A stretch of 34,330 nucleotides of DNA from a virus. Numbering within the stretch: the stretch's first letter is position 1; every line of letters starts with the position of its first letter. Shown in pieces: positions 1 through 34,330 of the stretch. The notes beneath the pieces were generated by a model that saw nothing but the letters and a program-made list of their open reading frames with translations, searched no databases and was not told the DNA's origin. The translations under genes were made by a program, and so were the position numbers. The stretch is taken from the IMG/VR virus record IMGVR_UViG_3300007640_000113, positions 1 to 34,330 of that record; one strand, written 5' to 3'.

Positions 1-123
1 ATGGCAGTACTAAGATTCATGACATTATTTGTGGGGTGAGTACCGCCAGTAGTAGGTGAGCACCTCAGCAGTGAGGCACCGAATCTGTCGGGTAACTGCT
101 ACTCACTCCACATGTAATGTTAT
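1..123. other. long imperfect hairpin with structured tip; unknown structured RNA or DNA element
   Basis: Bases 19-42 pair with 100-123 over 24 positions: 20 Watson-Crick pairs, 3 G-T wobbles (21/121, 28/114, 35/107) and one T-T mismatch (29/113). The 57-base tip folds further: 55-58 with 77-80, and 63-67 (CCTCA) with 72-76 (TGAGG) around the loop GCAG. G-T pairs inside so long a stem fit an RNA structure better than a DNA cruciform. No T-run follows, so it is not an ordinary intrinsic terminator. A 12-codon frame from base 1 ends at 39 and may be the tail of a gene outside the window. I do not recognise a known riboswitch or ncRNA family. Confidence 0.6.
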
Positions 124-484
124 ACTCAGATTGAAAATGGTGACTTTCTAGATAAGTCAACCTGTTAACATTACAACAAAACAGTTAGGATCATCGATAT
201 GACACTAGAGACACTAGAAGAACTTGGGTAATAAAAATTAGAGACACGTCGAGTAACGTCGACTAGTCTGGAGCTGGAACCTTCGATGAATAGAAATGAG
301 ATCGTAACTCATAAACAAATGCTCATGAAAGGGGAATAGGATACCTATCTGCATGTATACAGATAAAGATGAATAATGGAGGATACCGTAGACTTTAGAT
401 ATTGGTAAGTACCGAGTCGAGAGCTTCCGTTGAAACTTATTCATCATCCTACAATAAACTTAAGCAGCACAATGGAGAGTTCGA
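124..484. other. gene-free, hairpin-rich leader region ahead of the early genes
   Basis: No convincing gene lies here; the only short plus-strand frame of note (199-231, ten codons) is part of a duplication. Small inverted repeats follow one another: 141-146/154-159; 242-245/266-269 enclosing a GTCGA/TCGAC stem; 296-300/308-312; 336-340/344-348 (ATAGG-ATA-CCTAT, five pairs with a three-base loop); 346-351/360-365; and 369-377/437-445 (nine pairs). Together they suggest a structured leader or a promoter region. The three-base-loop hairpin matches the form of N4 virion RNA polymerase promoters, which matters because a virion-polymerase-like gene lies at the other end of the window. Confidence 0.45.
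207..230 (+). repeat. 24-bp direct repeat, copy 1 (copy 2 at 496-519)
   Basis: The 24 bases at 207-230 are identical to 496-519. Copy 2 encodes the start of the first real gene (residues ETLEELGY). Copy 1 encodes the same residues in a ten-codon frame from ATG 199 that stops at 229-231. This looks like a partial duplication of a gene start, leaving a stub upstream. Confidence 0.9.
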
Positions 485-775
485 ATGAAGCAGCCAGAGA
501 CACTAGAAGAACTTGGGTACAGAATAGACGACCCTGAAAACCCGCCGCCAAAGGATGGGACGCAGATTCTGCTTCGACAGGATTCCTACGGGTATTTCCT
601 TGGATGGTACGATACAAACGTATCAAGGCTACGTCAGCAAGGCATTGCACCTAGTTTCCCGTGGGCGTTCATCGACAAAGATTTCGACCAAGATTGCGAA
701 ATAAACGGGTTTCAAGAGGGACCAAACGGACCCACCCACTGGATGCCGCTACCCAAGCCACCCAAAGGAGAATAA
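485..775 (+). CDS. small protein with DUF551-like C-terminus
   Basis: A 96-residue protein. The C-terminal stretch THWMPLPKPP is the signature ending of DUF551-type phage and prophage proteins, which also carry an earlier PxxG...W pattern; here PPKDGTQILLR and a following GWY fit. The function of that family is not known. GGAGAG at 474-479 is the ribosome site for ATG 485. The gene is clearly GC-richer than most of the window (about 57% over 541-600, against about 32% over 5161-5220), which suggests recent arrival from another source. Its first codons are duplicated upstream at 207-230. Confidence 0.75.
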   Translation: MKQPETLEELGYRIDDPENPPPKDGTQILLRQDSYGYFLGWYDTNVSRLRQQGIAPSFPWAFIDKDFDQDCEINGFQEGPNGPTHWMPLPKPPKGE

Positions 776-778
776 GTG

Positions 779-979
779 ATGACTTGTTCCAAATGCGGAG
801 GGGAGATGCACAAGGGCATCGCAACCGGACAGACTATCGTCGGCGGTATGCCAGACTTTGAAGGGGAAAGCCACTCGTCAACCTTCTACTCAGGTGGTCC
901 GGGTGAGATTATACCTTGCATGAAGTGTAAAGACTGCGGATGGTCCGTAAGTCCACCAAAGGAGACTGAATATGTATAA
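779..979 (+). CDS. small zinc-ribbon-like protein
   Basis: A 66-residue protein with two cysteine pairs: CSKC near the N-terminus and a CMKCKDC cluster near the C-terminus, about 45 residues apart. This is the layout of a zinc ribbon, with a Gly/Ser-rich stretch between. ATG 779 is preferred over GTG 776 because AAAGGAG at 764-770 sits correctly before it. It follows the previous stop by three bases and shares that gene's higher GC, so the two probably arrived together. The function is unknown; such small ribbons often bind nucleic acid or a host enzyme. Confidence 0.7.
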   Translation: MTCSKCGGEMHKGIATGQTIVGGMPDFEGESHSSTFYSGGPGEIIPCMKCKDCGWSVSPPKETEYV

Positions 980-1124
980 TGAATGGTTTAATTTTATTAA
1001 ACTACGACTAATCGATGTAAACTTAGCATACTCACTTAGTTATGGTTTTACAAAAATAGCTAAACAATACATAGACGAAGAAGGTTGTGGTGCAGTGTTT
1101 GCAAGTTTGGAGTTTGACAAATGA
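972..1124 (+). CDS. 50-residue hypothetical protein
   Basis: This short frame (MYNEWFNFIKLRLID... to ...FASLEFDK) starts inside the last codons of the zinc-ribbon gene and ends with the TGA of an ATGA overlap with thyX (ATG 1121). It exactly fills the only gap between the two genes, and such coupled overlaps are the rule in this operon, so I take it as real. The composition is ordinary for a soluble protein, with aromatic residues at the start. I recognise no family. Confidence 0.6.
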   Translation: MYNEWFNFIKLRLIDVNLAYSLSYGFTKIAKQYIDEEGCGAVFASLEFDK

Positions 1125-1846
1125 AACCATATATTAAGTCAACATTAGTAGATCACATGGGCAGCGACTTATCCGTTGTTAACGCAGCGAGAGTATCCTT
1201 CGGAAAGAAAAGTCAATTCGAAGGAGGATCACACCCTTACTATGATCCACTTACAAATATCTTAAATTATAAAGATAAAAAGCTAATCAAATACCTCGCT
1301 AAACACAAGCATTTCAGCCCATTTGGGCATGCATTCGCATCGTTCCACGTAAAGGCCCCTATCTTCGTGGCGAGACAGCTAGTTAAACATAAATTCCTAC
1401 GTTGGAATGAGATCAGTCGTAGGTACGTTGATAATGAACCAGAGTTCTATATTCCTGATGTGTGGCGTGGTAAGGGTGCTAATAAGAAACAGGGTAGCGA
1501 AGGTGTGATTAACTTAAATGCGATAGGTCTAGCTGGCAAATCACCCACACACGAGTCTGATTGGGAAGCCAGCTTACTTGAAAGTATTTACGAAGGATAC
1601 AGTCACACACTAGGTAACTACGATGCAATGATTAAGGCTGGTGTCGCCCCCGAAATGGCACGGATGACTTTGCCACAAAGCACAATGACTGAGTGGTACT
1701 GGTCAGGTAGCTTAGACGCCTTCGCTGACATGTACAACCTAAGAGCTAAACCAGACGCTCAAGAAGAATCTAGATATGTAGCCTATCAGATAGGGGATAA
1801 AATGCAAGAGCTATTTCCAGAATCTTGGAAAGAGCTAACAAGGTAG
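1121..1846 (+). CDS. thyX: flavin-dependent thymidylate synthase ThyX
   Basis: ThyX makes dTMP from dUMP using methylene-tetrahydrofolate and FAD. At 241 residues it is of normal length. The family motif lies at 85-102: RQLVKHKFLRWNEISRRY. The strict form has RHR before the NExSxRY segment; here it reads K89-H90-K91, while W95-N96-E97-x-S99-x-R101-Y102 is intact. The C-terminal block with EMARMTLPQSTMTEWYW and the later AQEESR stretch also fits ThyX. It overlaps the previous small gene by ATGA. With RNR, dNMP kinase and MazG downstream it belongs to the nucleotide-supply set. The Lys-for-Arg changes in the motif are the only oddity. Confidence 0.93.
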   Translation: MKPYIKSTLVDHMGSDLSVVNAARVSFGKKSQFEGGSHPYYDPLTNILNYKDKKLIKYLAKHKHFSPFGHAFASFHVKAPIFVARQLVKHKFLRWNEISRRYVDNEPEFYIPDVWRGKGANKKQGSEGVINLNAIGLAGKSPTHESDWEASLLESIYEGYSHTLGNYDAMIKAGVAPEMARMTLPQSTMTEWYWSGSLDAFADMYNLRAKPDAQEESRYVAYQIGDKMQELFPESWKELTR

Positions 1847-1857
1847 CTAAACTATTA

Positions 1858-1934
1858 GCTCTTTTAGCTCAGTTGGATAGAGCGACCGACTTCTAATCGG
1901 TAGGTCCGGGGTTCGAATCCCTGAGAGAGCACCA
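1858..1934 (+). tRNA. tRNA-Arg (anticodon TCT), CCA encoded
   Basis: A full cloverleaf is visible. The acceptor stem is 1858-1864 with 1924-1930 (one wobble), the D stem GCTC/GAGC, and the anticodon stem ACCGA/TCGGT around the loop CTTCTAA, giving anticodon TCT. The T stem is CGGGG/CCCTG around TTCGAAT, then discriminator A1931 and an encoded CCA at 1932-1934. It reads AGA, a codon very common in the plus-strand genes here, so it probably makes up for a host that uses AGA rarely. It lies just after thyX, reading the same way. Confidence 0.96.
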
Positions 1935-1950
1935 TAATAAAGGAAAAGAT

Positions 1951-2181
1951 GTGAAACTAGAATCTATTAATAGAGATTACTTCACTATATACTTAGTAGA
2001 TAAATCAGAAAACATGATGGTTTTATATGATAACTTAACCGACAGAGAACTAGCACTTAGCCTTATTGATAATGCGAAAGTAAGAGAGCTAATACTAGTA
2101 CAAACAACAAGTAAAGTTATACTAACCAGAATTAATGATGGATGGAATGATGGATGTAATGATGGATGGAATGAAGATTGA
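1951..2181 (+). CDS. hypothetical protein ending in NDG[WC] repeats
   Basis: A 76-residue protein starting at GTG 1951, with AAAGGAAAAG at 1940-1948 as ribosome site. The body looks like a small alpha/beta domain (YFTIYLVDKSENMMVLYDN). It ends in NDGW-NDGC-NDGW-NED, which is coded by a 12-bp tandem repeat at 2134-2175, so the tail has probably grown by replication slippage. The repeat runs into the start of the next gene, which is read in another frame. I recognise no family. Confidence 0.6.
   Translation: MKLESINRDYFTIYLVDKSENMMVLYDNLTDRELALSLIDNAKVRELILVQTTSKVILTRINDGWNDGCNDGWNED
2134..2175 (+). repeat. 12-bp tandem repeat, three copies plus a half
   Basis: Units at 2134-2145, 2146-2157 and 2158-2169 read AATGATGGATGG (middle copy ending in T), followed by a half unit AATGAA. 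One frame gives the NDG[WC] tail of the upstream gene. Another gives MMDG-type residues that run in frame into the next gene from ATG 2135. A change in copy number would keep both frames because the unit is 12 bases. Confidence 0.9.
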
Positions 2182-2338
2182 TAAAGAACCATTAGATGAA
2201 GAATTTCTTAGGAAAGAAGATAGACTCTTTGACCGAATGGATAAGGCTGCGATAGAGTCAGACTGGGATGAGTATTTAAGGCTCGCAGATAAACACGAAG
2301 ATTTGGAAATAGAATACAATATTAAACGATACGAATAA
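2171..2338 (+). CDS. hypothetical acidic protein, 55 residues
   Basis: Read from ATG 2171 (MKIDKEPLDEEFLRKEDRLFDRMD...). An in-frame ATG at 2135, inside the 12-bp repeat, would add twelve Met/Asp/Gly residues; I prefer 2171 because those residues look like read-through of the repeat, but the ribosome site is weak for both. It is highly charged and probably helical, and overlaps the previous gene by 11 bases. No family is recognised. Confidence 0.5.
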   Translation: MKIDKEPLDEEFLRKEDRLFDRMDKAAIESDWDEYLRLADKHEDLEIEYNIKRYE

Positions 2339-2396
2339 TTAAAAAAATGATTACAGCTAGTACACAGATACTCGCTAATAAAAGGACACGATAAAA

Positions 2397-2924
2397 ATGA
2401 CTAAAGAAAAATTCGAAGGCGCACGAGAACGGTTGTTCCAGAATGTTGAATTTAACTACTTCAAGAACAAGCCTGTAAACTTTAAGGGTAAAGATCAATG
2501 GGAAGTATCCATCAAAACAAATGACCCAGCACAAGCTGAAGAGTGGGAAAATGGACATCTAAACGTTCGTCACAATGGTACTAGTACTAAAATGCCGACA
2601 GAGTGGACATCCTCACTGAATCGTAAAGTATTCAAAAATGATGGAACTCCAAATGAGCCAGTACGAGTAGTAGACGAAACCCGTAGACCATACTCTGAAG
2701 AAGAGCGTAAGAAGATTGGTAATGGATCACGAGGTAACGTAATTGTATGGCAGGGACATTACGACAATGAACACGGTAAAGGCGTATCGAAGAGCCTTAC
2801 AGCTATGCAGATTCCACGAGATATGCTACAAGTATATGAGGGTTCTATGGAGACAGTTGACTTTGATCTAATTGGTGAAGTATCTAAATCTGATGGAACA
2901 TCCTCAAACGAAGACTTGTTCTAG
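2397..2924 (+). CDS. single-stranded DNA-binding protein, T7 gp2.5 type
   Basis: A 175-residue protein. The region GNGSRGNVIVWQGHY followed by KSLTAMQIPRDMLQVYEG matches the later strands of the OB fold in phage SSBs of the gp2.5 class. The acidic tail ending EDLF is the mark of these proteins: the last Phe contacts the replicative polymerase and helicase in T7. It would coat single strands during replication and recombination. If the virion polymerase proposed below works as in N4, SSB would also assist early transcription. AAAAGGA precedes the ATG. A strong hairpin follows the gene at 2934-2957. Confidence 0.85.
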   Translation: MTKEKFEGARERLFQNVEFNYFKNKPVNFKGKDQWEVSIKTNDPAQAEEWENGHLNVRHNGTSTKMPTEWTSSLNRKVFKNDGTPNEPVRVVDETRRPYSEEERKKIGNGSRGNVIVWQGHYDNEHGKGVSKSLTAMQIPRDMLQVYEGSMETVDFDLIGEVSKSDGTSSNEDLF

Positions 2925-2933
2925 GATCAAATA

Positions 2934-2957
2934 GAGTCGGGGAGAAATCCCTGACTC
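2934..2957 (+). terminator. hairpin with GAAA loop after the SSB gene
   Basis: GAGTCGGGGA (2934-2943) pairs with TCCCTGACTC (2948-2957) over ten positions including one G-T wobble, around the tetraloop GAAA. There is no T-run, so it may be a terminator for a phage polymerase, an RNA stabiliser or a processing site. A hairpin of the same design lies after the RNR gene (12662-12687). The rest of 2958-3030 shows nothing else clear. Confidence 0.6.
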
Positions 2958-3030
2958 ACCAAAAGAACGATAAAGACTTAAAGTATGACGTAAACAAAAT
3001 TGTAAGTTTTGAATTGAAAGGAACTACAAA

Positions 3031-3420
3031 ATGAACGAATATAAAATCTCAACACTAGTAAACACACGAGTACTGAACTACAGATTCTCGGTTAAGTCTA
3101 AGAGTGATCCACAATATGTAAAACTGAGTCAATCAATCAAGGAACATAACCTTAAACAGACTCAAAGAGAACTTGCAGACCTAGAGCCACACTTCCTTCG
3201 AATTCGTGGACGTGGACGTAATCCAATTATGTCTGGACCACAAAATTCCCGATCAGTAACCGACGATAACGCATCCTACTTCGATGTATATGTACAACGA
3301 GATACAGATGCTATGGCTCGATATCGTATTAGAACTGCAAAGAATAGGGCAAAAGGTATCATCACCACATCAATCAAAAATATTGCTAATCTGATGGTGC
3401 CGACACAAGCTACAAACTAA
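3031..3420 (+). CDS. hypothetical protein, 129 residues
   Basis: A basic protein with charged helices in its first half (QSIKEHNLKQTQRELADLEP) and an RGRGRNP patch near the middle that could contact nucleic acid. AAAGGA precedes ATG 3031. It sits between SSB and the rIIA-like gene. I recognise no family. Confidence 0.65.
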   Translation: MNEYKISTLVNTRVLNYRFSVKSKSDPQYVKLSQSIKEHNLKQTQRELADLEPHFLRIRGRGRNPIMSGPQNSRSVTDDNASYFDVYVQRDTDAMARYRIRTAKNRAKGIITTSIKNIANLMVPTQATN

Positions 3421-3445
3421 TAACTCTAAATAGAAAGGGCTCATC

Positions 3446-5866
3446 ATGCTCATCAAAGAAAGTGAAGTCGAAGTAAGTTCAAGTGGAATGTTGTCAACAG
3501 ATGACCTAGGTATTAACTTGGACGGTGTTATGTTCGACAGTCTAATTAATGGTATCTACTCAAATAAGATTGCAGCAGGTATCAGAGAATACTCCACTAA
3601 TGCCAAGGATGCACACAGTGAAGCTGGGATTCCAAACAAACAGTTTGAAATTGGTCTTCCAACAGAAGACAACGCATACTTCGAATGTCGTGACTATGGT
3701 GAGTCCTTAACGCATGAAGAAGTGGTACACACATTCTCGGTGCTAGGAAAGTCAACTAAACGGAACTCTAATGAAGTTACAGGTTGTCTTGGCCTAGGGT
3801 CACAGTCAGCATTTGCGTATGCAAACATGTTCTCTATCACAACATGGAAAGATGGAAGAAAAAGTGACTATTCATGCTATAAGGGTGCAGATGGACGACC
3901 AAAAGTCTCAAAGATTACAGAAGTACCTTCATCAGAGCCTACAGGTCTAAGGGTATCCTACGCGGTAAAGCAAGCTGATGTAGACGCATTCAACCAAGAA
4001 GCATCTATACAACTAATGGGATTCGATCCACAACCAATAGTAACAAGAAAAACTAGAACATATAAACCGATTAACGAAAAAGAACTGTTAATTGAGGGAT
4101 CAGATTGGAAACTTTTCAAAAAAGAAAATGATTCAAGAGAACAAGCAATCGCAGTACAAGGATCAGTAAGCTACCCGATAAATGCAAATAATAAGAACCT
4201 AGTATCTACAATGGAAAGAAAATACGATTACAAAAAGAGGACCCCCTACAACTACAACTATTCAGCGTCAAATACTGAAAATATGTACGTTAAAATCGAA
4301 AGGTTACTTGAAAAGACTAGTATAATAGTTACATTTCCAATAGGTCAACTAAAGATGACTACAAGTAGAGAGTCATTGGGTTATGATGACTACACATGCC
4401 TAAATATTATTAACAAACTAGAAGATGTGATAAAAGACATTGAAGTATCTCTAGATAAAAAGTATGAGAACTTTGATAACCTAGGTGATGCTCGTAGGTT
4501 CAATGAACTATCTAATAAAGAGGGTGGGTTGAAAATATTAGAGAATATTACTGGATTAAATATAAGAAAGTGGAAAGGTCAAGAAGTATATAGCACATTC
4601 GTGCTAGAAGAAAGAGAAGATGAAAAAGACCTTAAAACTTATATAGGTGAAAGACAATACTCTAATGGTAGATCACAAAATTATCTAAAAGAAGATACAA
4701 GGGTTGAAGGATCGGTAAGGTTAATATATTCGGATTCTTATTCTACTAAATTTGGAGAAATAAAATCATCGTTCACTTACCCGACCACAAGACACAATGG
4801 TTCAAGAAAAGTTCTACAGATATGTAATATGAGTATAAGTAGTTTGGATAAAACTCACATTCTATTTGAAGTAAGTGACGAGTGTATCAAGTTATCTAAA
4901 AATAATCTAATGAGAGAATTCTGGTACAAATTCAATCAAGATAATAAATTTCTATGGGTAAAAGTTAGAACCCTTTCAGATGCGAGTAAGTTTCTAAAAC
5001 TGATCCACAATAAAAATGATACAAGGGTACATTATCTTCATAAACAAAAACCGCTTAAGCTAGTAAAAGGGGTAAATACATCATCGAATACAGGAACATT
5101 AACTGAGCGTACATTTAGATATATAACTCCATTACCTTATTGCATGAATAGCGGGATAGTAAGTGGAAGCTTTGATACAGTAAAAGGTAATATACCAGCT
5201 ATATTCTATTTTAAGAATAAATTCTATCTTACTCAGGATGATCTTATTAATGATATAAATGGTCAGAATGAGGGTACGACAAGAAGCAATCTATACGAAT
5301 GGATAAAAGACGTAGATGATAAAATAGCAGTTATAAATAGTAACCAGATTAAGTTCTTCAAAGATAATAGAAAACTATTTATACCTATAGAAGACTACAT
5401 GAAGAGTAAATGGATTAAGGATAACCCAAACTGGAAAAAAAGTTATGAAACCGTTAGCGGAATGACCAGTGAGGAATCATCTACAGAATTAAATCTAATC
5501 AAAAAGCTGATAAGGTTAGATACAAATCTAGGTATAAGGTTAGATAGGTTCAAAGACTCGTTATATAATGACAATAAGGTAAAAACTATAAAAGAAAAAC
5601 TATATGCGAGAGTGGAGTACCAACGTAAACCAAAAGACTTCCACATAATAATGGAAAAAGAAATAAAGAATGCGGAAAAGGCTAATCATAAATCTACATT
5701 AAAAAGAGAAAACTTAGTGATTGATTATATAAAAGATAAGCCAACTCTAAAATTTATGATGACGATGAATACCAATACCATATACGGATCAGGAGAAGAG
5801 AACTACAATGCTGCAATGATAGAAGTATTCAATAAAGAAAACAAAAAATGGAAAGAGGTTAAATAA
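3446..5866 (+). CDS. rIIA-like protein, GHKL-type ATPase fold
   Basis: At 806 residues it is somewhat longer than T4 rIIA (725). The N-terminal third carries the GHKL ATP site: E48...N52...D55 in REYSTNAKDAH, D83-x-G85 in CRDYGES, and G116-x-G118-S in LGLGSQSAFAY. This arrangement and the opening GVMFDSLINGIYSNK are typical of rIIA homologues. In T4, rIIA and rIIB affect lysis inhibition and growth in lambda lysogens; the biochemical role is unresolved. The C-terminal two thirds are poorly conserved and notably AT-rich. AAAGGG lies before ATG 3446. The stop overlaps the start of the rIIB-like gene (TAATG). Confidence 0.87.
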   Translation: MLIKESEVEVSSSGMLSTDDLGINLDGVMFDSLINGIYSNKIAAGIREYSTNAKDAHSEAGIPNKQFEIGLPTEDNAYFECRDYGESLTHEEVVHTFSVLGKSTKRNSNEVTGCLGLGSQSAFAYANMFSITTWKDGRKSDYSCYKGADGRPKVSKITEVPSSEPTGLRVSYAVKQADVDAFNQEASIQLMGFDPQPIVTRKTRTYKPINEKELLIEGSDWKLFKKENDSREQAIAVQGSVSYPINANNKNLVSTMERKYDYKKRTPYNYNYSASNTENMYVKIERLLEKTSIIVTFPIGQLKMTTSRESLGYDDYTCLNIINKLEDVIKDIEVSLDKKYENFDNLGDARRFNELSNKEGGLKILENITGLNIRKWKGQEVYSTFVLEEREDEKDLKTYIGERQYSNGRSQNYLKEDTRVEGSVRLIYSDSYSTKFGEIKSSFTYPTTRHNGSRKVLQICNMSISSLDKTHILFEVSDECIKLSKNNLMREFWYKFNQDNKFLWVKVRTLSDASKFLKLIHNKNDTRVHYLHKQKPLKLVKGVNTSSNTGTLTERTFRYITPLPYCMNSGIVSGSFDTVKGNIPAIFYFKNKFYLTQDDLINDINGQNEGTTRSNLYEWIKDVDDKIAVINSNQIKFFKDNRKLFIPIEDYMKSKWIKDNPNWKKSYETVSGMTSEESSTELNLIKKLIRLDTNLGIRLDRFKDSLYNDNKVKTIKEKLYARVEYQRKPKDFHIIMEKEIKNAEKANHKSTLKRENLVIDYIKDKPTLKFMMTMNTNTIYGSGEENYNAAMIEVFNKENKKWKEVK

Positions 5867-7065
5867 TGTTTATCCCTTATGTAATAAATAAAGTGAACGA
5901 AACAGAACAAATGACGGTATACCTCGGTGGTGTACCAACAGAGTTCGACAGTTCACACCCTAAATACCATGAGATTAAAAATAATATCTCAACACTTACG
6001 GAAAAGGAAGTAAGAGACCTGATTGATTCAGCTAAACAACTTCGTAAAGCAGTAAGTCGATTTGGTAACGTAAAAGTAGAAGATGGTCAAGTAACATACA
6101 AAGGTGAAGAAGTACACGGCTTCCTTGCAGACCGTATGGTACAAATGCTAAAAGACGGTATGGATATCAAGCCTTGGGCTCTATTCCTAGAGAACCTGAA
6201 AAAGAATCCAGCTAAACATGCAGTAGACGAACTGTACGGATGGCTAGAACATGCAAACATGCCAATCACTGACCGTGGACGCTTTCTAGCCTACAAGAAG
6301 GTAAAGGATGACTATACATCGTACCGAAACAACCCAGATGGAACATCGTTTCATAATGACATTGGTACGTTCGTATCTATGGATCGTAACAAAGTTGATG
6401 ATGATCGTACACGGACGTGCTCATCTGGACTCCACTTCTGCTCATGGGATTACCTACCAAGCTATATGGGTAATAGAGGTAAGGTAGTAATCCTAGAGAT
6501 TAACCCTGAACACGTTGTATCAATCCCTACGGACTATAATAATGCCAAAGGACGAGCAGCGGGTTATATGATTATCGGTGAGATTCCTGAAGATAAATGT
6601 GAACATGCATTCGAGAATACACCATATGTAAGTGTAAATGACATCGAATGGAGTGACATTGAAATCGACGAAGATATTGATTATAGTGAAATCGAAGATG
6701 GATGGTATGACGATATCGGAGACGACTACGATGAAGAGTTAGATTACGAAAGTGGCTATGTAGAAGGACTCTATGCAGGTAAGAATGGGTACAGTGACGT
6801 AGATATGGACCTATCAGAAGATTGCTTCCATACTTATTTCAGTTACCAGCAATATCTAAATGGATTTAAGGATGGATGGTATAATGGGAATAAGTATGAA
6901 GCAGTAAAAGAACCAACATTACCACTAAGCTACAATGACTTTGATAACTACGAGAACTACAAAAACTCTAATTCGCTTATTTCAAGAATAATTAGAGAAA
7001 TGAATCTATCACAATATGAACTTGAATTACTAACTAAAATCTGGGTATCTACAGATAATGTATAA
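5866..7065 (+). CDS. rIIB-like protein
   Basis: A 399-residue protein, longer than T4 rIIB (312). The central block from ITDRGRFLAYKKV through VSMDRNKVDDDR, TCSSGLHFCSWDYL and SIPTDYNNAKGRAAGY is the conserved core of rIIB homologues. After it comes a very acidic stretch (about residues 262-290), then a YxxGYxxGLYAG / NGFKDGWYNG pattern that often occurs in phage proteins of unknown role. It starts on the last base of the rIIA-like stop codon, so the two are translated together as in T4. A strong terminator follows at 7085-7137. Confidence 0.87.
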   Translation: MFIPYVINKVNETEQMTVYLGGVPTEFDSSHPKYHEIKNNISTLTEKEVRDLIDSAKQLRKAVSRFGNVKVEDGQVTYKGEEVHGFLADRMVQMLKDGMDIKPWALFLENLKKNPAKHAVDELYGWLEHANMPITDRGRFLAYKKVKDDYTSYRNNPDGTSFHNDIGTFVSMDRNKVDDDRTRTCSSGLHFCSWDYLPSYMGNRGKVVILEINPEHVVSIPTDYNNAKGRAAGYMIIGEIPEDKCEHAFENTPYVSVNDIEWSDIEIDEDIDYSEIEDGWYDDIGDDYDEELDYESGYVEGLYAGKNGYSDVDMDLSEDCFHTYFSYQQYLNGFKDGWYNGNKYEAVKEPTLPLSYNDFDNYENYKNSNSLISRIIREMNLSQYELELLTKIWVSTDNV

Positions 7066-7084
7066 TACTAACTAATACTAAATC

Positions 7085-7137
7085 GGAGGGAACCTCTGTA
7101 CATATAATGTGTACTAAGGTTCTCTCCATATTTTTTT
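7085..7137 (+). terminator. intrinsic terminator after the rII-like pair
   Basis: GGAGGGAACCT (7085-7095) pairs with AGGTTCTCTCC (7117-7127) over eleven positions with one wobble. Inside, GTACA (7098-7102) pairs with TGTAC (7110-7114). Seven Ts follow at 7131-7137. This is the clearest intrinsic terminator in the plus-strand block and ends the SSB-rIIA-rIIB group. Confidence 0.9.
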
Positions 7138-7155
7138 CATCGGAAAGGATGTAAA

Positions 7156-7392
7156 GTGGCTGACCAAATTGAATTAAGTAAGAATGCCTTTATATATTTT
7201 GTTGTTACCGACTTAGACACAGAAGACGCACAGTTATTCAAAAATAAGGAAGAACTAGTGGAATGGCTAAGGCAGGATGCAGAAGGCATGACAGATGTAT
7301 CAGAAATTAATGATTACATGATATACAGAATACCAAGAGCTGAATTCATTAACCCTAGAATGAAAATAGAATTGGAACTTAAATATGACTGA
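7156..7392 (+). CDS. hypothetical protein, 78 residues
   Basis: Starts at GTG 7156 after AAAGGAT and is the first gene beyond the terminator. The sequence looks like a small alpha/beta domain (FIYFVVTDLDTEDAQLFKNKEELVEWL...). It overlaps the GP88-family gene by eight bases, so the two are probably co-translated. No family is recognised. Confidence 0.65.
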   Translation: MADQIELSKNAFIYFVVTDLDTEDAQLFKNKEELVEWLRQDAEGMTDVSEINDYMIYRIPRAEFINPRMKIELELKYD

Positions 7393-8122
7393 TAAGAAAA
7401 AATTAACTTGGACATCAAAGACGATAAGTGCAGGTAACAACTCAAAAACAGTTAAGGGTGACGAAGAGTACCTAACAGCGATTATGTATATGGCTCCATA
7501 TAAACTATCTGGAGTAGGTAATCTTTGTTCAATGGCGGAACTAGCTAAGTGCCATGAACCATGTCTAAATCTATCTGGACGTGGTATATTCAACAATGTA
7601 CAAAAGGCAAGAATTAGAAAATCTAAGTGGTACTTTGAGGATCGTAAATCGTTCATGGATCAGCTATACAAAGATGTAGAAAGGTTCAAAAAGTTCTGCG
7701 AGAAGAACGATGTGATGCCAGCAGTAAGGCTTAATGGTACATCAGATGTTAGATGGGAATTGATTAAGGATGATAAAGGTAAATGTATATTCGAAAGATT
7801 TCCCGACATAACGTTCTATGATTACACTAAAATATATAATAGAAAAGTAACAAAATATAAGAACTACCACTTAACATGGTCTTACTCAGAAGCTAATCCA
7901 AAATACCAAGTATACTTTAAGGAAGCTAAGAAAGCTAAGATGAATATAGCAGTTGTATTTAGAGATGATAAGTTTCCAAGGAAGTTTCTAAACTGGAAAG
8001 TAATTAACGGAGATGCAGATGACCTAAGATTTCTTGACCCCAAGAATAGTATCGTAGGGCTGAAGGCGAAAGGTCCAGCTAAGAAAGATACATCAGGATT
8101 TGTTGTAGACACGAGAGTATAA
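7385..8122 (+). CDS. GP88-family phage protein
   Basis: A 245-residue protein. The block from YKLSGVGNLCSMAELAKCHEPCL to GRGIFNNVQKARI, then VRLNGTSDVRWE, FYDYTKIYNR and YHLTWSYSEAN, matches the phage family named after mycobacteriophage gene product 88, whose function is unknown. Three cysteines (C48, C56, C60) are grouped as C-x7-C-x3-C and could bind a metal or an iron-sulfur cluster. The later repeated beta-alpha pattern would suit a barrel fold. Both of these are inference. It is the last gene before the converging minus-strand gene. Confidence 0.75.
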   Translation: MTDKKKLTWTSKTISAGNNSKTVKGDEEYLTAIMYMAPYKLSGVGNLCSMAELAKCHEPCLNLSGRGIFNNVQKARIRKSKWYFEDRKSFMDQLYKDVERFKKFCEKNDVMPAVRLNGTSDVRWELIKDDKGKCIFERFPDITFYDYTKIYNRKVTKYKNYHLTWSYSEANPKYQVYFKEAKKAKMNIAVVFRDDKFPRKFLNWKVINGDADDLRFLDPKNSIVGLKAKGPAKKDTSGFVVDTRV

Positions 8123-8128
8123 TACATG

Positions 8129-8154
8129 AAAAAAATAAGTGACCCGAAGGCCAC
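8129..8154 (-). terminator. intrinsic terminator for the lone minus-strand gene
   Basis: Read on the minus strand, GTGGCC (8154-8149) and GGTCAC (8144-8139) pair around the stable loop TTCG, followed by TTA and then seven Ts (complement of 8135-8129). It lies nine bases past the stop of the minus-strand gene at 8163. On the plus strand the hairpin has an A-C mismatch and no T-run, so it serves the minus strand. Confidence 0.8.
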
Positions 8155-8162
8155 CTATCTTA

Positions 8163-8585
8163 CTATTCCTTACCGCCCCTTATAACACCCAACTGAATGA
8201 GTTCTGCTTCAAGCTCATCATCGGAAATATCGCTAACATCAATATTCTTGTTTGTTTGGTCGATACGGGAAAGTTTTGGAGTCTCAAACTCGACTAGTTC
8301 CTTAGCCAGTTCCTGAGCCTCAATCATCTTTCCTTCTTCCATCAGTTGTAACATTCTAAAACGTAAGAAGTCCAATGCAGAAGGTGCATCAGCAATCTGA
8401 ATGCGCTCCTTCATAATGTTCCAGTCTTTGATTGACTTGTTCAACTTCTTAGCGAGGACATTCTTCGCCTTTCGTGACGCAGCAGACTTCAATTGCATTT
8501 CCCTAGCCTTGTCGGGATCAGTGACAGGTTTAAGGTTGCGTAATGAGTTCGGATGCGAGTTAAAGGGCTTCTTTTCATCAGCCAT
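8163..8585 (-). CDS. probable terminase small subunit
   Basis: A 140-residue, highly charged helical protein. The layout resembles podovirus small terminase subunits: a basic N-terminus (NSLRNLKPVTDP...KAREMQLKSAASRKAKN), a central helix with LDFLRFRMLQLMEEGKMIEAQELAKELVEFE, then PKLSRIDQTN and an acidic ISDDELEAELIQLG tail. In that role it would recognise packaging DNA and feed it to the large subunit, which is not in the window. It is the only minus-strand gene inside the plus-strand block, with its own terminator (8129-8154) and a shared divergent control region. The family call is by pattern only; another DNA-binding protein is possible. Confidence 0.55.
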   Translation of the reverse strand: MADEKKPFNSHPNSLRNLKPVTDPDKAREMQLKSAASRKAKNVLAKKLNKSIKDWNIMKERIQIADAPSALDFLRFRMLQLMEEGKMIEAQELAKELVEFETPKLSRIDQTNKNIDVSDISDDELEAELIQLGVIRGGKE

Positions 8586-8727
8586 ATCATATTTCTCCTA
8601 TATATAGAGGGACTTCTCCCTGTAAGGGGACAGTATATTTAGTATATGACTAAAATAACACCACTAAACCTAGTAGATAAAACCGATATCACCACAATAT
8701 CTACTGTCCCCTAATAGGAGTCATTAA
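8586..8727. promoter_or_regulatory. divergent control region with 11-bp inverted repeat and three-base-loop hairpins
   Basis: AGGGGACAGTA (8625-8635) and TACTGTCCCCT (8702-8712) are perfect inverted copies 66 bases apart, between divergent genes. Read outward, each arm is TACTGTCCCCT followed by three bases and AGG. On the minus strand that is CCCCT-TAC-AGGGA (8629-8617); on the plus strand it is CCT-AAT-AGG (8710-8718). Each is thus a small hairpin with a three-base loop and a central A. The outward copies lie just before each gene's ribosome site. They could be two phage promoters, perhaps of the N4 hairpin kind, or paired operator sites. Confidence 0.5.
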
Positions 8728-9072
8728 ATGGGAGAGCTACAAGAAGAAAGAAATATCATAATGGAAGAGGTTGCAACAGAGTATAACGTAGTAATTAACT
8801 CACCATTAGATGACGTAGAGATTGCGTACCTATCGAACTACCTAACCTTATACAACTTCAGTAGGGTAGATTTCAGAGGACTAATTATAAACATCATATC
8901 AAAGGATGAGCTAAGAGAGACTGTGAGAATGATAGCATCTTGGCTTAGTCGTATCGGTGCTGATGGAGATGTATTCTGTATTCAACAAGTAAACAACTTT
9001 TATACAGGGTATGTATCTGAAGAAGTAAATGAATTACTGAGGAAAATGCCTAATGATCAAACTAAACATTAA
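8728..9072 (+). CDS. hypothetical protein, 114 residues
   Basis: First plus-strand gene after the divergent control region, with TAGGAG at 8715-8720 before ATG 8728. It has a mixed helix/strand composition (VVINSPLDDVEIAYLSNYLTL, then a helix ELRETVRMIASWLSRIG). Its end overlaps the kinase gene by 20 bases, which suggests translational coupling. I recognise no family. Confidence 0.65.
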   Translation: MGELQEERNIIMEEVATEYNVVINSPLDDVEIAYLSNYLTLYNFSRVDFRGLIINIISKDELRETVRMIASWLSRIGADGDVFCIQQVNNFYTGYVSEEVNELLRKMPNDQTKH

Positions 9073-9571
9073 CGGATATGCAAGGCACGGTAAGGATACA
9101 GTGGCAGATATGTTCGTACAGTTTCATGGGTTCAGGAAGACTGACGCATCTATGCTTTATGCAAGAGACATAAGACAAATGGGCGTAATAGAAGGGTATC
9201 ACTCAGACAGAGAATGTTATGATGATAGGATTAACCACAGAAAAGAATGGTTCGACTTCATTACAGATGCTACTAAGAATGAACCAGACCTATATGTAAA
9301 AGAAGTATTAAGGGGTGGGGATATCTATGTGGGTCAAAGAAACCTAAAACAATACTACCAGACTAAACACCTATTTGACGCGACAATATGGGTAGACTCA
9401 TCAAATAGAGGACTAAAAAGGGAAGCGAAAGAAAGTTGTGAATTGAACCCACTAATAGAACATACATTCTACATAGACAACAGTAAGTCTATTTATGAAA
9501 CAGGAAAACAGATAGATTCAATTATGAACCTATTAATTAATAGAAAGAATATTCAAAATGATGCATTATGA
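9053..9571 (+). CDS. deoxynucleoside monophosphate kinase-like P-loop protein
   Basis: A 172-residue protein opening with a Walker A loop, G8-YARH-G13-K14-D15-T16, in the GxxxxGKDT form typical of phage dNMP kinases (T4 gene 1 type) and related adenylate-kinase-fold enzymes. It would phosphorylate dNMPs to dNDPs using ATP. The later VLRGGDIYVGQRNL and DATIWVDSSNR segments fit the nucleotide-binding and lid parts. It is shorter than T4 gp1 (241 residues). It lies between a hypothetical gene and the MazG-like gene, overlapping both, inside a nucleotide-metabolism cluster. The exact substrate cannot be told. Confidence 0.75.
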   Translation: MIKLNINGYARHGKDTVADMFVQFHGFRKTDASMLYARDIRQMGVIEGYHSDRECYDDRINHRKEWFDFITDATKNEPDLYVKEVLRGGDIYVGQRNLKQYYQTKHLFDATIWVDSSNRGLKREAKESCELNPLIEHTFYIDNSKSIYETGKQIDSIMNLLINRKNIQNDAL

Positions 9572-10127
9572 TACAGTAAAAGACGCACTAAATAAAATGA
9601 CAAACAGAAATGTTGAGCTGTATATGGAGATGATTTGGGATGTTGCAGAGTTCAACAGTAAATTTGAAATAAAGACAGATATTGATCTACAATCAAAACT
9701 AGTATGTGAAGAAGTCTTTGAGTGGATGGAGGAACTTCTAAATTATGGAATGACAACTAACCTAATGAAAGAAACTATAGATATTCTATATGTTCTAGAG
9801 GGATTAGCTGTAATGTTAATGAATGAAGAGAAGACAGAGTTCGAAGTATACAACGAAGAGAAATTAAGGAAAGCAATAGCCTATATCAATGATACTATAT
9901 CTAATGTAGCAAACCTGTTTGAAGAATATGAAACACTAAGCGCTTGGAAGAAAGTACACAAAAGTAATATGTCTAAGCTAGACGTAGATGGTAATGTTAT
10001 TCGTAGAGAAGATGGTAAGGTGCTAAAGTCTGATCTATATAAGCCAGCAGACCTAAGCGATGTAGTGAATAAATATACAACGATTGAAATCCTAGAGGAT
10101 ATCAAGGAAGAATTGACAGAGGACTAA
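9558..10127 (+). CDS. MazG-like nucleotide pyrophosphohydrolase
   Basis: A 189-residue helical protein. It has the metal site of the all-alpha NTP pyrophosphatases: E51-E52-x-x-E55 in CEEVFEWMEE and E72-x-x-D75 in KETIDILYVL. The later segment VHKSNMSKLDVDGNVI followed by REDGKVLKSDLYKPADL is characteristic of the phage MazG / phosphoribosyl-ATP-pyrophosphohydrolase-like group. It would hydrolyse an NTP or dNTP to the monophosphate, perhaps to clear unwanted nucleotides or recycle host ones. It overlaps the kinase gene by 14 bases. Confidence 0.82.
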   Translation: MMHYDTVKDALNKMTNRNVELYMEMIWDVAEFNSKFEIKTDIDLQSKLVCEEVFEWMEELLNYGMTTNLMKETIDILYVLEGLAVMLMNEEKTEFEVYNEEKLRKAIAYINDTISNVANLFEEYETLSAWKKVHKSNMSKLDVDGNVIRREDGKVLKSDLYKPADLSDVVNKYTTIEILEDIKEELTED

Positions 10128-10130
10128 TAT

Positions 10131-10286
10131 ATGACAATTAATAATTATGAATTTATGACACAGAGCCAACAGCTAAAGATTAGAATGCTGGAGGAAGACT
10201 GGGAAGATGGTGTGATTACACAAGAGCAATACAGAGATTTCATTTCTGATATTGAAGATGAGATGGAATGGCAGACAACCCAATAG
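10131..10286 (+). CDS. 51-residue acidic hypothetical protein
   Basis: A short frame from ATG 10131 (MTINNYEFMTQSQQLKIRML...) to TAG 10284-10286. It follows the MazG-like stop by three bases and ends inside the start of the next small gene, so it fits the packing of the operon. Rich in Glu, Asp and Trp and probably helical. No family is recognised. Confidence 0.55.
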   Translation: MTINNYEFMTQSQQLKIRMLEEDWEDGVITQEQYRDFISDIEDEMEWQTTQ

Positions 10287-10444
10287 GTAAAAAGTACGAA
10301 ATAAAGGAAGACTCATTCACACATAGACTTTATGGGGTTCCAATTGGTTCCTATGAAGTCTATGTTGGTGAATTTGGGTGGGACGATGGAGATATGTACA
10401 TACGAGTAAGAGATAGGAAATGGAAGTTAAAAGATTTAGATTGA
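10268..10444 (+). CDS. 58-residue hypothetical protein
   Basis: A short frame from ATG 10268 (MADNPIGKKYEIKED...) to TGA 10442-10444, overlapping the previous gene by 19 bases. It reads as a small beta-rich domain (YGVPIGSYEVYVGEFGW...MYIRVRDRKWKLKDLD). It fills the space before the glutaredoxin gene. No family is recognised. Confidence 0.55.
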   Translation: MADNPIGKKYEIKEDSFTHRLYGVPIGSYEVYVGEFGWDDGDMYIRVRDRKWKLKDLD

Positions 10445-10469
10445 AAGAAATGATTAAGGGATAGATACG

Positions 10470-10730
10470 ATGGAAGAAGATGAAGAAGAGTGGGATAGTG
10501 ATAATTACACAGTATTCACTGCAGGTAAATGTGAATGGTGTACTAAGGTAATCAACCTAATGGGTAACCTAGGATTAACATTCGATGTAGTATCAGTAAA
10601 AGGTAACAAAGAGGCCCTAACTTTTATGGGTGAGCGTGGATTGAAAACAGTACCGCAAGTCTTTAGAGGACTAGAGCTAATTGGTGGGTACGAAGATTTT
10701 GTGATATACACAAAACAACTTAACTTGTGA
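10470..10730 (+). CDS. glutaredoxin
   Basis: An 86-residue glutaredoxin. Active site C21-E-W-C24 follows the first strand (YTVFTAGKCEWC); TVPQVF holds the cis-proline that lines the glutathione site; and GGYEDF is the typical glycine-pair helix start. The first twelve residues are unusually acidic (EEDEEEWDSD) and may be an added tail or a start placed too early. It lies directly upstream of the ribonucleotide reductase, to which it most likely supplies electrons by reducing the C-terminal cysteine pair. Confidence 0.93.
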   Translation: MEEDEEEWDSDNYTVFTAGKCEWCTKVINLMGNLGLTFDVVSVKGNKEALTFMGERGLKTVPQVFRGLELIGGYEDFVIYTKQLNL

Positions 10731-10742
10731 GTAAAAAGAAAT

Positions 10743-12656
10743 ATGAACGACTATCAAAAATTTATAGCAACCAGCCGCTATGCACGATGGCTGGAAGAAG
10801 AAGGGAGACGTGAATCCTATGACGAAACGGTAGATCGTTACGTTGATAATGTAATAGTACCAGCGATAGACAATGCAGGTCTAATAGATGATGGAACTAT
10901 TGAAGATATCAGAAAATCGATTAAGAATATGGAAGTCATGCCATCAATGAGAGCAATGATGACTGCTGGTCCTGCTCTTAATAGAGATAACACTTGTGCA
11001 TTCAACTGTTCCTATTTGCCAGTGGATAACCTAAGAGCCTTCGACGAAGCTATGTATATACTACTATGTGGTACAGGAGTAGGATTCTCAGTAGAAAGAC
11101 AAGAAATCTCAAAGCTACCTGAAGTACCACTGATTAAGTTCAGTGACGTGATCATTAAGGTAGGAGACTCTAAAGAGGGATGGGCAGAGTCGCTAAGACT
11201 TCTACTAGAAACACTATTCAACGGATTACTCCCAAGGTGGGACACTAGAGATGTACGAGATGCTGGTTCAAGACTGATTACATTCGGAGGACGAGCATCT
11301 GGTCCAGCACCACTGATAGAGCTATTCGACTTTGTTGTAGCCACAGTTAAGGCTGCTCAGGGCCGTAAGCTAACTTCTCTAGAGTGCCATGACATTATGT
11401 GTAAGATTGGAGAAGTCGTAGTGGTAGGTGGAGTAAGACGTTCCGCAATGATATCGCTAAGTAATCTATCAGACCAACGGATGAGTAAAGCTAAATCTGG
11501 TGCTTGGTATGAGAACGACAAACAACGTGCTCTAGCGAACAACAGCACAGCCTATACAGAGAAACCAGACATGGACTCGTTCATACAAGAATGGCATTCA
11601 CTGGTATCCTCTAGGTCCGGTGAACGTGGAATGTTCAATAGAATGGCAGCTATAAAACAGGTAGAGAAGTTTGGAAGACGAAAATCAAAGCTAGAAAACT
11701 CTACATCATATATAGCTTTCGGGACAAACCCATGCTCAGAAATTATCTTAAGACCATACCAGTTCTGTAACCTAACAGAAGTAGTGGCCAGAGTAGATGA
11801 TACATTCGAAACTCTGGAAGATAAAGTATACATCGCAGTAGTTATCGGTACTATTCAAGCATCACTTACTCACTTTCCATACCTACGGGATATCTGGAGA
11901 AAGAACACAGAGGAAGAGGCACTGCTAGGAGTATCGATTACAGGAATTATGGACTCTCCATATCTGAGAAACTGTACAGAAGAAGACCTTAATGAGTTGA
12001 GAGTTTATGCAGTAGAGGTTAATGAGAAGTATTCTAAGTTACTGGGGATCAAACCAGCAGCAGCTATTACTTGCGTTAAGCCGAGTGGAACTGTATCACA
12101 ACTAACAGACACAGCATCAGGAATACACGCTAGGTATGCAGACTACTACATTAGAACAGTTAGGGGTGACAACAAAGACCCACTGACAGAGTTCATGAAG
12201 TGGGTAGGGGTTCCAAGTGAACCATGTGTAATGAAACCTGACAGTACGACCATTTTCAGCTTCCCAATGAAATCACCAGAGGGAGCTATCAAGGCCAGCG
12301 ATTGGACAGCACTAGAACAACTAGAGTTCTGGCTTAAGTTCCAAAGAGGTTGGTGTGAACACAAACCATCTGTTACTATTAATGTGAGAGAGCATGAATG
12401 GATGGAAGTAGGAGCTTGGGTATATAAGAACTTTGATGAAGTATCAGGGATTTCATTTCTACCGTATGATGATAACGTTTATCAACAAGCACCTTATCAA
12501 GAAATAACAGAAGCCGATTATGTAGCGTTAGAAGGAAAGATGCCAAAAGCAATCAACTGGGAACTACTCAGTGCCTTCGAACATGAAGATCATACATCAG
12601 GCTCACAGACATTCGCATGTTCCTCTGGATCGTGTGAGATAGTCGATATTAACTAG
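10743..12656 (+). CDS. nrdJ: class II (adenosylcobalamin-dependent) ribonucleotide reductase, monomeric type
   Basis: A 637-residue enzyme of the Lactobacillus-type ribonucleoside triphosphate reductase group (739 residues). The catalytic set keeps the spacing of that enzyme: N329-P-C331-S-E333 (thiyl Cys and Glu) and C342 eleven residues later, matching C408, E410 and C419. C85 and C89 lie in the CAFNCS segment. The conserved VKPSGTVSQLTD and SGIHARYADYYIRT blocks are present. The C-terminal pair C626 and C631 keeps the five-residue spacing of the reduction tail. It makes deoxynucleotides without oxygen-dependent radical generation but needs B12 from the host. The glutaredoxin just upstream is the likely reductant. 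A GAAA-loop hairpin follows. Confidence 0.93.
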   Translation: MNDYQKFIATSRYARWLEEEGRRESYDETVDRYVDNVIVPAIDNAGLIDDGTIEDIRKSIKNMEVMPSMRAMMTAGPALNRDNTCAFNCSYLPVDNLRAFDEAMYILLCGTGVGFSVERQEISKLPEVPLIKFSDVIIKVGDSKEGWAESLRLLLETLFNGLLPRWDTRDVRDAGSRLITFGGRASGPAPLIELFDFVVATVKAAQGRKLTSLECHDIMCKIGEVVVVGGVRRSAMISLSNLSDQRMSKAKSGAWYENDKQRALANNSTAYTEKPDMDSFIQEWHSLVSSRSGERGMFNRMAAIKQVEKFGRRKSKLENSTSYIAFGTNPCSEIILRPYQFCNLTEVVARVDDTFETLEDKVYIAVVIGTIQASLTHFPYLRDIWRKNTEEEALLGVSITGIMDSPYLRNCTEEDLNELRVYAVEVNEKYSKLLGIKPAAAITCVKPSGTVSQLTDTASGIHARYADYYIRTVRGDNKDPLTEFMKWVGVPSEPCVMKPDSTTIFSFPMKSPEGAIKASDWTALEQLEFWLKFQRGWCEHKPSVTINVREHEWMEVGAWVYKNFDEVSGISFLPYDDNVYQQAPYQEITEADYVALEGKMPKAINWELLSAFEHEDHTSGSQTFACSSGSCEIVDIN

Positions 12657-12661
12657 AGAGA

Positions 12662-12687
12662 GTGGGCTGGCCGAAAGGCTGGCTCAC
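12662..12687 (+). terminator. hairpin with GAAA loop after the RNR gene
   Basis: GTGGGCTGGCC (12662-12672) pairs with GGCTGGCTCAC (12677-12687) over eleven positions with three wobbles around GAAA. There is no T-run. It resembles the hairpin after the SSB gene (same tetraloop, same CTCACC at the 3' edge), so both may be terminators or stabilisers for the phage polymerase. Confidence 0.55.
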
Positions 12688-12699
12688 CTATCATTATAA

Positions 12700-12861
12700 A
12701 TGAAAGAATTTAATTATGAACACTTCAAGTGTTTAGATTGTAGGGAAGATTATTCCCGGCTGGTGTTAAATGAAAAGCACAAAGACGACGACCTCTGCCC
12801 TACATGTTCCAATAAGAGAGAACAGAAAGAGATTGTTAGCTGTAACACCAGAACAAATTGA
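12700..12861 (+). CDS. 53-residue zinc-ribbon-like protein
   Basis: A short frame from ATG 12700 (MKEFNYEHFKCLDCREDY...) to TGA 12859-12861. Two CxxC pairs, CLDC at 11-14 and CPTC at 33-36, make a compact zinc ribbon, and the charged C-terminal part has one more Cys. No strong ribosome site is visible. A second frame (12770-12961) overlaps its 3' half. The cysteine pattern is the main reason to think it is real. Confidence 0.6.
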   Translation: MKEFNYEHFKCLDCREDYSRLVLNEKHKDDDLCPTCSNKREQKEIVSCNTRTN

Positions 12862-12961
12862 GTGGCACCTCATAGCAGGTTATGTATTCATAGTAGTAAT
12901 GATACTAGGGATCATAGACCCATTGAGATTTATACCACCTAGAAAGGAAGATAATGACTAA
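12770..12961 (+). CDS. small single-pass membrane protein
   Basis: A 63-residue frame whose second half holds one clear membrane segment (HLIAGYVFIVVMILGIIDPL) followed by a short charged tail. The start is uncertain. ATG 12770 would overlap the zinc-ribbon gene by 92 bases. An in-frame TTG at 12833 after AAAGAG would give about 42 residues and a smaller overlap. The gene ends inside the start of the DNA polymerase gene. A holin-like or host-membrane role is possible but unsupported. Confidence 0.5.
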   Translation: MKSTKTTTSALHVPIRENRKRLLAVTPEQIEWHLIAGYVFIVVMILGIIDPLRFIPPRKEDND

Positions 12962-14807
12962 ACAATTAGTATGGGATATTGAAACCAACGGATTGTTAGA
13001 TACGATGGATGAAGTATGGATTCTATGTGCAGAAGATATTGACACAGGGACTACATATGACTTCTCCGACCACGATAAAACACTACCAAATATGGACTAT
13101 GGTATAGAACTACTAGATCAATGCCAACACCACATAGGACATAACCTATTCGGATTTGACTTCTTGGCAATGAATAAGAAGTACGGATGGGAATTACGTG
13201 ATGATCAAAAAGTAACAGACACATGGATTCTATCCCTGTTAAACTGTTATAAGCGAGATCATAATCACGGACTAAAGGGATGGGGAGAGAAGTTAGGAAA
13301 CTCGAAGATCGAATTTAATGATTGGGAAAAATACTCACCAGAAATGAAAAGATATTGTAGACAGGATGTACGACTTAACACAGAAGTATATCGTAAACTA
13401 CATTCAGAAGCTAAATCGTTGATAGCCAGAAATCCGTTGTACTCTAAACGTATCATGATCGAGATGTACGTTTCACGACTAAACATGAAACAACAAAAGG
13501 GTTGGGTATACGACAGAGAACTTGCAGATAAAACTATAGAAGAATTAGATACTAAGATGAAGAAAGTTGAACGTGCTATTGAACCTAAGCTCGGACATAA
13601 GCGAGTGTGGATTGATAAGGCACCTAAGACACCTAAGTACACATCAAAGGGATGGTATCACTCTATTACTGCCAAGCTACTATCAGAATACCTAGGAACA
13701 AAAGTAATTCCAGAAGATGCATTGAAAGATAACCCACCGATTAAACCCGGAGAACACTTCCAGAGATTCAAGGAAGAGAAAGTAACTATGGGTCAGATGG
13801 ATGATGTAAAGACATACCTGATGGAACAATGCGGGTGGAAACCAAATGAATGGAATAGAACTAAAACTCCTACGGGAGGATGGAAAAACTCATCACCTAA
13901 GCTAGAGGGTAAAAACCTTGAAGAGCTGGGAGACGTAGGTAAGGGTGTATCAGAATACTATATGCTGAGACATCGTCGTTCATTCATTGAAGGATTCAAT
14001 AAACTATCTGATATCAGAGGTGATGGCCGTATCAATGGAGGTATGTGGACAATAGGTACACCTACGTTCAGGGTACGTCACACAGGTATCGTAAATCTAC
14101 CTAAGAACGACGAGAATGTACCTTACGGTAAGGAGATTAGGTCGTTACTGACAGTAGAAGACGATAGGATGGTAGTAGGCGCTGACTCAGCAGGAAACCA
14201 GCTTAGAGGAGCATGCCACGTATTCAACAACCCAACGTTCACTGATCGTATCGTAAACAGTGAGGATGCACACCAAGAGAATGCAGACGCAGTAGGGTGT
14301 ACTCGTGATGAAGCTAAGGTATTTATCTACAGAGTTCTGTTTGCAACTACTGCATTTGGACTAGCTAAAGCATTTGGTAAGACTGAAGCTTATGCTCAGG
14401 ATATTCTAGATACTTTCGACAGGGATGTACCAGAGTTCAAGGTAATCAAAGATAAATATGAATCAGAGTGGCACCAGAATGGTGGATATATCTTTGGACT
14501 AACAGGTAATATCTTGTTTGTAGAAGAACCACGTAAATGTCTAAACTCTGTACTACAAGATTTAGAAAAGGCCTCATGTGCAGCAGCGCTGTGGTGGGCT
14601 GAAGAAGAAATGAAAAAGGTAAACATAGACTACTACCCACTAATTTTCTACCATGATGAAGGAGCCTTCGCTGTAAAGAAAGATCAAGCTGAAGAAGCTG
14701 CTAAAATCATATCTAATGGATTCAAAGAGGGTCCAAAGATATTCGGTATAGAGATAATGGACGGCGGTGGCGGTCAAATTGGGAGAACATATGCTGATGT
14801 TCACTAG
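12954..14807 (+). CDS. family A DNA polymerase, T7 gp5-like, with 3'-5' exonuclease
   Basis: A 617-residue enzyme (T7 gp5: 704). Exonuclease residues: D8 and E10 in VWDIETNG, D69 in HNLFGFD, and Y134...D138 in YCRQD. Polymerase motif A has D411 in GADSAGNQLRGA. Motif B has R451-x3-K455-x3-Y459. Motif C is H567-D568-E569. Y459 is the position equal to E. coli Phe762 / T7 Tyr526, which sets nucleotide discrimination. After it, the usual YG is F463-A464 and the preceding Gly is Arg460, an unusual O-helix. The shorter length suggests that the T7 thioredoxin-binding insert is missing (inference). AAAGGA precedes ATG 12954. Confidence 0.93.
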   Translation: MTKQLVWDIETNGLLDTMDEVWILCAEDIDTGTTYDFSDHDKTLPNMDYGIELLDQCQHHIGHNLFGFDFLAMNKKYGWELRDDQKVTDTWILSLLNCYKRDHNHGLKGWGEKLGNSKIEFNDWEKYSPEMKRYCRQDVRLNTEVYRKLHSEAKSLIARNPLYSKRIMIEMYVSRLNMKQQKGWVYDRELADKTIEELDTKMKKVERAIEPKLGHKRVWIDKAPKTPKYTSKGWYHSITAKLLSEYLGTKVIPEDALKDNPPIKPGEHFQRFKEEKVTMGQMDDVKTYLMEQCGWKPNEWNRTKTPTGGWKNSSPKLEGKNLEELGDVGKGVSEYYMLRHRRSFIEGFNKLSDIRGDGRINGGMWTIGTPTFRVRHTGIVNLPKNDENVPYGKEIRSLLTVEDDRMVVGADSAGNQLRGACHVFNNPTFTDRIVNSEDAHQENADAVGCTRDEAKVFIYRVLFATTAFGLAKAFGKTEAYAQDILDTFDRDVPEFKVIKDKYESEWHQNGGYIFGLTGNILFVEEPRKCLNSVLQDLEKASCAAALWWAEEEMKKVNIDYYPLIFYHDEGAFAVKKDQAEEAAKIISNGFKEGPKIFGIEIMDGGGGQIGRTYADVH

Positions 14808-15000
14808 CTCAAGGACAAAACATAAGTACGATCACTTCATCTTCATTGATGCGAGTGGTATAGGACACCAAATAGACGAGTCTAAACTGTTAGAACACTT
14901 CTATGAGAATGGAAGACTACACTTAGTATTCGAAGACAATGAACACGTAGTACATAACGAATGGCGTTCAATTGATTACAAATACAATAAACCACAATAG
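14791..15000 (+). CDS. 69-residue hypothetical protein
   Basis: ATG 14791 is chosen because GGGAGA at 14781-14786 is well placed; a GTG at 14767 would lengthen the overlap with the polymerase gene to 41 bases. The sequence has a small alpha/beta look (YDHFIFIDASGIGHQIDESKLLEHF). It sits between DNA polymerase and exonuclease genes, where other podoviruses also keep small genes of unknown role. No family is recognised. Confidence 0.65.
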   Translation: MLMFTSSRTKHKYDHFIFIDASGIGHQIDESKLLEHFYENGRLHLVFEDNEHVVHNEWRSIDYKYNKPQ

Positions 15001-15011
15001 AGAAAGGACAT

Positions 15012-15758
15012 ATGGACAATATAACTAAAAGCTACGTCTTCGTAGATGCAGACTCTATTCTATATAGTAGTTGCTATGGAGATGACGTAAGTAATTCTAC
15101 TATCTATAAACGATATATGGATAGGTTAAACTACATTAAGGTTCAATGCTTCTCAACAGATATGTTAGTGACTGTAAAAGGTCATAATAACTTTAGAGAT
15201 AAACTTGATCCAGAGTACAAGGCTAATCGAAAACCACTAGAGCCAATTATGAAAGAGCGGCTAAAGGCTGCACACGCTTATGCCCTAGAACTAGGAGCTG
15301 TACAAGCAGACGGTTGGGAAGCAGATGACCAAGTAGTATCGTGGGCATATGAAGCCACTCAAGAAGGAATGCCTTGGGTAATAGCAGCTATTGATAAAGA
15401 CCTATTACAAGTTCCGGGAACTCACTTCAACTATGGTGGGACAGAGAAGAAACCATTAGCAGAAGATAAGAAGTGGAACTTCATAGATCAGAAGGAAGGG
15501 GACTTCCGTTTCGCACGTCAACTACTAACAGGGGATACTGTTGATAACATCAAGGGAATTCATAGAGTAGGTCCAGTTAAAGCTGGTAAGGCGCTAGAAG
15601 GAAAAGATCGTAAAGGTATGATGAATACCATAGTGGACATGTATAAAGAAGAATATAAGACAGATTGGGAACGTAAACTAATCATGAATTGTAATCTAGT
15701 TTACATGAGAAGATGGTTAGATGATGAATTCGACTACAAGGTATGGCTGAATGAATAA
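15012..15758 (+). CDS. 5'-3' exonuclease / flap endonuclease, T7 gp6 type
   Basis: A 248-residue FEN-family nuclease. Acidic metal ligands fall in the usual order: D12 in VDADS, E103-A-D105-D106 in GWEADDQ, D128 and D130 in AIDKDLL, and D175/D178 in TGDTVDNI. The next segment, GIHRVGPVKAGKAL (182-195), is the helix-turn-helix that grips the duplex. YKANR (69-73) is the conserved basic arch. It would remove RNA primers and resect ends for recombination. AAAGGA precedes the start. It overlaps the GIY-YIG gene by eight bases. Confidence 0.92.
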   Translation: MDNITKSYVFVDADSILYSSCYGDDVSNSTIYKRYMDRLNYIKVQCFSTDMLVTVKGHNNFRDKLDPEYKANRKPLEPIMKERLKAAHAYALELGAVQADGWEADDQVVSWAYEATQEGMPWVIAAIDKDLLQVPGTHFNYGGTEKKPLAEDKKWNFIDQKEGDFRFARQLLTGDTVDNIKGIHRVGPVKAGKALEGKDRKGMMNTIVDMYKEEYKTDWERKLIMNCNLVYMRRWLDDEFDYKVWLNE

Positions 15759-16353
15759 CGGCCATTGGGAGTTTGAAAGAGAGATGAGCCCTAAAACACA
15801 TCAGGGATTTGTCTATCTAATAATTAACAAACTGACTCAACGTGTGTATATAGGGAAGAAGAGATACTTCTCAGTTACAACATTACCACCATTAAAAGGT
15901 AAGAAGCGTAACCGTAAACAGTTCAAAGAGATGGCGTGGCGATCCTACACAGGGTCGTCAGTTGAGTTAAACGAAAACATAGAAAAGTTAGGTAAGAGTA
16001 ATTTCTCATTTATCTGCCTATGTGAATGTGAGACACAAGCTGAACTAACATACACAGAGACCAAGTTGCAATTCGACATGAACGTACTCACAGATGTGAT
16101 GCCTTGTGGAGAAAGGAAATACTACAACAAAGCTATAGGGGCAATAAAGTTCCTACCGCCAAAGGTTGTAGCTGAAAGTACTAGAAACAAGTTAAGAGAA
16201 AAAGCCTATCTACTGCCGAGAGGAACATGTACACATTGTGGATACACATGTGACATAGCTAACCTAGCTAGATGGCATGAAGATAATTGTAGAGATAAAC
16301 CTAATGAACAACCCAACGATATCGGACCCGAGACTTCTAAGGGGAAGACATAG
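15751..16353 (+). CDS. GIY-YIG endonuclease, SegE-like, with C-terminal zinc finger
   Basis: A 200-residue protein. The first half is a GIY-YIG nuclease: GFVYLI at 19-24, VYIGKK at 32-37, a catalytic-type E103 in YTETKLQF, and YYNKAIG at 124-130. The pattern is closest to T4 SegE-type free-standing endonucleases. The second half ends in a Cys/His finger, C160-x2-C163...H176...C180, which would bind DNA. It lies where T7-like phages often keep recombination nucleases and could be a homing endonuclease or a recruited resolvase. Its 3' end is overlapped by the primase start, which is unusual for a recent invader. Confidence 0.8.
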   Translation: MNNGHWEFEREMSPKTHQGFVYLIINKLTQRVYIGKKRYFSVTTLPPLKGKKRNRKQFKEMAWRSYTGSSVELNENIEKLGKSNFSFICLCECETQAELTYTETKLQFDMNVLTDVMPCGERKYYNKAIGAIKFLPPKVVAESTRNKLREKAYLLPRGTCTHCGYTCDIANLARWHEDNCRDKPNEQPNDIGPETSKGKT

Positions 16354-18091
16354 TTGTGAGACATGCGGCTCCAGTGATTCTGTAGGATACTATGAGGATC
16401 ACTGGACCTGCTTTGGAGCTTGCGATAAGACTTCTTTTTATGACGACAATAAGGGTTCAAGGAAAAGAATGGAAGTAGAAGAGATAGACTTCAATGATAT
16501 TATCAGTACGCTGAGAGATATCGAAGAACTACCAATAAGAGGATCGAGACTTCGTAATATTCAAAAGAATATCTATGATTTCTATGGAGTACACTCTACC
16601 GTAAATGAGGATGGTGATCCTGACCACAGGTATTACCCTTGGACCAGAGATGGAAAGGTAGTAGCGTACAAACAAAAGGTCGATAAGAAAGTAAACGAAG
16701 AGGGTGAAGTTACCCAAAAGAAACAATTCTATATGCATGGTGATACACAAGTCATGAATAGAAAAGACTGCGATCTATTCGGTCAACATCTATTTGAAGC
16801 TGGCGGTCGTATGCTAGTTATCACTGAAGGTGAAGATGATGCAGCAGCACTACAACAAGCCTACGACAAGAAGTACAATGGACGAAGGTTCCCAGTAGTA
16901 TCGTTGTACAATTCTAAATCTGATCAAGTATTCATCAATAACCTAGAGTGGGTTATGAGCTTCGAGAAGATTGTACTATGGCCAGATAGAGACGAACATG
17001 GTGCTGGACTAGATACTATGCAACGTTACGCAAAGGCTATAGGTATCAAGGCGCACATCGTAGGATGCACTAAGTATAAAGATGCTAATGATGCTTGGAA
17101 AGCTGAAGGTGCAGAATATTGTGTATCACAGATATATAATGCACAGGGATACACCCCAGCAGGATTTGTAAAGGGTGAAGAACTCTGGACTAGATTCAAA
17201 GAGCGTAAAAATGTAAAGTCTCAACCATACCCGGATTGTCTATCAGAAATAAATAATAAGCTAACTGGTATGAGAGCAGGGGAGATCGTACTGTTCACTA
17301 GCGGAACTGGTGCAGGTAAATCAACTGTAACTAAAGAGGTTATGATTAACATCTCAAAGAACAAAGAGAACAAACTAGGGATCGTCAGCTTAGAAGAAGA
17401 TGTTGGTGAAACTGTAGAGAAGTTCATTGAGATGCAGATGCGCGTAAACTTCCAAGAACTGGGTACAGATGTAAGCGAAGAGCAACAGAGAGAAGCATTC
17501 GATGAACTATTTGCATCAGAACGTGTAATCATTCTGGACCACCAAGGATCAGTAGGAGATGCATCACTGATAGATAAACTACGAGCGCTATGTGCTATGG
17601 GGTGTACACACATCGTACTAGATCACATTACTATCGCTGTATCAGAAGGTAATGAAGGATTTACCGGGAACGAGGCAGTAGATAAGATGATGAGTGATCT
17701 ACTAAAGCTAGTAAAACAATTCCCTGTATGGCTCGGTGTGATCTCACACTTGCGTAAGACAGGTGCTGGTGGTAAATCATTCGAAGAAGGTCACATGGCA
17801 TCTATGGATGACATTAAGGGATCAGGTTCGATTAAACAAATCTCATTCGACATCATAGCATTCAGCCGTAACATGATTGCAGAAGATGATAGAGAGAAGA
17901 ATACGATCCACTTCAGAGTACTAAAGGCTCGTTTCACAGGTAAAACTGGAGACGCTGGTGCTGCATACTATGATGGGAAGACAAGGCGGCTAAAACAAGC
18001 TGCCACTACATCAGCATCACGAGCAGATGAGATGTTCAAGTCTATAGAGAACGTATCACCAGAGGTTATGAAGGAAAGAATGGGATTATAG
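16304..18091 (+). CDS. primase-helicase, T7 gp4 type
   Basis: A 595-residue protein counted from ATG 16304. ATG 16277 is also in frame, but 16304 places the first zinc Cys at residue 18, as in T7 gp4 (C17). Numbering below is from 16304. The zinc finger is CETC (18-21) with CFGAC. The Toprim primase has TEGEDDAAAL and WPDRDEHG. The RecA-type ring helicase has GTGAGKST (Walker A), SLEED, VLDHITIA (Walker B), VISHLRKTG and a late FSRN arginine finger. It would unwind the fork and make primers. A strong internal ribosome site stands before M56 (see separate entry). Confidence 0.94.
   Translation: MNNPTISDPRLLRGRHSCETCGSSDSVGYYEDHWTCFGACDKTSFYDDNKGSRKRMEVEEIDFNDIISTLRDIEELPIRGSRLRNIQKNIYDFYGVHSTVNEDGDPDHRYYPWTRDGKVVAYKQKVDKKVNEEGEVTQKKQFYMHGDTQVMNRKDCDLFGQHLFEAGGRMLVITEGEDDAAALQQAYDKKYNGRRFPVVSLYNSKSDQVFINNLEWVMSFEKIVLWPDRDEHGAGLDTMQRYAKAIGIKAHIVGCTKYKDANDAWKAEGAEYCVSQIYNAQGYTPAGFVKGEELWTRFKERKNVKSQPYPDCLSEINNKLTGMRAGEIVLFTSGTGAGKSTVTKEVMINISKNKENKLGIVSLEEDVGETVEKFIEMQMRVNFQELGTDVSEEQQREAFDELFASERVIILDHQGSVGDASLIDKLRALCAMGCTHIVLDHITIAVSEGNEGFTGNEAVDKMMSDLLKLVKQFPVWLGVISHLRKTGAGGKSFEEGHMASMDDIKGSGSIKQISFDIIAFSRNMIAEDDREKNTIHFRVLKARFTGKTGDAGAAYYDGKTRRLKQAATTSASRADEMFKSIENVSPEVMKERMGL
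16459..16471 (+). promoter_or_regulatory. internal ribosome site for a helicase-only form
   Basis: AAGGA (16459-16463) stands five bases before an in-frame ATG (16469-16471), just past the zinc finger. Starting here would give a protein without the primase zinc domain, like T7 gp4B, which begins at Met64 of gp4A. The site is better than the one before the full-length start. Confidence 0.6.
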
Positions 18092-18103
18092 AAAGGATGC
18101 AAA

Positions 18104-18610
18104 ATGAAAGATATATGGATAACAAGTGACACACACTTCAACCATGAAAATATTCTTAAGTTTGAGGACAATCTGGGTAATAAGATAAGGGATTTTCATT
18201 ACGTACAAGAGATGAATGAGACAATCATACAAAATTGGAACTCAGTAGTAAAACAAGGGGATAAAGTATACCACCTTGGGGACGTAATGTTTGGTAGTAA
18301 GGATTGGTTTGCATTGAATTGGCCAAGGCTTAATGGATCAAAGAACTTAATAGTTGGAAACCATGACGATATCAAATACTTAAGTAGTGGTGGATTCTTT
18401 AAAAAGGTGTATATGTGGAGACTACTAAAAGAGCACAATATGCTCCTTACTCACGTTCCAGTACATGAAAGTAGTATAAGAAAAGTAGAGTTTAATGTAC
18501 ATGGACATATTCACAGACAAAAAAGTCCAACCAAGAGACACATAAATGTATGTGTAGAAAAAACTAATTACACACCTATAAATATAGATGAAGTTCTGAA
18601 GGGTAAATAA
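18104..18610 (+). CDS. calcineurin-like metallophosphoesterase
   Basis: A 168-residue protein with the full two-metal set: D9-x-H11 (SDTHFNH), G59-D60 (HLGDV), G85-N86-H87-D88, H117 (LTHVP) and G134-H135-x-H137. It belongs to the small bacterial and phage phosphoesterases; the substrate could be a cyclic nucleotide, a dinucleotide signal or a nucleic-acid end. Host-defence signals such as cyclic nucleotides are a possible target, but that is speculation. AAAGGA precedes the start. Its stop overlaps the RNA polymerase start (TAATG), so the two are made together. Confidence 0.9.
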   Translation: MKDIWITSDTHFNHENILKFEDNLGNKIRDFHYVQEMNETIIQNWNSVVKQGDKVYHLGDVMFGSKDWFALNWPRLNGSKNLIVGNHDDIKYLSSGGFFKKVYMWRLLKEHNMLLTHVPVHESSIRKVEFNVHGHIHRQKSPTKRHINVCVEKTNYTPINIDEVLKGK

Positions 18611-20988
18611 TGCAGGACATAAAAGATTACTTACAGAAGAAGATAGATAGGATCAGCCCTGACAACAGAAAGTTCAATGGGACTGGAGCTACGCTACTAA
18701 GGTTCGATAAAAGTGATAACGACCTAGATGATTATATCAACTCATGCATTCAATCTATAATGTCTTCAATGACTCGTAGTGAGATAGCTGGGATGGCTAA
18801 GTTAACACAAGTATCAACTGCTATTGGACAACGTATACTCTCAATGATGGGAGATAACGATGCTCCTTTCGATCAGAGAGTAAGACTAGGTGATCTATTT
18901 ATAGAAGCATTATACTCTCTGAACTATATCAACGTATATAGGGACCCCTCATTCTCTGAACACAACAGAGAGGCTCCCTATGTAATACACCTAGAGTCAA
19001 GGTGGTCAGAACTAGCTGAATACCCACTAGTAAGATCAAAGAAAGACTTAAGGGGAACATTCTCTGAACCACAGAAAGCGACAAGAGCCTGTCTAAAACG
19101 AGATAAGTTCACAAAAGAAGATTGGGCAGATATCTCAGAGTCTCAACATATATCAGCGGTAACGAAATTACAATCAGTCGCTCTAAGGATTAACCTAGAT
19201 GTACTTGAAGCGGTAAAGCTTAACCAAGACAAGTTCATAACTAATGGTAATGTCCAGATACCGAATGAAGGTAACAAGAAACGAATGGATGATCGTTACT
19301 ATGAGTGGAGACTTGAGGTAAATAGAGCTAAGGGTAAGGAAAGTAAGTTCTTAGATAAGAAAAAAGAGAACTACATTAAGGAAGCAGAACTATGGAACAA
19401 GAAGCTAATTGCACTGAAGGCACAAAGTAAGAAGACAGCCTTCACATACACATTGCAAAAGGCTGAACTCTTAAAGACAGAACCAGAGTTCTATCAGAGT
19501 ATCGAACTAGACTACAGAGGAAGGTTCTACTACTCAGAAAGCTTCTTCAACTTTCAAGGGACTGACATGGCTAGAGGACTCATTGAGTTCACAGAAGGAA
19601 AGCCAATAGATGAACGAGGAAGAAGGTGGCTTGCGATACATACAGCGTCTTCTTATAATGAATCCTACCTAATAGATGAGTTACCTGAATGGTGTGAAGA
19701 AGACTACAAAGAGTATCTAAAAGACGAAGGTCTGGACTCAATCTCTGTCGATAAGATGACTATGAATGATAGAGCTAATTGGACAGAGAACAATTACGAG
19801 AGGATAAAGGGTTATGTCAACCGAAAAGAAATACCAATTAAAGCAGAAAAACCTGTTGTGTTCTATGCATGCTGTGTGGAATGGACAGACTATCTTAATG
19901 ATCCCACAGGTCACATATCAAGACTTCCAATCCAAATTGATGGTTCAAACAATGGATGGCAGCATCTTGGAGCGATGTCGAAAGACAGTAAAACTGGTTC
20001 ACTTGTGGGCCTCGTTCCGTCTAAAATCCAAAGGGACTTCTATGTATCTACTGCTAAAGAACTAATAAAAATTATGCCTGATTGGTTCGCTGAGAAGCAG
20101 ATGCCAATGAAGCATATTCGTAAGGGAATTAGTAAACGTGGTAGTATGACAAGGGCTTACTCGGCTGGTGAAAAGACTATGGCTACCAATATGTATGCCG
20201 ATTGTTACCAAGAGGACTACACAGAGAAGTATGGGATCAGTGTTGATGATTGTAATAAACTATCACATAACCTGATAACGGCCATCAACAGAGTATGTCC
20301 CGGACCTCTGGAAACTATGTCATACCTACAGAAGCTTGCATCATTTGAGATAGGAACGTACACAATATATCGAGATGGGAAGGTAGCATCTAAAGCCTAC
20401 CAGAAGATCAAGAAGATAATCAAGGAACTCAAATGGAAGAAGATTAAGTCAGAAGAAGAACTAATTTCTCTGTCAGATGCAATCAACGAACAATCACAGT
20501 TTGAATCTAGACTTGTACATGGTAATGGTTCTAATACACTGAGGTGGGTTACTCCATCAGGGTTCTATGTGATCTATGAGAACTTCATTCAGAGATCAAT
20601 AAAGTGTAAAGGGACTATTAATGGCATCGGAAGGATTACACACGTAGCCTTCGAAAGAACTGAGATGCCTAATGTAAAAGGATACATGAGTGGTATCAGT
20701 CCTAACTTCGTACACTCAATGGATGCTGCCCACATGGCTATCATAATTGATAACTGGGAAGGTACATTCACAGCAGTACATGACGCCTTTGCATCACATG
20801 CATCAGACATGGATGAACTGCTGAGAGTAACAAAAGAAGCATTCATAATGATGTATAATAAGGAAAACTACTATGATGAAATCGAACAAACAATGCTCAG
20901 TAACAGTGAGAGTCTCACAGTCGAGCAGCCAAGTATTGGTGAACTTGATGTTTCAGAGATACGAGACTCAGATTACTTCTTCGCTTGA
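18610..20988 (+). CDS. single-subunit DNA-directed RNA polymerase, T7 type
   Basis: A 792-residue enzyme (T7: 883). D301-Y-R-G304-R305 is the DxxGR motif. Motif A is D444 in IDGSNNGWQH. Motif B has K509 and, eight residues later, Y517 in SKRGSMTRAY; the T7 Arg627 position is K505, next to R504. FVHSMDAAH (700-708) precedes motif C, H724-D725 in VHDAF. The C-terminus DYFFA resembles the DFAFA foot of T7 polymerase. It would transcribe middle and late genes from phage promoters. Unlike T7, the gene comes after the replication genes. It is not the only polymerase here: compare the virion gene at 21870-25496. Confidence 0.95.
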   Translation: MQDIKDYLQKKIDRISPDNRKFNGTGATLLRFDKSDNDLDDYINSCIQSIMSSMTRSEIAGMAKLTQVSTAIGQRILSMMGDNDAPFDQRVRLGDLFIEALYSLNYINVYRDPSFSEHNREAPYVIHLESRWSELAEYPLVRSKKDLRGTFSEPQKATRACLKRDKFTKEDWADISESQHISAVTKLQSVALRINLDVLEAVKLNQDKFITNGNVQIPNEGNKKRMDDRYYEWRLEVNRAKGKESKFLDKKKENYIKEAELWNKKLIALKAQSKKTAFTYTLQKAELLKTEPEFYQSIELDYRGRFYYSESFFNFQGTDMARGLIEFTEGKPIDERGRRWLAIHTASSYNESYLIDELPEWCEEDYKEYLKDEGLDSISVDKMTMNDRANWTENNYERIKGYVNRKEIPIKAEKPVVFYACCVEWTDYLNDPTGHISRLPIQIDGSNNGWQHLGAMSKDSKTGSLVGLVPSKIQRDFYVSTAKELIKIMPDWFAEKQMPMKHIRKGISKRGSMTRAYSAGEKTMATNMYADCYQEDYTEKYGISVDDCNKLSHNLITAINRVCPGPLETMSYLQKLASFEIGTYTIYRDGKVASKAYQKIKKIIKELKWKKIKSEEELISLSDAINEQSQFESRLVHGNGSNTLRWVTPSGFYVIYENFIQRSIKCKGTINGIGRITHVAFERTEMPNVKGYMSGISPNFVHSMDAAHMAIIIDNWEGTFTAVHDAFASHASDMDELLRVTKEAFIMMYNKENYYDEIEQTMLSNSESLTVEQPSIGELDVSEIRDSDYFFA

Positions 20989-21004
20989 AACAGTTGGATA
21001 GATA

Positions 21005-21301
21005 ATGAATAACATAGAAATCAAACTAGATACAGTAATCAAGAAGAAGAACCAACAAGAGTGGACAACAGAGTCAAAAGCAACTTGTGAAGAGTTCAAG
21101 TTGGAATTCAGGGGTAATGGATTCATAATTAATCAGCTATTGAAGGCTATACCTACTAATCCAAGCCACTTGAGCAGGGTTGTAGAGATAAAACGAGCTG
21201 ACATACCTGTGTTCGAGTTAATGTCGCTAAAACGATGGTTATTCCCAGTGAATAAACAACCGGAACAACTTAAGAGAAAAAATTGGAAGAGGAAAGAATA
21301 A
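21005..21301 (+). CDS. hypothetical basic protein, 98 residues
   Basis: A Lys-rich protein with a basic C-terminal tail (QLKRKNWKRKE). It follows the RNA polymerase by 16 bases. Its stop is joined to the next start (TAATG), so it is part of the same operon. The ribosome site is weak (GGAT). I recognise no family. Confidence 0.6.
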   Translation: MNNIEIKLDTVIKKKNQQEWTTESKATCEEFKLEFRGNGFIINQLLKAIPTNPSHLSRVVEIKRADIPVFELMSLKRWLFPVNKQPEQLKRKNWKRKE

Positions 21302-21573
21302 TGAAAGAACATGTAAACTATAACTTCATGGCTCTGCAAGGAATTGATATCGATGATGAAGAGTACGCCAAAGAGTTTGGAGCACCACCTAATCTAGCAT
21401 ACACTCCAGAATTGAATAACTGGATGCTTAACTACGCATTCGACAGAGATGTACAAGAACTGAAAGAAGCGGGACTTACTGAGTCAGAGGCTATCGCTCG
21501 TGCGAATAAGAGCAGAGATGCAAGTAGAGCCGAAATTAGACAAATGGTGGCTGAAAGGGGACTACTGAAATGA
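21301..21573 (+). CDS. hypothetical protein, 90 residues
   Basis: ATG 21301 is chosen because AGAGGAAAG lies just before it; the frame is open six codons further upstream. It is an acidic, helical protein (DIDDEEYAKEFGAPPNL...VQELKEAGLTESEAIARANKSRDASRAEIRQMV) that overlaps the next gene by ATGA. No family is recognised. Confidence 0.65.
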   Translation: MKEHVNYNFMALQGIDIDDEEYAKEFGAPPNLAYTPELNNWMLNYAFDRDVQELKEAGLTESEAIARANKSRDASRAEIRQMVAERGLLK

Positions 21574-21758
21574 GTAGTGCAGAAGAAGACCTTGAGTGGC
21601 TAATTCAGGCAGCGTATGAACATGGACTAACTCATGGATTTACTATTGGTAAGGCTAGATCACCTCGGCCAGAGGATGAGAAAGTACTTAGAGATGTAGC
21701 TAATACAGTTCGAGGAAAGATATCCGAAGGACTTAAGGCTACTATGGCGAACAAATGA
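21570..21758 (+). CDS. hypothetical protein, 62 residues
   Basis: Last plus-strand gene. AAAGGGG at 21555-21561 serves ATG 21570, which overlaps the previous stop by ATGA. A helical sequence with a His/Gly turn (AAYEHGLTHGFTIGKARS). Its TGA is the edge of the bidirectional terminator. No family is recognised. Confidence 0.6.
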   Translation: MSSAEEDLEWLIQAAYEHGLTHGFTIGKARSPRPEDEKVLRDVANTVRGKISEGLKATMANK

Positions 21759-21813
21759 AAAAATATGGACCTACTGATACTCATTGCGAGTACTAGTAGG
21801 TCCAGTTTTTTTT
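21758..21813. terminator. bidirectional intrinsic terminator between converging operons
   Basis: TGGACCTACT (21766-21775) and AGTAGGTCCA (21795-21804) form a perfect ten-pair stem, with a smaller ACTC/GAGT pairing inside. Eight Ts follow at 21806-21813 for the plus strand. Six As at 21758-21763 give the T-run for the minus strand. It ends both the early/middle block and the late operon. Confidence 0.92.
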
Positions 21814-21869
21814 CGATAGATGGGAGTTGATCCCTTAGATTTATTTAGAAGCCCGACAACAATCAATAA

Positions 21870-24800
21870 CTAGTGCGCCCAGAATTGAAGTGCTCCCAGT
21901 CCGGTTCTCTGTTCCTGAGCTAGAACCTTGTCTCGTAGAATTTTACGATTACGATTAGTTTTCTCAGTGAACAGCTGAAGTCTACCCATGAGTTGAATCC
22001 TCTTTTCAACAGCAGAAATAATTGCTAAAGCCTCTCTAGAAGTAATTAACTCTGGGACGGAATCACCATTCAGGAAAGAATCACTATTTATATTACTAGA
22101 ACTGATTTCATTGAAAATCTCATAGAGTTCAGCTTGTAGGATTGAAGCCTGAGTACTGACGTACTTCTGATACTCACTAACTCTATCCTTAGCTATCTGA
22201 GGTTTATCGCTATCCTTACGAGCCATAATATTATTATCTCTATAGACGACATTACGATCAGGATCGATTGGGAATGCCGCAGAAATAAACGCCTTCATGG
22301 CGCTCCTACGGGCTATAAGATTACCACCAACAGGAGTCCACTCTGGGTCCATAAGAGAGTGCATGTAATCGAATGTACCATCCTTAAACGTCCACGTCTT
22401 ATCAGGAGCGGACTCAAGGACTCTTTTTGTATCATCCTTGAACTTTTGGTACTCTTTCTTAGCCTCTTCAATGAAGTTCCAATCACGAGTAGTAATATCT
22501 ACGAAGTTCTTATTGACTTCTTTTAACACTGAATGATAGCTATTAGCATCAACCTTATACGCATCATAGATTTGGAACACATAAGGCTCACCATTCACAG
22601 AGTCATCGGTAATAACTTTCCAAGAGTTACCTGAGAATGTACGAGTTACAACTGCGGCATCCATAGACTGCGTAGGGATAACAGACGAACGACCACGAAC
22701 GTATCCAGCGGCCTCACCGTCCTTCTTAGCAGCACTAGATGCTCTCATTGGAGAATCTTGTAGATTCATTGTTGCATCGACATTATCACTACGAACTCTG
22801 ATCTTAGAAGTCTGAGTTTGTGACTCATCAGGACGACCTTGTCCGAGAAGAATACGGTGTCCAGATGGACCTCTGATAGAGAACAGCTTGTCGAACATGG
22901 CATGCATGTAACCCACGGAGCGCATAACGCCTCTAGCATTAAATGTATCAGTTCCAAAGATTTCGAACAGAGCATGTACTACACTATCATGTGCAGCGTC
23001 CACTAAGTTATCCAGAGTGATACCAGAAGCTTCAAGAGATTCAATCTTGGAATTGATATCTGGCTGTGCTGTACGAAGTTCAGGTATGTGCTTCCTGATC
23101 TCTGCCTTTAGGCCAGCAAGCTCTTTACCATATGGGAATACCATAGTAACTGTCTTGTTGATTGGTCTAAATGAGGCTACAGCCTTAAGGACATCTCTGA
23201 TGTTCTCTGTTTTACCAGAAGCCTTATCAGAAGGTATAGTAGGAGTAGGTGTAGCGATAAGTCTATCAAGAATTATCTCTTCCATCCAATCTCTGAGGTC
23301 ACCATTATTAACTGCTTCCTCAGAACCATCATCACGAAGAACACCTACCCTGTACGCCAACTGCAAGTTACCCAACATAGCGCCTTGGTTAGCGACACCG
23401 TTGGTCTTACCGTCGATATAACCGTTTAAGTGTGTCTTGAATGGCTTACCTTGATCCATAGCATCGTTGAAGTTCTTGAAGTCTATCAGGGCATCAATAG
23501 CTGCGATAGCATCCTCTCCCTTTCTCTTTAGGAAGGGTGTAAGGTTCTCATCTTTCTTAATGAGCATAGTGAACTTCTGTAGACTCTGAGCCATATCAGG
23601 TGTGGCAGTACCATTAGCAATAGCTTCCATAGCAGGTTCCAAGGAACTAGCTGGGAATGCCTCATTGAGAGCATCTTCAAGAATCTTACCCCAGCTATAG
23701 TACATAGCTCGGTTATCTTGTAGATCAGCCATTCTACCCTTTGGAAGAAGGTTATCCTTACCGAAGTTAAGTGCTGCGATGTTCATGTATGCATCATACA
23801 CTCTACCACTCCTACCTCTTATGATAGCTGGCTGTATGGCACGAGTAACAGCACGAACAATCTTCTTACGAGTAGGATTGAACTCAGTCTGCTGTACCAT
23901 TTGACGACCAGCGAGAGGTTGCATAGCATATGTCAGGTAGTTTACACCTTTACGATACATAGATAGTGTCTTAATATCTGATGCTGCATCATTCTTCTTC
24001 ATCCCGGTGATCTTGACCGCTGTATCAACAGCCTGAGCGTGTTCCATACCATCGAGGTCCATCTTTTCGCGGACTAGTGTATCGAAGGATTCACGGCCAA
24101 GACCAAACCCATCACCAAACACATCATTTGGATCGCCTATTTTACCAAATAGAGTGGGAAACAGCAACGTCATTGCTACACGCATACGTCGATTATCCAC
24201 TACGTGACCAACACCTTGTTGGTTATAGATGGCTTCTTCAATCTCTGATAGTGTTGAATACGATGGGTCTTTACTATTACCACCAATAGCTCCCTTCTTA
24301 CGGAAAGCTGGTCTAAGCTGCGCCTTATCAGCTTGTAGACCGTCATGTGCTGGGTGGCTCTCTGGAGCAATATTGATACCGAGTGCTTTCTGACGGAACT
24401 CCCTTGTATGCTCAAGTACATCAGCGCCATAAGGAGTCAGTCTGAATCTCCAAGGTGCGATCTCACCATTTGCATCGGGTCTTCCCTTATCATTTACTCG
24501 TACCTTTTCCATTGATACCATCTCAGGATTAGCTTCAGCGAACGCCAGAAGGTGTTGCATACCTAAATCTTTGTTCTGTAGACCAGACATCTTAGATGCT
24601 GTAGTCTTACCTTCCTTTTCAGCATTCCACCAAGTACCTATAGCCCTACCTGTGCGTTCTGCAGCATCGGCTGGGTTGATAAGCTCGGTAGAGTACATAC
24701 CCTTACCTTCTTGATCATTATCATCGATGATATCATCCTCATCGAGGATATTAACCTCATCCTGAGCACCTAGGAACATCATATCGAGTTCGTTCTCTGT

Positions 24801-25496
24801 GGCGATCTGAGCTGTAATCAAGAAACGAGGATCAGGTGTGGCGAAGCCAGAAGTAGGATCGACAACTAGAGCATCAAGATTACCAGACATTGTCTGAAGA
24901 ATTGTATTCTTCTTATCTTCGACACTCTTAACGATCTTGTACCGCTCTCTCTTAGCTGCATTACGTTCTTCTTCATCTAGAGCCAAATCAATCTTCTTAT
25001 TGGCAGCGATGTAAGCCTCACGGTTAGCCGTGTCCACCTGTGTCCCTGAGAATGTAACGCTACCCTCAGAGCTATTTGATGGGTCCATACGAGCAGCAGT
25101 CCGCTTGGCTCGGTTGAGCATTGCAGCGGGTGGTGACTCGTTGGTTAGTTTGTAAGCTGGTGCCTGTGGCTGAGGTATACTACCCTCTGTCTGTTGACCA
25201 GTTGACCTCCAATCATCGAACGTAGGATTTAACTCTCCAGTACTAGCTGGACCCACGCGCTGACTAATCGGAACAAGTGTATCATCCTCATTGAAACCAG
25301 TAACACGAGGGCTTAGTGGCTCACGAGTTTCCTGTTCTACAGGAGCAGCCTCGGCCTCTCCCTGAAGGTCTACTGACTCAGAGAGAGAACCGATTGTGCT
25401 TTGTAAAATAGTCTTTAATGATTCACTAGGTGTTGGCGTGGATGTCTCGCCTCTTTGTAGTTTCTGAGCTTCGAGCCCAGCGCCTATTCTAGCCAT
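21870..25496 (-). CDS. putative virion RNA polymerase, N4 vRNAP-like, compact form
   Basis: A 1208-residue protein, last of the late operon. It carries single-subunit RNA polymerase motifs. Motif A: IDGKTNGVANQGAML, D695. Motif B: R777-x3-K781-x7-Y789-G790, the same R-K-Y spacing as T7 (627/631/639) and N4 vRNAP (666/670/678). SMDAA at 944-948 equals SMDAA of the 792-aa polymerase. Motif C is IYDAY with D978, where T7 has HD. A DxxGR-like SGRVY (R565) is followed by NFGKD; PLAGR at 527-531 is an alternative. About 130 N-terminal residues are low-complexity. N4 vRNAP is about 3500 residues, so this is a minimal version. It is probably packaged and ejected to start early transcription. AAGGAG precedes ATG 25496. 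Confidence 0.85.
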   Translation of the reverse strand: MARIGAGLEAQKLQRGETSTPTPSESLKTILQSTIGSLSESVDLQGEAEAAPVEQETREPLSPRVTGFNEDDTLVPISQRVGPASTGELNPTFDDWRSTGQQTEGSIPQPQAPAYKLTNESPPAAMLNRAKRTAARMDPSNSSEGSVTFSGTQVDTANREAYIAANKKIDLALDEEERNAAKRERYKIVKSVEDKKNTILQTMSGNLDALVVDPTSGFATPDPRFLITAQIATENELDMMFLGAQDEVNILDEDDIIDDNDQEGKGMYSTELINPADAAERTGRAIGTWWNAEKEGKTTASKMSGLQNKDLGMQHLLAFAEANPEMVSMEKVRVNDKGRPDANGEIAPWRFRLTPYGADVLEHTREFRQKALGINIAPESHPAHDGLQADKAQLRPAFRKKGAIGGNSKDPSYSTLSEIEEAIYNQQGVGHVVDNRRMRVAMTLLFPTLFGKIGDPNDVFGDGFGLGRESFDTLVREKMDLDGMEHAQAVDTAVKITGMKKNDAASDIKTLSMYRKGVNYLTYAMQPLAGRQMVQQTEFNPTRKKIVRAVTRAIQPAIIRGRSGRVYDAYMNIAALNFGKDNLLPKGRMADLQDNRAMYYSWGKILEDALNEAFPASSLEPAMEAIANGTATPDMAQSLQKFTMLIKKDENLTPFLKRKGEDAIAAIDALIDFKNFNDAMDQGKPFKTHLNGYIDGKTNGVANQGAMLGNLQLAYRVGVLRDDGSEEAVNNGDLRDWMEEIILDRLIATPTPTIPSDKASGKTENIRDVLKAVASFRPINKTVTMVFPYGKELAGLKAEIRKHIPELRTAQPDINSKIESLEASGITLDNLVDAAHDSVVHALFEIFGTDTFNARGVMRSVGYMHAMFDKLFSIRGPSGHRILLGQGRPDESQTQTSKIRVRSDNVDATMNLQDSPMRASSAAKKDGEAAGYVRGRSSVIPTQSMDAAVVTRTFSGNSWKVITDDSVNGEPYVFQIYDAYKVDANSYHSVLKEVNKNFVDITTRDWNFIEEAKKEYQKFKDDTKRVLESAPDKTWTFKDGTFDYMHSLMDPEWTPVGGNLIARRSAMKAFISAAFPIDPDRNVVYRDNNIMARKDSDKPQIAKDRVSEYQKYVSTQASILQAELYEIFNEISSSNINSDSFLNGDSVPELITSREALAIISAVEKRIQLMGRLQLFTEKTNRNRKILRDKVLAQEQRTGLGALQFWAH

Positions 25497-25510
25497 TAGC
25501 TATCTCCTTG

Positions 25511-28500
25511 TTAACGTTTGATGTCAAAGTCAACTCCTGCTGCATTCTGGACCATCTTAGTGAATGGACCGAGAACAGGTGTTGCCCTCATAGCGTTGTA
25601 CTGTGCCATGTCAGTGTTGCCTTCATATGCGTAATCAGCGGCCTTGAGTAGTCTACGCATAGGACCCATTGCTGGCATCTCATCCGTAACCATCTCGAAC
25701 GTATTCTGAATCATTCCATTATCCCTCTTCTCGAAGGTTGGCCATATGAAGTTTAGTGCTCTTTCTGACTGACCAAGTAGGCCAGATGAATTGACAGCAC
25801 GACGAAGTTTCTCAGTACTGTTAAGGTAAGGTGATGGTTCACCGTACTTCAACCAGTCTTTCAGATACTGTGATGCGAAACCCATGAAGATCATGGATGT
25901 CATCATTGCAAACGTATTGTACTTCATTGCAGGACTACCACGTTTCACATAGTCACCCCAGAGTCTAGGGATGTGGTTAGCTGTAAAGGTAGCTATATAA
26001 CCATTGAACTGAGTGAATAGTGCTAACCTTGGGTCTTGGTATAGCAGAGGGCGATTAGCCGTGCCGGGAAGAGCCACTGTCTGATTAATGAAGTTGTACA
26101 TAGCCTGATCTTCATACTCTTGGTACTGTTGTTTCTGCTTAGGAGTCATAGAACCTTCGTCCATAGCGTAGAGAGTGATATACTTATCAACTGGTACACC
26201 GAGATTGAGTAGCTCCTGTCTAGAGAACCTATACATCTCACTCTTGGGATCACTATTCTTAATGATCTCTATGTGATCTCGTGTGTAGTCACCAAATTGA
26301 GCTAGTCTCATAGCTCGGTTAGCGTTGGTAAGGTCGTGTAGGAAGTTAGCCTTGAAGAAACGATCAACCCAAGTCTTGGCCCAATCGCTCTGCTCTGTAG
26401 CACCAACTGTAGATGCTGCACCAGCCTCTTGTGTCATATAACCAAGATGCTGTAGAACCTTCATGTTCTCCCCCTCTGGGATATACTCTCTTCCTGTAAA
26501 GACTTCATTACCTACTCTATGTAGATACCTACCCATACCCTTAGCAAGCTCCATACTCATAGGCATGATATTACCAAAGATTTGTTTCTGGGTTAGTCCA
26601 CCCGCTGTCAACATCAACTCTACAGTAGAGGAGAGTGCTGATAGTGGTAGTGATGTAGCTAGTGACCACAACAATATAGTACGTTGAACACCAATAGCAC
26701 GTTCACCATATGAACCTTTAGGTGGTCTCTTATAGTTACCTGACTGAGCCTCTAGATACTGCTGGATGGACTTAGCCATCATATTGATTTCTTTCTTAGG
26801 GACACCCTGCTTCTCAGCTTCCTTGAGTAGCTGTGTTACTCTCCAGTTATCCTTACCCACATAATTGTGGAATGTCTCAAATCGTGCAGCCATACGAGCC
26901 CCTTCCTTGAAGTTATGGAATGGGTCTTGATGGAAGAACTCAGTGAACTTAGGGTGCTGTGAGAGTGCCATAGTACGCTTCTTAGCTTGTGTAGCTGGAA
27001 TGCCTTTAGTAAGTAGATCGAATACTCCTTCATCCAGACCATCTAGTGGTTCACCATCTAGTATCTTATTAGTAAGGTCTGTAGCAGCAGACTTAGACAT
27101 GGATGCCTCAGAACGAAGTAGCAGTTCGAAGTCAGCACGTTTATCTGAGACGATCTCTCTGTTTATGGCCTTGAACTTACCGAAGTAGTTTCTAAGCCGC
27201 TTGATCTTCTCTTGCGGTTGATAAGGTATAGTCATTCCAGTAATCGGGTCGATAGAATCCTTACCATTCTTGTTCCATGCAATGTTCTGACGTTGACGCA
27301 TGATAGAAGCTGCCTTCTGTCGTTGCTCAACAAAATGACGAACCATGTTCTTATTAGGGTCCTTAGAGTACTTGTGCCATACATCGCTCTCAACTCCGTC
27401 CCACCGAGACCAGTCGAATGCAGCATTAGCTTGTTGTTCTGACATCTTAGGGTTAGCTTCTAGGAAAGCATTGTAGGCTGTATCTACTTGATTTATGATA
27501 CTTCCAAACTTAGCCTTAGACGCAGAGTCTCTAGCACCAATAACTGGATTACCCTTAGCTAGTCCTCTGTAGAATATCTTCTCAGAGCTACTATCACCAA
27601 TTAGGTTAACATAGGACTGATTGAGGAAGTGCATAGACTCCTCGTAAGTTCTACCAGCCTTAAAGCGACCAACTGTTGCGCCAAACATAGCACCTAGTTG
27701 TCTGTAAGAGGTACTCTTTATCAGAGAGTCCTTAGCCATTCTAGCCCGCATCATCCCACGCCATAGCATAGGTAAGTTCTTGAATGAGTCTACGGCTCTC
27801 TCGGTCATATCGCGACCCTTATTCTCGAGTACGTGCTCCGAAGCCATGTCAATAATCTCAGTACCAGTCTCATCACTACGCTTCATACTGTCCAAGGTTT
27901 CCCCTATCTCAGAGTTACCTTCTAGTTTAGCCAACTCACCTTCGAAAGAACTTCTATTTGAGTCTCCACGGTTCCAAGCAGCATTGGCCCAAGAACCAGT
28001 TTCAGCCACGCCACCAGCACCGCCAAGTGAGCCACCAAGCGCCCCACCAGCAACCGCTGCGTTGGTGATACGATCAAGGAATTCAGAATTGAATTCACCG
28101 TGGTCAAGGATACCGAAATTCTCCTCGTTCCAGTCTTCACCAATCTGAGCCAGAGTTTCTTGAGCAGCTTCAGTAACTGCCTCCGACCCAGCACCCTTAG
28201 CAGCACGATTGAGCAGAGCACGAGTAACATTTCTTGCACTAAGTTGTTTAGCAATGATGTTATCTGCATCTTGTACCAATCCCATTAGTTCTGTTTTTGT
28301 AGCCTTACCGATAGTGGCTCTAGCCTGTGTACGAGCAGAAGCAGACGATACACCCTTAGCAACTAATCTAGCCGTAAGTACATCTTCCCCTTCCTTAAGT
28401 ACCGCCTTAAGTGTCTTACCACCAACCTGAAGACCTTTCAGACCTACTCTATCCATAGCTGCTTGTGCCAGTCCAGAGGACATAGCTACCTGCCAGTTCT

Positions 28501-29533
28501 TCTCATCTTGTGAGTTGTAGACCTGACCAGCATAGACTGCTGTAGTTGACGAAAGTCCGACGATTGTACCACCGATTGCACCTAGGACACCACCGACTGC
28601 AGTACCAAGTACTGGAGTTACCGCTGTACCAATTACTGAACCAGCAACACTACCTGCGACTGCTGTTGCAATCGTATTGGCCATGTATGGTGAGGACATT
28701 GCTGCGTTGTTAGCTACATAACTAAATGCATTACTAATAGAGTCAACATCCTTGTAGTCGATAAGTACTTCAGGCTTCTTAGCAAGCTCTCCCTGCTTAT
28801 AAGCTACAGCTATTTGTCCTTGTAGCTCCTTCTCACGGTTTCCCGTAGCGAACCCTATAGCTTGTTTCATGCCAGAGAATCCAGCACTCATACCGAGTAG
28901 GGCTGTGTCGAAGGAAGTACTAAGTGGTGATAGCGCCTCATTGTCCAGTGTTCTATCAAGATGACGAAGTGTTACGCCAGCATGTAGGTCAGGATCATAC
29001 TCTGACTCATCTAGAGCCAGTGTCTTGAAGTTAATATCACCATTACTATCACGTATTGAGTCTGAGATAACGTCGAAAGCTTCCTGAGATGCTTCATCTC
29101 TCTCGGCTCCCGCGTTTCTCTGTGCTGTACCAATAATCTTCTGATCGATGTAGGTTTCGTCAGAGTATGGGTTAGCTCGTGTTAATCCTTCAGAGGCCAG
29201 CTTGTAGCTGAGTCTCTCACCAGTATCAGGGTTAACCATATCACCGATAGAACGGCCATATTTATCTTTCTTTCCTGATCTGTAGACATCTGTGAAACCA
29301 CCTTCCTGAGCAATCTTAGCCACACCTTGATGGTAAGCTTGTCCTGCTGCATGGTAGTCGGTATCATCAGTGTAGTCACTTGAGTGAGCTACCTCTGGTG
29401 TGTTGATGTTGTCAATACGAATGGACTCTCCGCTTGAAGTACGGACTGTATCACCATCGATGAACATGTTGTCACCAGCAGAAGCGTCGAACAACTTTCC
29501 TACAATTTTCTTAGGGTCTAGGGTAGAGCCCAT
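25511..29533 (-). CDS. large ejection-type virion protein with N-terminal SNase (thermonuclease) domain
   Basis: A 1340-residue protein. Residues 20-150 match staphylococcal nuclease: IDGDTV with metal ligand D28, R39 in IRIDNINTPE, E47, and R94 in DKYGRS, i.e. the catalytic Arg/Glu/Arg. N44 replaces Asp40. Residues about 286-332 form a long Gly/Ala/Val hydrophobic stretch, and another Gly-rich stretch lies near 490-515; these suit insertion into a membrane, as in podovirus ejection proteins of the T7 gp16 class. The rest is long and helical. It sits between the 634-aa protein and the polymerase-like protein, with AAAGGAGAT before ATG 29533. A nuclease in the ejected set could cut host DNA or trim peptidoglycan-bound nucleic acid; the target is unknown. 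Confidence 0.85.
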   Translation of the reverse strand: MGSTLDPKKIVGKLFDASAGDNMFIDGDTVRTSSGESIRIDNINTPEVAHSSDYTDDTDYHAAGQAYHQGVAKIAQEGGFTDVYRSGKKDKYGRSIGDMVNPDTGERLSYKLASEGLTRANPYSDETYIDQKIIGTAQRNAGAERDEASQEAFDVISDSIRDSNGDINFKTLALDESEYDPDLHAGVTLRHLDRTLDNEALSPLSTSFDTALLGMSAGFSGMKQAIGFATGNREKELQGQIAVAYKQGELAKKPEVLIDYKDVDSISNAFSYVANNAAMSSPYMANTIATAVAGSVAGSVIGTAVTPVLGTAVGGVLGAIGGTIVGLSSTTAVYAGQVYNSQDEKNWQVAMSSGLAQAAMDRVGLKGLQVGGKTLKAVLKEGEDVLTARLVAKGVSSASARTQARATIGKATKTELMGLVQDADNIIAKQLSARNVTRALLNRAAKGAGSEAVTEAAQETLAQIGEDWNEENFGILDHGEFNSEFLDRITNAAVAGGALGGSLGGAGGVAETGSWANAAWNRGDSNRSSFEGELAKLEGNSEIGETLDSMKRSDETGTEIIDMASEHVLENKGRDMTERAVDSFKNLPMLWRGMMRARMAKDSLIKSTSYRQLGAMFGATVGRFKAGRTYEESMHFLNQSYVNLIGDSSSEKIFYRGLAKGNPVIGARDSASKAKFGSIINQVDTAYNAFLEANPKMSEQQANAAFDWSRWDGVESDVWHKYSKDPNKNMVRHFVEQRQKAASIMRQRQNIAWNKNGKDSIDPITGMTIPYQPQEKIKRLRNYFGKFKAINREIVSDKRADFELLLRSEASMSKSAATDLTNKILDGEPLDGLDEGVFDLLTKGIPATQAKKRTMALSQHPKFTEFFHQDPFHNFKEGARMAARFETFHNYVGKDNWRVTQLLKEAEKQGVPKKEINMMAKSIQQYLEAQSGNYKRPPKGSYGERAIGVQRTILLWSLATSLPLSALSSTVELMLTAGGLTQKQIFGNIMPMSMELAKGMGRYLHRVGNEVFTGREYIPEGENMKVLQHLGYMTQEAGAASTVGATEQSDWAKTWVDRFFKANFLHDLTNANRAMRLAQFGDYTRDHIEIIKNSDPKSEMYRFSRQELLNLGVPVDKYITLYAMDEGSMTPKQKQQYQEYEDQAMYNFINQTVALPGTANRPLLYQDPRLALFTQFNGYIATFTANHIPRLWGDYVKRGSPAMKYNTFAMMTSMIFMGFASQYLKDWLKYGEPSPYLNSTEKLRRAVNSSGLLGQSERALNFIWPTFEKRDNGMIQNTFEMVTDEMPAMGPMRRLLKAADYAYEGNTDMAQYNAMRATPVLGPFTKMVQNAAGVDFDIKR

Positions 29534-29551
29534 TGCGTATCTCCTTTATAA

Positions 29552-31456
29552 TTATTTCTCAGAATTTGTAGTAAGAGTAACCTTGAGGAATGAGTAGAAC
29601 CCATCCTTCTTTGTATACTCATTCTTATCTACAGGATCGAGAGCTTGATATGCCTTATAAGCATCAGTCATGAATGTATTAATAACAGTACCACGATCTA
29701 GCTTACCTTCTTTAGCTACATACTCTTCTTCTTGAGACAACCAATTAATGATGTCTCTATTCAGTCCAGCAATTTGATCTGGCTGTAGCTTGTCTCCGTT
29801 AGAACGTAGTTCCTGTGTCCACTTAACGTCTGGACGCATATACACGATCTGGGAGTCGATGAAGGGCAGTAAGCTCTTTACTGGAGCATTACCATTAGCT
29901 TGTGACCAACTCTTAGCTGAGTCATAAGCATTAGCTATAATACGAGAACTAACACCAGAGTCCACATCAATTCCAAGTTCCTGACGGAATGATTCAATAT
30001 AGTCTTCAGCTATATTAGCCTCTGCTTCTGCTGATGCCTGTAGGAATGGAGTATTGTATTCACCTTCCACTTCAGCATCTGCACTAATCTTCTGAGTAAT
30101 AACCTTACTATGAAGGTCAACTGACTTCTTACGGATAGCCGCGATACCAGTTGCATCCTTTGGATCGTTTGGATCATAAACCATCTCAGCGCCAACCTCG
30201 TTTCCTTGGAAGTCGATGTAAGTCTTATTACCAGTTGCGTTGTTAGTAGCTTCGTAAACGATCTTACCATTCTTAGTTACCTTTCGCTTAGTGCGATCAT
30301 ATGTAACACCAGACTTAGCAGGATCAGTTACAGCAACAAGTTCACCTATATTACCAGATAGGCGATACTTCTCGATAGACTTGGGTGTGTACTTACCCTG
30401 ACCAGCTAGTCTGTTGGAGATGTCAGAACGATTAGTAAGTCCCTCTGCAGCTACACCGAAGCTCCAACTCATGGAAACCCCGTGGTCGTAACCAGCAATA
30501 CGACTACCAACATACAGTAGGGCAAAACGATTAAGGTCCTGACCTGTGATCCCGAATGTACGATTGATCCAAGACATAGCCTTAGCCCAACCAGATGGGT
30601 CTTCTTTCTTTACTGTATCTACATCTGCCGCAGTAACTTTAACATTACCACCGCTTGGTGTTGGGACAGGCGGCTCGGAGTCTACCATAGGAATACCATC
30701 TGGTCCCTGTGGAGTAACAAGCTCATCAGCTACCATTTGGCTCTGTTCAGCCTCTTCAGCAGTAATAGAAGATGGATCGATATCAGTATCAACTACTGGC
30801 TTACCTTCCATGATAGCTCGCTGACGCTGACGTACTTTGTTAGCCTCTGCAATATCTTCCATGTTTCCGGGATTTACACGATCACCATTCTCATCGATAA
30901 CTCTTGAACGAGTTTTAGGATTTCTAGTTTCATGCTGTAGATCACTGTAGCCACCATATACACCCTCATAGTCTCCCATTGAGAGCGTTGAGGAGCCGAA
31001 TGATTCCATATTATACTGGTCTAGGTAATTCTGAATACCCTCATCAGTTGATAAATCCTTAATTGTCTCATTCTTTTCTGGTGGAATGACGCTCTCTTCG
31101 AACATCTCTGGTACTACAGGTGATTCAGGTGCTTCAAGGTCTGGGATACCAGTAGCTATCTTAGGAACTTCATCATATGTAGAGTTCTTGATTTCTACCT
31201 GTCTGTTCATCGCATCTACTCCCTTAAGCCCTAGGTTCCGTAGTTGAACTAGTGGGTTTGTCTCTCTAGGTGGTAGTACAATATCATTCCCTTGACCCTG
31301 TGGCATAGGAACCTGATACGGAGTTGCCATTTGTTCGTTAATCATATTAGGTGTGACTAACTCTTCCCCTTCCTCCAGTTTTACCATAGAAGGAGATTGA
31401 TTCATTGGTACTTGTTCCCTCTGGAATATATTACCAATCATTTTAGAAAAGTCCAT
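29552..31456 (-). CDS. putative internal virion protein, 634 residues
   Basis: I recognise no family. The first half is low in structure and rich in Pro, Glu and Gln (e.g. VPMPQGQGNDIVLPP). A hydrophobic helix-like region near 290-330 (FGITGQDLNRFALLYVGSRIAGY) and helical C-terminal parts follow. Size, position between the muramidase and the SNase protein, and one-base overlap with the former (TAATG) make an internal or ejection role (T7 gp15-like place) the best guess. AAGGAG precedes ATG 31456. Confidence 0.7.
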   Translation of the reverse strand: MDFSKMIGNIFQREQVPMNQSPSMVKLEEGEELVTPNMINEQMATPYQVPMPQGQGNDIVLPPRETNPLVQLRNLGLKGVDAMNRQVEIKNSTYDEVPKIATGIPDLEAPESPVVPEMFEESVIPPEKNETIKDLSTDEGIQNYLDQYNMESFGSSTLSMGDYEGVYGGYSDLQHETRNPKTRSRVIDENGDRVNPGNMEDIAEANKVRQRQRAIMEGKPVVDTDIDPSSITAEEAEQSQMVADELVTPQGPDGIPMVDSEPPVPTPSGGNVKVTAADVDTVKKEDPSGWAKAMSWINRTFGITGQDLNRFALLYVGSRIAGYDHGVSMSWSFGVAAEGLTNRSDISNRLAGQGKYTPKSIEKYRLSGNIGELVAVTDPAKSGVTYDRTKRKVTKNGKIVYEATNNATGNKTYIDFQGNEVGAEMVYDPNDPKDATGIAAIRKKSVDLHSKVITQKISADAEVEGEYNTPFLQASAEAEANIAEDYIESFRQELGIDVDSGVSSRIIANAYDSAKSWSQANGNAPVKSLLPFIDSQIVYMRPDVKWTQELRSNGDKLQPDQIAGLNRDIINWLSQEEEYVAKEGKLDRGTVINTFMTDAYKAYQALDPVDKNEYTKKDGFYSFLKVTLTTNSEK

Positions 31457-32217
31457 TATTCTTTCTCCTTCTTACGTTTAATTTTGAATGACACTGGTCC
31501 AGAGAATTGGACAGGTCTTAGTGGTGGTGGTGCAGCTACCTTTGGCGGTGGGTCAGACTGGCCACCTCCGAATAGTGAGGACACAGCCGACTCTATAGCC
31601 AAATCTTTGGCTGAAACCAGAATTCCGTCTATAGTCTCATTACCTGTTATAACTGGTACTGAATCTGGTACTGGTGGTACTGAATCTGGTACTGGTGGAA
31701 CTCCCTCTGCTGAATTGTATTCATCAGATGCACGACCTTCTCTCGGAACTCCACTTACAATAGGTGGAACATAGTCTTCCCCCAGATAGCTTGCTGAGTT
31801 TCTCATGTGGTCTTGGAAGTTAGACGATAGAACTTTATCGGTAACTGATCCCGGAGCACCACCACTATTCTCGTCAGATGCGTTAACTGCATCAATATTA
31901 CCAGCATTAATAGCAGCATACATTGGCAGTGTTCCCATACCAGACTTCAGTCCGCGATCAGATAGATACTGTCCTGCAGCCTTAACTTGGTCTGATACAG
32001 ACATATCCTTAGATACACCATATTGTTTTCGTTGTGGTTCACCCCATTGGATAAGACCACGATGCTCACCCCACTTTGTAGTAGGGCCTTTCTGCCAAGG
32101 ATCATAGGTTCCACCAGTCTCATACCCGATAATACCGAGTAGGTCTTGTGGTGACCATCCTCTGGCTGCTGCTTCTGCCTTTACGGCTTCAATCATTTCT
32201 GCTGATGGTTTACCCAT
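31456..32217 (-). CDS. virion-associated lysozyme-like muramidase
   Basis: Read from ATG 32217 (253 residues), one base after the previous stop and with AGGTAAG before it; the frame is open ten codons upstream to a TTG. Residues 20-70 hold the lysozyme-like site: GIIGYETGGTYDPWQKG with E33 as the likely acid, then HRGLIQWGEPQRKQYG. This matches the transglycosylase/lysozyme segment found in podovirus internal proteins and would open peptidoglycan during DNA entry. Behind it is a Pro-rich linker with a perfect 21-bp tandem repeat, then a C-terminal part without known motifs. Confidence 0.82.
   Translation of the reverse strand: MGKPSAEMIEAVKAEAAARGWSPQDLLGIIGYETGGTYDPWQKGPTTKWGEHRGLIQWGEPQRKQYGVSKDMSVSDQVKAAGQYLSDRGLKSGMGTLPMYAAINAGNIDAVNASDENSGGAPGSVTDKVLSSNFQDHMRNSASYLGEDYVPPIVSGVPREGRASDEYNSAEGVPPVPDSVPPVPDSVPVITGNETIDGILVSAKDLAIESAVSSLFGGGQSDPPPKVAAPPPLRPVQFSGPVSFKIKRKKEKE
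31655..31696 (-). repeat. 21-bp perfect tandem repeat in the muramidase linker
   Basis: Bases 31655-31675 and 31676-31696 are identical. On the minus strand they code for two copies of a PVPDSVP-type heptapeptide in a flexible linker. Confidence 0.92.
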
Positions 32218-32218
32218 G

Positions 32219-32635
32219 TTACTTACCTGCCAGCTTTTTACCACCAATCAAAGCAGCACCAATAGCTAGTGGAGCAGTGATGGGGTTAGTCATTGCAGAG
32301 GCCATAAGTCCAGAGCCTAATCCAGATGCAGCAGCGCCACCAGCAGCGGCTCCGGTTGCAGCGGCTCCTGCACCAGCGGCTCCTGCTCCTAACGCACCAG
32401 CAGCACCAGTAGCGAGTGGGGCAGCTGCAGATGCGGCAGTTGGAGCCAGCTTAGCGAAGAGTGCTTCAGCGCCTTTAGTTGCAAGTTTATTTGCTCCTGC
32501 CGATGCAGCTTGCATAGCGATTTTCTCTGCAGGTCCTACCTGACGTGTAGGTGCTTCTGCCTGTGCTGCATTATGCTGCATTGTTGGCATAAGAGGAGCG
32601 GCTGGACCTCGTTGTTTTAATTTTTCGAAAGCCAT
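32219..32635 (-). CDS. small Ala/Gly-rich membrane-active virion protein
   Basis: A 138-residue protein; residues about 65-130 are nearly all Ala, Gly, Ser and Leu (APLATGAAGALGAGAAG... SAMTNPITAPLAIGAALIGG). This could span or disturb a membrane. Position upstream of the muramidase in the ejection gene group suggests an internal virion protein like T7 gp14 in role, not in sequence. AGGAGG precedes ATG 32635. Confidence 0.7.
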   Translation of the reverse strand: MAFEKLKQRGPAAPLMPTMQHNAAQAEAPTRQVGPAEKIAMQAASAGANKLATKGAEALFAKLAPTAASAAAPLATGAAGALGAGAAGAGAAATGAAAGGAAASGLGSGLMASAMTNPITAPLAIGAALIGGKKLAGK

Positions 32636-33055
32636 TTACTTTCCTCCTGTTGATATAGGCCTACCAGTTGTAGGCGTTGGTGCTAAAGATAGACCCATAG
32701 GTTTCATTACTGGACCATTCGGAGCCATAGTACCACCACCAAGTGCTGCCATAGCTGGTCTACGTTCATTAGCGCCTTGACGCGCTGCAGTAGCCATAGC
32801 ATTCTTAACATAGTCAGAGCCAGATATAAGTTCCTGCTCTTGAGCTTGTTGTTGATCCATGAAGTTATTAAACCCATTAAGGGTTGAGTCTACATTGGAC
32901 ATATCTGTTCCACCAGTATTACCTAGTGACATTAGTGGTGCAGTAGTGGAAGTGGCCTTAGCTAAATTTGATGTCGTACCAGATGCACTTCCACCGCCAG
33001 TCCCGCCGCCACCACCCATAGCTATAACATTATAGGGGTTTAAGCACTTTAGCAT
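32636..33055 (-). CDS. Gly-rich virion protein, 139 residues
   Basis: A low-complexity N-terminus (MGGGGGTGGGSASGTTSN) follows a short hydrophobic start; the middle has a Gln-rich helix (FNNFMDQQQAQEQEL) and the end is Pro/Gly-rich. GGAGGTAAG precedes ATG 33055, which overlaps the previous stop (TAATG). No family is recognised; a structural role is inferred from the operon only. Confidence 0.65.
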   Translation of the reverse strand: MLKCLNPYNVIAMGGGGGTGGGSASGTTSNLAKATSTTAPLMSLGNTGGTDMSNVDSTLNGFNNFMDQQQAQEQELISGSDYVKNAMATAARQGANERRPAMAALGGGTMAPNGPVMKPMGLSLAPTPTTGRPISTGGK

Positions 33056-33807
33056 TACTTACCTCCAGATTTAGACTTAGTATTGGAGACCTGCTTTTGA
33101 TCTGTCATGAGTGGTGTAAATACTTGCATACCAGTTAGGTAGTTCTCAAGTCCTTTAGCTTCGGAGTCAAGTCCTTCCTGAGCGATATCTCTCTGTACGC
33201 CACCCATATTCAGGTAGGCATCCAGTAGACCAGCTTCTCCTGTACCAGAGTTCATCATGGAGTCTGCACCCCACATAGCACGTTCCTTGGTAAGATTGCT
33301 TTGGTCGTAATCGAGCTGTGCCATCACATTCGCCATCTGAGCTTCTCTATCACCAGCTGCAATAGCTGATCTCGATGATCCCATCATACCTGCTTTAGCC
33401 ATGTTGTCATTCTGAAGACCTGACTCAAGTTTAGCTTGGTCGATAGCGGCTTGTTTGATAGCTGCATTGTCGGTAGGGTCGAATAGACCAGTACCAGCCA
33501 TAGCATCAGTATATGATCTACGAGCTGCTTCCATAGCGTCCATACCAGAATCTAGGCTATCCTCAGCACGTCCGAATACCATACTCTGTAGGTCAGACTC
33601 ACCAGCTACTCTACCGAGTGCTCCTGAATCGTACATAGATTTTAGATCATCTAGACCAGTATCAACTACTGGCTTGAAGTCTTTATTAATTGTAGTTTTA
33701 GATGTGGTAGTTCCTGAGCTACTACCACCACCGCCCTTTCTAGGTGCGGCTTCCCATTGATTTATATGTTTCATCACTGGGTTCAGTAAGCTTGTCATTA
33801 GACTCAT
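33055..33807 (-). CDS. internal virion protein-like, 250 residues
   Basis: A Gly/Ser-rich N-terminal linker (APRKGGGGSSSGTTTSK) is followed by a long helical region with many Ala, Gln and Met residues (AAIKQAAIDQAKLESGLQNDNMAKAGMMGSS is typical, in parts). This is the style of small podovirus core or ejection proteins. GGAGA before ATG 33807 supports the long start, even though it overlaps the GNAT-like gene by 68 bases; ATG 33774 is an alternative. No specific family is recognised. Confidence 0.7.
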   Translation of the reverse strand: MSLMTSLLNPVMKHINQWEAAPRKGGGGSSSGTTTSKTTINKDFKPVVDTGLDDLKSMYDSGALGRVAGESDLQSMVFGRAEDSLDSGMDAMEAARRSYTDAMAGTGLFDPTDNAAIKQAAIDQAKLESGLQNDNMAKAGMMGSSRSAIAAGDREAQMANVMAQLDYDQSNLTKERAMWGADSMMNSGTGEAGLLDAYLNMGGVQRDIAQEGLDSEAKGLENYLTGMQVFTPLMTDQKQVSNTKSKSGGK

Positions 33808-34240
33808 AGTCTATCTCCATTGAAAAGACTCGGTACACTTCTTTGTACTTCTCTTTATTAGCACCTGATACCTTATCGATAGCTCGGCTCCATCCCTTCC
33901 TACCCCAGAACTGAATATTCCTACAGCCTTGTGACTTGGTATATTCGTAAAGTCTTGGGTGAAAGTCCTCGAAGCCAACATGATTATCAGTCGCTGATGT
34001 TATAAGGTGTATGCATCTATATCCATCAAACTCTATGATTTCTGTAGAGGCTGCACCAACTACTTGACCGTCCAAGAATGCGATCCATATGAGTACCTCA
34101 CCAACTAGTGACCTAGCTACTAAGGTTTCCCACTTTGTTTCCCCAATACCGTGATCATACGCAGGTTTGACGTACTTATCAATTATTGGCATGCACTCTA
34201 GTACCTTGTTAGTTGGTACTTCTAGAAGTGTTTTAGTCAT
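33740..34240 (-). CDS. GNAT-fold protein, T7 gp13-like by place
   Basis: A 166-residue protein with a GNAT-like strand/helix order: WIAFLDGQVVGAASTEIIEFDGYRCIHLI (central strands), a helix with FHPRLYEYTKSQGCRNIQFWG, then FSMEID as a late strand. T7 gp13 and relatives, needed for virion assembly, have this fold and lie in the same place before the internal core genes. Acetyl transfer is not implied; the family may be structural. AAGGA precedes ATG 34240. Confidence 0.7.
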   Translation of the reverse strand: MTKTLLEVPTNKVLECMPIIDKYVKPAYDHGIGETKWETLVARSLVGEVLIWIAFLDGQVVGAASTEIIEFDGYRCIHLITSATDNHVGFEDFHPRLYEYTKSQGCRNIQFWGRKGWSRAIDKVSGANKEKYKEVYRVFSMEIDYESNDKLTEPSDETYKSMGSRT

Positions 34241-34249
34241 TTTGTGTCC

Positions 34250-34330
34250 TTAAGGTTTTATTTCAAGCAGAACCCAATCTGCGGTTAATCCTGTGAAGCT
34301 GTAGTTGTCTGCTGTCCACAACTCAACTAG
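34250..34330 (-). CDS. C-terminal end of an upstream late gene (partial)
   Basis: An open minus-strand frame enters from the window edge and reads LVELWTADNYSFTGLTADW, then VLLEIKP and stops at 34250-34252. It has a stop-free, protein-like composition and ends ten bases before the GNAT-like gene, as expected for the operon. Too little is present to identify it. Confidence 0.6.
   Translation of the reverse strand, partial: LVELWTADNYSFTGLTADWVLLEIKP

What the first reader, a model, noticed from the sequence alone, without database searches (positions are those of the whole stretch)
21870..25496. A compact N4-type virion RNA polymerase hidden in the 'internal virion protein' position
The sequence shows D695 in IDGKTNGVANQGAML (compare IDGSNNGWQH of the other polymerase here), R777-x3-K781-x7-Y789-G with exactly the T7 and N4 spacing, an SMDAA block before motif C, and D978 in IYDAY. 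The order and distances (D695 to R777 82, Y789 to D978 189) sit between those of T7 (90, 173) and N4 vRNAP (107, 273). Established knowledge: N4 packages a roughly 3500-residue polymerase and injects it. Inference: this 1208-residue protein is a minimal form that starts early transcription without the host enzyme.
Basis: partly seen in the sequence, partly recalled or inferred. Interest (0 to 1): 0.95.

Follow-up and report, generated by a model that had tools for sequence, protein, structure and literature searches.

The report
Compact injected phage RNA polymerase
A little-known group of phages, including a marine Roseobacter phage, carries a hidden second RNA polymerase about a third the size of the famous N4 one, placed among the proteins injected into the host, so it probably starts reading the viral genes on its own.

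Summary
The ORF is real (minus strand, 25496 to 21870, 1208 aa) and is a single-subunit RNA polymerase. Motifs A, B and C are as read. D695, Y789-G790 and D978 are four of only seven columns invariant across 21 relatives that are mostly 12-16% identical. PHROGs, profile-profile and template-free AlphaFold/Foldseek results all point to T7, mitochondrial and N4 polymerases, and controls are clean. The gene is the last of the late arm, beside the ejection-type proteins, converging on the phage's own T7-like polymerase. N4 gene 50 sits in the same place. Like N4 vRNAP it has no cysteine, in any of 22 relatives. Corrections: the DxxGR arginine is more likely R531 than R565, and the D695-R777 spacing (82) is outside, not between, T7 (90) and N4 (107). 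By the published definition it is not an N4 vRNAP: it is too short, lacks the ExDG glutamate, lacks the N4 flanking domains, and is paired with a single-chain T7-like RNAP. It is a third, divergent lineage filling the vRNAP role. Roseobacter phage CRP-7 (gp33) carries a relative, so it can be tested. Packaging, injection and early transcription are inferred.

The parts
21870..25496 (-). Compact virion-type single-subunit RNA polymerase, 1208 aa (residue 1 at 25496)
   Evidence: ORF; phrog_414 RNA polymerase; hhalign vs N4 vRNAPs P=1.1e-7 with negative controls; AlphaFold + Foldseek
23853..23909 (-). DxxGR-type block GR531QMVQQTEFN540P541TRKK545IVR548 (residues 530-548)
   Evidence: aligned by hhalign with N4 GR424..N432P433..K437..R440; T7 GRVYAVSMFNPQ
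23382..23426 (-). Motif A, N691-G-Y-I-D695-G-K-T-N-G-V-A-N-Q-G (catalytic D695)
   Evidence: D695 invariant in 21 relatives
23127..23168 (-). Motif B / O helix, R777-x3-K781-x7-Y789-G790
   Evidence: Y789-G790 invariant in 21 relatives; helix in the model
22653..22670 (-). QSMDAA block (residues 943-948) before motif C, like T7 HSQDG
22557..22571 (-). Motif C, IYD978AY (catalytic D978), beta-hairpin in the model
   Evidence: D978 invariant in 21 relatives
25511..29533 (-). 1340-aa partner ejection protein: SNase-like N-terminus, glycine zipper/membrane region, virion structural family; no cysteine
   Evidence: PF00565 E=2.6e-4, phrog_6958 virion structural protein E=4.8e-23; partial profile similarity to N4 vRNAP N-terminal domain P=6e-5 over 115 columns
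29552..31456 (-). 634-aa protein next in the ejection cluster; no cysteine
   Evidence: same order in relatives
31456..32247 (-). 263-aa protein with a weak lysozyme/tail-hub match
   Evidence: phrog_4928 E=2.3e-5, phrog_21656 peptidase E=2e-4
33055..33807 (-). 250-aa protein, weak match to a DNA ejection protein family
   Evidence: phrog_4287 E=0.015
18610..20988 (+). The phage's own T7-like single-chain RNA polymerase (792 aa), last long gene of the plus-strand arm
   Evidence: PF00940 E=2e-56, phrog_414 E=7e-105; 37% to CRP-7 gp30
21758..21812 (.). Bidirectional terminator-like hairpin with T-runs on both sides between the two convergent polymerase genes
   Evidence: inverted repeat; fold -27.9 kcal/mol, z=-5.8

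Best explanation
The gene encodes an active DNA-directed RNA polymerase of the T7/N4 single-subunit superfamily. It is made late, packaged in the head with the neighbouring ejection proteins, and pushed through the tail into the host at the start of infection. Inside the cell it would transcribe the first phage genes before any phage protein is made, and may help pull the DNA in. The T7-like polymerase made from the plus-strand arm would then take over, as RNAPII does in N4. Unlike N4, the polymerase is a stand-alone chain of about 1200 residues: it has no N4-like membrane-anchor or C-terminal regulatory domain. The membrane role is probably carried by the separate 1340-aa partner. Shown here: the polymerase fold and conserved catalytic residues, the gene position and the lack of cysteine. 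Inferred: packaging, ejection, early transcription, the order of the two polymerases and the division of labour with the partner protein.
For: (a) Polymerase identity: phrog_414 RNA polymerase in 4 of 21 relatives, best E=5.3e-6, and no other family; hhalign to N4 vRNAPs P=1.1e-7 over 663 columns with reversed, shuffled and unrelated controls P>=0.06; to a T7-like family P=1.8e-5 / 5.4e-7; template-free AlphaFold model, pLDDT 72, pTM 0.66, whose 50 listed PDB hits are all single-subunit RNA polymerases, including N4 mini-vRNAP 3c46 E=1.4e-10 and T7 3e2e E=1.3e-11. (b) Selection on the active site: D695, Y789, G790 and D978 are invariant across 21 proteins, mostly 11-16% identical to it. (c) The divergent CRP-7-type clade gives only single-subunit RNAPs in its listed PDB hits (best E=1e-6). 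(d) Virion role: last gene of the late arm, next to ejection-type proteins, in every contig long enough to show it, and the same place as N4 gp50. (e) No cysteine in 22 relatives (26,313 residues), as in nine schitovirus vRNAPs; expected about 15 in P0001 alone at the plus-strand rate, P=2e-7. (f) The CRP-7 portal is in the same PHROG as the N4 portal.
Against: No virion proteomics, no transcription data and no recognised early promoters: only one intergenic stem of at least 7 bp with a 3-5 nt loop was found, although the left end of the genome may be missing. The N-terminal 132 residues were not modelled. TM-scores are modest (0.3-0.5), and parts of the model are poor. The outer clades are tied in by motif alignment, synteny and fold rather than by significant family HMM hits. 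Low cysteine is partly shared by other virion proteins, for example CRP-7 gp51 with 0 in 1166.
Confidence: 0.77

Rival explanations
1. An active RNA polymerase that is not packaged: a second intracellular enzyme made late, for example to transcribe a special late or replication-linked class of genes.
For: It lies in the late arm and the fold and active site are intact. No virion proteomics was found for this group.
Against: Zero cysteine in 22 relatives while the intracellular T7-like enzyme has 9. Always embedded next to the ejection cluster. Same place as the packaged N4 enzyme.
Confidence: 0.12
2. A polymerase-derived ejection protein that kept the fold but uses it mainly to hold or pull in DNA rather than to make specific early mRNA.
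For: Fast sequence divergence outside the active site; R777 and K781 vary and are swapped in the CRP-7 clade.
Against: The catalytic aspartates and Y-G are among only seven invariant columns, which is hard to explain without catalysis.
Confidence: 0.08
3. A non-polymerase internal virion protein with chance motif resemblance.
For: No Pfam family; single-sequence PDB search gives nothing.
Against: Two template-free fold predictions both retrieve only single-subunit RNA polymerases among the listed hits; profile matches with clean controls.
Confidence: 0.02

Closest known systems
N4 virion RNA polymerase (gp50) of Schitoviridae
   Same: Single-subunit RNAP core with motifs DxxGR, A (DGxTNG), B (RxxxKx7YG) and C; no cysteine; last gene of the late arm at the convergence point beside ejection proteins; profile match P=1.1e-7.
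   Different: 1208 aa instead of 2,842-3,820; no ExDG glutamate (Y693); no match to the N4 N-terminal or C-terminal domains; companion is a single-chain T7-like RNAP, not a heterodimer; no hairpin promoters recognised.
Roseobacter phage CRP-7 gp33 (MK613349, annotated hypothetical protein)
   Same: Syntenic gene of 1235 aa, convergent to a T7-like RNAP 37% identical to the window's; conserved motif A D, YG and motif C HD; no cysteine; a close homologue folds as a single-subunit RNAP.
   Different: BLASTP to the window protein is not significant; K and R of motif B are swapped; the passages read of the CRP-7 paper do not mention a second polymerase.
T7 RNA polymerase and T7-like phage RNAPs
   Same: Same fold and same motif B spacing; SxDG/SMDA block; phrog_414 match at low score.
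   Different: Longer than these enzymes, encoded in the late ejection cluster rather than with early/middle genes, no cysteine; motif C is YD instead of HD in the near clade.
Putative vRNAP of podophage StenR_269 and Zobellviridae internal virion proteins (PMC10747016)
   Same: Proposed on similar grounds: large, cysteine-free, helical, in the position of an internal virion protein.
   Different: That proposal had low-confidence models and reported no motif or fold match in the passages read; here motifs, profile and fold are shown.

Membership tests
N4 vRNAP (Schitoviridae) | Single-subunit RNAP core with DxxGR and motifs A, B, C | tested here: met
N4 vRNAP (Schitoviridae) | Giant size, 2,842-3,820 aa in reference genomes; under 2,500 aa excluded (PMC10654107) | tested here: not met
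   1208 aa; relatives with complete ORFs 1142-1294 aa
N4 vRNAP (Schitoviridae) | Conserved ExDGxxxG in motif A (PMC10654107) | tested here: not met
   DGxxxG present, but the E position is Y693; E557 is invariant in 9 schitovirus vRNAPs
N4 vRNAP (Schitoviridae) | Three domains: membrane NTD, RNAP, large CTD (PMC12633501) | tested here: not met
   Family matches only the N4 core, not NTD or CTD. An NTD-like segment lies in the neighbouring protein (P=6e-5)
N4 vRNAP (Schitoviridae) | Encoded at the end of the late arm beside the other ejection proteins | tested here: met
N4 vRNAP (Schitoviridae) | Companion heterodimeric RNAPII (all but two vRNAP phages in PMC4496689) | tested here: not met
   Single-chain 792-aa T7-like RNAP
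N4 vRNAP (Schitoviridae) | Early promoters are hairpins with a 3-base loop on the template strand | tested here: inconclusive
   One intergenic stem>=7 hairpin only; left end of genome may be missing
N4 vRNAP (Schitoviridae) | Packaged in the virion and injected | not testable with these tools
   Only indirect: position, neighbours, no cysteine
T7-like single-subunit RNAP superfamily (with mitochondrial and N4 enzymes) | Right-hand RNAP fold and invariant catalytic D, Y-G, D | tested here: met
T7-like single-subunit RNAP superfamily (with mitochondrial and N4 enzymes) | DNA-directed RNA synthesis | not testable with these tools
   needs purified protein

The most novel reading that the evidence does not exclude
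A separate, fast-evolving lineage of virion RNA polymerases exists outside Schitoviridae. In it the polymerase is a stand-alone 1200-aa chain, and the membrane-channel part that N4 fuses to its polymerase lives on the neighbouring, nuclease-bearing ejection protein. N4's giant enzyme would then be a derived fusion, or this one a split, and injected polymerases would be more common among marine phages than annotation shows.
Probability: 0.4. Interest if true: 0.8.

Novelty: new variant of a known kind. Interest (0 to 1): 0.7.

Why it matters
Virion-carried single-subunit polymerases are known as a hallmark of N4-like phages, and a published survey for them discarded proteins under 2,500 aa (PMC10654107), so this group could not have been seen that way. 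The CRP-7-type group is reported as widespread in the ocean (PMC6918029). A packaged polymerase one third the size of N4's, with an isolated host-phage pair (CRP-7), makes it testable which parts of N4 vRNAP are needed for packaging, ejection and early transcription. It also gives a new compact RNA polymerase.

Tried and rejected
Single-sequence searches of P0001 were uninformative: Pfam, PDB phmmer and GenBank phages by tblastn; Foldseek was needed. A profile hmmsearch of PDB also gave nothing real. The idea that the 1340-aa neighbour carries N4's C-terminal domain (a FIN..LPG-like stretch) was tested and not supported (P=0.025-0.15); the N-terminal-domain link is only a lead (P=6e-5 over a glycine-rich stretch). 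Assigning the lineage to N4 or T7 by motif blocks was unresolved. No repeated promoter motif and no Rfam element besides the tRNA was found. Relatives in bacterial genomes: none found. R565 as the DxxGR arginine was set aside in favour of R531. Cysteine-poverty alone is not proof, since other virion proteins are also poor in it.

Full report
WHAT IS THERE. The window is a 34,330-base virus record from IMG/VR. Plus-strand genes run from the left end to 21758: rIIA/rIIB-like genes, a ThyX-like gene and a ribonucleotide-reductase-like gene (the last two read from sequence), DNA polymerase, primase/helicase and a 792-aa T7-like RNA polymerase at 18610-20988. A strong bidirectional hairpin at 21758-21812 separates them from a minus-strand late arm. 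The first gene met there, which is the last one transcribed, is the 1208-aa ORF of the finding. Upstream of it lie a 1340-aa virion structural protein, a 634-aa protein and smaller proteins with weak ejection or lysozyme matches.

CHECK OF THE OBSERVATION. The ordered motif pattern is matched by 0 of 20,000 shuffles of the protein, and a looser one by 1. Two statements fail. The D695-R777 distance (82) is smaller than in both T7 and N4, not between them. The arginine of the DxxGR motif is more likely R531: the block GR531QMVQQTEFNPTRKKIVR repeats N4's GR424MQMLGKYNPQSAKLVR and T7's GRVYAVSMFNPQ, and profile alignment pairs it with N4's.

IS IT A POLYMERASE? Five lines agree. First, a relative with 57% identity (L002) hits the PHROGs RNA polymerase family at 2.9e-5; 4 of 21 relatives do so, best E=5.3e-6, and no other family is hit. 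Second, a five-member profile matches nine schitovirus vRNAP cores with P=1.1e-7 over 663 columns, while reversed, column-shuffled and unrelated controls give P of 0.06 or worse. It also matches a T7-like family with P=1.8e-5, or 5.4e-7 for the 21-member profile. Third, a template-free AlphaFold model of residues 133-1208 (pLDDT 72, pTM 0.66) retrieves single-subunit RNA polymerases in all 50 listed PDB hits, including T7 and N4 mini-vRNAP, and phage RNA polymerases and schitovirus vRNAPs in the viral library. Fourth, the position-matched proteins of other phages share the site. They were found through their T7-like polymerase and by position. In an alignment at mostly 12-16% identity only seven columns are invariant: D695, G718, R735, Y789, G790, G879 and D978. 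Fifth, a second model, of the CRP-7-type clade (pLDDT 60, pTM 0.55), also retrieves only single-subunit RNA polymerases in its listed PDB hits (best E=1e-6).

IS IT A VIRION POLYMERASE? The evidence is indirect. The gene sits at the end of the late arm beside ejection-type proteins, and the same order (RNA polymerase, convergent 1.1-1.3 kaa gene, 1.3 kaa partner) recurs in the related contigs. N4 encodes its vRNAP in the same place: the last late gene, at the point of convergence, followed upstream by gp51 and gp52. All 22 family members (26,313 residues) lack cysteine, as do nine schitovirus vRNAPs and the two large ejection-type neighbours. The plus-strand proteins of the window carry 1.26% cysteine, giving a chance of 2e-7 for none in 1208 residues. 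Other virion proteins of CRP-7 are cysteine-poor too, so this marks virion and envelope passage rather than the polymerase itself. CRP-7's portal belongs to the same PHROG as N4's portal.

HOW IT WORKS. By analogy with N4 (PMC12633501, PMC4496689), the protein would be packaged with its neighbours, ejected through the tail, refold in the cytoplasm and transcribe the first genes. The T7-like enzyme would then take over. [quoted passage not shown] Neither matches this family. A segment of the N4 N-terminal domain weakly resembles the 1340-aa neighbour (P=6e-5 over 115 columns), suggesting that the anchor is a separate chain here. The C-terminal domain showed no counterpart. These steps are inference.

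FAMILY. Published N4-vRNAP criteria are a length of 2,842-3,820 aa and ExDGxxxG (PMC10654107). This protein meets neither in full. N4-like phages carry a heterodimeric RNAPII in all but two cases (PMC4496689); here the companion is one chain. Over full length the near clade is nearer to N4 vRNAP, while in motif blocks it is slightly nearer to T7-like enzymes. I therefore call it a third lineage of the superfamily that works like an N4 vRNAP, not a member of that family. CRP-7 gp33 (a hypothetical protein; not discussed in the passages of PMC6918029 that I read) is a distant member and can be cultured.

LIMITS. No promoters were recognised, the left end of the genome may be missing, active-site distances could not be measured, and nothing here shows packaging or RNA synthesis.

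Noticed in passing
window 25511-29533 (-), residues 22-145: The partner ejection protein starts with a staphylococcal-nuclease-like domain (PF00565, E=2.6e-4, above cut-off). The I-D-G/A-D-T, R, E and YGR-like positions are largely kept in 11 relatives: a possible injected nuclease.
   Followed up: partly
CRP-7 (MK613349) 49611-51845: The CRP-7 portal falls in the same PHROG (1216) as the N4 portal, although its capsid and terminase hit other families, so this group may be a distant relative of Schitoviridae.
   Followed up: partly
window 20-120: A long, stable stem-loop element near the left end (MFE -48 kcal/mol, z=-3.9), with no Rfam match.
   Followed up: partly
window 207-230 and 496-519: A perfect 24-nt direct repeat; the second copy lies in the start of the 485-775 gene and the first in a short upstream ATG frame that ends at once, like a duplicated gene start.
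   Followed up: no
window 15751-16353: SegE-type GIY-YIG (homing-type) endonuclease gene overlapping the start of the primase/helicase gene; also present in L002.
   Followed up: no
window 8586-8727: Structured intergenic region where a lone minus-strand gene (8163-8585) diverges from the plus-strand genes (z=-4.2).
   Followed up: no
window 1858-1934: tRNA-Arg (TCT); the CRP-7 paper reports the same tRNA in CRP-7.
   Followed up: no
alignment A4, R735: An arginine invariant in all 21 relatives at the place where N4 vRNAPs have the invariant D-x-Y612 (T7 has D-I-Y): a possible signature of this lineage.
   Followed up: no

Follow-up and report, generated by a model that had tools for sequence, protein, structure and literature searches.

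A staphylococcal nuclease (SNase, thermonuclease) domain was found at the N-terminal tip of a 1340-aa ejection-type protein encoded in a 34,330-nucleotide stretch of DNA of a marine short-tailed phage (IMG/VR record IMGVR_UViG_3300007640_000113, positions 1 to 34,330; hereafter the window). The domain is almost certainly a genuine SNase, and the protein that carries it is, as far as homology indicates, very probably an ejected virion protein. A search for SNase fusions in other phages showed the fusion not to be a one-off: it was also found in gp34 of Roseobacter phage CRP-7, CRP-7-like contigs, further viral contigs, phage phiA008 and a Pasteurella testudinis provirus.

Identification of the SNase domain

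The 1340-codon ORF starts with ATG, and the interval 29140-29533 on the minus strand, in which a thermonuclease domain had been proposed by a sequence-only reading, corresponds to its residues 1-131 (Table 1). A Pfam search matched PF00565 at residues 38-145 (E 2.6e-4; 21.9 bits compared to a curated cut-off of 21), and PHROG endonuclease family 452 was matched at residues 30-121 (E 8.4e-6). Because these scores were modest, independent support was sought. A profile made solely from the other homologues, with the window protein left out, matched residues 22-127 at 78 bits. An AlphaFold2 model of residues 1-170, based on an alignment of six sequences, showed a mean pLDDT of 57 overall and of about 76-83 in the core, where the order of the secondary structure elements (E-E-E-H-E-E-H) was that of SNase. 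In a Foldseek comparison of the model with PDB, the best hits were all SNases (E 4.6e-5, probability 1.00). VIA-align superposed it on 1snd with a Z of 8.5 across 96 residues, a Z near 8 being weak evidence on its own, and extended-Tudor structures, which contain an SNase-like fold, were also among the VIA-align matches. A phmmer search of PDB with the whole 1340-aa protein gave noise only. The SNase fold was accepted because the uniform list of SNases, the sequence motif and the profile hits agreed, and the modelled N-terminal domain has the OB-fold topology of SNases. The proposed fold was thus borne out by structure prediction and superposition.

Residues D28, R39, E47 and R94 are present as the sequence-only reading had stated and correspond to D21, R35, E43 and R87 of SNase; D26, which that reading did not list, is the equivalent of D19. 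Of the catalytic set D21, D40, R35, E43 and R87, all but D40 are kept in the window protein, Asn44 occupying the D40 position. The reading had singled out this Asn as a replacement of the usual second Asp. The replacement is there, but it is no special feature: in 25 ordinary SNases with a complete motif, taken from Pfam-selected loci of 56 gammaproteobacterial genomes, 13 had Asn and 12 had Asp at this position (the count refers to this Pfam-based sample, an earlier pattern-based one being biased by its search pattern). Asn44 was accordingly rejected as a mark of an inactive or unusual enzyme.

Table 1. Features of the SNase-tipped gene and its late-cluster neighbours in the window
Feature	Position	Strand	Basis
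1340-aa SNase-tipped ejection-type protein, whole gene	25511..29533	-	ORF; collinear homologues CRP-7 gp34, L021, L022, L098, L099, L101, L102
SNase domain core, residues 22-120 (D26, D28, R39, N44, E47, R94)	29174..29470	-	Pfam PF00565; leave-out profile; AlphaFold2 and PDB search; residue conservation
Gly/Ala-rich hydrophobic segment, residues 256-350, putative membrane insertion	28484..28768	-	Hydropathy; Gly-zipper below cut-off; conserved in homologues
C-terminal virion-structural module, residues 885-1235 (PHROG 6958)	25829..26881	-	PHROG E 4.8e-23; also in KPP25, phiR18, LUZ24-like PaP3/Pa223, phiA008
1208-aa probable virion RNA polymerase, single-subunit type, adjoining	21870..25496	-	Weak PHROG RNA polymerase match; motifs A, B, C in 7 homologues
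634-aa protein, upstream, same late cluster, possible ejection/tunnel partner	29552..31456	-	Synteny in L021, L022; CRP-7 gp35 at equivalent place; role from context
263-aa lysozyme-like virion protein, TTG start	31456..32247	-	Weak Pfam Phage_lysozyme2 and PHROG matches

Conservation of the catalytic residues

In an alignment of 12 SNase tips, as distant as about 30% identity, eight of 99 positions were invariant (D26, D28, T29, G35, R39, E47, G93, R94), and five of these eight are the equivalents of the catalytic D19, D21, R35, E43 and R87. The chance of five named sites all falling within eight invariants is 7.8e-7, with the caveat that the alignment is also anchored by the shared motif. 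Compared to CRP-7, the SNase was the best conserved segment of the window protein (35% identity, against 10-32% in the other segments). Within the CRP-7 clade, dN/dS of the SNase was 0.02-0.06 and below that of the rest of the protein in five of six pairs, these ratios being rough since synonymous sites are near saturation. Judged from the sequence, the SNase tip is probably catalytically active. Against an active form stand the distant members L098, L101 and L102, in which the loop (DADT, DPDT, DLDT) or YGR is altered, the Arg found at the D40 position in L098, and the pair formed by the window and contig L021, in which the SNase diverges faster than the rest of the protein (dN 0.38 compared to 0.28).

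The altered loops, the Asn or Arg that stands in for D40 in part of the tips and the faster change of the SNase in the window clade would also suit an OB-fold that binds DNA or RNA without cleaving it and serves to guide, tie or clamp the phage genome in packaging or ejection. Such a domain would pose no risk of self-destruction in the capsid, and ejection proteins can bind genome ends, as indicated by the title of a paper on phage 80alpha gp44 (PMC7290940). We regard this as quite unlikely, since the five catalytic residues, which are superfluous for pure binding, are invariant in all 12 sequences in spite of their distance, and Asn at D40 is common among ordinary SNases.

Distribution of the fusion

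With the full protein as tblastn query, the sole match in the annotated phage collection was CRP-7 gp34 (QBQ72827; 1368 aa). This collinear homologue aligned in three blocks, one covering the SNase (E 3e-10), one the Gly/Ala segment and one the C-terminal module, and it contains the full SNase motif (IDGDTV, VRFGFGDAGE, DPYGR), despite which Pfam did not call SNase and the protein is deposited as hypothetical. Scans of viral contigs added the fusion in CRP-7-like contigs, in L021 and L022, and in the more distant L098, L099, L100, L101 and L102, of which L100 duplicates the N-terminus of L099. The KPP25- and LUZ24-like relatives were reachable only via intermediate homologues: L022 as query led to KPP25, phiR18, a Vibrio phage and Aeromonas phage phiA008, and phiA008 as query led to more than 100 phages with the C-terminal module, mostly LUZ24-like Pseudomonas phages. 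An N-terminal SNase of its own was detected in phiA008 (pA_gene0066; Pfam E 7.9e-7, 29.9 bits), and the same kind of start was found in a 2345-aa protein of the Pasteurella testudinis provirus, which is itself also present as an IMG/VR contig. A second provirus of this type was not found among 369 sampled genomes of the Pasteurella class.

A profile search detected no SNase domain in phiR18, PaP3, Pa223, SCYZ1, CRP-810 or the Vibrio phage, and tblastn with the SNase domains alone gave almost nothing in phages. Because the SNase is present in diverse fusions and missing in phiR18, PaP3 and others, it appears to be an old addition to a widespread virion-protein module, and one that the module can do without. 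A match by chance, or a young fusion that arose by accident and has no function, might be read from the Pfam score barely over the cut-off and from SNase-tipped relatives that score below it or escape detection. It is refuted by the fold match to SNase, by the fusions in CRP-7, phiA008, the Pasteurella provirus and several diverse contigs, and by strong purifying selection in the CRP-7 clade, and we consider it extremely improbable.

Virion module, hydrophobic segment and gene neighbourhood

The hydrophobic Gly/Ala segment that had been described behind the SNase was confirmed by hydropathy at about residues 262-350 (29% G+A, 6% charged). It sits directly behind the SNase, is kept in homologues and bears a weak resemblance to a Gly-zipper (Pfam match below cut-off). 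The proteins of KPP25, phiR18 and PaP3 that share the C-terminal module are annotated as virion structural proteins, and from this homology, together with PHROG 6958, the designation as virion protein in the sequence-only reading draws its support. On the same grounds we infer virion location and ejection, and entry into the cell together with the phage DNA may well be presumed. Thus, of the earlier claim of an SNase fused to a membrane-active ejection protein, the fusion stood by fold, family, catalytic residues and a gene order shared with peptidoglycan-hydrolase genes and the gene of a probable virion RNA polymerase, while ejection itself is kept as presumptive.

The window protein has putative membrane-active segments and is encoded in a late cluster with a cell-wall hydrolase; such neighbours are typical of podovirus ejection proteins (PMC8954989, PMC12633501). 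The adjoining 1208-aa protein, encoded downstream, is a probable virion-type single-subunit RNA polymerase. In seven relatives the Asp of motif A (D695), K781..Y789-G790 of motif B and the Asp of motif C (D978) were invariant, D978 lying in IYDA and not in a T7-like HD. The identification relies on these motifs because the AlphaFold2 model, with a mean pLDDT of 46, was too poor to be of use and profile comparisons were low or negative, with low probability only for the phage's own other RNA polymerase and no detectable profile match to CRP-7 gp33. The latter protein (L004:18970-22677) lies at the same place in CRP-7 and contains RNA polymerase-like stretches, e.g., AIHDALITG in its C-terminal part. 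A second RNA polymerase gene, encoding a 792-aa protein recognised by Pfam, is located at 18610-20988, and the phage would hold two RNA polymerases, like N4.

The place of the 634-aa protein is taken in CRP-7 by gp35, which is fused to a lysozyme-type domain. The peptidoglycan-hydrolase gene ahead of the ejection genes was seen to swap, being lysozyme-like in the window and in L022 and replaced in L021 by a Hydrolase_2 cell-wall hydrolase (L021:5340-6104; Pfam 4.5e-17). The L099 protein carries in one chain a lysozyme-like domain (Pfam 19.8 bits, below cut-off) and, immediately C-terminal of it, the SNase.

Possible site of action

SNases require Ca2+, which is scarce in the cytoplasm and plentiful in the periplasm of a marine bacterium. 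Our best explanation, taken as a whole and held with somewhat less than even confidence, is an envelope-held, virion-delivered nuclease acting where the phage DNA enters, with the periplasmic side as its likeliest location. The protein would belong to the large internal virion proteins that podoviruses eject and would have a catalytically competent SNase as its N-terminal tip; it would be packaged with the genome and ejected together with the lysozyme-like protein, the tunnel-type protein and the virion RNA polymerase. The Gly/Ala segment would insert into the envelope of the host. Kept at the entry site, where Ca2+ is plentiful, the SNase would cut nucleic acid outside the phage's own channel, e.g., DNA of a competing phage or envelope-exposed host nucleic acid. 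The activity, compartment and substrate of the tip are what we infer here. If the tip is active, the chances are slightly in favour of the periplasmic side, because SNase needs Ca2+ and because the lysozyme-like domain precedes the SNase in L099; the periplasm is no less likely a site than the cytoplasm. An entry-site nuclease is further favoured by the larger relatives with HExxH metallopeptidase motifs and by CRP-810 with a neighbouring ADP-ribosyltransferase-like domain of the polyvalent type.

The sequence-only reading had suggested that the nuclease enters the cell with the phage DNA and might degrade host DNA or defence plasmids, or supply nucleotides. Along this line, the SNase would reach the host cytoplasm and degrade the host chromosome, RNA or resident plasmids for takeover or nucleotide supply. 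Ejection proteins of other podoviruses do get to the cytoplasm, and polyvalent proteins bear effectors thought to be cytoplasmic, including ParB-like DNases (PMC5512222). The phage also encodes ribonucleotide reductase and thymidylate synthase, potential users of nucleotides. With the Ca2+ that SNase needs being generally scarce in the cytoplasm, a domain order in L099 that suggests a tip facing the periplasm, and the phage's own DNA exposed, this proposal seems rather unlikely.

The main difficulty for any active form, the entry-site nuclease included, is the safety of the packaged genome: a Ca2+-dependent nuclease packed next to the DNA of a particle that is surrounded by Ca2+-rich seawater would endanger that DNA unless latent or shielded, and latency in the particle needs explaining. 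It also counts against an entry-site nuclease that relatives live without the SNase domain. On the doubtful side is the reading that podoviruses of a widespread group have in their virions an active nuclease that is tethered to the envelope and acts at the entry site as soon as infection begins, with the own genome safe in the channel; if true, it would be an injected first-strike or superinfection-exclusion weapon against rival or host nucleic acid.

Comparison with known systems

SNases, ejection proteins and polyvalent proteins are each already known. The enzymes known from ejection proteins are chiefly wall hydrolases and RNA polymerases, to which polyvalent proteins add peptidases, ADP-ribosyltransferases and ParB-like DNases. 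The window domain agrees with the SNase family (PF00565) in fold, in the equivalents of D19/D21/R35/E43/R87 and in the DGDT and YGR signatures. Whereas free-standing SNases are small and, in the sample inspected, often have an N-terminal hydrophobic leader, it lies at the end of a virion-type protein of 1340 aa in which no signal peptide is obvious. Like T7 gp16 and N4 gp50 with its partners, the window protein would, by homology, be a large internal virion-type protein with a putative membrane segment, and its late cluster resembles theirs: a probable virion RNA polymerase recalls N4 gp50 (PMC12633501), and a peptidoglycan hydrolase recalls T7 gp16. It differs from them in that its enzyme module is a nuclease, and a nuclease is mentioned neither in a review on ejection proteins (PMC8954989) nor in the N4 preprint (PMC12633501). 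The large virion structural proteins of KPP25/phiR18 and of the LUZ24-like phages PaP3 and Pa223 share the C-terminal module but, as far as detected in phiR18, PaP3 and Pa223, not the SNase.

The nearest concept is that of polyvalent (co-injected multidomain) proteins (Iyer et al., 2017, PMC5512222), which are likewise large, multidomain and delivered with the phage DNA, delivery being presumed here from homology. These carry several effector domains or a zincin metallopeptidase per chain, whereas in the window protein Pfam recognised one enzyme domain, the SNase, and its sequence contained no HExxH motif. Close relatives are more like them, having either the HExxH motif of metallopeptidases or an ART-PolyVal-like domain next to them. 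SNase is not mentioned in the main text of the polyvalent-protein survey (PMC5512222). The giant proteins of phiA008 (L030:6706-12858; 2050 aa) and of the Pasteurella testudinis provirus (L037:9977-17011; 2345 aa) both combine an N-terminal SNase with HExxH (HELGH) in a polyvalent-protein architecture, and these SNase-tipped relatives connect the ejection and polyvalent ideas. In Roseobacter phage CRP-810, gp35 (L033:8559-14609; 2016 aa) matched ART-PolyVal weakly (E 7e-5, below cut-off) and contained HExxH twice, and its gene adjoins a homologue of the C-terminal ejection module.

A Caudovirales protein of similar size (UniProt A0A6J5NQ80; 1342 aa) is already named 'Staphylococcal nuclease (SNase-like), OB-fold', so the fusion had been noticed by annotation. 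The papers found did not treat this protein or CRP-7 gp34 as a nuclease delivered by the virion, and a literature search for virion or ejection proteins with an SNase or thermonuclease, mostly outside subscription papers, gave nothing relevant. Since distant relatives from several phage groups retain the catalytic residues, phages with such a tip seem to deliver a DNA- or RNA-cutting enzyme at infection. A conserved SNase beside the genome raises the question of how a nuclease is carried next to the phage's own DNA and at what it is aimed, which is open to bench work since CRP-7 and phiA008 are isolated phages.

Elsewhere in the window, a tRNA-Arg (TCT) gene was found at 1858-1934 on the plus strand; CRP-7 likewise has a single tRNA-Arg (TCT) (PMC6918029). 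Adjacent RIIA- and RIIB-like genes (3446-7065, plus strand) were identified by PHROG matches in this podovirus-type genome.
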